This document shows, in pieces, positions 1-41,081 of a stretch of DNA of 41,081 nt (positions are counted from its first letter, which is position 1; each line of letters opens with the position of its first letter). The position numbers and the translations under genes are program-made. The notes below the pieces were generated by a model. The model was not told the origin of the DNA. It worked only from the letters and a program-made list of their open reading frames with translations, and ran no database searches. The stretch is from Verrucomicrobiales bacterium (GTDB lineage: Bacteria > Verrucomicrobiota > Verrucomicrobiia > Limisphaerales > UBA11320), in the NCBI GenBank assembly GCA_016793885.1, contig JAEUHE010000053.1, positions 1-41,081 on the forward strand. The letters run 5' to 3'.

Positions 1-1
1 C

Positions 2-94
2 TGTCGCTGCGGGGGCTCTGCTACGACAGATTACCTTTTGAACTGCGAAGCGAATGATCTGGATGACACTCAGGACTCAGAAGCAATCCTCTGA
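2..94 (+). CDS. C-terminal end of an unidentified cassette gene (partial)
   Basis: The window opens inside a sequence that stays open in frame 2 from base 2 to a TGA at 92-94 and would encode about 30 residues with an acidic tail. Frame 1 also stays open to 57, so the frame is uncertain. The next palindromic attC-like element starts 37 bases downstream, which is where a cassette gene should end. The product is not recognisable. Confidence 0.25.
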   Translation, partial: CRCGGSATTDYLLNCEANDLDDTQDSEAIL

Positions 95-130
95 CACCCT
101 CCCAGCCGAAGGCCTCCGCGTAGCGGCTTC

Positions 131-262
131 GTCCAACCAGCCCGATCGAGGACAACCCCGACCAACCCTGGGATTTGCCCAGCTCGACATGACCATCTCA
201 ACCTTGATCAGACTTGCCGATTGTCACCTTACAGGTCGGGGTGCCTCATCGGGAGATTAGGC
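131..262 (+). repeat. attC-like recombination site, family A copy 1
   Basis: The element begins with GTCCAAC (131-137, fits the attC R'' consensus RYYYAAC) and ends with ATTAGGC (256-262, one mismatch to GTTRRRY). Inner arms pair: ACCCCGACC near the left end with GGTCGGGGT near the right end, and CCCGAT with ATCGGG. The total of about 132 bp is at the long end for attC sites. A close copy lies at 1177-1311. The first base of the right core is A rather than the expected G, so recombination at this copy may be impaired. Confidence 0.65.
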
Positions 263-277
263 CTCTCCTCATACCCT

Positions 278-613
278 ATGTCTGGCGATATTTCCGAACG
301 TGACTGGAAGGTGTTTCGCGAGGTTCACAGGCATGCCTTGGAGCGATTCAGTGCGAGAATTCTTGCTGAGGCTCAGGCAGAGATCAGCCGCCCTGAGAGC
401 ACATCGCATGAGAGATATCTCCGGCTCTACCGACTATTTGAGGAGCGGGATCACGATATTGCACGCGCCTTCAACGATCTGCGTCGCTCGACCGCTCTCA
501 TGCAGCTTGGGATTCTCGACGTCATGGGCCTGGTCACACCCCAGGAGCTTGAGCGCTTTAGTCCAGAGGTTCGCGAGTCGCTGGCGCTGCTCGCCCGATT
601 CCGAAAGGCCTAA
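278..613 (+). CDS. Small soluble cassette protein, function unknown
   Basis: An ORF of 111 residues starting at the ATG (MSGDISERD), 15 bases after the right core of the preceding attC-like element; this position favours 278 over the earlier in-frame start at 221. The protein is charged and predicted mostly helical, with many Arg and Glu and no signal peptide or membrane segment. I do not recognise the family. Its stop codon overlaps the GCCTAAC core of the next attC-like site, the usual compact layout of an integron cassette. Cassette genes of this sort often lack their own promoter; none is evident here. Confidence 0.65.
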   Translation: MSGDISERDWKVFREVHRHALERFSARILAEAQAEISRPESTSHERYLRLYRLFEERDHDIARAFNDLRRSTALMQLGILDVMGLVTPQELERFSPEVRESLALLARFRKA

Positions 614-741
614 CACGTGCGACCGAGTGGGCGGCCTTCAGGTTACGCCATGTCCCCGGCTGGTTTCGGGACTGTGATCTTGGCCTCTCTGCCCATTGTT
701 CCGCATTCGATCGGCCGTCACTCATCTTTGAAGCGTTACCC
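608..741 (+). repeat. attC-like recombination site, family D
   Basis: It begins with GCCTAAC (608-614), a canonical R'' core that overlaps the upstream stop codon, and ends with GTTACCC (735-741) directly abutting the next ATG. Comparing the left end with the reverse complement of the right end shows TAAC conserved in the outer core, and GTGGGCGGCC facing GGCCGTCAC about 29 bases in from each end. The middle (about 75 bases) is unpaired spacer or further stem. It is a single copy in this window, about 134 bp long. Confidence 0.55.
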
Positions 742-1176
742 ATGAAAGTCACGGTCTGGGCAGTCTGTAGATCGGCTCTAATCCTTTGCCTGGCAATCCA
801 ATTGGCGATTCATCGCGTAGCCTCCGTAGAGGAGGCCATGCGCTTTGGAGTGGGTCTCACGACTTGTGCCGTCTGTCTTGCGTTGTTTCAAGGTGGTCTC
901 TGGCTTTTCTGCGACATCGTTACCTTAAGGCGAGGCGGCTGGCTCACCCCTTCGTTCGGCCGAAGTCCATTCGCAGCGGATCAAGGCCCCGGGCTGCATT
1001 TGGGGACCGGAGCTAAGGTGTTAGTTGGGTTCGGATTACTTAAGGTATTGTCCGCCTTCCTCCAGGGGATGCCATCTTTGGTTCTTGGGCTCTGGCTGCT
1101 GTCGGTGGGCGTACTCCTTTGGGGCTGGCAGAAACTTCTTAACCGCCTATTTCGATCCCGGTTTATTCGTCGGTGA
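742..1176 (+). CDS. Small multi-pass membrane protein of a cassette
   Basis: 144 residues. The ATG begins immediately after the right core of the upstream attC-like site, and the TGA is directly followed by the left core of the next one (1177). Hydrophobic stretches fit about four membrane segments: the N-terminal ALILCLAIQLAIH region, the LTTCAVCLALFQGGLWLF region, a third near KVLVGFGLLKVLSAFL, and a fourth near VLGLWLLSVGVLLWGW. A basic C-terminus (RSRFIRR) suggests a cytoplasmic end. I know no specific family for it. Confidence 0.7.
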   Translation: MKVTVWAVCRSALILCLAIQLAIHRVASVEEAMRFGVGLTTCAVCLALFQGGLWLFCDIVTLRRGGWLTPSFGRSPFAADQGPGLHLGTGAKVLVGFGLLKVLSAFLQGMPSLVLGLWLLSVGVLLWGWQKLLNRLFRSRFIRR

Positions 1177-1311
1177 GGCTAACCAGCCCGATCGAGGACA
1201 ACCCCGACCAGCCCCTGGATTTGCCCAGCCCGCCTTGACCATCTCAACCTCTAATGGACTTGCCGATCGTCATCTCACAGGTCGGGGTTTCTCATCGGGA
1301 CGTCGTTGGAC
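1177..1311 (+). repeat. attC-like recombination site, family A copy 2
   Basis: The left core GGCTAAC (1177-1183) has one mismatch to RYYYAAC and touches the preceding stop codon. The right core GTTGGAC (1305-1311) fits GTTRRRY exactly and lies 9 bases before the next ATG. ACCCCGACC pairs with GGTCGGGGT, and CCCGAT with ATCGGG. It is visibly homologous to the element at 131-262 along nearly its whole length, although the flanking genes are unrelated, as expected for shared attC sites between different cassettes. Confidence 0.7.
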
Positions 1312-1320
1312 CGATTTTGG

Positions 1321-1626
1321 ATGATGAAGTTCTGGGCTCGATTCTTTGGCAAGGACTATGGTCCTCCACCAACTCCCGATGAAAGTCACCCTTCAGCTAT
1401 CTGCGGATGCCGGGTGGTGGAGACGCTCTATTCTGCAAGCCGAAGGTCCCGAGTCTTTATCGCTACTGACGACGATCAGTGTTTTCGAGTTTTCTTTGAA
1501 GAGTGGGATGATTCGGACTGGCAGGATGGAGGAAAACCGTTTTGGTATCCACGGCGCACAGGAATAATCACCGACTCGCACGAACGCGCCAAAGTGTGTG
1601 CTTTAGAGTTTCTCCAGGCCACGTGA
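1321..1626 (+). CDS. Small cassette protein, function unknown
   Basis: 101 residues from the ATG at 1321 (MMKFWARFF); a TTG at 1306 lies inside the attC core and is unlikely. The protein is rich in aromatic and acidic residues (FEEWDDSDWQDGG), has no signal peptide or membrane helix, and contains isolated Cys residues (ICGCRV). The family is not recognised. It lies between two attC-like palindromes of different families (A upstream, B downstream), consistent with one complete cassette. Confidence 0.65.
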   Translation: MMKFWARFFGKDYGPPPTPDESHPSAICGCRVVETLYSASRRSRVFIATDDDQCFRVFFEEWDDSDWQDGGKPFWYPRRTGIITDSHERAKVCALEFLQAT

Positions 1627-1649
1627 CCTCCGTCGTTCCAGCCCACTCG

Positions 1650-1759
1650 ATCCAACAGCGCTTAGCCTGCGAGTTTTCTACATGATCACCGTTCTTGCAT
1701 TCCAGGTTTCGCCCGAGTTGGCTCTCGCTTGGCGGGCTGTGGATCAGCGAACGTTAGGG
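1650..1759 (+). repeat. attC-like recombination site, family B copy 1
   Basis: Left core ATCCAAC (1650-1656) fits RYYYAAC; right core GTTAGGG (1753-1759) fits all but the last base of GTTRRRY. GATCCAACAGCGC near the left faces GCGGGCTGTGGATC near the right, an extended inverted match with a small bulge, and CTGCGAG faces CTCTCGC further in. A homologous copy lies at 2637-2748. About 110 bp. Confidence 0.65.
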
Positions 1760-1779
1760 GGCGTTCACGTCTTGCATTC

Positions 1780-2193
1780 ATGAACCCAACCATAATCTGC
1801 GGTGGTTGTTTGTGCGGTTTGGTCCGCTACGAGTCGGCTGGACAGCCTTACAACGTCACGCACTGCCATTGTTCGGATTGTCGTCGGAGCAGTGGCGCGC
1901 CGTTTGTAACGTGGGCATCGTTCCGTCGGAGTGAGTTTCGATTGCTCACTGGACAGCCGCGAGAGTTGGGATGGGCTGGGCGGCTGCGTTCGTTCTGCCC
2001 CCAGTGCGGTACGCCATTGACGTTCATGGCCAGTCCAGAAGCAGGCGAGCTTGATGTTACAGTTTGCAGCTTCGACCATCCTGCGATAGTGACACCAGCC
2101 GACCACACTTGGGTTGATGACCGGCTGCCTTGGATTCGTTTAGCCGATGGTTTACCGACTTATGGACAGAAGCGAGAGACCCACGTCGCCTAA
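1780..2193 (+). CDS. GFA/CENP-V family zinc-binding protein (cassette gene)
   Basis: 137 residues from the ATG at 1780; an earlier in-frame start at 1729 lies inside the attC-like element. The protein shows the whole cysteine pattern of the glutathione-dependent formaldehyde-activating enzyme/CENP-V domain: CGGCLCG near the N-terminus, HCHCSDCRRSSG at about residues 30-41, and FCPQCGTPL at about 80-88, where the Cys residues bind structural and catalytic zinc in known members. Family members are linked to S-(hydroxymethyl)glutathione chemistry, but most are of unproven substrate. The stop codon overlaps the left core of the next attC-like site. It is an intact, confident domain call; the exact substrate is not known. 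Confidence 0.9.
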   Translation: MNPTIICGGCLCGLVRYESAGQPYNVTHCHCSDCRRSSGAPFVTWASFRRSEFRLLTGQPRELGWAGRLRSFCPQCGTPLTFMASPEAGELDVTVCSFDHPAIVTPADHTWVDDRLPWIRLADGLPTYGQKRETHVA

Positions 2194-2313
2194 CGAGAAA
2201 GTCGACCGAACCACCGCCAGCATCGGGATTCCGGGCATGATCACACTCACTACATCCGCCACTTCGTTGAGCGCCTCCGTACGGCGGCGGTCGGTCACGA
2301 CTGGTCGTTCGGC
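2188..2313 (+). repeat. attC-like recombination site, family C copy 1
   Basis: Left core GCCTAAC (2188-2194) is canonical and overlaps the stop codon of the GFA gene. Right core GTTCGGC (2307-2313) has one mismatch to GTTAGGC. CCGAACCACCGCC on the left faces GGCGGCGGTCGG on the right; the outer arms also pair with bulges. A homologous copy lies at 3885-4012 after an unrelated gene; the two share a near-identical stretch around CTTCGTTGAGCGCC. About 126 bp. Confidence 0.65.
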
Positions 2314-2337
2314 TGCGCAATTCACCGCGATTGATTC

Positions 2338-2604
2338 ATGAACTATGGGGCAGAGAACGTGGATTTGCGAGACGTCCGGTTCACTCCGGAGCTCCTGAGC
2401 GCCATCCCTGAGGCGACCGCCCGGATGTATTCGGTGCTCCCAATCGCGGATGCGATTGACGGTCTTGTGATAGCTACGGCGTATCCCTTCAATCTGGAGG
2501 CGATTGACGATCTACACCAGATCGTGGGCAGGGATATCGAAATTCGATGCGCAGATGCGGGCCAGCTTCGTGTTTTCATCAAGAATCATTACGGCGGAGA
2601 TTAG
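2338..2604 (+). CDS. Free-standing GspE/PilB N-terminal (MshEN-like) domain protein
   Basis: 88 residues. The sequence from FTPELLSAIPEATARMYSVLPI through VIATAYPFNLEAIDDL and IEIRCADAGQL to IKNHYGG closely follows the type II secretion/type IV pilus ATPase N-terminal domain (GspE_N): P-x-x-x-A-x-x-x-x-x-LP(I/L), then a short hydrophobic strand, N, D(D/E)L, and a closing YYG-like motif. Here that domain stands alone, with no ATPase following. The N-terminal paired RLG/LxxxQ motifs used by MshEN to bind c-di-GMP are absent, so ligand binding cannot be claimed. It may act as an adaptor to a secretion or pilus ATPase, or have been co-opted by a mobile cassette. Confidence 0.75.
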   Translation: MNYGAENVDLRDVRFTPELLSAIPEATARMYSVLPIADAIDGLVIATAYPFNLEAIDDLHQIVGRDIEIRCADAGQLRVFIKNHYGGD

Positions 2605-2636
2605 CTGTGACTAGTCCATCGCCGAACCGCTACTCG

Positions 2637-2748
2637 ATCCAACAGCCCTCAGCCTCCGAGTTTTTCACATGATCACCGTTCCTGCATCTCAGATTCCGCC
2701 TGAGTTGGCTCCCGGTCGGCGGCCTGTGGCTCAGTGGATTCGTTCGAC
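2637..2748 (+). repeat. attC-like recombination site, family B copy 2
   Basis: Left core ATCCAAC (2637-2643) matches RYYYAAC; right core GTTCGAC (2742-2748) has one mismatch to GTTRRRY. It is about 80% identical by eye to 1650-1759 over its full length, including the shared CATGATCACCGTT segment in the centre. Arms around CAACAGCCC and GGCCTGTGG face each other. Confidence 0.6.
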
Positions 2749-2754
2749 AACGGA

Positions 2755-2948
2755 ATGATCCAAGTCTGCTGGAAAACGATTCGTGGGTTCGCAACGCTAG
2801 GCGTGCTGCTCTGGTTTGTCGTGCTTGCGTTGATGCCCGTCTATGGCTGATTCCGCTCTTTATCCTCTGGATTCTTGCCGGCTTGTTCACCGTGTGGAAG
2901 GTCCGTTGGTGGTGCGCAATGAAGAGCCGAACAAACTCAGTCGACTGA
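2755..2948 (+). pseudogene. Small two-helix membrane protein gene, apparently frameshifted
   Basis: An ATG at 2755, 6 bases after the attC-like right core, opens a frame for 31 residues (one hydrophobic helix around GVLLWFVVLAL) and stops at TGA 2848-2850. The sequence then stays open in another frame to the TGA at 2946-2948, encoding a second convincing membrane helix (LWLIPLFILWILAGLFTVW) followed by a basic tail. Joining the two would give a protein of about 64 residues typical of small membrane cassette genes. The break may be a true mutation or a sequencing error. The second frame is also open upstream but has no standard start. Confidence 0.4.
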
Positions 2949-2991
2949 ACCTTCGCTAGCGCGCCGGGCACTCACCTCGAAAACGTTGGGC
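2926..2991 (+). repeat. Possible short attC-like site (family E)
   Basis: GTTGGGC (2985-2991) is an exact GTTRRRY core located 10 bases before the next ATG. A possible partner GCCGAAC (2926-2932) is one base away from its reverse complement GCCCAAC. The 66-bp length is close to the classical 59-base-element size. The inner arms are poorly paired, so only the right core is well supported. Confidence 0.35.
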
Positions 2992-3001
2992 GTATTGAGC
3001 C

Positions 3002-3349
3002 ATGAATTCCGATGCACTTTCTCGTCAAGTCATGAGGCTCGCACAGCGCAAAAGCCGGAAGGTCGGACGAGTGTTGACTCGTGAGGAGATTCTTCGATTA
3101 CATGTTCAGACAGTGGAGCCTTGGAAGCGCATTCTCATTTTTGCGATGGGACTCTTAGTCGGCGCCTTCTCGTTTCTATGCTTTCGCGTGGGAGCACCTG
3201 TTTGGATTTGGGTGGGGTTCGCTTTGTGTTCTGCAGTTATCGTTCTCTGCGGAGCGTTCGGTCGCAAGGCGTATCTCGATCGTGAGCTTCAGAAAATGAA
3301 GGATGAAGGAGCGACGAGATTGCTGGATGCGATCATCAACGGATTGTGA
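3002..3349 (+). CDS. Small two-helix membrane protein of a cassette
   Basis: 115 residues from ATG 3002. The N-terminal 40 residues are basic and probably cytoplasmic (RLAQRKSRKVGR), followed by two hydrophobic helices (ILIFAMGLLVGAFSFLCF and VWIWVGFALCSAVIVLC) and a charged helical tail ending in LLDAIINGL, so both ends are predicted cytoplasmic. No family is recognised. It is flanked by GTTRRRY cores (2985 upstream, 3450 downstream), which frame it as a cassette. Confidence 0.65.
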   Translation: MNSDALSRQVMRLAQRKSRKVGRVLTREEILRLHVQTVEPWKRILIFAMGLLVGAFSFLCFRVGAPVWIWVGFALCSAVIVLCGAFGRKAYLDRELQKMKDEGATRLLDAIINGL

Positions 3350-3352
3350 GGC

Positions 3353-3456
3353 GTCGACAATGTCGTTCATCCGGGAGGGTTCTGGGCGTAAGTTCATATC
3401 ATGAAAGTTCTTAGGTATACCCCATACCGGCGCGTCCCTGAGTGGTTTCGTTGGAC
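3353..3456 (+). repeat. Possible attC-like site (family F)
   Basis: GTTGGAC (3450-3456) is an exact GTTRRRY core placed 4 bases before the ATG at 3461. The left boundary is unclear; GTCGACA at 3353-3359, just after the stop codon of the previous gene, is a weak match to the reverse complement GTCCAAC. Arm pairing is poor. The main support is the repeated layout of the array and the perfect right core. Confidence 0.35.
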
Positions 3457-3460
3457 GTCT

Positions 3461-3868
3461 ATGCGCATCTTACCTTATCTGGCAGTTCTTTGCCTGGCGC
3501 TCACGGGGTGCCAGTTTACTCCGTCACCCACCAGGCAGCCTGTTACCACGAACGATGTGATCGGCGTGTGGTCGTTCACTGAGGACTACTCCAAGACCAC
3601 GGTATTCCTGACGTTCATGCCATCAGGAGTTTTCACTCAGCAGGTTGTTGCCACCACACAAACGAACACCGGGGTTGGCAATTGGACGTTGGATGGACCG
3701 AATTTGCAGCTCACAGGTTTTTTGGCGCAGACCGGCTTCGGATGGAAGCCCGATTCGATACGCTGGTATTTCATCGATGGCGACAAAAGGAAGTTGGAGA
3801 TTTTCGGTGGCGCGTTTCCGGATCCGGACGCTTTCCAGCACTTGAGCTATTTGAGAGCGGCACCATGA
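3461..3868 (+). CDS. Small predicted outer-surface lipoprotein of a cassette
   Basis: 135 residues. The ATG at 3461 gives a textbook lipoprotein signal: MRILPYLAVLCLALTGC with lipobox LTGC, Cys at residue 17. An earlier in-frame ATG at 3401 would add 20 basic residues, but the attC-like right core at 3450-3456 falls between the two, which settles the start at 3461. The mature part (VIGVWSFTEDYSKTTVFLTFMPSGVFTQQV, then a GNWTLDGPNLQLTG motif) resembles the lipocalin-like beta-strand domains of small secreted proteins that begin with a G-x-W motif. The function is unknown. Confidence 0.75.
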   Translation: MRILPYLAVLCLALTGCQFTPSPTRQPVTTNDVIGVWSFTEDYSKTTVFLTFMPSGVFTQQVVATTQTNTGVGNWTLDGPNLQLTGFLAQTGFGWKPDSIRWYFIDGDKRKLEIFGGAFPDPDAFQHLSYLRAAP

Positions 3869-3884
3869 CACATCACGATCGGAC

Positions 3885-4012
3885 GTCCAACGAGTTCGTG
3901 GATCGAACCACCGTCCGCATCCGGAGTGCTGACACTAGTATCATCACTACACCATCTACTTCGTTGAGCGCCTTCCTACGGCGGAGGTCGCTCACGGTTG
4001 GTCGTCGGTGGG
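3885..4012 (+). repeat. attC-like recombination site, family C copy 2
   Basis: Left core GTCCAAC (3885-3891) matches RYYYAAC and lies 16 bases after the stop codon. The element is homologous to 2188-2313 throughout (CGAACCACCG on the left, CTTCGTTGAGCGCC in the middle, GGCGGAGGTCG on the right). The right core is degenerate: GTTGGTC at 3997-4003 or the aligned CGTCGGTG near 4004-4010. It ends just before the ATG at 4014. Confidence 0.6.
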
Positions 4013-4013
4013 C

Positions 4014-4442
4014 ATGAAGCGCGTTTGGCTTTCGGATTGTCGGTCGCTCATCCATCTCCTGGTCCTTGGATTAATACGAAGCATGTCGACACGGTGGACA
4101 TCGAGCGGCGATCAGGAACACCCCACTCCCCAACACCTTGTGCGAGCGATCCTGGCTCATCTCATCGAGGCGGCTGATAGTTCTTCTTGGGCTCACTTCG
4201 AGGTCATTGCGCAGGAAGGGTGGTATAGAAATCTGCTGTGGGGCAAGGAGCCATGGGTTGAAGTTGCATACGTGGACCACGGTTGGTTGCAACTCATGGA
4301 TCTGAGGCCAGCTTTTGGCGGACCTGACTTTTGTCGAAGCTCGCCGTGTGCCTCTTTCGCTCCTCCTTCCTTCGACGCAAGCCACGCCTATCCAAGTTAT
4401 TGCGCATCGCGACCGATTATTTCATACGTACGTATGAAATAA
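4014..4442 (+). pseudogene. Frameshifted cassette gene of unknown function
   Basis: The ATG at 4014 (or 4083, MSTRWTSSG) opens a frame running to TAA 4440-4442. The first part to about 4305 looks like a real protein (HLVRAILAHLIEAADSSSWA, EVAYVDHGWLQLMDL). After that the annotated frame becomes Ser/Pro/Cys-rich, while the neighbouring frame gives a much more natural sequence (LLADLTFVEARR, then IQVIAHRDRLFHTYV). A one-base slip near 4305 therefore seems to have broken the gene. The tail runs into a perfect palindrome (4413-4446). The family is not recognised. Confidence 0.5.
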
Positions 4443-4446
4443 TCGG
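4413..4446. repeat. 34-bp perfect palindrome centred on TACGTACGTA
   Basis: Each 17-base arm is the exact reverse complement of the other, with the axis between 4429 and 4430; the core is CATACGTACGTATG. A second, partly degraded copy lies at 4584-4615. It could be a dimeric operator, a cruciform or the scar of a mobile element. It is not followed by a T-run, so it is not a typical terminator. Confidence 0.8.
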
Positions 4447-4449
4447 GAA

Positions 4450-4874
4450 ATGGTTACTCCTGATTCACAGTGTGCAGCCCTGCTGAGAACGCTATTCTGG
4501 CTCTGGCTGACGGCTTTGCGCTTCGGCATCGATGTTCATGCTGTCGCTGATCTGGTGCCTGAGGACAAGTTTCGGCCGCTACAGATTAAACTATACGTAC
4601 GTATGGAACAATCCGTCGGGGGACACTTGGGTGTCTGAAGCAGGGCTCGTTCCCAATAACAATCGGCTGGTTGACGTCAGCGCGATACGCGATACGTGAA
4701 ATGAGGCTGCTGGGGGAACTGCAGCTGAGCGGTAGTCAAATTACTCGACTGACCCTTCCACCCTCACTCGGGGCCTTACAGGTACTGGATCTGAGCGCGA
4801 ATCCACTCACCCGATTCGTGCTCTGGGAGCCACTGGCTGGGAAATGGCAACGAAGCACCGAATTTATGCCATGA
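4450..4874 (+). pseudogene. Leucine-rich-repeat protein remnant split over three frames
   Basis: Three overlapping frames each carry a plausible piece. 4450-4600 encodes a hydrophobic N-terminal part ending FRPLQIKLYV. The next frame encodes WNNPSGDTWVSEAG then VPNNNRLVDVSAIR. 4671-4874 encodes LRR-like text (LLGELQLSGSQITRLTL, then LQVLDLSANPLTRFVL). The frames are rejoined exactly if one copy of the tandem ACGT at 4595-4602 and one copy of the tandem GCGATAC at 4682-4695 are removed. The product would be about 137 residues. It is therefore either a gene inactivated by two short tandem duplications or one affected by assembly errors. Confidence 0.5.
4584..4615. repeat. Second, degraded copy of the TACGTACGTA palindrome
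   Basis: Aligned without gaps to 4415-4446, 25 of 32 positions match, including the complete 12-base core ATACGTACGTAT at 4593-4604. The arms no longer pair fully. The copies are about 170 bp apart and lie within decayed coding sequence. Confidence 0.6.
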
Positions 4875-5098
4875 GCTGTCCTTCGCCTCACACCATCAAC
4901 GTTTCGACCGAGACGGTGGATCCAACAAATGAATCTCGTAACAAATCGGGAGGCCTTCGGCGGGAACGTAGTCACGTTGCCTAATGTCTGTCCCCCCCCC
5001 AGATTCTTCGTGAGATTGTCTTTTGGCCGCTGTCGAATGTAGTGAATTACCTGCGATGTTTTCAGGGCTACCGTCATAGGAGGTGGGGGCTGTAAGGA
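4875..5098. other. Intergenic region with a C9 tract; possible attC remnant
   Basis: No convincing gene. A run of nine C residues lies at 4992-5000. ATCCAAC at 4919-4925 fits an attC left core, but no matching right arm is seen. A Shine-Dalgarno-like TAGGAGG lies about 15-20 bases upstream of the following start codon at 5099. Confidence 0.4.
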
Positions 5099-5566
5099 AT
5101 GATTTCGGTGTGGGTTATGCATCCGCGAGTGATCACTGTGATGTTGTTGATGGTTCCGCTCGTTGCGAGCGCGAATCCGGTCATGGTGGATGGTCAGTCA
5201 CTCCTGGCGTTCTCGGTGGTGGCTTTGTGCGCGCTGGTGATCGAGTCGGGAATGGTCACGCTTACTTTGGCCAGTTGCGGACTTTTCATCGTTCCAGCAT
5301 TCATCACCTCCATCTTCCTCAATGTGGGATTCTTTCTGTTGGGCTTTGTCCCGCTTAGCGATCGAGTGTCTCTGTGGATTCTCGAGCCGGGCGTGGTTCT
5401 TGCGGATGCGATCCTCATTAAACTCATGTCGGCCATCCCCATCCTCCAGGATGCGGGGTTTGAGGGGGTAGGGTGGCGACGCGCTCTTCTGGCTTCGTTG
5501 CTGGGTAACACTTCGTCATTCTTCGTCGGTGTCATCCTCTGCGGTGCTCCATGGGTCGTGCACTAG
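5099..5566 (+). CDS. Predicted integral membrane protein, function unknown
   Basis: 155 residues from ATG 5099 (an internal ATG at 5117 is an alternative). The N-terminus VITVMLLMVPLVASAN resembles a signal peptide or first helix and is followed by hydrophobic segments (LLAFSVVALCALVIESGMVTLTLASCGLFIV, ITSIFLNVGFFLLGFVP) and a final helix (LGNTSSFFVGVILCGAPW), about four or five in total. An acidic residue sits inside the second segment (VIESG). An AGGAGG motif lies upstream. The family is not recognised, and it is not flanked by an attC-like element, so it probably lies outside the cassette array. Confidence 0.7.
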   Translation: MISVWVMHPRVITVMLLMVPLVASANPVMVDGQSLLAFSVVALCALVIESGMVTLTLASCGLFIVPAFITSIFLNVGFFLLGFVPLSDRVSLWILEPGVVLADAILIKLMSAIPILQDAGFEGVGWRRALLASLLGNTSSFFVGVILCGAPWVVH

Positions 5567-5680
5567 CCCAGCAGCCCTTAAGGGACGGAGCAGAGATAAA
5601 TCTGGGTTTTGTTGGAGGAGTTCTAGCAGGATGCCGATGACGACAGCAGGAATTACGTACAACCGGAGAGACGCGATCTT

Positions 5681-8347
5681 ATGTCGAAATCAATCTGCAA
5701 TGGGATAAGCAGGCCTAGTCGGCCATGGCATGGCTTGATCCTGGCTTTCATGGTTCATCTCGAGCTCGCGGCGCAGTTTTACGCGCCGCGCACGGAAGAG
5801 CACGATCCGGCCCAACGCTTTTTTCTGACCGAGGTATGTCGGCTTCTGGCCTGGCGTGAGAATGGATCCGAATCCAAACTCGCCACGATCACGAACTCGG
5901 TTTATCCCCTGCGCACCGGTGGTGTCGATTGGCACCTCAAGTTCCTTTCTCCCTCCGGAAGTCTCTCCAAGACCGGGCTCGTGAGCTATTCCACGAACCT
6001 GCTGGAGCAGGGGGATGGATACTATCGCGAGGTGTATCGGAAGGTTCAGGCGCTTGGCTGGGCACCTGTTCCTAAGGCCCTGCCCGAGGAGATACGAAAA
6101 GCCTATTGGCGCGGGGCCTTGCGAGCGAAGGTGTCGCGCGAGGAGAGTCTGGCTGAGGGCTTTGGGATGGTGACCAAAGGGGGTCAGGCATGGGGGGCAA
6201 TCGAGGCGGCAGAACTCTCGGGGTTGCTGACCCATGCGGTGCTTCCTGGAGTGGCGGGGCGGGCCAGCATTGACTCTGTTCTCCTGGCCCGAGCATTTGG
6301 CTGGCTAGCGTTTGCTGAGGCGGCGAGTTCGGCGTCCCTTGCCGACCTTTACATCCCCGGACTATTCCTCTCCGGGAGAGAGCGAATCGCGCGCTCGATG
6401 TGGAAAGAGGCTGCCTCCAAGGGGCTGGTCCCGCCGAATGCGCTCACGTCGGCCTGGGGGGTCTGGCTTGGTCAAACCAAGTCGCGTCCATTCTATCAGT
6501 CCGCCGTCACGAACCGCTATTTGCCCATGCTGATGCCGATGTTGGTGTACGATGAACTGGTGAACAGCAGCGGAAATCTGCTTGAGGAGTTTCTTCCCGC
6601 CCTGGTGGATGCCAAGAACGCCATGTCGCTTCACAACTTTGGTCCGTTTCTCTCGACCCAGATGGGTGTCGGGGCTGGCCATTTTATGGACGGAGGGTGG
6701 CCCGAACTTCAGCGCGCCGCGTGGCTGCGCTTGATCCAAAGCCGGCCAGCCGAGTTCTTTGGGCCGACCAACTTCAGCTCTGCATTGAAGCAGAGTGTGG
6801 CTGCACGTCAGGCAGCGGGCGCTTCCAAAACGGCGGCGGACCAGAGTATTCCCGGGCTTAGGGAGCTCGCCCCGCTCCTTCGGCTTGGTCAGATCGAAGG
6901 GGTGGGTCCCCTGGCACCTACCGCAGTCGCGACCGATCGCGATCTTCTCAACTACGGATGGGAAGCGGCAGGTTTGCAGATGGGAGCCCGCTATCAATTC
7001 GTAAATCACCGGTGGGGAGTCCATGAGGTCGGCAAATCCATTCGCCAGGCCGCTCGCACTGCCGCGGAAGGCTGGACGCCGTTTTTCGAGAACGAGCGGG
7101 CGTCCAAAGTGGCGAACTATGACGCCAGCCTTCGTCGGCTGGAGCTCGTCGAAGGGCTGTTCCAGTTGGTCGGATTCAACCGTCATGCCTATGCCGATGC
7201 GGGGCCTGAGAACCCCAGATCCGCCCAGCGATTTGTCCGCCGCGCTTACCTTCGTCCCTGGGACGCGGAGTGGCAGTGGCGAACTCTCTTTGATGGAGGC
7301 GACAGCGTTTCGAATATTGTTCCTCATTTGCGGTGGATGGCCAATGAGGCTGGACCCCGGGGATTGGTGGTGGGGTTGCGCTATCTGGCATCAGTCGGTG
7401 TTCAAGGGGTTCAGGAGCTGCCGGGAGCGCTGGCGGCACGTGGCGAACTAGCCGAGCGGCTGCCTCAAAAAACCGAGTTATACCTGGAGACTCGCGCTCT
7501 GGTTCCGACGAACTTTGTGGTCGCTGGGGAGGTGAAAACCGTGGACCAACAGCGACTGGACCAGGCGAGGGAATTGGAACGGATGTATTGGGACACCGAT
7601 ACTGAGGAGCTGGGGCGTCGAACCTTGGATGCCTATCTGCTGGCGGACGCCTACCCGTCCACCGTGCGTTTCTACAGTCAGATTCGCACCAACCTGACCG
7701 ATACCATCTCCTTCTCGCATCGACTCGGACAAAGCCTTTTCCTCCTCGGCTACTTTCAAACCAATGACCTTCTGCAGTCCTGGGCGGTCGAGAACAGTCG
7801 ATCCGGCAGCAGCTCGGATCTGCAACTGGGGATTTACCGTGCGGCAGCCAAGAATGACCGGAAAGCCCTCGCGGCCGCAGTCCAGGACTACATCGAGCGC
7901 TATGGATCAGATACCGGACCCGATGATCCACTCCAGAAGCTGCAAGGCTTCCTCCCATTGCTCCCGGCTCTCTCCGATCCGAAGAGCCCCAAATACACCG
8001 AGGCTTTGGAATATTTTTCGGGGTCAGATCGGTGGTCGATCTTGCGCTGGATGTGGGTTCGGCGGTTCGAACTTCCTCAGGAAGATGCCATCACATTTCT
8101 GGGAGGCCGGGAGAATGAGCCGTTCCTAGGTTTCCTGGTTCAATTGCTGCTGAAAGATCAGGAGGCCATGGAGAGGATGGTCAGAGCCTATTTTGGAAAT
8201 CCGAGGAATCTTGAGGTCGGCCGTTCCTTCGTCATTCGTTATCTTTACGCGCAGCACGCCCAGAAGAAGCCAACGATTCCTGATGAGAATATGCGTCCTG
8301 CGCAAGCCAAGACGCTCCGCCAGGAAATCGCCGAGTGGCTGCGGTGA
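5681..8347 (+). CDS. Large exported helical protein of unknown function
   Basis: 888 residues. The N-terminus has a basic stretch followed by HGLILAFMVHLELAAQ, a probable signal peptide with cleavage around residue 32. The mature protein is rich in Leu, Ala, Arg and Trp, with alternating helical segments (for example LRRLELVEGLFQLVGFNRHAY and LQSWAVENSRSGSSS) that suggest an alpha-solenoid or TPR-like scaffold, but no regular repeat or catalytic motif is visible. The C-terminus is basic and helical (AKTLRQEIAEWLR). It is a single gene, convergent with the chemoreceptor fusion. Most likely a periplasmic or outer-membrane-associated lineage-specific protein. Confidence 0.7.
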   Translation: MSKSICNGISRPSRPWHGLILAFMVHLELAAQFYAPRTEEHDPAQRFFLTEVCRLLAWRENGSESKLATITNSVYPLRTGGVDWHLKFLSPSGSLSKTGLVSYSTNLLEQGDGYYREVYRKVQALGWAPVPKALPEEIRKAYWRGALRAKVSREESLAEGFGMVTKGGQAWGAIEAAELSGLLTHAVLPGVAGRASIDSVLLARAFGWLAFAEAASSASLADLYIPGLFLSGRERIARSMWKEAASKGLVPPNALTSAWGVWLGQTKSRPFYQSAVTNRYLPMLMPMLVYDELVNSSGNLLEEFLPALVDAKNAMSLHNFGPFLSTQMGVGAGHFMDGGWPELQRAAWLRLIQSRPAEFFGPTNFSSALKQSVAARQAAGASKTAADQSIPGLRELAPLLRLGQIEGVGPLAPTAVATDRDLLNYGWEAAGLQMGARYQFVNHRWGVHEVGKSIRQAARTAAEGWTPFFENERASKVANYDASLRRLELVEGLFQLVGFNRHAYADAGPENPRSAQRFVRRAYLRPWDAEWQWRTLFDGGDSVSNIVPHLRWMANEAGPRGLVVGLRYLASVGVQGVQELPGALAARGELAERLPQKTELYLETRALVPTNFVVAGEVKTVDQQRLDQARELERMYWDTDTEELGRRTLDAYLLADAYPSTVRFYSQIRTNLTDTISFSHRLGQSLFLLGYFQTNDLLQSWAVENSRSGSSSDLQLGIYRAAAKNDRKALAAAVQDYIERYGSDTGPDDPLQKLQGFLPLLPALSDPKSPKYTEALEYFSGSDRWSILRWMWVRRFELPQEDAITFLGGRENEPFLGFLVQLLLKDQEAMERMVRAYFGNPRNLEVGRSFVIRYLYAQHAQKKPTIPDENMRPAQAKTLRQEIAEWLR

Positions 8348-8374
8348 AGCGGGAGCTTTGTGGGCCCTTGGCGG

Positions 8375-8424
8375 AGAGCTTTGCGCCGTGTGTCGCCGCC
8401 CGGATGCCAGCGAATAGGCCTCGT
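8375..8424. repeat. 50-bp duplication, intergenic copy
   Basis: 46 of 50 bases match 11719-11768 in the same orientation, which is internal to the lipoprotein gene. This copy sits between two convergent genes and does not continue either reading frame. Confidence 0.75.
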
Positions 8425-8432
8425 CAAGGAGG

Positions 8433-11060
8433 TTAAAAGTCCCTGAACTGACCGGGCTGCGCGTGCTTGAGTTCCGAGGGGTTGGGCCGGTCGGGTGCGG
8501 AGCGCGATGCCCTGGGTCCAGGGGCAGTCCCAGATGGTCTTCTCTGGCTGGTTTTGCTGGTGGCACGCGTGGTCAGCTCATCGGTCGCAGTGGAAGAGTG
8601 CGGCTTCGCTCGCTGCCCGGAGGGCGTAGTCCTCCCTCCGACCATAGTCTGGAGATGGGTCACAGCGTCATTGACCGCCTTGGCCTGGGAGCTGAGTTGC
8701 TCGCTGGCGCTGGCGCTTTCCTCAGCGCACGCCGCATTCGCTTGCGTGACCTTGTCCAACTGAGATATCGCGAGGTTGATCTGTTGGATACCGGTGGATT
8801 GTTCAGTCATGGCTGTTGCAATGCCGGCTGCCTGCTCGTCGACCTCCTTCACGCGGCCTACGATCTCTCCTAACGTCTGCCCCACCTCTTGAGCCGCGGT
8901 CGCGACTGTGTCCACGCTCGCGACCACCTTCTCGTTCACAGTGACTCCCTGAGCCGATTGCTGAACAGCTGCCTCGATCAGTACTGCCGTTTCCTTGGCG
9001 GCCGTGGCACTTCGCTGGGCCAAGTTGCGAACCTCGTCCGCAACCACGGCAAATCCCAACCCTGCTTCGCCTGCGCGTGCAGCCTCGACCGCGGCGTTGA
9101 GCGCGAGAATATTGGTTTGGAAGGCGATTTCGTCGATGGTTTTGATGATTTTGGAGACATTCAAGCTGGAAGCTCGGATACCCTCCACCGCGGTTCGCAT
9201 TTCGCCCGCAGCGGACCGAATCGTATCCAGCGACTCGTTCAGCCGCTGGTTGGATTGAACCCCCGAGTCGGCTGACACCTTCGTGGCCGCGGCCAAATCC
9301 TTGGTAGCCTTGGCGGAATCCGCGCTCCGCTTTACCATGCTGGCGATTTCCTCGAGTGCTGCGCTGGTCTCCTCCAAAGAAGCTGCTTGTTGGCTGGCTC
9401 CCCCGGCCAGGGTCTGGCTGGCGGACGCCACTTGTGCTGAGGCGGCGGCCGTCTGTTCCGCGCCGGCGAGAAGTTCGGAGGCGATCTCGCGCAGGGGTGG
9501 GACGATGGATCGGCTGATAACCCAGGTTAGGAACGCACCCAACGCTAGCGCGGCGATCCCGATACTAACGATCGCTGCTTGGGCTTCGGTCATCTGCCGT
9601 TGCATGCGCGGCCCGGCTTCGTTCTGATCCGCCAGAAACGCCGCTTCCAAGCCTTCCATTTCCTCTTCGATCAAAGTTCCGAGTTCGCCCATCTGGCGGT
9701 TGATACGAGTTGCCTCGGCATTCTTGCCGGCGAACGCGAAGGTCTTCAGCTCCTTCAGCAGACCGGCATGGACCTCAACTTGAGATTCGATCGTTTTGAT
9801 CGTTTTATGACGATCGGGCTCGGTGATCTGTTCCTCGATCTCATCCAGTGCTTCCCTGAGGAGTTGGCTGTGGGACTCGTAGCGGTTCAGCGTTTCCTGA
9901 CTGCGGGCCAGCATCAGATCCTTGGCTGCGATTTGCATGAGCAGAAACTGTTCGAGAACGGCAGCTCCCTCATTGCTATGCCGAGCATCCGTTCGGAATT
10001 CCTTGAAGCCTTCGAGTGCGGTGTGGAGGCCTTCATATCCCGCGAAGCCCACTCCGGCGAGCACCGCGAGCAGGGCGGCGAATCCAAGCGAGATTCGCTG
10101 GGGAACCCGCCATCGCGGCAACACCGAGTTGGCGAACCACCAGGCGGCGGCCATGAGCAGGAGTAAAGCACTGGCTGTCCCAAGGACCCAATGCATCACC
10201 CGGGCTTCGGCCGGTGCGGCGCTGGGCGTGGTGCGAGCGTGTGTGTTAGCTTCTGCGCCGGAGACGCCTGCTTCCTTCGCTTGATGCGGCGCGTGGGGAG
10301 CTATTTCTGAATGACCCGACTCCGCCTGATGTTGGTTCCCGCTGGTGTACGAGAGCAGTCGCGATTGCTCCTGGTGCTCGCCAAGCCAGGTCACCGTTCC
10401 TGATTGGAGATCATAAATTGCGCCCATCACTTTGAGCCGGCCTGCTTGGACCAGCGATCGAACTTCAGGACTTCGCTTGAACAGGTCATCGATGGAGATC
10501 CAAATATTGGCTTGGACTGCTTCGAGCATCAAGGCCTCACCCACCAGGCTTGGGCTGACTGATTTGGCCCGGGCGGCGGCTGGAGCGATGTTGTCGACCA
10601 GGGAGGGGATGCTTCCGTGGACTTCGGCTCCCTCGACCACTGCTTTTACGGCGCCGCATGAGGTATGGCCCATCACTATCAAGAGCGGGGTCTTCAGGTG
10701 TCCCACGCCATACTCTATGGTGCCCACTTCATCCGTGTCCGAGACATTGCCCGCCACCCGGATCACGAAAAGGTCACCCAGCCCTTGATCCAGAATCAAC
10801 TCGGGTGCAAGTCTTGAATCCGAGCAGGTCAGGATGGTTGCAAACGGAGTCTGGCCGGTCGCCAGGGCCGCACGGCGGGCGGAGTCCTGGTTTGGATGTA
10901 GTGGCTTGCCTGCTACATAGCGCGAGTTACCCTCGGCGAGACGCTGGCGCGCCTGGTCCACCGTGATACCACTATCCACTGATGCCTGCGCGATCGAGCT
11001 AAAGCCCTGGGCCAGCAGGGTTACGAGCATAACTGCCAGTGTCCTAAGGAGTGCGTTCAT
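8433..11060 (-). CDS. Periplasmic beta-carbonic anhydrase fused to a methyl-accepting chemotaxis protein
   Basis: 875 residues with a signal peptide at about 1-27. Residues 30-230 form a complete beta-class carbonic anhydrase: C79-S-D81-S-R83 and H132-T-S-C135 supply the zinc ligands (C79, H132, C135) and the Asp-Arg dyad. A His-rich flexible linker (about 235-288) precedes a hydrophobic segment at 290-312 and another at 323-345. Residues 346-495 are a helical bundle of the ligand-binding type, 496-518 a third membrane helix, and about 540-805 the MCP signalling coiled coil with its hairpin tip ([20 protein letters not shown], 644-663). Three membrane spans place both the anhydrase and the helical bundle in the periplasm and the signalling domain in the cytoplasm. 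No clear HAMP is seen. A GGGGAGGGG ribosome site lies upstream. The likely role is a receptor whose input is linked to CO2, bicarbonate or pH. No che genes lie in the window. Confidence 0.93.
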
Positions 11061-11203
11061 GTTTTGGTTTTCCCCTCCCCTTCTAGCGGCAGTTTTTAGG
11101 CCTTCTGTAGAGGATTCTCGGGAAAACCAACGGAGCCTTGCCCTACCGCTGTGACGTTATACCGCCGTTATTGGCCCAGGCAGCGGCATTCACCACAGTG
11201 AAG

Positions 11204-12394
11204 TCAGATGGGCTTTCGGCCCTCGGAGCTCCGTTTGAGCGCGAAATTCAGCACGATCAGTGCGGCCCCTCCGCCGAGGGCGAGCCACAGCAGGGAACGC
11301 GCTTGTGCTGCCACGACAGCCGCTGATTTGTCCGCAGCCTCACGAACCTGGTCCGGACGGGTCATGGTGGCCAGTTGGCTCAACTGATGGCTGAGGTTGG
11401 TGACTGAACGTTCCAGGATCAGCACGCTCGACTCCAGCGCCTGCACCCTCCGTCCCGCCTGTTCCACCTGCCCGAGCGCCGCGGACACCTCAGCCCGGGC
11501 GGCCACACTTTCTGCCAGCTCCCGCGGCAGAGCAGCCAATCGGTCTTCAATCCGCTTAACCTGCTCAGGCACGATCCGTTGCAGGGCGCCCAGCTCCTGC
11601 AGGGACGCCATCGCCTGACTCACCTCCCCATGTCCGAGCAGATTGGCGGCAGCTGACTCCGCATGCCATTCGGTGAGGCGGGGAATGCGGCTGGCCAGAA
11701 AAATAGCCCGCTCCCCCAAGAGCTGTGCGTCGTGTGTCGCCGCCCGGATGCGTGCGAATAGGCCTCGTTCGGTCGCGCTTCCTCCGGCCAGTGTGGTCGC
11801 CAGCTCCTTCGCGAATGCGTCGAAACGGATGAACTCCGAGACCGCCGGTCCCGGATGGTTTTGGCGCCAGGTCCGGACGGTCTGCTCCACTTCGCGTATC
11901 TCGTCCGCTGACAGGTAACGCTCCGAATGCGTCCGGATGTGATGCTGGATCCCTTCGAAGGCGGAATCGATTTCCGGGGCGTGCGAGCCGAACTCCCGAG
12001 TCGACCGGGCTTCGGTAATCCAAATCTGATGCGAGAGCGCGGCCATGGCGAGGAGGTCCAGAACCTGGACCAGAGCGTTGGGGCCCGCGACGATCGCATA
12101 GCTGGAAGTCGCGTAGGCAGCCTTCAATCGCAGCGCCTCCTTGCGTGCCGCAGAACTTTCACTCGCCGCCGCCACCCGATTGCAGGCAGCTGCCAGGCGG
12201 GCCACCTGCCATTCCACCAACGCTTCATTCTCTACCATAAGCTGGGCCATGGCGTGCGACGAGGCGTCGGCGGGCGCTCGAGAGCTGGGGGCGGTGGCGG
12301 TCGAGGCTTCCGAGGGTGAAGATAGGGAAGCCGGAGTGCGGCAGCCTTGGACGAGAAGAGCCGGCAACAGTAGCAGCAAGGGACGGGTCAGCAT
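11204..12394 (-). CDS. Helical membrane-anchored lipoprotein, possible partner of the chemoreceptor fusion
   Basis: 396 residues from the ATG at 12394, chosen because it gives a clean lipoprotein signal (MLTRPLLLLLPALLVQGC, lipobox LVQGC); the longer start at 12475 would bury it. The mature protein begins with a Ser/Thr/Ala-rich linker, then long helices with coiled-coil character (around ALESSVLILERSVTNLSHQL), and ends with a membrane helix (LLWLALGGGAALIVLNFAL) and a short basic tail. It is thus anchored both by lipid and by a C-terminal helix. It lies 143 bp upstream of the carbonic anhydrase-MCP gene on the same strand and may be cotranscribed. The function is unknown; a periplasmic sensor or scaffold is inferred. 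Confidence 0.75.
   Translation of the reverse strand: MLTRPLLLLLPALLVQGCRTPASLSSPSEASTATAPSSRAPADASSHAMAQLMVENEALVEWQVARLAAACNRVAAASESSAARKEALRLKAAYATSSYAIVAGPNALVQVLDLLAMAALSHQIWITEARSTREFGSHAPEIDSAFEGIQHHIRTHSERYLSADEIREVEQTVRTWRQNHPGPAVSEFIRFDAFAKELATTLAGGSATERGLFARIRAATHDAQLLGERAIFLASRIPRLTEWHAESAAANLLGHGEVSQAMASLQELGALQRIVPEQVKRIEDRLAALPRELAESVAARAEVSAALGQVEQAGRRVQALESSVLILERSVTNLSHQLSQLATMTRPDQVREAADKSAAVVAAQARSLLWLALGGGAALIVLNFALKRSSEGRKPI
11719..11768. repeat. 50-bp duplication, coding copy
   Basis: This copy lies inside the lipoprotein gene and encodes, on the minus strand, part of the segment RGLFARIRAATHDAQ. It matches the intergenic copy at 8375-8424 at 46 of 50 positions. Because it is in frame in a coherent protein, it is likely the source copy. 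Confidence 0.75.
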
Positions 12395-12504
12395 GTCGAC
12401 ACCCATTGGGTGGGCCGTACTTTGGCTGTGGGCCTGACTAAGTTCAAGTCCGCCTTGCTGAAAAGGGGGTGACATCCGGGCCGGAACCGATTTAGCTCTT
12501 CAGC

Positions 12505-13356
12505 ATGTCGCAGACGACTTTGACTTTAGGGCACTCTCCGGATCCGGATGATGCTTTCATGTTTTACGGGCTGGCCAAGGGGCTGGTCCCGTCGAACGGC
12601 TTTGAGTTTGAACATATTCTCCAGGATATTCAGACCCTGAACGAGCGGGCCACCCGCGGCGAGTTGGATATTTCGGCAGTGAGCATTCATGCCTACGCCT
12701 ACTTGTCGGACAAGTACGTGCTGCTGCCCAGCGGGGCGAGCATGGGAGATGGCTACGGGCCGATGCTGGTGTCCCGCGCTGCCCACTCGCGTGAAGAGGT
12801 GATCCGACGGCGGATCGCGGTGCCGGGGACCATGACGAGCGCCTTCCTGGCCCTCCAGCTGTGGGCCGGCAAGGGAGCCAGCGAGCTGGACTATATCGTA
12901 GTCCCGTTTGACCAAATCTTTTCGGCAGTGAAGTCGGGCCAGGCGGACATCGGCCTGATCATCCACGAGGGCCAGCTGACCTACCAAAATGAGGGGCTGC
13001 AGGTCTGTGCGGATTTGGGAGCGTGGTGGAAGCAGAACCAGGATGGTCTTCCCCTTCCGCTCGGCGGTAACGTCATTCATCGTCGTTTCGCCCCACCGGT
13101 GCGCAAAGCGATCTCCGATATTCTAACCGCCAGCATCCAATACAGTTTGGATCATCGTCCGGAGGCGGTTCGGCACGCGCTGCAGTACGCTCGTGATATG
13201 GGAGTCGAACTCGCCGATCGGTTCGTCGGGATGTATGTGAACCATTGGACTCTCGACTATGGAGACGCGGGACGGGAGTCCATCCGCCGTTTTCTGGGAC
13301 AGGCGTTTGAGCGGGGGTATCTAAGCAAGAAGGCGGAGCTGGAGTTCGTCGCATGA
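12505..13356 (+). CDS. mqnD: 1,4-dihydroxy-6-naphthoate synthase (futalosine menaquinone pathway)
   Basis: 283 residues. It follows the MqnD family closely: SPDPDDAFMFYGL near the N-terminus, then the motif around ILQDIQTLNERA, GPMLVSR, IIHEGQLTYQNEGLQ and DLGAWWKQ, with GLPLPLGGN after it. MqnD converts cyclic dehypoxanthine futalosine into 1,4-dihydroxy-6-naphthoate using a periplasmic-binding-protein-like fold; it acts in the cytoplasm. MqnA is a relative, but the IIHEGQLTY and DLGAWW motifs point to MqnD. The stop overlaps the dxr start by four bases (ATGA), so the two are translationally coupled. No other mqn gene is present in the window. Confidence 0.95.
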   Translation: MSQTTLTLGHSPDPDDAFMFYGLAKGLVPSNGFEFEHILQDIQTLNERATRGELDISAVSIHAYAYLSDKYVLLPSGASMGDGYGPMLVSRAAHSREEVIRRRIAVPGTMTSAFLALQLWAGKGASELDYIVVPFDQIFSAVKSGQADIGLIIHEGQLTYQNEGLQVCADLGAWWKQNQDGLPLPLGGNVIHRRFAPPVRKAISDILTASIQYSLDHRPEAVRHALQYARDMGVELADRFVGMYVNHWTLDYGDAGRESIRRFLGQAFERGYLSKKAELEFVA

Positions 13357-14495
13357 AGAATGTTGTTTTGTTAGGCAGCACCGGATCCATCGGCACCAGT
13401 ACACTCAAGGTGGTGGAGGACCTCCCGGACCGTCTGCGCCTGATCGGATTGGCCGCGGGAAACAACCTCGATCTCCTGATCGAGCAAGTGCGAAGGCACC
13501 AGCCGGCTGCCATCTCGCTGCAGGACCCCGGCAAGGCTCAGCAGGCTCAAACCCTGCTGGGCACATCCACCCAGGTTCACTGCGGTGAGGAGGGCTTGAT
13601 CCGCTTGGCCACCCTGCCGGGCGCCGACATTGTGCTGATTGCCATCGTGGGAACGGCGGGGCTGCAACCCGCGCTGGCTGCCATTCGGGCGGGCAAGGAC
13701 ATCGCCATTGCATCCAAAGAAATTCTCGTCATGGCGGGGGAGACGGTGATGTCCGAGGCCCGGAAACATGGAGTGCAGGTTTTGGCCGTGGACAGCGAAC
13801 ACTCGGCCATCTTTCAATGTCTCGATGGCAAACCGGCGAGTTCGGTGCGCAATCTGTGGCTGACAGCCTCGGGCGGGCCGTTTCGGCGTCTGGATCGAGC
13901 TGAATTCGGAAAGATCACCGTCGAGCAGGCTCTCAAGCATCCCTCGTGGGTCATGGGGCGCAAGATCACCATCGACTCCGCCACCCTTTTTAACAAGGGC
14001 CTGGAGATGATCGAGGCACGCTGGCTCTTCGACGTCGAGATGCCACGGGTGAAGGTGATTGTGCATCCGCAAAGCGTGGTGCATTCCATGGTGGAGTTCG
14101 TGGATGGCTCGATCATCGCCCAGCTCTCCACTCCCGATATGTGCCTGCCCATTCAGTATGCGCTGCTTTATCCGGAGCGGGTGAACAGCGACCGGGTGCA
14201 AACCGACTTTGCGAAGCTGAGCCGGTTGGAATTTGAGGATCCGGATACCGAGCGGTTTCCCGCGTTGAACCTGGCCCGTCGTGCCGGGGAGGTAGGCGGC
14301 ACCCTGCCGGCGGTGTTGAACGCGGCCAATGAGGTGGCGGTGGAGGCTTTTTGTCAGCGTCGCATCGGCTTCGAGGCGATCAGCACCACCGTCAGGCGCA
14401 CCATGGATCGACATCGAGTGGTGGAGAAGCCCAGCCTGCCGCAGATTCTAGAGGCGGATGCTTGGGCGCGCGAGGAGGCGGGCCGGCTAGGATAA
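13353..14495 (+). CDS. dxr: 1-deoxy-D-xylulose 5-phosphate reductoisomerase
   Basis: 380 residues, the usual length. The N-terminal LLGSTGSIGTSTL is the NADPH-binding loop. Conserved active-site segments follow: ASKEILV, VDSEHSAIFQ with the metal-binding Asp and Glu, SGGPFR, HPSWVMGRKITIDSATLFNKGLE, HPQSVVHSMVEF, and a C-terminal NAANEVAVEAF. The enzyme carries out the second step of the MEP isoprenoid pathway (DXP to 2-C-methyl-D-erythritol 4-phosphate). It overlaps mqnD by ATGA. The pairing makes metabolic sense because menaquinone needs an isoprenoid side chain. All expected catalytic motifs are intact. Confidence 0.97.
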   Translation: MKNVVLLGSTGSIGTSTLKVVEDLPDRLRLIGLAAGNNLDLLIEQVRRHQPAAISLQDPGKAQQAQTLLGTSTQVHCGEEGLIRLATLPGADIVLIAIVGTAGLQPALAAIRAGKDIAIASKEILVMAGETVMSEARKHGVQVLAVDSEHSAIFQCLDGKPASSVRNLWLTASGGPFRRLDRAEFGKITVEQALKHPSWVMGRKITIDSATLFNKGLEMIEARWLFDVEMPRVKVIVHPQSVVHSMVEFVDGSIIAQLSTPDMCLPIQYALLYPERVNSDRVQTDFAKLSRLEFEDPDTERFPALNLARRAGEVGGTLPAVLNAANEVAVEAFCQRRIGFEAISTTVRRTMDRHRVVEKPSLPQILEADAWAREEAGRLG

Positions 14496-14507
14496 TCCCA
14501 GCCATTC

Positions 14508-14626
14508 GCATTTTGGATTTTCGATTGGTTTGAACGCGGACGCGGACCTTTCGACTTTGCGCGGGGAAATGACCCTCGTCATCGTCCACGGCAAATCGGA
14601 AATCGCAGATCTAAAATCCAAAATGC
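14508..14626. repeat. Inverted repeat with perfect 14-bp arms upstream of bioF
   Basis: GCATTTTGGATTTT (14508-14521) and its exact reverse complement (14613-14626) flank a 91-bp spacer. The right arm lies 9 bases before the bioF ATG, where no clear ribosome-binding sequence is present. The spacer also carries degenerate repeats such as AAATCGGAAATCGCAGAT. It may be a decayed dispersed repeat or a structure affecting bioF translation. Confidence 0.6.
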
Positions 14627-14635
14627 CGACCCTGC

Positions 14636-15883
14636 ATGAAGCCTTTTGACGACGAGTTGCTGGCCCGCTTGTGCTCCCTGGATTCCCAGGGACTGCGGCG
14701 GCGTTTGCGTCGCGTGGATTCCCCGCAGCAGTCGCGTTTGCAGGCGGAGGGCCGCGAACGGGTTAATTTTTCATCCAACGACTATCTCGGTCTCGCGAAC
14801 CATCCCGTGTTGAAAGAGGCGATGATTCATGCCGTCGAGCGGCATGGGGTGGGCAGCGGGGCGTCCCGGTTGGTCTGTGGCTCCCTGGCCCCACATCATG
14901 AGCTGGAGGAAGCCTTGGCGGCGTTCAAGCAGACGGAGGCGGCGCTTACCTTTGCGTCGGGATACGCCACTGCAGTGGGAACCATTCCGGCGCTCGTGGG
15001 TAAAGACGACTTTGTCATCACGGATAAATTGGTCCATGCGTGCATCATCGACGCCGTGCGCCTCTCGGGTGCGACGTTGAGGGTGTTTAAGCATAATGAT
15101 GTGGAAGACCTGGAGCGGATGCTGCGCTGGGCGCAAGCCGAGCGGGAGTCCAAGAGCCGGGCCGCCGGAGCTTCGGGGTCATCTCCTGCACCCGCGCCGG
15201 GCGAGGGACAGATCCTGGTCATCACGGAGAGCGTGTTTTCGATGGACGGAGATCTGGCTCCCTTGCGGAATGTGGTTGAGCTTAAGGAACGCTACGGGGC
15301 TTGGCTAATGGTTGACGAGGCTCATGCCACCGGACTTTTTGGCGAGCGCCGGAGTGGGCTGCTGGAAGCGATGGGTCTGGCGGGCCGCGCGGAGATTCAG
15401 ATGGGGACTCTGGGCAAGGCCCTGGGAGCCTCCGGCGGATACATTGCCGGATCTAGCGCGCTGATCGATTGGCTGGTGAACCGAGCGCGCAGCTTCATCT
15501 TCTCCACCGCGCCGTCCCCCGCGGTGGCTGCCGCCGCGCAAGCGGCGGTGGAGCTGGTGCAGAGCGGGGAAGGGGAGCTGCGTCGCCAGCGTGCTTGGAG
15601 CCAGGTGAACCGACTTAAGGAGGCAGTGATCGAGGCTGGGTGGGTATTGCCTCCCGCGCAGAGCACCATCCTGCCTCTCATCGTCGGCGGGGAGGCGGAT
15701 GCCTTGCGCTTGGGGCAGTCGTTGCTGGAGGCAGGGTTTTGGATTCCGGCGATCCGGTATCCTACGGTGGCGCGAGGCAAGGCTCGGCTTCGGTTCACGG
15801 TGACGGCGGACCATACCCTCGAACAAATTAACGCGCTGGGTGAAACCCTGAAGACACTGCGCGCGAGCTGGAATCTCGGCTAA
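14636..15883 (+). CDS. bioF: 8-amino-7-oxononanoate synthase
   Basis: 415 residues, slightly longer than the typical 380-390. PLP-dependent alpha-oxoamine synthase motifs are present: NFSSNDYLGLANHP, GSGASRLVCGS, FASGYATAVG, a VITESVFSMDGD segment, DEAHATGLFG and GTLGKALGASGG with the Schiff-base Lys. It condenses pimeloyl-ACP or pimeloyl-CoA with alanine to make KAPA, the first committed biotin-ring step. An Ala/Pro/Ser-rich insertion near residues 170-190 accounts for the extra length. The stop codon overlaps the bioA start (TAATG), so translation is coupled. Confidence 0.94.
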   Translation: MKPFDDELLARLCSLDSQGLRRRLRRVDSPQQSRLQAEGRERVNFSSNDYLGLANHPVLKEAMIHAVERHGVGSGASRLVCGSLAPHHELEEALAAFKQTEAALTFASGYATAVGTIPALVGKDDFVITDKLVHACIIDAVRLSGATLRVFKHNDVEDLERMLRWAQAERESKSRAAGASGSSPAPAPGEGQILVITESVFSMDGDLAPLRNVVELKERYGAWLMVDEAHATGLFGERRSGLLEAMGLAGRAEIQMGTLGKALGASGGYIAGSSALIDWLVNRARSFIFSTAPSPAVAAAAQAAVELVQSGEGELRRQRAWSQVNRLKEAVIEAGWVLPPAQSTILPLIVGGEADALRLGQSLLEAGFWIPAIRYPTVARGKARLRFTVTADHTLEQINALGETLKTLRASWNLG

Positions 15884-17352
15884 TGCATCCGATCGCTCAA
15901 TTGGACCGCCGTTACGTGTGGCATCCGTTTACCCAGATGGCGGACTGGTCCAAACGCGAGCCCATCATCATCGCCGCAGGGAAAGGGGCGGTGTTGCGGG
16001 ATGTTCACGGTCGATCCTACTTGGATGCCAATTCTTCCATCTGGACCAATCTGCACGGACACGGGCATCCGCGGATTAACCGGGCGATTCAGCGTCAGCT
16101 GGGCAAGATTGCTCATTCCTCCGCCTTGGGGTTTGCCAACATTCCAGCATCGCAATTAGCCGCACGGCTGGTTCGTGCCGCCCAACCGTTGAAAGGGCGC
16201 GGGGCTGTCGTCGCTGGCAAGGGGCAGGGACCGACGCTCAGCAAGGTTTTCTTCTCCGACGACGGTTCGACTGCCATGGAGGTGGCGTTGAAGCTCGCTT
16301 ACGAGTATGCGCGTCGGGTGACCCGCCTCCGTCTGCCACGGTTTCTTTCGCTTCAGGGAGCCTACCATGGCGATACTGTGGGAGCGGTGAGTCTGGGGCA
16401 CATCGACCTGTTCCACCGGGCGTATCAGCGCCTGCTCTTTCCGGTGGATTCGGTCATGGCTCCCTACTGCTACCGCTGTCCCTTCAACCGCGCCCGGCCG
16501 GAACGAGCGGATGCGCGGGAGTATCGACGCTGTCATTGGGAATGCGTGGATCAGGTGGCGCGCAAGTTCGAGGTCGCCAAGCGCAAGCAGCAGCCCTATG
16601 CCGGGTTGGTGGTGGAGCCGCTGATGCAGGGGGCGGCCGGAATGATCCCGCAGCCCCGAGGTTGGCTGGCGCGGGTGGCCGAGTTGGCGCGCCACTATGG
16701 AACTCCGATCCTGGCGGACGAGGTCATGACTGGCTTCGGGCGAACGGGATTCCACGAACCCGATCCGGGAAAGTCGTCACCTCGGGGCGGACTCTTCGCC
16801 TGCCAGTTGGAAGGCGTGACGCCGGACTACCTCGCCGTGGCGAAAGGGTTGACGGGCGGCTATCTGCCCATGGCCGCCACCTTGACCACGATGCCGGTCT
16901 ACGAAGCGTTTCTGGGGGATTATGAAGAGTTTAAGACTTTTTTTCATGGCCACAGTTTTACGGGTAACCAGCTCGGTGCCGCTGCGGCGTTGGAGAGTTT
17001 GTCGCTGTTGGAAGCCCCAGCGGCTCGGCGTTCGCGTTGGCGCTTGCAGCAGCACCTGAATGAAGAGCTCCGGGGGTTGTGGCGACTCCCCAATGTGGGA
17101 GATATCCGGCAAGTGGGTCTCGTCGTTGGTGTTGAACTGGTGCGTGATGCAGCGACTCGTCAGGCATTTGATCTCCGGGAGAGAATAGGAATCCGGGTCT
17201 GTGAAGCCATGGCAGCGCGAGGGGTTTTGACGCGTCCGATCGGCAATGTGATCGTCTTGCTTCCTCCTTATTGCATGACTCGCGCACAGGTCCGACGCAT
17301 GGTGGGAGCCCTTGGCTCGGCGATCGAGGAAGTCGCTGCCAGCGTTGCTTAA
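15883..17352 (+). CDS. bioA: Adenosylmethionine-8-amino-7-oxononanoate aminotransferase
   Basis: 489 residues. A class III PLP aminotransferase: WHPFTQMADW near the N-terminus is the BioA-specific segment, followed by GHGHPRI, FSDDGSTAMEVALK, GAYHGDTVGA, LADEVMTGFGRTG and AVAKGLTGGYLP with the PLP Lys. It converts KAPA to DAPA using S-adenosylmethionine as amino donor. It contains a Cys-rich insertion (YCYRCPFNR, later RRCHWEC) of about 25 residues, seen in some BioA proteins of diverse bacteria. It starts within the bioF stop codon. bioB and bioD are not in the window. Confidence 0.95.
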   Translation: MHPIAQLDRRYVWHPFTQMADWSKREPIIIAAGKGAVLRDVHGRSYLDANSSIWTNLHGHGHPRINRAIQRQLGKIAHSSALGFANIPASQLAARLVRAAQPLKGRGAVVAGKGQGPTLSKVFFSDDGSTAMEVALKLAYEYARRVTRLRLPRFLSLQGAYHGDTVGAVSLGHIDLFHRAYQRLLFPVDSVMAPYCYRCPFNRARPERADAREYRRCHWECVDQVARKFEVAKRKQQPYAGLVVEPLMQGAAGMIPQPRGWLARVAELARHYGTPILADEVMTGFGRTGFHEPDPGKSSPRGGLFACQLEGVTPDYLAVAKGLTGGYLPMAATLTTMPVYEAFLGDYEEFKTFFHGHSFTGNQLGAAAALESLSLLEAPAARRSRWRLQQHLNEELRGLWRLPNVGDIRQVGLVVGVELVRDAATRQAFDLRERIGIRVCEAMAARGVLTRPIGNVIVLLPPYCMTRAQVRRMVGALGSAIEEVAASVA

Positions 17353-17537
17353 CCTTCTGCCTCGGGGGAGGTCGAGAGTCCACGCCACGTTATCCCAGGT
17401 TTCGATCGAACTTGACCCGCGTGGGTTGCTTGGCTAGGTTCGAGGCACTATCAGCCTTCTTGATGTGGGGTTGCGGCCTGATGGAGATTTTGTGCTCCGG
17501 CAGGTTGGTAACTTGTTCGTGCTATACTAGAAGTTGT

Positions 17538-20500
17538 ATGCCCAAATTTCCCCTCGGAATCGACGGCTCTACGTGGCGTTCTCTTCAAAAGATTTTCGCC
17601 TTTCTCGCGATTGTGGTTTCCCTATCCACACCGGGGAGGGCTCAAGACTCTTTTGTGGAGGTGAACGCTGCGGCCGCCGCAAGCGGTGCAGTTGCATCGG
17701 CATCCAGCACGGCCGGGGATCAGACGAGCCAATACGCCAACGACGGTGAAAGTGAGGGCGACAATCTGACGCGAAGTCTTGATGAGTTGAACCCGTGGGT
17801 GCGTGTTGATTTTGAGGCTGTGCAGCCCATCGGGCGTGTCGAGTATTGGGGGCCGGACAATTGCTGTTCTGAGCAGACTCGAGACCTGTTGATCACGCTC
17901 TTGGATTCGAGCGACGTTGTGGTTTGGAGCTATCAGGCGGTGGGTAATGCTCCGAGGCCGCTCGCGATCAACCTTCCTTCTGCTGTTAATGCCAAGGCAA
18001 TTCGCGTCGAGCGAGTGCTGGCCAGCCCGGCTTCGATTGCGGTTTCCGAGCTGCGCGCGATTCAGCCCGACGGCACGGCAATCCTGGCTACCGTGGTGAC
18101 TCATCCGGGCGACCTAAGTGTGGTCGAGAGCGGCACCGCCACCTTCGGACCCGTGGCTGCTGTGGTGGAAGGGGGGCCGCAGGAGCGCCTGACCTTCCAG
18201 TGGCAGCGTAACGGAGTCGACATCCCTCGTGCTACCAGCGCCTCCTATACCACCCCGATCGTTGGCTCGGCTGACAATGGGGCGAAGTATCGTTGCCGTT
18301 TTTTGCTTTCGGGTAAGTTCACAGACAGCACCGAAGCGATGCTCACTGTTACCGAGGACGCCATTCCTCCGGCGGTTACTGGTATCTCGTTTCTCGGTGG
18401 CCGCGGATTGAGTGCCCGAGTCAGCTTCAGCGAGTGGGTGGATGCTGCGACCGCTGAGACCGTCGCCAACTATGTTTTCGCGGGAGGGGTGACGGTCCAA
18501 TCCGCCCGCCTCCTGCGAACCTACTCTGATGCGGGGGGGACTTACGGCAGTAATGTGGTTCTCAGCCTTTCCGGGCCCCCGATGAACACTGACTACTCAG
18601 TTCGCATCGACTCGGTCAAGGATGTGGCAGGCAATGAAATGGCCGCGGCCGCCAACCTCAGCGGCAACGTTGGTTTTTATGAGATCAATCTGGCTCGCGG
18701 TGGCATCGCTTCTTCCTCGAGCGTGGATTTCGGAGGCGTTCCGGAGCGTGCCATTGACGGCGATGCCAATGGCGAGCTGAGCGCCGGCACGCTCATGCAC
18801 AGCCGCGCCGAACCCAATCCTTACCTTCAGGTGGATCTTCCGGCGCCAACCGCGATCGGTCGGATCGTCTTTTGGCGACGCACCGATTGCTGTGATGAGC
18901 GGAACACCGATGTGCTTATTACCGTTCGCGATGAGGTTGGAGCTGTTCTTTGGCGTTTTCAGCAAGGCATACCTTCGCCGACGCCGAACCCGCTTGCCTT
19001 CAACCTCGACCCGGTGGTCGTGGGTAAGTCGATTCGCATCGAGCGTCAGGCGGAAGCCAACGTGGTCCTCTCCGTGGCTGAGCTTGAGGCGGTCGCGCCC
19101 TATGTGAACGTCACGATCGAACCGACCCAAGTTCCGTCCAATGTGGTCGCGTTGCAGGACACCACTGTCACCTTTGGACCTGTGGAAGCAGCGGTTACCG
19201 GTGCCCCGGCTGACAAGCTCAGCTTTCAGTGGCAAGTCAACGGGGTAGATATTCCCGGGGCCACTCGTGCGAGTTACACCACCGAACGATTGAGCCTCGC
19301 TGACAATGGCAAGACCATCTCGGTGAAGTACCTGCTGTCCGGCGTGGCGGTAACCCGGAGCGCGATTCTGAGGGTGAACCAGGACGTGGTTGCTCCCTTG
19401 GTCGCCTCCCACGGGGCCATAGGACAGAATATCGCAATCCGCTTCAACGAGTTGATGAGCGCAACCGCAGGCAGGGCTTCTAACTACACTTTCATCGGGG
19501 GAACGATCGGCTTGGCCGAGCTCCAGTCCGACGGGAGGACTGTGGTTCTTCGGGTCACTGGCCTGGGTAACGATTACCGGCTGAATGTCCGTGCCGGGAT
19601 CACGGACCTGGCCGGCAACTCGATTGTTCCAGTGACTCTCAGCGGGGTGGGCTTTACCAACTACAGCATGGGCACCATTGGCACCAATGGAGTTGGCGAT
19701 GGCTACACGTCGGGCGGCCAAGTATTCGGGATTCGGCGGAGCGGGGGGATTCGTGCTGCCAACCGCAATGGGGATGATATTCAATTCGTTTACCAGCAGG
19801 TGAATGGCGATTTTGACAAGGTGATCCGGTTGCAGCAACTGGATGAGGGAAGCCGCGGAGGTTTGATGGCGCGCCACACACTCGAACCAGTCAGCCGACT
19901 GGTAAAGCTAGTTGCCTCCGATGATACCGTGGCCTTCAGGAATCGGATCGTGCTCGATTGGGACGGGAAGACCCCGACCCCCTACGACCAGCAGGGAGCG
20001 ATTAGCGGTCTGAACGCCGTTCTCGCGAACCGCGACCAATGGCTGCGGTTGAAAAGGACGGGGCAGAGTTTTCATGCTTTTGTGCGGGACAGTGCGCATT
20101 CGTGGGCCTTGGTGTTCTCCAAGTATAGCGTCGACATGCCTGGGCAGATGTATGTTGGATTCTTTGTGGGCAACAACGGTGAGCTGCCCGGTCAGGCTGT
20201 GTTTAGCGATTATGGGGACTATGTGGCCACCGGCGACACTCAGGCTCCCACGCTTTTGTCCGGCGGCACCTGGGACAAAAAGCGCGTGGGCATCAAGTTC
20301 TCCGAGCAGATCCTCGGAGCCTCTGTCATCGCCTCCAACTTCAGCCTCAGCCAGGGCACCGTCACCAAAGCCGTGGTGGGGATCAACGGCGATTCGGTGT
20401 ACTTGGACGTGGCCGATCTTGCCAGTGACAGTTTTACCGTCACTGCCACGGGGGTTCGGGACCTGGGCGGGAACGTGATGGTGGGCAGTCAGGCCGTCAC

Positions 20501-21485
20501 GGTGACCGTTGACGGCTGGCAGGCTGATGATGAGGGTGTCTTTGTGGATCCGAAGCAGCGTCCTCAGGTCGGTGATGATCCCGCTATCATTGGCTCCTCT
20601 ACCTTTCTTGCGTCGGGCGATCAGGTAGAAATCGACTACATCGGAGGGGGCTACAATAATTCCTTCGCGGATCGGAACCACTTTGTCTACAAGCCGATCT
20701 CGGGCGACTTTGACTGGGCCGTGGAGTGTACGCGGTATGACAAGACAGACAGCCTGGCCGGCTGGGGAAATGGGGGGTTGACCGTGGCGGCCGGCCTCTA
20801 CGCGGCGGTCAACGTGGACGGAACCCCCATTGAGCCGAACACCGATCTGGCGACCCGCGTGCCTCGGTATTCTGCCGTGACCTACACCTTCGGCTCGGCA
20901 AATGGGAACAAGCGGGCGCTGAACACGTGGCGGGATCAGGTAGGAGACGATCAGGGAAACAGCGGAGGACCCGAGTTCACCACCCCTGATACCAACGGTT
21001 TTGTTGGAAAGTTTGGAACCTATACTCGTTTTATCAACTCCGCGGGCGAAGCACTCTCCAACACTCGTCCTGACCAGAATCCTTGGTTGCGTCTGGTCCG
21101 CGTAGGTACGAAGGTTACGGGCTATTGGTCGCTCTTCGGGAACACCTGGCAGCTGATCGACGGGGAGGGGCGTGACATGCCCAACATCCCAAACGATGCC
21201 ATCATTGGATGGATGTGCACTACCGACCACAACGGTGGCTATGGCAAGGGGAAACCTAACCATTACGTGGCGGCCAACCTTCGCAATTTCGGACCCTATG
21301 CCTCGCTTCTCGATGTGCGCATCCATCCAACCGGATCTGGTTTCGATCTTTTGTTTCGGGGCGGCAAACTCCAGTCAGCATTCGACCCTGGAGGCCCATG
21401 GATCGATGTTCCGGGGGGCGACCGAAGTCCGATTCGCGTGTCGGCGGAGGGCGGGCAGCAATTTTTCAGAGTGATCGGGAACTAG
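17538..21485 (+). CDS. Large secreted modular protein with F-type lectin-like and Ig-like domains
   Basis: 1315 residues from ATG 17538, chosen because it begins just before a clear signal peptide (FAFLAIVVSLSTPGRAQ). The open frame extends further upstream into bioA and is rejected there. It has an internal duplication: an F-type lectin-like domain (about 36-180), Ig-like domain and Big_5-like strand module, then a second set (about 378-710), followed by two larger beta-sandwich modules (about 715-900 and 1000-1230) separated by another Big_5-like unit. The second lectin domain carries the exact fucose-binding motif H421-X26-R448-X-D450-X4-R455 with the adjacent C451-C452; the first retains the CC pair but not the binding residues. 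The C-terminal FRGGKLQSAF...QQFFRV tail resembles that of other verrucomicrobial secreted proteins. Probably a surface glycan-binding protein. Confidence 0.85.
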   Translation: MPKFPLGIDGSTWRSLQKIFAFLAIVVSLSTPGRAQDSFVEVNAAAAASGAVASASSTAGDQTSQYANDGESEGDNLTRSLDELNPWVRVDFEAVQPIGRVEYWGPDNCCSEQTRDLLITLLDSSDVVVWSYQAVGNAPRPLAINLPSAVNAKAIRVERVLASPASIAVSELRAIQPDGTAILATVVTHPGDLSVVESGTATFGPVAAVVEGGPQERLTFQWQRNGVDIPRATSASYTTPIVGSADNGAKYRCRFLLSGKFTDSTEAMLTVTEDAIPPAVTGISFLGGRGLSARVSFSEWVDAATAETVANYVFAGGVTVQSARLLRTYSDAGGTYGSNVVLSLSGPPMNTDYSVRIDSVKDVAGNEMAAAANLSGNVGFYEINLARGGIASSSSVDFGGVPERAIDGDANGELSAGTLMHSRAEPNPYLQVDLPAPTAIGRIVFWRRTDCCDERNTDVLITVRDEVGAVLWRFQQGIPSPTPNPLAFNLDPVVVGKSIRIERQAEANVVLSVAELEAVAPYVNVTIEPTQVPSNVVALQDTTVTFGPVEAAVTGAPADKLSFQWQVNGVDIPGATRASYTTERLSLADNGKTISVKYLLSGVAVTRSAILRVNQDVVAPLVASHGAIGQNIAIRFNELMSATAGRASNYTFIGGTIGLAELQSDGRTVVLRVTGLGNDYRLNVRAGITDLAGNSIVPVTLSGVGFTNYSMGTIGTNGVGDGYTSGGQVFGIRRSGGIRAANRNGDDIQFVYQQVNGDFDKVIRLQQLDEGSRGGLMARHTLEPVSRLVKLVASDDTVAFRNRIVLDWDGKTPTPYDQQGAISGLNAVLANRDQWLRLKRTGQSFHAFVRDSAHSWALVFSKYSVDMPGQMYVGFFVGNNGELPGQAVFSDYGDYVATGDTQAPTLLSGGTWDKKRVGIKFSEQILGASVIASNFSLSQGTVTKAVVGINGDSVYLDVADLASDSFTVTATGVRDLGGNVMVGSQAVTVTVDGWQADDEGVFVDPKQRPQVGDDPAIIGSSTFLASGDQVEIDYIGGGYNNSFADRNHFVYKPISGDFDWAVECTRYDKTDSLAGWGNGGLTVAAGLYAAVNVDGTPIEPNTDLATRVPRYSAVTYTFGSANGNKRALNTWRDQVGDDQGNSGGPEFTTPDTNGFVGKFGTYTRFINSAGEALSNTRPDQNPWLRLVRVGTKVTGYWSLFGNTWQLIDGEGRDMPNIPNDAIIGWMCTTDHNGGYGKGKPNHYVAANLRNFGPYASLLDVRIHPTGSGFDLLFRGGKLQSAFDPGGPWIDVPGGDRSPIRVSAEGGQQFFRVIGN

Positions 21486-21502
21486 GTCTATGAGACCAAA
21501 AA

Positions 21503-21532
21503 AACAGGCCAGGAAGTGATTCCTGGCCTGTT
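21503..21532 (-). terminator. Strong intrinsic terminator between convergent genes
   Basis: A perfect 13-bp stem (AACAGGCCAGGAA paired with TTCCTGGCCTGTT) closes a GTGA loop. On the minus strand it is followed by seven T residues (A-run at 21498-21504 on the plus strand), making a classic terminator for the small minus-strand gene. On the plus strand the downstream CTGTTTCC is only weakly T-rich, so it may act in both directions. Confidence 0.85.
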
Positions 21533-21581
21533 CTGTTTCCGACAATGGTTAACGCGATCGCGTTTTGGCGACGGCTACGAT

Positions 21582-21848
21582 CTAGTGGAGATCGAGTAAC
21601 TGGGCGGGCGAGGACTGGAGCTTCATCGATCCGCCACGTAACTGATTCAAACCCCAGACAACCACCGCCATGAGCCCGATCACAGCCACGATAAAGAGCA
21701 CGCTGCGAACGTTCCAAGGCGATGGACGTCCTCGATACCGAGCGCCTCTAGGTGGAGGCGAGACCCGGGGGGCTGCCGGTCTGGCAGTCGCCCGGGCCTT
21801 CTCTTCCACTAGGACCGAAGTAGAAGAATTTTTTGTCATTGATACCAT
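21582..21848 (-). CDS. Small single-pass membrane protein, function unknown
   Basis: 88 residues from MVSMTKNSS (ATG 21848); MTKNSS at 21839 is an alternative, and a longer frame to 21974 adds an unlikely Pro/Arg-rich extension. The N-terminal half is Ala/Pro/Arg-rich and probably disordered and cytoplasmic. One hydrophobic helix follows (VLFIVAVIGLMAVVVWGL), then a short polar tail. It is followed by a strong terminator, so it is a single transcription unit. No family is recognised. Confidence 0.6.
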   Translation of the reverse strand: MVSMTKNSSTSVLVEEKARATARPAAPRVSPPPRGARYRGRPSPWNVRSVLFIVAVIGLMAVVVWGLNQLRGGSMKLQSSPAQLLDLH

Positions 21849-22118
21849 CTTACTTAGTTTCTGCCTTCGTGTCCGATGGGACCGAAGGAATATTTTCGTA
21901 CACAATCCCTTGGGTTCATTCACCCGGCACGCTTCCGGGAAGCCCGGACTGCCAGCTGAGAACCCAGGGTTCAAACGGCAGGAGAAACCCGCTGAATCCC
22001 AGTCTGGGAATCATTTCGCTTCTCCCGCCTAGTCCGACTTTATGCTCTAACCGGAGTGCAATGACAAGTAAGTTTAGGTAACTATTAGGTCACGTCGCTA
22101 CTTCTCATTAGCTCGGTT

Positions 22119-24476
22119 TCAAGGCAAGGCGGGTCTGGAGGGGCCTTGGTAGGACTGGGCTCCGCCCGTGGGAATCTCGTCGGGGCGGGCCCGGACGTGG
22201 TTTGGGTTACTGGAGGCTGGCGGGGAGATCAGTCCATGGTAGCGGCCCATCCAGTAGGCTAACAGCCAGGATCCGCACTCGATGGCTTGCTTACCGTCGG
22301 CTCCGCCGTCGAGTTGCAGGGTCCAGGCATCCCACCGCATGGGTTCCCTCTCCCGCGGTGAGAAGGCCCGAATTCCCCCTTTGTAGGTGCGATAGCCGGC
22401 GGGGGTCCTCACATCCGCTCGATGGGAGTTGCGGAAGCTCCAGAGACGCAGATCCAGTGGCCATTCTCGGAGGTGCGCAACAGCGGGTTCCTCCTCGCCC
22501 ACATTTCCAGTCAAGGCGATGTAGACAAAGTTGTACCACGGGTTTTGTTCCACGCGCACCGTCTCGAAACTTCTTTCGTAGCCTCGTTGGTAAAGCGATT
22601 TTAAATCCGGATCCTCCTCGAAGCGGAGGAGATTCCACCAACACCAGAAGGCCAGTTGATCCTCGAAGTGAGCCATATCCTCTGGTGGAAAAGTGCTGCG
22701 TTGTCGGAGGGTGTAGTCCGGATAGCCCAGTTGGACGAGCTGTTGGTAGGCACTGGCGAACGCCGCATCCCCGGTGTAGTGGGCGGCCGCCTTCATGAAG
22801 GACAACACTTCGAGCGCTTGCAGGCCGCGGTCAAACCTTCCTTCGTCCGTCTTGAAGTATTCGGGATCCCAGCGTCCCCAGCGTGTGGGTTTGCCGTCCG
22901 AATCGACCAGCTTCCATTGGTGATCGATGAGATGCTTGGCCAGTCGGCCGAGGTGGCGCTTCGCCTGGTCGATCTCCACCCCTTCAGCCGCCAGCTCCAG
23001 GAAGAGTCCGATACTGTAAAAGTGGGAACAAATCTCGTCGCTGGAGGTGTCGCCCTTCCATTCGAACGCTCCGTCGCGGGTATCATGCCACTCGGCAGGA
23101 TATCCCCCGGACCCAACGGCTGACTTATGGCCTGGCTCGCCTTTGGCCCAGACAGCCCGGGCGGGTAGCCCCGGCACTCCGGTCATGTGCTCGAGCCATC
23201 GCAGCGCGTGGAACGTGTTGGTGGCTTCGCGCCGCGCCGCCGGGTCGCGGGTGACGGCCCAGCGGTAGCTCTGCGCGGCGAGGTAGTCGCCGCTGTAACC
23301 ACCGTCGTTGTCGCTCACTTCACGCAACCAGGTGCCCGAGGATTCATCCCATTCCAGTTTGTGGGTGAAGCCCAGACGTTTCATGCCCCAGGCTTCCAAG
23401 ACCTGCTCGTAGTAGTCTGCCTTTTTCGCGAGGGTGTAAGGCTCTAGTCGGAGGATCCCCAGTCCGCCGTCGGTCGCGCAATACACGGTGTTGCTGGCAA
23501 GGACGATGGCTCGAACCTCGTTCCCGGGAAGCCATCGCTTCCCAGCGTAGTAGCTAAAGTCTCCTGAGTGATGACGTATCAGCCCATGAGGAGTGCCTAA
23601 CCAAAGATCTTGGAAGTTTCCGGCGGCGAGGCAGGTGATCGGTTCAATGGGCAGGCCCTCGGCGCCCGTGATGGAATCCAGGGTCATGCCGCGTAGCCGT
23701 TCGAGTCCTCGGTCGGTGCCCATCCAGAGCGAACCGAGAGCCCCGACTAGATCCCTCACGTTGGGGTTGATGAGCGTTCCCCAGTCCCAGGCTTGATCGG
23801 AAGGAAAGCCGTAGGTGTCCAATCCCCCAAATCGGCCTCGGTTGAAGTGCGTCAGCCGACCTTGGCCGGCCAGCACCAACGAACCTTGATGGGAGACCAA
23901 CCGGCGGATGGGGAAGGGGGCCTTTTGGTCTGCTAGAGGCTGCCACTGCTTTCCGCCATCGGCCGGCAATCGAAGCAAACGGTCTCCCTGGGCGGCGACT
24001 ACGACGCCGCGATGCTCGGTGAGATCGTCGATCGGGATCGGGCCGAACCGTTGCCAGGCGGCTTTGTCGTAGACCCAGGTCTCCCCGTCGGTCATGGCCC
24101 AAAGCCGTCCCCCGGCCGTCTTCAATCGACGGATCGATTGAGTTGGGGATTGACCGGTGGGCGATTGCCACTCGCTTCCCACCAGCCGCAGCAAGCCGTT
24201 TTGGTGGCCGACCCAGACTTGGTCATCGAGGACCGCTACTGAGATCAGGGGGAATGGAGTGGGAAACGACTGTCCCACCTCCTGCAGATAAACGGAATCC
24301 ACGATCGCACGTCCGCTGAACGTGCCGGGGAGTTGGCCGGCGGACGCCGTTCGGACGAGGAATAGGATTAGGGCTAGGGCCAGGACGCTGAGTTCCAGGT
24401 GGGCCGAGTTGTGAGTGCGGCCGTCGCGGAGGCGGGGTGGCGTGGATGGCCGGTTCGGATTCAGCGAATGATGCAT
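22119..24476 (-). CDS. Secreted beta-propeller plus alpha-barrel protein
   Basis: 785 residues. The signal peptide LSVLALALILFLVRTASAG lies at about 28-46. Residues about 50-345 contain repeated units such as VWVGHQNGLLRL, LWMGTDRGLERL, LWLGTPHGLIRH and CATDGGLGILRL, each typical of the two-component regulator propeller (Reg_prop) blade. From about residue 350 the sequence becomes helical, with YSGDYLAAQSYRWAV, SDEICSHFYSIGLFLELAA and AFWCWWNLLRF, which suggests an alpha/alpha-barrel of the kind found in glycoside-active proteins. The Asp/Glu-rich stretches could be catalytic, but no family signature is certain. It may bind or process a polysaccharide at the cell surface. Confidence 0.75.
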   Translation of the reverse strand: MHHSLNPNRPSTPPRLRDGRTHNSAHLELSVLALALILFLVRTASAGQLPGTFSGRAIVDSVYLQEVGQSFPTPFPLISVAVLDDQVWVGHQNGLLRLVGSEWQSPTGQSPTQSIRRLKTAGGRLWAMTDGETWVYDKAAWQRFGPIPIDDLTEHRGVVVAAQGDRLLRLPADGGKQWQPLADQKAPFPIRRLVSHQGSLVLAGQGRLTHFNRGRFGGLDTYGFPSDQAWDWGTLINPNVRDLVGALGSLWMGTDRGLERLRGMTLDSITGAEGLPIEPITCLAAGNFQDLWLGTPHGLIRHHSGDFSYYAGKRWLPGNEVRAIVLASNTVYCATDGGLGILRLEPYTLAKKADYYEQVLEAWGMKRLGFTHKLEWDESSGTWLREVSDNDGGYSGDYLAAQSYRWAVTRDPAARREATNTFHALRWLEHMTGVPGLPARAVWAKGEPGHKSAVGSGGYPAEWHDTRDGAFEWKGDTSSDEICSHFYSIGLFLELAAEGVEIDQAKRHLGRLAKHLIDHQWKLVDSDGKPTRWGRWDPEYFKTDEGRFDRGLQALEVLSFMKAAAHYTGDAAFASAYQQLVQLGYPDYTLRQRSTFPPEDMAHFEDQLAFWCWWNLLRFEEDPDLKSLYQRGYERSFETVRVEQNPWYNFVYIALTGNVGEEEPAVAHLREWPLDLRLWSFRNSHRADVRTPAGYRTYKGGIRAFSPREREPMRWDAWTLQLDGGADGKQAIECGSWLLAYWMGRYHGLISPPASSNPNHVRARPDEIPTGGAQSYQGPSRPALP

Positions 24477-24719
24477 GCCTGATGAGGGTTAGCGGGTCTG
24501 CGAGCGGTTGTCCATCCCGGGGGACAAAGGCCCAGGCCTTGGGGGAACGCTGGGATGATTTTCCTTTTCATTCGCCATAATCCGGCAGTCCTCACTTTTA
24601 GGACCTCGTCGGCGAGTTTACGCAATTGTCATCTTTACGCCACCGGATCCCAACGGTTCTTCTCTAACTAGGAGGCAGTCTGAGTTTGCCTAAACCTTTG
24701 AACTAACGAAAACCATCTC

Positions 24720-25349
24720 ATGAATTTACGTGCCATCGCTTTTCTGTTGTCGGCTATCGTTGCGGCCCCCGCCCATGCTCAGCTGAAGATCACTGAGGTG
24801 GAGTCTTCCGAGGCGGGCGGGCTGCATGCGGACTGGTGGGAAATGACCAACTTCGGGAACGAGGCGGTGAGCCTTGACGGATATACTTTCGACGACAGCA
24901 GCGCGACGATCGCCAACGGCGCTAGCCTTGGCTCGAGCTTGGCGATTCAACCGGGGGAATCGATTGTCTTTGTGGAAACCATGACCGCGCAGGAGTTTCG
25001 GACTTGGTGGGGGAATCTTCTCCCGGCCACTGCCAAAGTGGTGACCTATACCGGCAGTGGTCTGGGTCTGAGTTCCGGGGGGGATGCCGTCAATGTTTGG
25101 GATTCGAAGGGGGTCCTCGTGGATAGCGTCAAGTTTGGTGCTGCTCAGGCCGGTGTGAGCTTTGGTTTTGATCCGCTAACCAAGTCCTTCGGCGGGTTGA
25201 GCGTGGCCGGTATCAACGGGGCGTTTATCGCTGCTGAGAACGGGGATGTGGGATCGCCGGCGGCGATACCAGAGCCGTCGAGTCTGCTTCTTGGCGGTCT
25301 CGCCGTCACTTTGCTGGCCTGGCGTTCCAGGGCTTCACGGCCGATGTGA
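24720..25349 (+). CDS. Lamin-tail-domain PEP-CTERM protein
   Basis: 209 residues. A signal peptide (AIAFLLSAIVAAPAHAQ) leads into a lamin-tail-like beta-sandwich: LKITEVESSE, WWEMTNFGNEAVSLDGYTF, IQPGESIVFVE, and SSGGDAVNVWDSKGVLVDSV. The C-terminus has the sorting signal IPEPSSLLLGGLAVTLLAWRSR: a PEP motif, a hydrophobic helix, and Arg residues. PEP-CTERM proteins are processed by an exosortase at the membrane; no exosortase gene lies here. A typical surface or matrix protein of Verrucomicrobiota. Confidence 0.9.
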   Translation: MNLRAIAFLLSAIVAAPAHAQLKITEVESSEAGGLHADWWEMTNFGNEAVSLDGYTFDDSSATIANGASLGSSLAIQPGESIVFVETMTAQEFRTWWGNLLPATAKVVTYTGSGLGLSSGGDAVNVWDSKGVLVDSVKFGAAQAGVSFGFDPLTKSFGGLSVAGINGAFIAAENGDVGSPAAIPEPSSLLLGGLAVTLLAWRSRASRPM

Positions 25350-25370
25350 CGTGCGGTAGGACCGGGGGGA

Positions 25371-25461
25371 GTGACGAGTGCAGAGTGCAGAGTGCAGAGC
25401 GCAGAGTGCAGAGTGCAGAGTGCAGAGTGACGAGTGACGAGTGACGAGTGACGAGTGACGA
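25371..25461. repeat. Heptamer minisatellite (GTGACGA / GTGCAGA), 13 units
   Basis: Thirteen exact 7-bp units in phase: one GTGACGA, seven of the GTGCAGA type (one variant GCGCAGA), then five GTGACGA. Translations of this stretch are artefacts. It lies 21 bp after the PEP-CTERM gene. Related arrays with the same period lie at 29396 and 40805. Confidence 0.95.
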
Positions 25462-25468
25462 GTTGACC

Positions 25469-25517
25469 GTAGCGTCGTTCGTTACCAGGACGATTCTCCT
25501 TTGGTAACTCATAACTC
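25469..25517. repeat. Dispersed repeat next to heptamer array, copy 1
   Basis: Starts GTAGCGTCGTTCG and ends AACTCATAACTC. It is about 80% identical to 29529-29576, and both copies lie downstream of a GTGACGA heptamer array. The left half can form a short hairpin (TCGTTC with GGACGA, one mismatch). Confidence 0.6.
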
Positions 25518-25647
25518 GCTCCGGGCTCATTTCTCAGCACTCTGCGGGGTCGGGCTCCCTAGCAACCCGGTGAGAACCAGCGGTATGGCTCAGTGCCTCT
25601 CCTTTGTATCTTTTTGGAGGTAAGGATGACTGGATTGGGGATCAGTC

Positions 25648-26907
25648 TCATTTAAGCGCCTGGTAATAACCGGTTGCCCACTTGGCGAAGAAACCGTGCT
25701 GGTTGAAGGGCAAGTGCTGAGCGAAGGCGATGGCTACCAGCTTCTCGTGGGGATCGATCTGGCAGTAGGTGGTCGCAGCTCCATACCACCCGAACTGCCC
25801 GGGACTGGTCGGGACCGCCCCTCGGCCAGGATCCAGGCTGACTTCAACCCCGAGTCCGAATCCCTTCTCGCGGGTGGAGATTTGCGCTGCATCGGGAAGT
25901 AGGGTTAGGTGATTCGCGGTCATCAGTTCGACGGTCTTACGGCCGAGGATCCGATGGCCCTCGAGGGTGCCTCCGTTGCAGAGCATCTGGGCAAATCGAG
26001 CATAATCATCGACCGTGCTGAAGATTCCCGCCCCGCCGCTTTCGATGCCGCGGCCCGGCTCGGGCCAAGTGGAAAGAATGGGTTCTGCTTCCTCGAATCC
26101 GCCTCCGGGCTTGTTCTGGTAGGTTTTGGCGAGGCGTGCCCGTTTTTCGATCGGAACATCGAATCCTGTATCCTGCATTCCCAGCGGCGTGAAGATCCTC
26201 TTTTCCAGAAACGTGCCAAAGCTCAGGCCGGAAACGCGCTCGATGAGAGCACCCAAGACGTCGGTGTTGATTCCGTAGCTGTACTGATCCCCGGGATGGT
26301 GTTTGAGCGCCAGCTTGCCAACCTTGGCAATAAACTCCTTCAGGCTAGAACCACTCCACAAGTCGGCCCGCTTGTAACTTCCCTGAAGCGGATCGTTGGC
26401 ATCAAAATCATAGACCAAACCACTGGTATGGGTGAGCAGGTGCTTGATGGTGATGGGCCGCTTCGGCGCGACGAGCTTAGGGCTTTCGGGGGTTCCCCCG
26501 GCCGCCACCTGCAGGCCTTTGAGTTCAGGAAGATAGTTTGCGATCGGATCATCGAGGCTAAACCTTCCCTCCTCGAACAGGACGAGCACCGCGACGCTCG
26601 TGATGATCTTCGACATGGAATAGATCCGGCAGATGGTATCGCGCTGCATCGGCAGTTTCTGTTCCAGGTCGCGGTAACCATACGCCTCCACGTCGGCGAT
26701 TTTGCCGTCGCGTGCCAGCAGAGTAATGATGCCGACATGCTTCGCTTCCTCCACAAACCGTTTCACGGTGGCGTGCGTCACTTCGAGCCGAGTGGCATTG
26801 AAGCCCACTCGCGATGGTGAGGCGGAGGGAAGCTGAGCGCCATAGGCGCTCGTTGAAGCCAGGAGGACGGTGGTGAAGGCCAAAGTCGAATAGAATGGCA
26901 GCGTCAT
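25648..26907 (-). CDS. Serine hydrolase of the class C beta-lactamase family
   Basis: 419 residues with an N-terminal signal peptide (LAFTTVLLASTSAYGAQ). The catalytic SxxK motif is S-M-S-K in the segment IYSMSKIITSVAVLVLFEEG; a YSYGI motif supplies the Tyr of the Y-x-N/S element, and HTSG and the C-terminal region YGAATTYCQID follow. Members are periplasmic or secreted esterases, D-amino-acid peptidases or beta-lactamases; the substrate cannot be told from sequence. It is flanked by repeats and stands alone on the minus strand. Confidence 0.9.
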   Translation of the reverse strand: MTLPFYSTLAFTTVLLASTSAYGAQLPSASPSRVGFNATRLEVTHATVKRFVEEAKHVGIITLLARDGKIADVEAYGYRDLEQKLPMQRDTICRIYSMSKIITSVAVLVLFEEGRFSLDDPIANYLPELKGLQVAAGGTPESPKLVAPKRPITIKHLLTHTSGLVYDFDANDPLQGSYKRADLWSGSSLKEFIAKVGKLALKHHPGDQYSYGINTDVLGALIERVSGLSFGTFLEKRIFTPLGMQDTGFDVPIEKRARLAKTYQNKPGGGFEEAEPILSTWPEPGRGIESGGAGIFSTVDDYARFAQMLCNGGTLEGHRILGRKTVELMTANHLTLLPDAAQISTREKGFGLGVEVSLDPGRGAVPTSPGQFGWYGAATTYCQIDPHEKLVAIAFAQHLPFNQHGFFAKWATGYYQALK

Positions 26908-27274
26908 AGGATGGAGGCATCGTGCAGGGACTCGACACGCTGGGCAATACGGGAATTGTTTACGAGGTGGTAGGGGGCTCGGCGCCAGGGGCCAGGTGTC
27001 GGGGTTCCCGCAGATCCCCGGACGGGGCGTTCCTATTTCGGAGCACCCCGCAGGGCGTGCCAGCTCTCTGCCCGGTGCCAGTTGAAATGGGCTCTGAACA
27101 ATCGTAATCCCTCAGTTTTGTCCGCTTCCGAGACAGTTTTGGTGAGGGACGCAAACTTTCGCGCCACGCGCCAGGTAGTTGCGTTGTTTGATCGAGCCAA
27201 CGAGTAAAGTTTTGATACGAAGTGCCGATGGATGAAGGGAGAGAGAGTTGTCTTTTTGACCAGTTGCAATTTGT
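26908..27274. other. Intergenic region between divergent genes
   Basis: No gene is supported. It must hold the promoters of the beta-lactamase-fold gene (minus) and the first FecR-domain gene (plus). The stretch 26975-27090 is GC-rich with short inverted segments (GGCGCCAGGGGCC, GCACCCCGCAGGGCGTGCC), similar in style to dispersed elements elsewhere in the window. The last bases before 27275 are AT-rich with no clear ribosome site. Confidence 0.4.
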
Positions 27275-28093
27275 ATGAAAACACTAAGCCGTATCGTTCC
27301 CTTCACGACTGCCTGGCTCGCCATATCGGCCCTGATCGCCGTCGTAGGACTCACCGAATCCCAAGCCGAAACCAAGAAAAAGAACGCTGAAGTTCAAAGC
27401 GTGAATGGCACCGCGACCTATCAGGTGGCTGGAGGCCCTGTCACCGAGATCAAAGCGGGCGACACCATTCCCGAGGGTGCTGTGATCACTACGGCGCCTG
27501 GCTCATCGGTCGATCTCTTTCTCGGTCGAAACACGGGCGTTCTCCGGTTGGCCGAAGATTCCGCGCTCAAGATCGCGGTCTTTCAAGAGACTGGGACGGG
27601 CGCCGACGTGATCACCGATACCCACCTGGAGCTGCAGAAGGGCGAGTGCCTTGGCCAGGTCAGCAAGCAGAGTTCGGGTTCCACTTATCAGATTACCTTG
27701 CCGGACGGCGTGGTGGATCTGAAGCAAAGCCGCTTCCAGATCGCCAACCGCGCGGTGGAGAACTTGACCGAAAATCCGAACGCCAAACTCGGAGGCTCGA
27801 CTCAGTCCACCATTCGCTTTGTGAGCGGCGAAGGTCAGTTTGTCAAAGATGGCAGTGTGTTCCAGTTCAAGGGTCCCAGCGAATACAGCCCTGCCGCCAA
27901 CAGCGTCGCACCGCTGTCGGCCGAAACCCGCCAGACGCTAACTGCCGAGTTCAAGGCGATCGAAGCCAAGAGTCCGGAGTCCGGTTCGGAAAACAACCCC
28001 TCCAACAACTCGACGCAATTTGCGAAGGTCGACCAGACCGTGGTGCAGCCGCAGGAAACCATCCTGTCGCCCACCACCGGCGCCTCGAACTAA
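27275..28093 (+). CDS. Secreted FecR-domain protein, first of a tandem pair
   Basis: 272 residues. Signal peptide (ISALIAVVGLTESQAE) followed by a FecR-like domain: VNGTATYQVAGGPVTEIKAG, EGAVITTAPGSSVDLFLG and VLRLAEDSALKI. The C-terminal 70 residues are Asn/Ser-rich. True FecR regulates a sigma factor across the membrane; here no sigma factor or membrane helix is present, so this is a free exported FecR fold of unknown function. It is about 50% similar to 28394-29269 and shares the start context TTTGTATGAAA. Confidence 0.88.
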   Translation: MKTLSRIVPFTTAWLAISALIAVVGLTESQAETKKKNAEVQSVNGTATYQVAGGPVTEIKAGDTIPEGAVITTAPGSSVDLFLGRNTGVLRLAEDSALKIAVFQETGTGADVITDTHLELQKGECLGQVSKQSSGSTYQITLPDGVVDLKQSRFQIANRAVENLTENPNAKLGGSTQSTIRFVSGEGQFVKDGSVFQFKGPSEYSPAANSVAPLSAETRQTLTAEFKAIEAKSPESGSENNPSNNSTQFAKVDQTVVQPQETILSPTTGASN

Positions 28094-28134
28094 TTTAAGT
28101 CGAAGAGACCTCTTTACGGGGCGCGAGCCCCTGC

Positions 28135-28182
28135 GAATCCCCGCGGCCGATACACAACGGCTTGCGGGGATTCTGCTTTTTT
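28135..28182 (+). terminator. Intrinsic terminator after the first FecR-domain gene
   Basis: GAATCCCCGC (28135-28144) pairs perfectly with GCGGGGATTC (28164-28173) and is followed by TGC and six T residues (28177-28182). The position, 42 bp after the stop codon, suits a Rho-independent terminator separating the paralogues into two units. Confidence 0.85.
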
Positions 28183-28393
28183 GAGGGATGGACCTAGAAC
28201 AACGGAAGGAAACCACGGATTTCTCGGACCGCACGGATGAGCGAAGATATGAACGGACCACCTCAACTCATCCCGCTCCACCTTCAAGGAAACCATCAGC
28301 GAATCGGCGCGACACTTTTCTAGTTCAGAGTTTCATACGTGTGCCGATATCAAGGCAGGAGAATGTTGTAAAAACCCATCTGTTAACCTTTGT

Positions 28394-29269
28394 ATGAAAT
28401 CACTAAGTCGTAGTATTCCCTTCCTCACCACTTGGTCCGTTGCTGTTGGCTTGATGACGGTGCTGTCCACTCACCCCGCGCAGGCTGTCGTGGGAGGCGC
28501 GGTAGTCGCCGGCGGAGTCGTTGTGGAGAATAATAACGAGAACGAGGCAGCGGAGCAAAATGCTAGTAAGCAAGGTGCCGAGGTTCAAAACGTGACAGGG
28601 ACGGCAACTTATCAGGTGGCAGGCGGACCGGTGATCGAGATCAAGTCTGGAGTGATCATCCCCGAAGGTGCTGTCATCAATACATCGCCCGGCTCCTCCG
28701 TGGATCTATTCCTTGGGAAGGGAGTCGGCGCGTTGCGGGTGACAGAAAGTTCGACCCTTCAGATCGCGGCACTTCAGCGAGTGGATGCTGGATCAACCAC
28801 TGTGACCGAAACGAGGTTGGTGCTGCAAAAGGGGGAGATCCTTGGCGACGTGAAGAAGCAGTCTGGCGGTTCTACCTTTGCCATCACGCTGCCTGACGGT
28901 GAGGTGAGTACGACCAAAGGCCGCTTTCAGGTCTCTAATCGGGCTTTGGACAATCTGGCAGACAATGCCGGACGAAGCGTTCAGGGGGGGGTGACTCAAT
29001 CGACCGTTCGGTTTACCGAAGGCCAGGGGAGCTTCTCCAAGGGTGGTCAGGTTTTCTCATTTAATGGTGCAGGAGAGTACAACCCGGGATCGAGTGGTGT
29101 GGCGCCGTTGGCTCCGGAAGCCAAGCAGTCCTTGGCCCAGCAGTTTGACAGCCTGAAGTCGAATACGGGCAACACTGGGGATTCCGGCAATCAGTTTGTC
29201 GCGGCAAATCAGAACAGCGTGCAGCCGCAGGAGACCCCGTTGTCGCCTACAAGCGGAAGCTCGAACTGA
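28394..29269 (+). CDS. Secreted FecR-domain protein, second of a tandem pair
   Basis: 291 residues. Signal peptide (LMTVLSTHPAQA), then a Gly/Asn-rich segment (GGVVVENNNENEAAEQN) not found in its neighbour, then the FecR-like domain: VTGTATYQVAGGPVIEIKSG, EGAVINTSPGSSVDLFLG, LRVTESSTLQI, followed by ITLPDGEVSTTKGRFQVSNRALDNL. The C-terminal tail ends VQPQETPLSPTSGSSN, almost the same as in its neighbour, so the pair arose by duplication. No sigma factor is nearby. Confidence 0.88.
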   Translation: MKSLSRSIPFLTTWSVAVGLMTVLSTHPAQAVVGGAVVAGGVVVENNNENEAAEQNASKQGAEVQNVTGTATYQVAGGPVIEIKSGVIIPEGAVINTSPGSSVDLFLGKGVGALRVTESSTLQIAALQRVDAGSTTVTETRLVLQKGEILGDVKKQSGGSTFAITLPDGEVSTTKGRFQVSNRALDNLADNAGRSVQGGVTQSTVRFTEGQGSFSKGGQVFSFNGAGEYNPGSSGVAPLAPEAKQSLAQQFDSLKSNTGNTGDSGNQFVAANQNSVQPQETPLSPTSGSSN

Positions 29270-29326
29270 ACACTGGGTTCTCCGGTGAGCGCTAAGAGGC
29301 GCACCTCTTCCGTTCGAACGGTTCAG

Positions 29327-29364
29327 CTCCCTGCGACCGCCATGTGCTGGTGGTCTGCAGGGAG
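29327..29364 (+). terminator. Probable hairpin terminator after the second FecR-domain gene
   Basis: CTCCCTGC...ACC pairs with GGT...TGCAGGGAG with one bulged base and a GT mismatch; it is 58 bp after the stop codon. The downstream TGTCGTTTCG is only partly T-rich, so efficiency is uncertain. Confidence 0.55.
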
Positions 29365-29395
29365 TGTCGTTTCGTGGGGCAGGGGTGAGTGGTGA

Positions 29396-29465
29396 GTGAT
29401 GAGTGACGAGTGACGAGTGACGAGTGACGAGTGACGAGTGACGAGTGATGAGTGACGAGTGACGA
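29396..29465. repeat. Heptamer minisatellite (GTGACGA), 10 units
   Basis: Ten 7-bp units in phase: GTGATGA, six GTGACGA, GTGATGA, two GTGACGA. It has the same unit as the right part of the array at 25371. A few degenerate GTGAGTG units precede it. Confidence 0.95.
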
Positions 29466-29528
29466 GTTGGGAGCGTCAGAGCTCTCCCGTGTTCCCGCAC
29501 CCTCGTAATCGTAATCGCCCCCCTCTTT

Positions 29529-29576
29529 GTAGCGTCGTCCGTCCCCGGACGATTCCCCTTCGGCAACTCATCACTC
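29529..29576. repeat. Dispersed repeat next to heptamer array, copy 2
   Basis: Homologous to 25469-25517. This copy can form a better hairpin: TCGTCCG pairs with CGGACGA around a TCCC loop. It lies 63 bp after the heptamer array. Confidence 0.65.
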
Positions 29577-29724
29577 AGTTCCTTCCACCCGCCGGCGAAT
29601 GGAGTGACCTCAGGGATCGGCCTACAAACGGGAGTTTGTTGACCGCGAAGGACGCAAAATGACGCGAAAAAGAACCCGTTTTGCGAACTGGAAAGGCAAG
29701 AACGGTCCCTAGCGTGGAGAGCCA

Positions 29725-29746
29725 CCGGGGGTGCCAGCACCCCCGG
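29725..29746. repeat. GC-rich perfect hairpin upstream of MFS gene
   Basis: CCGGGGGTGC and GCACCCCCGG form a perfect 10-bp stem around a two-base centre (CA). It has no T-run; it resembles a REP-like dispersed palindrome rather than a terminator. Confidence 0.7.
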
Positions 29747-29936
29747 CTTATCTCTGCGAACCCCTTGGGTCCGGGGCCTCAACCTCAAGTGATGAACTCC
29801 CGTGTCACCTCACTGGTCTAGTCCGGATTTTTGGGGGTAAAGGGGAAGAGAGGGCTGCCGCACTCCATAGGCTCGCGACCAGGCCTTTGCAACGTGCGCT
29901 CGACGGCTGGCCGAGCGCGTGGCAGCGTTCGCCCTG

Positions 29937-31166
29937 ATGCGCGCACGCCAGCCTGCTTTGCGGTTCATTTTTCTGACGCTGTTCCTGGATATTCTCGGGA
30001 TCGGATTGATCATTCCCATCCTACCCAAGCTGGTGGAGAGCTTCTTCTCGAACAATGTTCCGGCCGCCGCCAGCCTGTTCGGCTTGTTGGCCGCGATCTA
30101 CTCCTTGATGCAGTTCATCTGCGCTCCCATTCTGGGAAGCCTGTCGGATCAGGTGGGGCGGCGCCCGGTGATCCTGATTTCCCTGCTGGGCTCCGGATTG
30201 GATTATCTGCTGCTGGCCTTGGCTCCGAGTCTGGCGTGGTTCTTCGTAGGACGTGTGATCGCGGGAATTACCAGCGCCAATATCAGCGCAGCCACCGCCT
30301 ATATTGCCGATATCAGCCCGCCGGAGAAGCGCGCCGCCAATTTCGGGATTGTGGGAGCGGCGTTTGGCTTGGGGTTTATAGCCGGCCCTGCGTTGGGGGG
30401 GATGTTGGGTGACCATGACCTAAGGTTGCCATTCTTTGTGGCTTCGGCCCTCAGTTTGGCCAACTGGCTTTATGGATTCTTTGTCTTGCCGGAGTCCTTG
30501 GCTCCGGAGAATCGCCGGCGCTTCACCTGGGGACGGTCGAATCCGATAGGTTCATTGAGGGCTCTGGGGCGCTTTCCGATCGTTCAAGGTATGTCGATGT
30601 GCGCCTTTCTGTTGAACCTTTCCCAATATTCGCTGCATGCGACCTGGGTTCTGTACACCAGTCATCGCTATCACTGGACGACCGCACAAGTGGGAGCCTC
30701 TCTGGCAGTGGTGGGTCTGATGGCAGCGATTGTCCAGGGAGGACTGGCCCGTCGTTTGATACCATTGCTCGGCGAGGTGCGTTCCCTGACCATCGGCCTG
30801 ATGCTCGGAGCACTGTCGATGTTCGGCTACTGTTTCGCCACCCAAGGCTGGATGATCTATGTCATCCTGGTGATAGGCTCCTTGGGTGGGATTGCCGGCC
30901 CTGCGTCGCAGGGAATTATTTCACGCAATGTTCCGTCGAATGAGCAGGGAGCGGTGCAAGGCGCCTTGGCGGCCTTGGGGAGCGTGGCTGGGTTCATCGC
31001 ACCGATCATGGCTACCAGTCTGTTCGGCTTCTTTATTGGAGATCGGGCGCCGGTCTATCTTCCGGGGGCTTCCTTTTGTGTCGGGGGCATGTTGATCTTA
31101 GTCGCCTTGGCGACCGCCTTGCGCACCCTGGCCAAACATCCCCAGCGGGCGAGCTCCGCAGTGTGA
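29937..31166 (+). CDS. TetA-like major facilitator superfamily exporter
   Basis: 409 residues from ATG 29937; an in-frame GTG at 29919 is an alternative. About 12 membrane helices. The first intracellular loop carries GSLSDQVGRRPVIL, the MFS motif A typical of drug:H+ antiporters, and a second signature AGITSANISAATAYIADI and GAAFGLGFIAGPALGG match the TCR/Tet subfamily (tetracycline exporters and homologues). A substrate cannot be assigned from sequence; chromosomal members often export other compounds. No TetR-type regulator is adjacent. Confidence 0.9.
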   Translation: MRARQPALRFIFLTLFLDILGIGLIIPILPKLVESFFSNNVPAAASLFGLLAAIYSLMQFICAPILGSLSDQVGRRPVILISLLGSGLDYLLLALAPSLAWFFVGRVIAGITSANISAATAYIADISPPEKRAANFGIVGAAFGLGFIAGPALGGMLGDHDLRLPFFVASALSLANWLYGFFVLPESLAPENRRRFTWGRSNPIGSLRALGRFPIVQGMSMCAFLLNLSQYSLHATWVLYTSHRYHWTTAQVGASLAVVGLMAAIVQGGLARRLIPLLGEVRSLTIGLMLGALSMFGYCFATQGWMIYVILVIGSLGGIAGPASQGIISRNVPSNEQGAVQGALAALGSVAGFIAPIMATSLFGFFIGDRAPVYLPGASFCVGGMLILVALATALRTLAKHPQRASSAV

Positions 31167-31193
31167 ATCCGAACTCCTCAGGGTCGGTCCGGG

Positions 31194-31850
31194 TTACAGC
31201 CCCAAACGTTTGGCGAACTCGGGGGCGAGTTCGGGATGAGCACCCAGGGCGGTTCGAATCCCGTCATTGACCCGGGCATCACCCAGGCGGCCAAAGTCGG
31301 ACTTTTGAAGTATTCGATCCAGGTAGAGCTGACGGAGCGCTGGATGTTCCCAGAACGGATCCAGATCCAGATCGGTGCCGGACACTTCCGGAGTGCCTAC
31401 GGAAGACAGCGGCCAGCTCACCGCGAGGAAACGGATTTCACGCACCAGGGGATCGTTGCGGCTGAGATGCTGCGCGAGCTTATGGACGTCGGGGAGATAG
31501 CGGAAAACAATGTCTGCTGACCAATCGGCTGAAGCCGTCCGTGCCTCGGGACAGGGCGACTTCAGGGCTGCCACGATCGCAGGTTCCCCGATGTCGCGGC
31601 AGACGACGAATTGGCAGGCGTGGTAAATCACTGAGCTAGCCCAGGCTGCCACCTCCAGCGAGAGGGGGGGAGCTTCTCCAATCAGGTCGGCACGGGCGAT
31701 TTCCTCGCAGTGACACAAGAACTCGAGCGCGGCCTCATCGAGAGGAGGCGGGGATCCGGAACCGACCGCCACTTTTCCCTCGCTGGTGAGCGACTGCAGG
31801 AAGTCTACCAGGCGGTTCGGGACCTTCGAGCTGTGAGTCGAGTCGGGCAC
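31194..31850 (-). CDS. Conserved-looking cytoplasmic protein of unknown function
   Basis: 218 residues, no signal peptide or membrane helix. Mostly helical, with segments such as EAALEFLCHCEEIARADLIG, WASSVIYHACQFVVCRDIG, WSADIVFRYLPDVHKLAQ and IRFLAVSWPLSSVGTP. The C-terminus ends ELAPEFAKRLGL. It lies 15 bp downstream of gatB on the same strand and is probably cotranscribed with it. I do not recognise the family. Confidence 0.75.
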   Translation of the reverse strand: MPDSTHSSKVPNRLVDFLQSLTSEGKVAVGSGSPPPLDEAALEFLCHCEEIARADLIGEAPPLSLEVAAWASSVIYHACQFVVCRDIGEPAIVAALKSPCPEARTASADWSADIVFRYLPDVHKLAQHLSRNDPLVREIRFLAVSWPLSSVGTPEVSGTDLDLDPFWEHPALRQLYLDRILQKSDFGRLGDARVNDGIRTALGAHPELAPEFAKRLGL

Positions 31851-31865
31851 GTGGGAACGATTCTC

Positions 31866-33296
31866 TCAGGAAGCGGCCTTGAGCTTCTTCTCGAGGATCT
31901 CTCCGGCGAGCGCGGGGTTGGCCTTGCCCTTGCTAATTTTCATGACCTGACCTTTCAGGAAGTTGAGCGCGGCACCCTTTCCGGCCTTGAAATCTTCCAC
32001 ACTCTTGGGGTTGGCTCCGATGACTTCATCGCAGATTTTTTCGATGGCTCCGGAATCGCTGACCTGGGCGAGTCCTTTCTGGTCCACGATGGCGGCGGGA
32101 GCGGTGCCGGTGGCATGCATGTCGGCAAACACATCCTGGGCGATTTTGCTGCTAATCTTTCCGGAATCGACCAGTTCCACCAGTTCCACGAGATGCTCCG
32201 GCTTGAAGCGCAGGTCGCCGAGGGTCTGTTGATGCTCGGCGAGTTTGGCCCGCAGATTATTGATTACCCAGTTGGCAACCCCTTTCGGATTTTTCGCTCC
32301 CGTGGCGGCTCGGGCGAAGTAGTCGCCCAGCGGGACGTCGTTCTTAAAGACCTCAGCGTCGGAGGGCGGCAGTTGGAATTGGGAAATGAAGCGTAGTTTT
32401 CGGCTCAGAGGGAGTTCCACGGCTCGGGCTTTGACCTTCTGGATCCAGGCTTCATCGGGAGTGAACGGCATTAGGTCGGGCTCGGGAAAGTAGCGATAGT
32501 CGTGAGCATCCTCCTTGCTCCGCATGGGTTCGGTGATTCCCGCCACGTCATCCCAGCGGCGCGTTTCCTGACGAAGCCTGCCGCCCTGGCTGACCACCTC
32601 GATTTGACGTGGGATCTCATACTCCAGGGCGCGACGGACGCCCGAGAAGCTGTTCATGTTCTTGATCTCGATTTTGGCTCCCAGCTTCGTTTCGCCCTTG
32701 GGACGGACGCTGATATTGACATCGCATCGGACCATGCCCTTTTCCATGTCGCAGTCGGAGATCTGGCCATAGGTGAGAATGTCCTTGAGCGCGTTCAGGT
32801 ACTCGTAGGCCATATCCGCGCTGGTGATATCCGGTTCGGAGACGATCTCTAGCAGGGGCACTCCCCCGCGGTTGAAGTCGACGCCGCTGTGGCGGTCGAA
32901 GTGGGTGCTCTTGCCGACATCCTCCTCCAGGTGAGCGCGCGTGATGCGCACACGGGCGACCTTTCCCTGGAACTCGAAGTCGACGTGACCGTTCTGGGTG
33001 GACGGTTTGTCGTATTGAGTCACCTGGTAGTTCTTGGCCGAATCCGGGTAAAAATAGTTCTTCCGATCGAACTTGGCGAAGCGGGGGATCTCGCAGTTCA
33101 AAAGGAAGCCGGTGAGCACGGTCAGTTCGAGCGCTTCCTCATTGGCGACGGGGAGGACCCCCGGCAGACCGAGGCACACTGGGCACACCTGGGTGTTCGG
33201 ATCGGCTCCGTAAGCATTGGCGCAGCCACACCACATCTTGGAGCGCGTGCGCAGTTGCACATGAGTTTCGAGCCCGATGACTGCTTCGTATTCCAT
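31866..33296 (-). CDS. gatB: Aspartyl/glutamyl-tRNA amidotransferase subunit B
   Basis: 476 residues from ATG 33296, which has an AGGGA ribosome site 5 bases upstream; a start at 33317 would add seven residues. Motifs of GatB are complete: YEAVIGLETHVQL, MWCGC...CPVCLGLPG with four zinc Cys residues, KNYFYPD and KNYQVTQYD, RGGVPLLEIVSEPD, KIEIKNMNSF, and DYRYFPEPDL. The C-terminal Yqey-like domain (about 320-476) is present. It acts with GatA and GatC in transamidating Glu-tRNA(Gln) or Asp-tRNA(Asn). gatA and gatC are not adjacent here. Confidence 0.97.
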   Translation of the reverse strand: MEYEAVIGLETHVQLRTRSKMWCGCANAYGADPNTQVCPVCLGLPGVLPVANEEALELTVLTGFLLNCEIPRFAKFDRKNYFYPDSAKNYQVTQYDKPSTQNGHVDFEFQGKVARVRITRAHLEEDVGKSTHFDRHSGVDFNRGGVPLLEIVSEPDITSADMAYEYLNALKDILTYGQISDCDMEKGMVRCDVNISVRPKGETKLGAKIEIKNMNSFSGVRRALEYEIPRQIEVVSQGGRLRQETRRWDDVAGITEPMRSKEDAHDYRYFPEPDLMPFTPDEAWIQKVKARAVELPLSRKLRFISQFQLPPSDAEVFKNDVPLGDYFARAATGAKNPKGVANWVINNLRAKLAEHQQTLGDLRFKPEHLVELVELVDSGKISSKIAQDVFADMHATGTAPAAIVDQKGLAQVSDSGAIEKICDEVIGANPKSVEDFKAGKGAALNFLKGQVMKISKGKANPALAGEILEKKLKAAS

Positions 33297-33753
33297 AAGT
33301 CCCTGCCTATTTGCCACAGGGTAGGGGAGATATAAATCGAAAAGAGAGGAATAATCCGCTGGATCCCGGCCTTGGCCGTGACGGGGGCGGAGCCGGCCGG
33401 CAACCGAGACCGAGCGACGTGTCCGGCTCTGGTGCGAGGCTGTCTCGTTTCGTGCAACGAGTAGCGCCGGTCTGCTGGCCTTTTGCCCGAGCTCCGAGAA
33501 GGAGGCCGATCCATGGGTTGCGCCTCAGCCACTTGCGGAGAAGGAGGCGCGAGCTGCGTTTCCCTGTCGGCGGGCCCGCGGAGGGCCCAAGATCTGCTGG
33601 AGTAAGGTTTACATTGGTGAACGGTGGCTCCTCTGGTGGACCGAGGGCCGAAGCGGGTGGAGGGAAGGTCCAGCCTTGGATCGGATGACATCGGATTGGC
33701 TGTACAGGTGGGGTGTCTTCCGCTTCTGGATTCGTAGGTGTTGCTTCTTTCGC
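33297..33753. other. Intergenic region between gatB and the signalling operon
   Basis: 457 bp, GC-rich, with no supported gene; open frames here have no family likeness. It holds the promoters of gatB and the kinase operon. Short inverted segments such as GGCCGTGACGGGGGCGGAGCC and GGGCCCGCGGAGGGCCC may form structure. Confidence 0.35.
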
Positions 33754-35682
33754 ATGAAGACGATGAACAAGGACTCAGCTCGGATCCGGGAAGGATTTGG
33801 ACAGGTGGAGGCCGTCCCGGTGACGGGTTCGAATTCTAGTCCAGGTGCGACGTTGCCACCGTCAGCCGATTTTCACTGGAGTGCAGAATGGCGGCGGCTC
33901 GGGATTCTCTCGCTGATGGGCGTTGTGGTGGTCTGGGGCGTTCTGATGTTTTTTCCGGGCCGACTGGCGACTTCCGCAGCGGTGCTGCTCAGCGCCTCCT
34001 TTGCCGCCTACGCGGCGCATGCGGTCACTAGGCCCCTGAGACGGCAGGCTGCCGAGCTGCGTGCCAGCGAGGAGCGAAATCGGGTAATCGTCGAGTCGGC
34101 TCAGGACGCCTTTGTGCTCATGGATTCGCAGGGCAGAATTGTGCAGTGGAACCGCCAAGCTGAGGTCATCTTTGGCTGGCCGCGTGCCGAGGTGATTGGT
34201 GCCATCCTGGCTGACACCATCGTTCCCGTGCGTTACCGCGAGGCGCATCAGAAAGGGTTGGACAGATTTCTTCAGTCGGGAGTGGGGCCGGTCCTCAGCC
34301 GGACGATCGAAATTTCCGCCTTGCGACGCGATGGAAAAGAGTTTCCGGTCGAGCTGAGCATCAGTCCGATCCAGGTGGGGGAGGGATTCTGTTTCAGCGC
34401 GTTCCTGCGGGATATCACCGCGCGAAGGGAGGCGGAGGAGCTGTTGCGTCGGTCCCGCGACGAGACGGAGCTGCTGCTGGCCTCATTGCCGGCGGTGGTC
34501 ATTGTGGTGGACACTCGCGGTCAGGTGGTGCGGTGGAACCCCGCTGCGGAGCACTTGTTCGCGATCAAGGCCTCAGAAGTGGTAGGGAAGCACTTTTTCG
34601 ACGCCCCCATCAAATGGAAGTGGAACCTACTGCGGCAGGCGGTGATTGATTGCTTTGCCCACAGCCATCCCATCGAGCTGGCGAACGTGGCCTTTGAGAA
34701 ACCGAACGGCAAGGACGGGTGCCTGCAGCTCATCCTCTCTCCGTCGCGGCAGAACGACGCGGCGGGTTTGAACTTTATCGTCCTGGGAATCGACATGACC
34801 GACCATCGGCTGCTCGAGGGCCAGCTTCGTCAGGCCCAGAAGATGGAATCGATCGGCCAGCTCGCTGCTGGGATCGCCCACGAGATCAACACGCCCACTC
34901 AGTTCATTGGCGACAACCTGCGGTTTCTCAAGGACGGGTTTTCGGATCTGGGCAGCGTGGTCGCCTGTCTGGAGCGGATGCTTCAGGAGGCAGCTGCGGG
35001 CGGATCAATTTCGGCGTCCGAGCTGGATGCGGCGCGCACGGCGGTTGAGCAGGCTGACTTGACGTATCTCATGGGGGAGATTCCCAAGGCCATCAACCAG
35101 TCCCTCGACGGCACGGATCGCGTGGCGAAGATAGTCCGGGCGATGAAGGAGTTTTCGCATCCCAGTGTGGACGAGCGAAAACCCATCGACCTCAATCGAT
35201 CCATTGAGAGCACGCTGACCGTGGCGCGCAACGAGTGGAAGTATGTGGCCGACCTGGTTCTGGAGCTTGGCTCCGACCTCCCGCCCGTCCCGTGCTTTCC
35301 GGGGGACTTCAACCAGGTGGTTTTGAACTTGGTGGTAAACGCGGCGCATGCGATCGCCGAGACTCCAGCCGTCAAGTCCGGAGGGAAGGGAAAGATTACT
35401 GTTCGGACGTTCTTGGTCGACGGCTGGGTGGAGATACAGATCCAGGACACCGGCATGGGGATTCCAGCCGCCATCAAGGACCGGATCTTCGATCCCTTCT
35501 TCACCACCAAGGAGGTGGGCAAGGGCACTGGCCAGGGTCTATTCATTGTCCACGCCGTGGTGTCCGAGAAGCACGGCGGTCGAATCTCTTTTGAAAGCAC
35601 AGTGGGTGTTGGAACCACCTTCAAGGTCCAGCTCCCCCTGCGCCCGCAGGTGAACGCCACTAACAACACTCGAGCTGCATGA
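33754..35682 (+). CDS. Membrane PAS-domain sensor histidine kinase
   Basis: 642 residues from ATG 33754 (starts at 33685 and 33763 are alternatives; none has a good ribosome site). Two membrane helices (ILSLMGVVVVWGVLMFFPG and SAAVLLSASFAAYAAH) are followed by two PAS domains, the first with SAQDAFVLMDSQGRIVQWN and DITARREAEE, the second with SLPAVVIVVDTRGQVVRWN. The H-box is AGIAHEINTPTQFIGDN with the phospho-acceptor His at 34879-34881. The ATPase motifs are NLVVNAAHAIAE (N), DTGMGI (G1), FDPFFTTK (F) and GTGQGLFIV (G2). No receiver is attached. It overlaps the next gene by ATGA and so signals probably through the two downstream receivers. Confidence 0.93.
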   Translation: MKTMNKDSARIREGFGQVEAVPVTGSNSSPGATLPPSADFHWSAEWRRLGILSLMGVVVVWGVLMFFPGRLATSAAVLLSASFAAYAAHAVTRPLRRQAAELRASEERNRVIVESAQDAFVLMDSQGRIVQWNRQAEVIFGWPRAEVIGAILADTIVPVRYREAHQKGLDRFLQSGVGPVLSRTIEISALRRDGKEFPVELSISPIQVGEGFCFSAFLRDITARREAEELLRRSRDETELLLASLPAVVIVVDTRGQVVRWNPAAEHLFAIKASEVVGKHFFDAPIKWKWNLLRQAVIDCFAHSHPIELANVAFEKPNGKDGCLQLILSPSRQNDAAGLNFIVLGIDMTDHRLLEGQLRQAQKMESIGQLAAGIAHEINTPTQFIGDNLRFLKDGFSDLGSVVACLERMLQEAAAGGSISASELDAARTAVEQADLTYLMGEIPKAINQSLDGTDRVAKIVRAMKEFSHPSVDERKPIDLNRSIESTLTVARNEWKYVADLVLELGSDLPPVPCFPGDFNQVVLNLVVNAAHAIAETPAVKSGGKGKITVRTFLVDGWVEIQIQDTGMGIPAAIKDRIFDPFFTTKEVGKGTGQGLFIVHAVVSEKHGGRISFESTVGVGTTFKVQLPLRPQVNATNNTRAA

Positions 35683-36902
35683 AAACGCGAATTCTGTTCG
35701 TCGACGATGAGCAAATGGTTCTGTCCGGGCTTCAGCGGATGCTGCGCCCCATGCGGCAGGAATGGGAGATGGTATTTGCCAACAGCGGGGCTGAGGCGCT
35801 GGCGCTGGCTGCCACTCAATCGTTCGAGGTGATTGTTTCCGACATGCGCATGCCGGGCATGAACGGCGCGCAGTTGCTCCAGGAGATGATGAGGCTTCAC
35901 CCGCGCACCGCCCGGTTCATTCTGTCCGGCTATGCCGACAAAGAATTGATCATGCAGTGCACCACCACTGCGCATCAGTTTCTGTCCAAACCGTGCGATG
36001 CCGAGGTGCTGATCAGCTGCATCAAGCGGGTTATCAGCATTGACGCGCGGCTTGAGAATGAAGCGTTAAAGGCCATGGTTTCAGGGCTGACGACCCTTCC
36101 CAGTCTGCCGAAGGTGTATGCGCAGCTGAACACCCAGTTGGAAAACTCGAGGAGCTCATCGGAGGTGATCGGCCGCTTGATCGCTCAGGATCCGTCCATG
36201 ACTGCCAAGGTTCTCCAGTTGGTTAACTCCGCCTTTTTCGGGCTTCAGCATCAGGTGGTGCATCCGGTGGAAGCGGTCGGTTTTCTGGGATTTGAGACCG
36301 TCAAGGCCCTGGTTCTCTGGGTTCACATCTTTGGAGAGCATATCGACCCGCAAGTTCCTGGCTTCTCCATGGACGGCTTGTCCCGGCATTGCCTGATGAC
36401 TGCGACGTTGGCGCGGGAAATCATCGTATCGCAGGGGCATGATCAAAAGGCGGGAGACGAGGCATTCACCGCGGGGCTCCTTCACGATATCGGCAAACTG
36501 ATCCTCGCCATCAACCTGCCTCAGCAATACGGCCGTGTGATCCACCACTCCGAGCAGGCGGGCTTGCCGCGCTGGCGTGCGGAGTGCGATATCCTCGGCG
36601 TGCACCATGCGGAACTGGGAGCCTATCTCATCGGGCTTTGGGGGCTTCCGTATGGAATCGTGGAGGCGGTCGGCTTGCATCACCATCCATCTGCTGGAGA
36701 GAGCCGGGTGCTTTCCGCACCTGGGGCGGTCCACATTGCCAACGCCCTGGTGCATGAGCTGAAGAGCGATGACTCCGAGGGCGTTGCTCAGCTCGATGAA
36801 GCCTATTTAGCCCGCATTGATTGTTTGACTGAACTCGAGGTGTGGCGCGGTCGCTTCCGCCTCAACTTGGCCCCTAAAAACTCACAGAAAGCGTGCGCAT
36901 GA
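35679..36902 (+). CDS. Response regulator with REC and HDOD domains
   Basis: 407 residues. REC domain at 1-120 with acidic pocket D9-D10, phospho-acceptor D55 in VSDMRMPGMNG and the conserved Lys in FLSKPCD. HDOD domain from about 135 to 340: LPSLPKVYAQLN, QDPSMTAKVLQLVNSAFFG, AVGFLGFETVKALVLW, AGLLHDIGKL and HHAELGAYLIGLWGLP. HDOD proteins organise signalling and often act with c-di-GMP systems; catalytic activity is not usually shown. The start overlaps the kinase stop (ATGA). Confidence 0.94.
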   Translation: MKTRILFVDDEQMVLSGLQRMLRPMRQEWEMVFANSGAEALALAATQSFEVIVSDMRMPGMNGAQLLQEMMRLHPRTARFILSGYADKELIMQCTTTAHQFLSKPCDAEVLISCIKRVISIDARLENEALKAMVSGLTTLPSLPKVYAQLNTQLENSRSSSEVIGRLIAQDPSMTAKVLQLVNSAFFGLQHQVVHPVEAVGFLGFETVKALVLWVHIFGEHIDPQVPGFSMDGLSRHCLMTATLAREIIVSQGHDQKAGDEAFTAGLLHDIGKLILAINLPQQYGRVIHHSEQAGLPRWRAECDILGVHHAELGAYLIGLWGLPYGIVEAVGLHHHPSAGESRVLSAPGAVHIANALVHELKSDDSEGVAQLDEAYLARIDCLTELEVWRGRFRLNLAPKNSQKACA

Positions 36903-38104
36903 AAAAGATCCTCTTTGTCGATGATGACGAGAACATCCTCGGTGCCTTCCAGCGACAGTTCCGTAAGCAGTACACGATCGAAACGGCGTTGGGACCCGAG
37001 CAGGGCCTGACGGCCATCGAGAGCGGCGACAGTTACGCCGTCCTGGTCGTGGACATGAATATGCCGGGTATGAACGGCGTGGAGTTCTTGAAGCGGGTGC
37101 GGGCGCGGTGTCCGGACATCGTCCGGGTGATGCTCACCGGAAATGCCGATCAGAATACGGCGGTGCAAGCCGTCAACGAAGGTCATATCTTCCGGTTTCT
37201 CAACAAGCCATGTTCTCCGGACCTGCTGGCCGGCGCGCTCGATGCCGGATTGCGTCAGCATGAGCTGATCACCGCCGAGCGCGACCTGCTGGAGAACACC
37301 CTGAGCGGGAGCGTTCGGGTTTTATCGGAGATGCTGTCCATGGCTCTGCCAAAAATTTTCGAGCGTTCACGCGCGATGAGGGAGGAGGTTCGCGTGCTGG
37401 CACGTCATTTGGGCGAGCGCAGCACCTGGGATGTGGAAGTGGCTGCCATGCTGGCGCAGATCGGCTTTGTCGCCATCCCGCCTGAGGTCATTTTGAAGGC
37501 GCGCGCGGGGCAGCCGCTCACCCCGACGGAGAAGCTGATGGTCGAGCGCGTGCCGGAGATTGGCCACAACCTGCTCGCCAAGATCCCGAGAATGGAAAAA
37601 GTGGCCCGCATCATTCTCTATCAGGCCAAGCAGTTCGACGGAGTGGGCTATCCTGCCGATGGAGTGGTGGGGGACAAGCTCCCGCTGGGCGCGCGTTTGC
37701 TGAAGTTCCTCGGTGATCTCTCGCAGCTTGAGGCCAAAGGGCTCACGCGAGCCAGCGCCCTCGAGCTGATGCGTTCGCGTCCGGGTCATTACGATCCCCT
37801 GGTTCTGGATGGGGCGATCGGATGTTTTGATCCTCAGTCGCAATCGTCTGTCGACAATGAGGTCCCGCCTGTCCCCATGAGCTTTAAGCAACTGAGCGTT
37901 GGGTTGGTCCTGGCGGCGAATGTGGAGACTCCGGACGGCTCGCTGATCGTCTGTGCCGGCAATGAGGTGACGCAGATATTGTTGGAGCGGCTGCGGAATT
38001 TCTCCACCACGGCTGGCATTCGCGAGCCGATCTACGTACGCGCTCTCAACAAGGCGGGGACGGCTCCGACCCTCCCGACCGTTCCGACCGCGGCGGCGGC
38101 TTAG
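36899..38104 (+). CDS. Response regulator with REC and degenerate HD-GYP domain
   Basis: 401 residues from ATG 36899, overlapping the previous stop by ATGA; a GTG at 36893 is an alternative. REC domain with D8-D9-D10 and phospho-acceptor D52 in VVDMNMPGMNG, then Lys in FLNKPCS. The second domain follows HD-GYP in layout (AAMLAQIGFVAIPPEVI, then a segment ending FDGVGYPADGVVGDKLPLGARLL), but the HD pair is AQ and the HH pair is YQ, so metal ligands are lost; DGxGYP is kept. It is therefore unlikely to hydrolyse c-di-GMP and may instead bind a partner. Confidence 0.9.
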   Translation: MKKILFVDDDENILGAFQRQFRKQYTIETALGPEQGLTAIESGDSYAVLVVDMNMPGMNGVEFLKRVRARCPDIVRVMLTGNADQNTAVQAVNEGHIFRFLNKPCSPDLLAGALDAGLRQHELITAERDLLENTLSGSVRVLSEMLSMALPKIFERSRAMREEVRVLARHLGERSTWDVEVAAMLAQIGFVAIPPEVILKARAGQPLTPTEKLMVERVPEIGHNLLAKIPRMEKVARIILYQAKQFDGVGYPADGVVGDKLPLGARLLKFLGDLSQLEAKGLTRASALELMRSRPGHYDPLVLDGAIGCFDPQSQSSVDNEVPPVPMSFKQLSVGLVLAANVETPDGSLIVCAGNEVTQILLERLRNFSTTAGIREPIYVRALNKAGTAPTLPTVPTAAAA

Positions 38105-38272
38105 AGAGCTTCCTGTAGTCTAGAAGGGAGAATGGCCCTGAAGCGACAGGGACCGGGGAGTGTTTGCCCACGGAGCACGCGGAACACACGGAGCGTACCA
38201 CCCGCAGAAGCCCCCCTTTCGGATCCGCTTGGTCTGTGTGATCCGCGGGCCATCGCATTCGCTCCCCGGTTC

Positions 38273-39124
38273 CTACTTCCCCTGTGCGTGGAGTCTTCCC
38301 TGTTCTCCGGCTCGCAGGACTTGGAATGGCTGACCGATGGCTTGGCACGTGGCTACGAACAGGTCGGGTGACGCGGTGTTGAATTCGAACAGTTCGTAGT
38401 GGCAGGGCACCACGCAGCGTGCGCCGATGTCTCGCGCGAGCTCGGCGGCTTCGCGACCATCCAGATTGCCGGCGACTCTCCGCTCCGGCCGATCTCCATT
38501 GATGGGGAGAAACGCGAGGTCCACCTTCCAAGGGGTCAGCCACTGTTCCATTCCGGGATACCGCAGTGTGTCTCCGGAGTGGTAGAGTCGCCAGGGTCCG
38601 GCCTCGATCACAAAACCCATGAAGCGATGCCGACCGAGCTCGTCGGTCTCCAGGGTGTTGTGGGCGGAGGGAATGCCATGAAACCGGAAAACATCGTCGC
38701 CGAACGAGGCGCCCGCCGTCAGGCCTATGGGCCAATCGGCCGGAGTGCCGAGTCGCTCGGTCGCGAAAGCTCGATTCGCCTCGGGCAACACGAGTCGGAC
38801 GTCCGGGCTGGCGTTTCGAATGCCGAGCAAGGTTTCCCGGTCCAGGTGATCCGTGTGGTTATGGCTGGAGGTAACCCAGTTGACAAAGGTGAGTCGCTCG
38901 GGGGCGATCACTCGTTCGGTCATTCGAACGTGCGGCTTGTCCGTGGAGGCGTATTTGAGCGTCAGCGAATCGGAAAGATAGGGATCCAGCAGCAGGAATC
39001 GGTCTTTCCATTTGACTAGAAACCCGCTTTGGCCGAGCCACCAATAGTGCAGGTGAGGGGAATCCGCCGGGACGCTCTGGATATCGGCGAGCAACTGTTC
39101 ATCGGATTGGAGCGGACGGATCAT
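38273..39124 (-). CDS. UlaG-like metallo-beta-lactamase-fold hydrolase
   Basis: 283 residues. The metal-binding motif HNHTDHLD (HxHxDH class), a later SAHN and HSGDT, and CHYELFEFN near the C-terminus match the L-ascorbate-6-phosphate lactonase/UlaG-like branch of the metallo-beta-lactamase superfamily, as does the opening WWLGQSGFLVKW and LLLDPYLSDSL. No signal peptide, so cytoplasmic. The substrate cannot be assigned: no ascorbate-use genes are adjacent. It is convergent with the signalling operon. Confidence 0.88.
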   Translation of the reverse strand: MIRPLQSDEQLLADIQSVPADSPHLHYWWLGQSGFLVKWKDRFLLLDPYLSDSLTLKYASTDKPHVRMTERVIAPERLTFVNWVTSSHNHTDHLDRETLLGIRNASPDVRLVLPEANRAFATERLGTPADWPIGLTAGASFGDDVFRFHGIPSAHNTLETDELGRHRFMGFVIEAGPWRLYHSGDTLRYPGMEQWLTPWKVDLAFLPINGDRPERRVAGNLDGREAAELARDIGARCVVPCHYELFEFNTASPDLFVATCQAIGQPFQVLRAGEQGRLHAQGK

Positions 39125-39336
39125 ACTAGGACGCCAGACTAGAGGGTGTCAGCTGTCCCGTCAAATTGGCGATTTACGATTTCGGATCTGCTCGGATGGG
39201 ATAGATTCAACCCTTCAGGGATCCGTGGGCAACCCCTGTCCCTCGTGATCGTAATCGTGATCTGCGGCCCTCACCCAGAATTTATCACGCCCGTAATTCC
39301 CGTGGCAAAATCAGTCGCTGCTGCTACGTTCCGCGC

Positions 39337-39810
39337 ATGATGAAATTTGGATGCGCCCTGATTTGTGGAATCGCCCTGGGAGCCGCGGCTTTCTGGTATT
39401 TTACAGTGGGACGCTACTCCACCCAGACCGGAGGGACGTCTTCCGCTGGCGCGCCGAGCCGCTCGGCTCCGGTGATTCCTGGGCTTGATCGATTCTCCAC
39501 CGACGAGATCAAGGCGGAGCTGGAGAAAACCGGCTCGATCGTTCGCGAGAAGGCGCGGCAGGCAGGCGCGACCATTTCCGATGCGGCAGCCAATGCGCGG
39601 ATCACGGCCACCATCAAGGCCAAGTTTCTCAAGGACTCCGAGCTGCCGTCGTTTCAGATTGGAGTGGACACCACCGATGGAGTGGTGACGTTGTCGGGCA
39701 AGGTGACCTCGGTGGATGCCGTGTCACGGGCCGTACGGCTTGCCTTCGAGGTGGAGGGGGTGACCAAAGTGTACTCCACCATCCAGGTTGTGGCTCAGGA
39801 CAAGCGTTGA
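39337..39810 (+). CDS. BON-domain periplasmic or membrane-anchored protein
   Basis: 157 residues. An N-terminal helix (ALICGIALGAAAFWYFTV) is a signal anchor; a disordered Ser/Gly/Ala-rich linker and a helical segment (IKAELEKTGSIVREKARQAG) follow. The last 70 residues are a BON domain: ITATIKAKFLKDSELPSFQI, VDTTDGVVTLSGKV, AVRLAFEVEGVTKVYSTIQV. BON domains bind membranes or phospholipids and occur in osmotic-stress proteins such as OsmY. It is convergent with, and two bases from, an MscS channel gene, which fits an osmotic theme. Confidence 0.88.
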   Translation: MMKFGCALICGIALGAAAFWYFTVGRYSTQTGGTSSAGAPSRSAPVIPGLDRFSTDEIKAELEKTGSIVREKARQAGATISDAAANARITATIKAKFLKDSELPSFQIGVDTTDGVVTLSGKVTSVDAVSRAVRLAFEVEGVTKVYSTIQVVAQDKR

Positions 39811-39812
39811 AC

Positions 39813-40715
39813 CTACTTCCGCTCGACAAAGAAGACACTCTTGTCGGGTCCTTTAATGCCAGCCGCGGCCAGCGCGGGGGGGGCGGCGGCGATGATTTGG
39901 CTGTTGGTGCCGCCGTAGCTCGTGGTTTTAGTCCAGGCGTGGAGTTCGATGAGTGTTCCACCATCGACCAGCTTTAGATTGACCACCTCCGGGGCAGGGT
40001 CTTTGAGTACGGCTGGGTTGGCTTTGGCGACTTCCAACAAGGTGGCGTGAGCCTTCGCCAAGTCGCTGGCGACTCCGACACTAATCTGGAGATCGATCCG
40101 GCGGGTCGGGTTGGCGGTGTAATTGGTGATGGTAGCGCCCATGATGGACGAGTTGGGCACAATGATTTTCTTGTTGTCGGCAGTGTGGAGCGTGGTGGAG
40201 AACACTTCGACCTCCTCGACCGTGCCCTCGATGCCGGCGGCGTTGACGACGTCGCCCTTACGGAAAGGACGGAAAACCACGATAAGGAATCCAGCCGCGA
40301 AGTTGGAAAGGCCACCTTGGAGCGCGAGGCCGATCGCCAGACCGGCGGCCGCTATCACGGCGGCGAACGTTTTGGTGTCCACGCCTACCTGTCCGAGGGC
40401 GCTGATGACGACAAAGGTCATGATCGCCGCATGAGACAAGTTGCCCACGAAGCCGGATATCGTCTCATCGATGTTCCGTTTCGTCAGGAGCTGTCGGACC
40501 ATTCGGCGCGCGATTCCGGCAGCCACGTAGCCGATGAAGAGAATTGCGATTGCCGCCAGGATATTCACGCCCCAGACGGCCACCTCGGAGGGCAGCCCGG
40601 TGGCTTCTTCGAAGCGAGTGAGCCAGGTTTGGTGGGGTTTAATGATGGCGGTTTCGGGCAGCTTTATCACGGGTTCCGTGGCGGCGGCTTGAGCAAACAG
40701 CAAATAGTTCAGCAT
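39813..40715 (-). CDS. Small-conductance mechanosensitive channel (MscS family)
   Basis: 300 residues, close to the canonical MscS length. An N-terminal signal-like segment, then a first helix (GVNILAAIAILFIGYVAAGIA), a second (AAIMTFVVISALGQVGV), and the pore-lining TM3 with the Gly/Ala-rich pattern (TKTFAAVIAAAGLAIGLALQGGLSNFAAG), followed by FRPFRKGDVV, the MscS beta-domain signature. The C-terminal domain continues with VPNSSIMGATITNYT. It releases solutes at hypo-osmotic shock, in the inner membrane. The family call is secure. Confidence 0.95.
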   Translation of the reverse strand: MLNYLLFAQAAATEPVIKLPETAIIKPHQTWLTRFEEATGLPSEVAVWGVNILAAIAILFIGYVAAGIARRMVRQLLTKRNIDETISGFVGNLSHAAIMTFVVISALGQVGVDTKTFAAVIAAAGLAIGLALQGGLSNFAAGFLIVVFRPFRKGDVVNAAGIEGTVEEVEVFSTTLHTADNKKIIVPNSSIMGATITNYTANPTRRIDLQISVGVASDLAKAHATLLEVAKANPAVLKDPAPEVVNLKLVDGGTLIELHAWTKTTSYGGTNSQIIAAAPPALAAAGIKGPDKSVFFVERK

Positions 40716-40804
40716 AAAGTGGTGATACGCCCTGGATACGGGCGGACGAAATCATGAAAAGCAATATTTCCGTTGGCAAGCGGAGTTTGAAGGCAGGAGA
40801 AGGG

Positions 40805-40902
40805 GTAGGTGGGAGGTGGGAGGTGGTAGGTGGGAGGTGGTAGGTGGGAGGTGGTAGGTGGTAGGTGTCGGGTGTCGGGTGTCGGGTGTCGGGTGTCGGG
40901 GT
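40805..40902. repeat. Heptamer minisatellite (GTAGGTG / GGAGGTG, then TCGGGTG), 14 units
   Basis: Nine in-phase units of GTAGGTG or GGAGGTG (40805-40867) followed by four TCGGGTG and one TCGGGGT (40868-40902). The period is 7, and the units fit the same GTG-plus-four pattern as the arrays at 25371 and 29396. The left end of an insertion sequence follows within two bases. Confidence 0.95.
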
Positions 40903-40904
40903 CT

Positions 40905-41081
40905 TGTCCTGAAATAGGTTGTCACTCTATGAACGAAAAAGCGAATGGAGTGAAGGGTGCAACCCGATACAGTGAGGCCTTTAAAATGCAGATTGTTCGG
41001 GAGCTGGAAAAGGGAGAAATCAATTATACCGACTGTGGGCGCAAGTATGGTATAGGAGGGAAGGCTACTTTGCAGAAGTGG
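40905..41081 (+). mobile_element. Left end of an insertion sequence, cut by the window edge
   Basis: The sequence TGTCCTGAAATAGGTTGTC (40905-40923) opens with TG and precedes a transposase-type start codon by 6 bases; it is the probable left terminal region of an IS3-like element. The right end is outside the window, so the target duplication cannot be checked. Confidence 0.6.
40929..41081 (+). CDS. Transposase helix-turn-helix subunit (OrfA-like), partial
   Basis: 51 residues visible, continuing beyond the window. The segment RYSEAFKMQIVRELEKGEINYTDCGRKYGIGGKATLQKW is a helix-turn-helix of the IS3-type OrfA/InsE kind: (Y/F)S.EFK..IV.E...G.....(A/C)..YGI....L..W. The partner OrfB with the DDE catalytic domain would follow to the right. 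It starts at ATG 40929 inside the presumed IS. Confidence 0.8.
   Translation, partial: MNEKANGVKGATRYSEAFKMQIVRELEKGEINYTDCGRKYGIGGKATLQKW

What the first reader, a model, noticed from the sequence alone, without database searches (positions are those of the whole stretch)
131..4012. Integron-like gene-cassette array with several attC families and no integrase in view
At least six long imperfect palindromes (131, 608, 1177, 1650, 2188, 2637, 3885) separate short plus-strand genes. Most start with an RYYYAAC core at a stop codon and end with a GTTRRRY-like core just before a start codon. Three families recur after unrelated genes (A, B, C interleaved), which is hard to explain by simple gene duplication but expected of cassette recombination. 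If confirmed, this is an integron or CALIN in a group where few are described.
Basis: partly seen in the sequence, partly recalled or inferred. Interest (0 to 1): 0.85.

Follow-up and report, generated by a model that had tools for sequence, protein, structure and literature searches.

The report
Chromosomal integron gene-cassette array
The first 4 kb of this window is a partly decayed row of integron gene cassettes in a probable Verrucomicrobiota genome that holds about a hundred such recombination sites and an intact integron integrase on another contig, and some of its arrays also carry an unusual mobile element inserted exactly at the recombination sites.

Summary
All seven palindromes are attC-like sites in three interleaved families (A: 131, 1177; C: 1631, 2621; B: 2188, 3885) plus one singleton (608). 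Relatives recur across the host genome: 105 candidate sites on 17 contigs, the paired arrays in one orientation per contig, and one intact IntI (TIGR02249, 454.6 bits, cut-off 265) on contig C10, next to six sites including families A and B. The integron signature is clear. The R'' core of each site matches the core that opens its own cassette: 60 of 88 pairs agree at all four variable positions, against 7.5 expected by shuffling. One cassette occurs in two neighbourhoods with edges exactly at R'. Window sites are weaker: 2 of 7 pass my strict caller and 4 of 7 keep both AAC and GTT, so the window is a decaying array end beside chromosomal metabolic genes. Integrons are already reported from Verrucomicrobiota, so the array is a new member of a known kind. 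One correction: bases 1-137 are the end of a separate multi-copy element, which supplies the first R'' core. Following it led to IS91-type elements with a tyrosine recombinase sitting at attC R'' cores across the phylum, with two filled/empty pairs in this genome.

The parts
1..137 (+). End of a multi-copy element abutting attC A1; it supplies the R'' core GTCCAAC (131-137)
   Evidence: Seven contigs begin with it (C53, C244, C106, C26, C1, C210, C63). 3 are followed by an attC (C53, C26, C244), C210 is ambiguous, 3 are not. Last 23 nt are 20/23 like the ter end of IS91-type elements (counted by eye).
131..263 (+). attC family A, copy 1; R' decayed (ATTAGGC)
   Evidence: 94% to a site on C3; bottom-strand fold z -2.99; not called by the strict caller
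221..613 (+). Cassette ORF, 130 aa, no Pfam match; stop codon lies inside the R'' core of the next site
608..741 (+). attC-like singleton D (R'' GCCTAAC, R' GTTACCC)
   Evidence: R'' matches the preceding R' 6/7 and its R' matches the next R'' 6/7; fold not better than shuffles
742..1176 (+). Cassette ORF, 144 aa, no Pfam match
1177..1311 (+). attC family A, copy 2 (GGCTAAC ... GTTGGAC), intact
   Evidence: strict caller score 50; 87% to copy 1
1306..1626 (+). Cassette ORF, 106 aa, no Pfam match
1631..1762 (+). attC family C, copy 1; R'' degenerate, R' GTTAGGG
   Evidence: 84% to copy 2; 37 family-C hits in the genome's fetched contigs
1780..2193 (+). Cassette gene: GFA-domain (glutathione-dependent formaldehyde-activating-like) protein; the scanned frame is 1729-2193
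   Evidence: PF04828, E 3.5e-24
2188..2313 (+). attC family B, copy 1 (GCCTAAC ... GTTCGGC), intact
   Evidence: strict caller score 44; 17 family-B hits
2338..2604 (+). Cassette gene: MshEN-domain protein, 88 aa
   Evidence: PF05157, E 1.3e-16
2621..2748 (+). attC family C, copy 2 (GCCGAAC ... GTTCGAC)
   Evidence: R'' matches the preceding R' 7/7; caller score 35.5, below the strict cut
3002..3349 (+). ORF, 115 aa, no Pfam match; a lost attC may separate it from the next ORF (inference)
3401..3868 (+). Cassette ORF, 155 aa, no Pfam match
3885..4010 (+). attC family B, copy 2; R'' GTCCAAC, R' decayed to GTCGGTG
   Evidence: 75% to copy 1; R'' matches the preceding R' 6/7
4008..4442 (+). ORF after the last recognisable attC; possible remnant cassette
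   Evidence: no Pfam match
5681..15883 (.). Chromosomal flank, including an MCP-signalling/carbonic-anhydrase fusion, a menaquinone-biosynthesis gene, DXP reductoisomerase and an aminotransferase

Best explanation
Window 1 to about 4.4 kb is a chromosomal array of integron gene cassettes without its integrase in view (operationally a CALIN, or the cut distal end of a larger array). Each unit is one small ORF plus one attC. The integron integrase encoded elsewhere in the same genome (contig C10) is expected to fold the bottom strand of attC, cut at the R' core (G|TT), and excise or insert cassettes as circles, preferentially at attI beside intI. Shown: site families, core-matching signature, IntI presence with an adjoining array, and one cassette in two neighbourhoods with edges at R'. 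Inferred: strand folding, circles, expression, and that the window array was once served by this IntI. At least three of seven window sites have lost a core, so much of it is probably immobile now. At its left edge the array is interrupted by the end of a separate multi-copy element.
For: Three interleaved families with 15, 17 and 37 BLAST members in the genome, one orientation per contig. R''(n) versus R'(n-1): mean 6.34 of 7 over 88 pairs, shuffles 5.06, sd 0.083, max 5.41 of 20,000; exact at 4 variable positions 60 of 88 versus 7.5 expected (max 19 of 5,000), but only 10 of 104 within one site. Outside the window 56 of 82 pairs are 7/7. IntI on C10: 454.6 bits, cut-off 265; 0 of 14 control genomes over the cut-off. 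Six sites follow on C10, the first R'' GCCGAAC matching the attI-side core GTTCGGC at L009 2869-2863. A cassette shared by C210 and C244 (421 bp, 95.5%) starts exactly at R' in both and ends at R' in both. In 79 of 88 cassettes the longest ORF is sense to attC; median 126 aa. Structural caller: 0 per 102.8 kb of control. Flank genes are chromosomal.
Against: Only 2 of 7 window sites pass the strict caller; three folds are no better than shuffles; Rfam finds nothing at E up to 1 in 1-6000. Fifteen of 88 core pairs match at fewer than 6 of 7 positions. No direct link between C53 and the intI contig: the window starts at a contig end inside a repeat. The genome is a 274-contig assembly, so strain mixture cannot be excluded. 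The R''/R' calls of family sites were chosen by a best-match rule near the expected position, which adds some noise; the shuffle control uses the same calls.
Confidence: 0.94

Rival explanations
1. The palindromes are ordinary dispersed repeats (REP- or MITE-like) that settled between small genes, not recombination sites.
For: They are repeated, palindromic and intergenic; three window folds are unremarkable.
Against: The cassette-specific core matching (60 of 88 exact versus 7.5 expected; 10 of 104 within a site) has no reason to exist for dispersed repeats; intI with an adjoining array of the same families; exact cassette edges at R'.
Confidence: 0.02
2. The window is a stand-alone CALIN at its own chromosomal locus, never contiguous with the intI array on C10; arrays were seeded at several places. 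(This is a refinement of the best explanation, not an exclusive alternative.)
For: Array-to-chromosome transitions are seen on several contigs (C53, C24, C26, C244, C264, and C3 probably) with different neighbouring genes (lactate permease, arginine decarboxylase, aminotransferase and others), more than one integron can have.
Against: Several array contigs break at repeats or shared 141-base ends, and large insertions or mixed strains could also create apparent ends.
Confidence: 0.5
3. Tandem gene duplication or rho-independent terminators explain the repeats.
For: Small + strand genes in a row.
Against: Genes beside family copies are unrelated: the 22 Pfam families found among 88 ORFs occur in one member each; no T-tracts at the sites by eye; core matching.
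Confidence: 0.01

Closest known systems
Sedentary chromosomal integrons
   Same: IntI of TIGR02249 type, attI-side core, long one-orientation array of small mostly unknown ORFs with attC sites
   Different: A review states that sedentary integrons tend to have sequence-conserved attC and mobile ones variable attC (PMC8618304, passage); here at least four families (A, B, C and 93-nt F) coexist in the same arrays (B and C were joined into one cluster there by weak matches)
CALIN (cluster of attC lacking integrase)
   Same: Two or more attC and no TIGR02249 hit on this contig
   Different: The left end of the contig is cut, so an integrase further upstream cannot be excluded
attC-targeting IS1111 elements and group IIC-attC introns (for the side finding)
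   Same: Mobile element inserted at an end of attC (IS1111: PMC11187229, passages; introns: PMC7923331, abstract start and passages)
   Different: Here a Y2/IS91 transposase plus a tyrosine recombinase, inserted just 3' of the R'' AAC, which brings its own GTTCAAC core and an attC-like hairpin

Membership tests
Integron (complete) | Integron integrase of the IntI family in the same genome | tested here: met
   G000:C10:3208-4149, 454.6 bits over cut-off 265; on another contig, not in the window
Integron (complete) | attI next to intI | tested here: inconclusive
   Core GTTCGGC at L009 2869-2863 matches R'' of the first attC; no functional or comparative test
Integron cassette array | attC sites with RYYYAAC and GTTRRRY cores and pairing arms | tested here: met
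   105 candidate sites genome-wide; in the window 4 of 7 keep both AAC and GTT, 2 of 7 pass the strict caller
Integron cassette array | Cassette boundaries at R' (R'' pairs with the opening core of its own cassette) | tested here: met
   60 of 88 exact versus 7.5 expected; C210/C244 shared cassette
Integron cassette array | Extrahelical bases on the L'' arm | tested here: met
   Consensus folds of families F and C have one-sided bulges on the 5' arm; families A and B were not aligned
Integron cassette array | Recognition by the IntegronFinder attC covariance model | not testable with these tools
   Model not held; Rfam gave no match
CALIN | At least two attC without a nearby integrase | tested here: met
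   7 sites; no TIGR02249 hit on C53; contig truncated on the left
IS91 family (side element, C262/C215) | Zn_Tnp_IS91 plus Y2_Tnp transposase | tested here: met
   PF14319 and PF04986 (C262 copy); C215 copy 88-89% identical
IS91 family (side element, C262/C215) | Rolling-circle transposition | not testable with these tools
   Needs an assay

The most novel reading that the evidence does not exclude
The arrays of this genome, and integron-like arrays elsewhere in the phylum, host an apparently undescribed group of IS91-type transposons with a tyrosine recombinase that inserts directly 3' of the R'' core of attC. It regenerates that core with its own GTTCAAC end and brings a short attC-like hairpin ending in GTTGAAC, so the insertion leaves a formally valid array with the element as an extra, inverted cassette. 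The window's left 137 bases would be the end of a related element.
Probability: 0.6. Interest if true: 0.66.

Novelty: new member of a known kind. Interest (0 to 1): 0.5.

Why it matters
It places a large integron with about a hundred recombination sites, several coexisting attC families and decaying array ends in a poorly studied probable verrucomicrobial lineage. Families shared with congeners let one ask how new genes acquire attC sites: in congener G004 most family-C sites seen share the same 18-nt insert beside different genes. The IS91-type elements at R'' would add a route by which transposons enter cassette arrays without breaking them.

Tried and rejected
Second integron platform: IntI-like hits on C215 and C262 looked like a second integrase divergent from an array; reading them showed an IS91-type element with its own tyrosine recombinase, so rejected.

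Contig linking: 141-base end overlaps link C105 to C3 but do not connect C53 with C10.

Synteny: the 888-aa flank protein has no match in the four congeners (0 of 4), so no empty chromosomal site could be read for the window array. attC families near other intI: 4 of 80 fetched loci had any hit, mostly partial.

Rfam: no match. A general attC covariance model was not built, because the families do not align to one another. Structure prediction was not used.
Full report
OBSERVATION. The window is contig G000:C53, which begins at base 1. Direct repeats pair 135/1181, 1645/2632 and 2187/3884; with the singleton at 608 these are the seven palindromes reported. Between them lie small + strand ORFs. 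Ten proteins were scanned, seven of them array ORFs: two matched Pfam, a GFA protein (PF04828) and an MshEN-domain protein (PF05157).

THE SITES ACROSS THE GENOME. DNA searches of the host genome (8.70 Mb, 274 contigs, 95.7% complete) with one member of each family found many copies. In the fetched contigs BLAST gave 70 non-overlapping sites: A 15, B 17, C 37, D 1, all on one strand within each contig. A caller that asks for RYYYAAC and GTTRRRY cores and pairing arms scored nothing at 40 or more in 102.8 kb of control sequence (top chance score 39) and 46 of 70 family sites at 40 or more; it also found new interleaved sites, among them a fourth family of 16 sites of 92-94 nt, here called F. 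Total: 105 candidate sites on 17 contigs, including isolated partial ones on C42, C212 and C160.

CORE MATCHING. If these are cassettes, R'' of each attC should pair with the core that opens the same cassette, that is R' of the preceding site, because both were joined in the circle. Over 88 neighbouring pairs the mean match is 6.34 of 7 (shuffled 5.06, sd 0.083). At the four variable positions 60 of 88 are exact (shuffled mean 7.5, maximum 19 of 5,000), whereas R'' and R' of the same site are exact in 10 of 104. Fifteen pairs match at fewer than 6 positions, often beside decayed sites or long gaps. In the window alone the six pairs match 6, 6, 4, 6, 7, 6 (35 of 42; P = 0.010 against the pool; 4 of 720 permutations). 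Outside the window 56 of 82 pairs are 7/7.

CASSETTE MOVEMENT. C210 671-1091 and C244 256-676 are 95.5% identical over 421 bp, start exactly at R' in both and end at R' in both, with different neighbours.

INTEGRASE. TIGR02249 finds one full IntI, C10:3208-4149, 454.6 bits against a cut-off of 265; none of 14 control genomes passes the cut-off. Its ORF is 357 aa with integrase domains. Six sites read away from it on the other strand, in families F, A, A, B and two others. The attI-side core GTTCGGC (L009 2869-2863) matches R'' of the first attC. Relatives of this IntI in named genomes are largely Verrucomicrobia, many called subdivision 3 or Limisphaerales, with Proteobacteria among them (best 66% identity; the best 80 of 161 relatives were kept); from this I infer the host phylum, which no call names. 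Among the five genomes held for its family, all one genus, three have IntI over the cut-off and four have family-C attC.

STRUCTURE. The F consensus (16 sequences) pairs R''/R' and an inner L''/L' stem with one-sided bulges on the 5' arm; few compensatory changes, since the family is 91% identical. Family C (33 of its sites aligned) also has a one-sided base at column 18 of the 5' arm. That canonical attC carries its extrahelical bases on this arm is recalled. Bottom-strand folds of the window sites: z -2.99, +0.56, -1.99, +0.10, -1.33, -0.61, -2.25 in order of position; top strand -2.97, +0.33, -1.55, -0.22, -0.76, -0.51, -1.57.

STATE OF THE WINDOW ARRAY. Only sites 1177 and 2188 pass the strict caller, against 13 of 13 on C30. 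The sites at 131, 1631 and 3885 have lost a core. The right flank is chromosomal (menaquinone biosynthesis, DXP reductoisomerase, aminotransferase). Other contigs also pass from array to distinct chromosomal genes, so several array ends exist; whether they are CALINs, or ends created by insertions or strain mixture, is open.

CASSETTE CONTENT. Of 88 cassettes the longest ORF is sense in 79 and antisense in 9, two of the 88 being the transposase ORFs of the IS91-type element; median 126 aa. A set of 88 ORFs (window ORFs chosen by hand, transposases left out, first C10 cassette added) matched 22 Pfam families, one member each.

LEFT EDGE AND IS91-TYPE ELEMENTS. Window 1-137 is found at the start of seven contigs, on C210 up to base 131 only and on C63 from base 64 only. 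Three are followed by attC (C53, C26, C244), one is ambiguous (C210) and three are followed by other sequence, so that element is not attC-specific; its interior is not in the fetched data. Its end resembles the end of an IS91-type element (PF14319, PF04986, with a PF00589 recombinase) that has two copies in the genome, both inside arrays. For both copies an empty counterpart is assembled: C264 for C262, C214 for C215. The unit sits directly after the AAC of R'' (about 2,643 bp in C262, from coordinates; 2,631 bp in C215), begins with a 66-nt attC-like hairpin ending GTTGAAC and ends with GTTCAAC, which restores R''. In 320 genomes of the order, 15 have relatives, 17 loci. Of these 17, ten, including both own copies, show the GTTCAAC end, each followed by an attC-like arm as judged by eye; in the other seven it was lost, altered or off the contig. 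In 387 genomes of the phylum 10 have relatives; of ten stretches fetched from six of these genomes most show at least one matching end, mostly beside attC-type cores, but none was found by the motif scan in two of them (L292, L293), G590 at L294 7936 is followed by ordinary sequence, and two tandem copies lie in G491. Where an attC could be called beside a copy, the transposase was usually antisense to it. Whether the transposase, the element's recombinase or IntI does the insertion is unknown.

LITERATURE. Integrons are already listed for Verrucomicrobiota, and sedentary arrays are said to tend to conserved attC (PMC8618304, passages). The 11 published taxon models of PMC8352920 include no Verrucomicrobia (passages). 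attC-targeting IS1111 elements are known (PMC11187229, passages). PMC7923331 (passages) and PMC8876359 (passages) mention IS91 but, in what I saw, no IS91 insertion at attC; searches for IS91 with attC (listings only for the rest) showed no title on it. Subscription papers are mostly not covered.

VERDICT. New member of a known kind, with coexisting attC families and an attC-associated IS91-type element as the noteworthy additions.

Noticed in passing
L187 (C262) and L038 (C215); relatives L255-L268, L289-L297: IS91-type element with a tyrosine recombinase sitting at the R'' core of attC, with filled/empty pairs C262/C264 and C215/C214.
   Followed up: partly
G004 loci L213, L215, L216, L217, L214: Family-C attC sites of a congener without a detected IntI share an about 18-nt insert (TTTATCACGT...) beside different genes: a host-specific attC variant.
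   Followed up: partly
window 8433-11060 (-): Predicted fusion of a carbonic anhydrase domain (PF00484) with an MCP signalling domain (PF00015).
   Followed up: no
window 4408-4444 and 4577-4613: Two copies of a CGTACG-centred palindrome just after the array.
   Followed up: no
L009 (C10) 4195-4470: Short tandem repeats directly downstream of intI.
   Followed up: no
G000:C205 4005-6362: Several adjacent tyrosine-recombinase ORFs, possibly a recombinase-trio element (recalled).
   Followed up: no
C10, C210 and C215 contig ends: Three array contigs end in the same attC plus cassette start (R' GTTGGAG), a cassette repeated in the arrays.
   Followed up: partly

Follow-up and report, generated by a model that had tools for sequence, protein, structure and literature searches.

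The window, as we call the whole 41,081-nucleotide stretch of DNA analysed here, carries on its reverse strand a single open reading frame for a protein of 875 amino acids that joins an enzyme to a chemoreceptor (MCP). Its parts follow one another in the order signal peptide, beta-carbonic anhydrase (CA) domain, 51-residue His-rich linker, transmembrane helix (TM), short loop, second TM, four-helix bundle (4HB), third TM and MCP signalling domain. The first-pass annotation of this DNA had described the gene as a fusion of these two domains with three membrane helices; its coordinates, strand and length were exact, and both domains were recovered by a Pfam search, with Pro_CA (PF00484) at residues 74-223 (E 4e-38) and MCPsignal (PF00015) at residues 620-772 (E 9e-44), together with a sub-threshold match to 4HB_MCP_1 at residues 317-473. 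Hydropathy analysis gave a signal peptide and TMs near residues 288-312, 321-343 and 493-517, and an AlphaFold model built from an alignment of 15 fusions agreed with it, so that the three helices stand. The model was confident for the CA and the bundle and contained a helix at 288-312; its mean pLDDT of 68 was lowered by a weak coiled coil, the linker and the tail. The positions of all features are collected in the table.

Table. Features of the fusion gene and its upstream neighbour in the window, and positions of the receptors without CA in their own loci
Feature	Residues	Position	Strand	Basis or remark
CA-4HB-MCP fusion gene	875 aa	8433..11060	(-)	single ORF, Pfam, same architecture in other genomes
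Signal peptide (predicted)	1-26	10983..11060	(-)	hydrophobic N-terminus ending in IAQA
Beta-carbonic anhydrase domain	35-236	10353..10958	(-)	PF00484; nearest solved relative Rv3588c (2a5v)
Zinc ligand C79 and Asp81-Arg83 dyad (CSDSR)		10812..10826	(-)	invariant in 16/16 covering rows
Zinc ligands H132 and C135 (HTSC)		10656..10667	(-)	invariant in 17/17 rows
His-rich low-complexity linker	237-287	10200..10352	(-)	pLDDT about 28
TM1	288-312	10125..10199	(-)	hydropathy and model helix
Cytoplasmic loop RWRVPQR and TM2	313-345	10026..10124	(-)	46% mean identity among fusions
Periplasmic 4HB	346-492	9585..10025	(-)	sub-threshold 4HB_MCP_1; model alignment
TM3	493-517	9510..9584	(-)	hydropathy
MCP kinase-control coiled coil	518-812	8625..9509	(-)	PF00015; Tsr-like
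14-residue insert, first coiled-coil arm	about 617-630	9171..9212	(-)	alignments
Hairpin tip region	641-720	8901..9140	(-)	77% mean identity among fusions
14-residue insert, second coiled-coil arm	about 716-729	8874..8915	(-)	alignment; symmetrical with first insert
C-terminal QFRDF		8436..8450	(-)	read from sequence; fits CheR-docking pentapeptide pattern x-[FWYH]-x-x-[FWYH]
Upstream neighbour gene	423 aa	11204..12475	(-)	no Pfam match
CA-less receptor, L295 (G774)		2750-4510		
CA-less receptor, L296 (G407)		2952-4736		
CA-less receptor, L297 (G883)		3204-5051		
CA-less receptor, L298 (G897)		2560-4299		

The other large neighbour of the fusion gene, encoding 888 amino acids (5681-8347), had no Pfam match. 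Further along the window lie a gene of a menaquinone biosynthesis family (PF02621, futalosine-pathway type; 12505-13356) and a signalling cluster (33676-38104) in which a PAS histidine kinase is followed by two response regulators, carrying an HDOD and an HD domain, respectively. No che genes were found among the annotated genes of the window contig.

The same architecture was present in 15 other genomes, giving at least 16 with the window in searches of the window's order, the Verrucomicrobiota and family f66. These genomes belong to two orders, namely to families of the window's order and to one family of another order. The same reading frame occurred in 4 of 320 genomes of the window's order (G269, contig CAIWMU010000004.1 of a Verrucomicrobia subdivision 3 metagenome-assembled genome; G094; G058; G056), and 11 more were found in the phylum and family f66 (G501, G888, G885, G489, G773, G794, G856, G364, G814, G899 and G865). 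The fusion in G865 ends at a contig end, and the mean identities among fusions given here were calculated from the 15 full-length copies. The genus-mates of the window genome lack the fusion and instead encode a free, secreted CA whose tail is rich in His. The draft assembly of the window genome has 274 contigs, which might invite the suspicion that a sequencing or assembly error had merged two genes, yet 15 independent genomes share the part order and TM1, and some of them are assembled into few contigs (7 for G489, 20 for G364); this arrangement in other genomes excludes chance and sequencing error, leaving an artefact with a negligible probability. Hence, the architecture is almost certainly real and the gene is one gene, as first annotated. 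At a further locus (L085; CAMCYN010000017.1, 5911-8448), a CA 63% identical to that of the window is followed about 600 bp downstream by an MCP frame on the same strand; a frameshift may have split a fusion here. The entry is labelled Akkermansia muciniphila, which looks doubtful.

The enzyme part was described at the outset as an intact CA with the zinc ligands C79, H132 and C135 and an Asp81-Arg83 dyad. All five residues were correctly placed when checked in the sequence, and the Pro_CA fold, the Cys-His-Cys ligand set and the dyad are kept. Structurally, the CA part of the model was closest to Mycobacterium tuberculosis Rv3588c (2a5v), with a Z score of 24.7 over 192 residues. Among the 15 full-length fusions, the MCP tip had a mean pairwise identity of 77%, followed by the CA with 64%, the 4HB with 31% and the linker with 28%, making the CA the best-conserved outer part of the protein. 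The difference between the CA and the 4HB, together with the invariant zinc and dyad residues, points to selection for a working site, and the CA is apparently catalytically competent.

The linker and the membrane helices bear on how this enzyme is held. The linker has 5 His among its 51 residues and was annotated as a His-rich linker; it is His-rich, but the trait belongs to the enzyme: His-rich tails are also seen on the group's free secreted CAs, and the CA-less receptors described below have linkers with just 1-3 His. Among the full-length fusions, the linker varies between 36 and 71 residues with 2-6 His, and in the model the stretch 240-283 is disordered. A rigid mechanical link through such a linker is unlikely, and its spread in length speaks for a flexible tether. 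The free secreted CAs of the group have no TM, the free MCPs start at the position of the loop and TM2, and the loop and TM2 of the window protein resemble the N-terminus of such free MCPs (for example, L002). We infer that TM1 is an extra helix that allows the CA to lie outside while the original N-terminus of the MCP stays inside. The enzyme and the putative ligand-binding bundle would thus lie on the same outer side, in agreement with the topology first predicted. The Pfam search of the 875-residue protein detected no HAMP domain after TM3; a HAMP between TM and hairpin is common in MCPs and not obligatory.

The bundle is common to all fusions and absent from ordinary MCPs. The stretch from the loop through TM2 and the 4HB to TM3 of each full-length fusion scored 70-295 bits against other fusions and at most 55 bits against the other MCPs that we fetched. 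A profile of this half recovered the fusions first when searched in 320 and in 250 genomes, and among its highest-scoring matches only fusions and their CA-less descendants had the sensor half in full length. By this sequence comparison, the TM-4HB-TM half is a single family by descent, and the CA has been inherited together with this bundle. The model of the bundle (residues about 351-491) aligned with the ligand-binding domain of MCP2201 over 141 residues with a Z score of 16.8 and an rmsd of 2.2, and with LytS-N with a Z score of 18.4, values to be read in the light of the generally high scores of helical bundles. With conservation this low, the 4HB shows no evident fixed pocket for bicarbonate.

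The annotated signalling domain was recovered, with the PF00015 match, a Tsr-like match and a conserved tip. Its hairpin stretch comprises 256 residues in the window protein versus 228 in the other full-length fusions, and these 28 additional residues place it in length class 40H versus 36H for the others. A free MCP of matching length class, L002 from genus-mate G002, groups with the window protein and has the same kind of inserts. C-termini resembling the QFRDF of the window protein were found in G269 and G094 and were missing from the f66 fusions. In a tree of the MCP halves the fusions are scattered, their signalling halves lying beside MCPs from their own hosts or from related ones. The TM-4HB-TM half being a single family, the scatter is explained by exchange of signalling halves, and we read it as a probable exchange that matched each receptor to its host's receptor array. 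Comparison of the window with loci L064-L067 gives a 40H/36H length-class swap inside one receptor family.

The genomic context is that of chemotaxis. CheA and flagellin were present in 11 of the 11 fusion genomes tested, and in G888 and G489 a cheW gene adjoins the fusion, 2-4 bp downstream. G489 also encodes a Cache-domain MCP upstream of the fusion and has cheA about 5 kb away. At L065 (G094; 2660-8517), two further MCP genes come after the fusion gene, and one of them carries an NIT (nitrate/nitrite) sensor domain.

Four receptors of the same family, in G774, G407, G883 and G897, lack the CA. They retain the hydrophobic, signal-peptide-like N-terminus, which is followed by a low-complexity linker, TM1, the loop, TM2, the 4HB, TM3 and the MCP domain, and they fall inside the fusion clade at three places on well-supported branches. 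The phylogeny indicates at least three deletions of the CA, each of which left the remainder of the receptor in place. A tblastn search found no CA remnants near the CA-less receptors. Inspection by eye did reveal a short scar at the N-terminus in G774: its receptor starts AVGPDGALQ where the CA domain of its sister G364 starts AVEPDVALQ. This scar of the first CA helix shows that in G774 the CA was deleted and not absent from the start. The survival of the receptor through at least three losses implies that the 4HB can work without the CA. The CA is thus under selection yet not essential to the receptor; it is a removable module.

The history of the fused enzyme is less simple than that of the bundle. 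Strict monophyly of the fused CAs, as expected for a single-clade origin, was rejected (p-AU 0.027), while monophyly including five nested or adjacent free CAs was not (p-AU 0.094), and this outcome suggests that the fused CA may have been separated, transferred or attached on more than one occasion. A 553-residue protein at L068 (G059; 8311-9972) has a related CA, a His-rich linker and TMs around a different helical bundle, unrelated to those of the fusions, and no signalling domain after TM3. A broken MCP behind this CA was considered and rejected, as no MCP remnant lies downstream, which points to a natural end after TM3.

We also analysed 67 distinct free CA loci of Verrucomicrobiota whose flanks were visible. 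Five of them adjoin an MCP gene on the same strand at a distance of 24-75 bp (expected, 0.15-0.27), four of the five CAs being closely related and the loci therefore not fully independent. Secreted CA genes adjoin MCP genes more often than chance, and all five MCP partners have 4HB-superfamily matches, some below Pfam's cut-off. A further such arrangement occurs in Magnetococcales, a group known for magnetotaxis, in which locus L086 (JADFYM010000020.1, 1942-8709) encodes on one strand two MCPs, a secreted CA and a third MCP, with a 4HB in all three MCPs; two other Magnetococcales CA loci had no MCP near. At L030 (G011; 4411-5772), a secreted protein contains two beta-CA domains in tandem.

We hypothesize that the fusion is a chemoreceptor linked to CO2, bicarbonate or protons, in which a CA tethered on a flexible periplasmic linker would sit above a dedicated 4HB sensor. 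The enzyme would equilibrate CO2, HCO3- and H+ at the receptor surface, and the 4HB would read the outcome through binding of bicarbonate or protons or through contact with a CA dimer. The signal would pass from TM3, without a HAMP domain, into an ordinary MCP hairpin and on to CheW/CheA and the flagella, the output being taxis toward or away from CO2, bicarbonate or the resulting pH change. That the CA has some role in signal change is probable. For the catalytic version of this receptor, in which catalysis, ligand and response direction are our inferences, we see an even chance. It is favoured by the kept catalytic residues, the high conservation of the CA and the repeated linkage of such enzymes to 4HB receptors, and the alignment of the 4HB with LytS-N, the reader of docked XylFII, can be counted for a tethered enzyme. 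More tentatively, turnover of the enzyme may itself be the sensing event, so that the receptor would read its own product and give the cell a sense devoted to CO2, the CA being a swappable module which evolution has added and taken away. The CA losses weigh against models with the CA as the only sensor: in G407, where the sole further CA is a short one of ordinary type, the 4HB must act without a fused enzyme. Against the catalytic reading counts the argument made for the animal receptor RPTP-gamma that a sensor of CO2/HCO3- should not consume what is measured (PMC9961601).

The main rival is docking of the CA dimer. Here the CA fold would itself be the sensor, binding of bicarbonate, CO2 or another anion at the zinc site, or a pH-dependent change between open and closed states, altering a CA dimer docked on the 4HB of the receptor dimer, with catalysis incidental. 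MCPs and beta-CAs are both built on dimers. CA assemblies are described in PMC7287614, which also lists Rv3588c, the nearest solved CA, among the type II beta-CAs and reports a pH-dependent open/closed site for it, and there is a precedent in LytS, whose 4HB is read out through docking of XylFII (PMC9769921). The disordered linker of variable length counts against tight mechanical coupling, and the fusions keep all the catalytic residues that RPTP-gamma has lost. Moreover, the tryptophan ahead of CxDxR, which we take to be part of the type II motif, is replaced by Ile or Val in the fusions. We consider this rival unlikely.

The third reading is a plain anchor: the receptor half would mainly hold a periplasmic CA at the membrane or pole, the CA having no signal role and the 4HB sensing something unrelated, for example an organic acid. 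The persistence of CA-less receptors in at least three lineages would fit an anchor, as would the alignment of the 4HB model with the citrate/malate-binding bundle of MCP2201 and the presence of free secreted CAs in the same genomes. However, the sensor half is a single family, full-length at top scores only in fusions and their CA-less descendants, and an anchor leaves the repeated independent linkage of secreted CAs with 4HB-type MCP genes unexplained; we judge it rather improbable. Finally, it is very improbable that the CA-like domain acts on another small molecule, such as carbonyl sulfide or carbon disulfide, that the receptor then reports, for although the model aligns with the carbonyl sulfide hydrolase 3vqj of the same fold (Z score 15.9), this lies far below the score of the genuine CA Rv3588c, which is nearest by both sequence and structure.

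Bacterial sensing of dissolved CO2 and bicarbonate is poorly known; in animals, this task falls to tethered CAs or to CA-like domains of receptors. Swimming Verrucomicrobiota with a CA-tipped receptor may steer by CO2, bicarbonate or enzyme-made acidity, and the CA-bearing receptors with their natural CA-deleted relatives offer a ready comparison for the role of tip catalysis in taxis. In the open-licence literature we found no description of a receptor with the CA-4HB-MCP layout, in line with the first-pass annotation, which knew of none; several known systems share parts of it. Rv3588c (2a5v, 1ym3) is 36-39% identical in the structure alignment and has the same zinc ligands and dyad, but its solved structures are not part of a receptor. 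A SulP transporter (L035), compared by eye, is also a membrane protein fused to a beta-CA, with the CA at the C-terminus of a transporter and no receptor. MCP2201 and LytS have a similar periplasmic four-helix bundle, and LytS also reads an accessory periplasmic protein, the sugar-binding protein XylFII, which docks on its bundle (PMC9769921); XylFII acts in trans, whereas the fusion carries an enzyme in cis. Helicobacter pylori TlpA and TlpD are receptors for bicarbonate and pH, with TlpA reported to respond to bicarbonate (PMC5245789), and thus resemble the proposed receptor in mediating bicarbonate/pH chemotaxis via MCPs, but they have no enzyme domain. Among animal systems, RPTP-gamma has an extracellular CA-like domain of the alpha-CA fold, devoid of catalysis, that is thought to sense CO2/HCO3- (PMC9961601). 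Like the fusion, it is a single-chain membrane receptor with a CA-like domain outside and a signalling domain inside; unlike the fusion, it signals through a phosphatase, and its alpha-CA-like domain no longer has the catalytic residues. The fusion does not have such a dead alpha-CA-like ectodomain, but combines a beta-CA of unrelated fold and intact site with an MCP output. The taste of carbonation involves the membrane-anchored CA4 of sour taste cells. There too a tethered extracellular CA makes CO2 sensible to the cell, although CA4 is a separate, lipid-anchored alpha-CA that is not fused to a receptor; the proposed receptor would be an unusual case of an enzyme serving as the ectodomain of a chemoreceptor.
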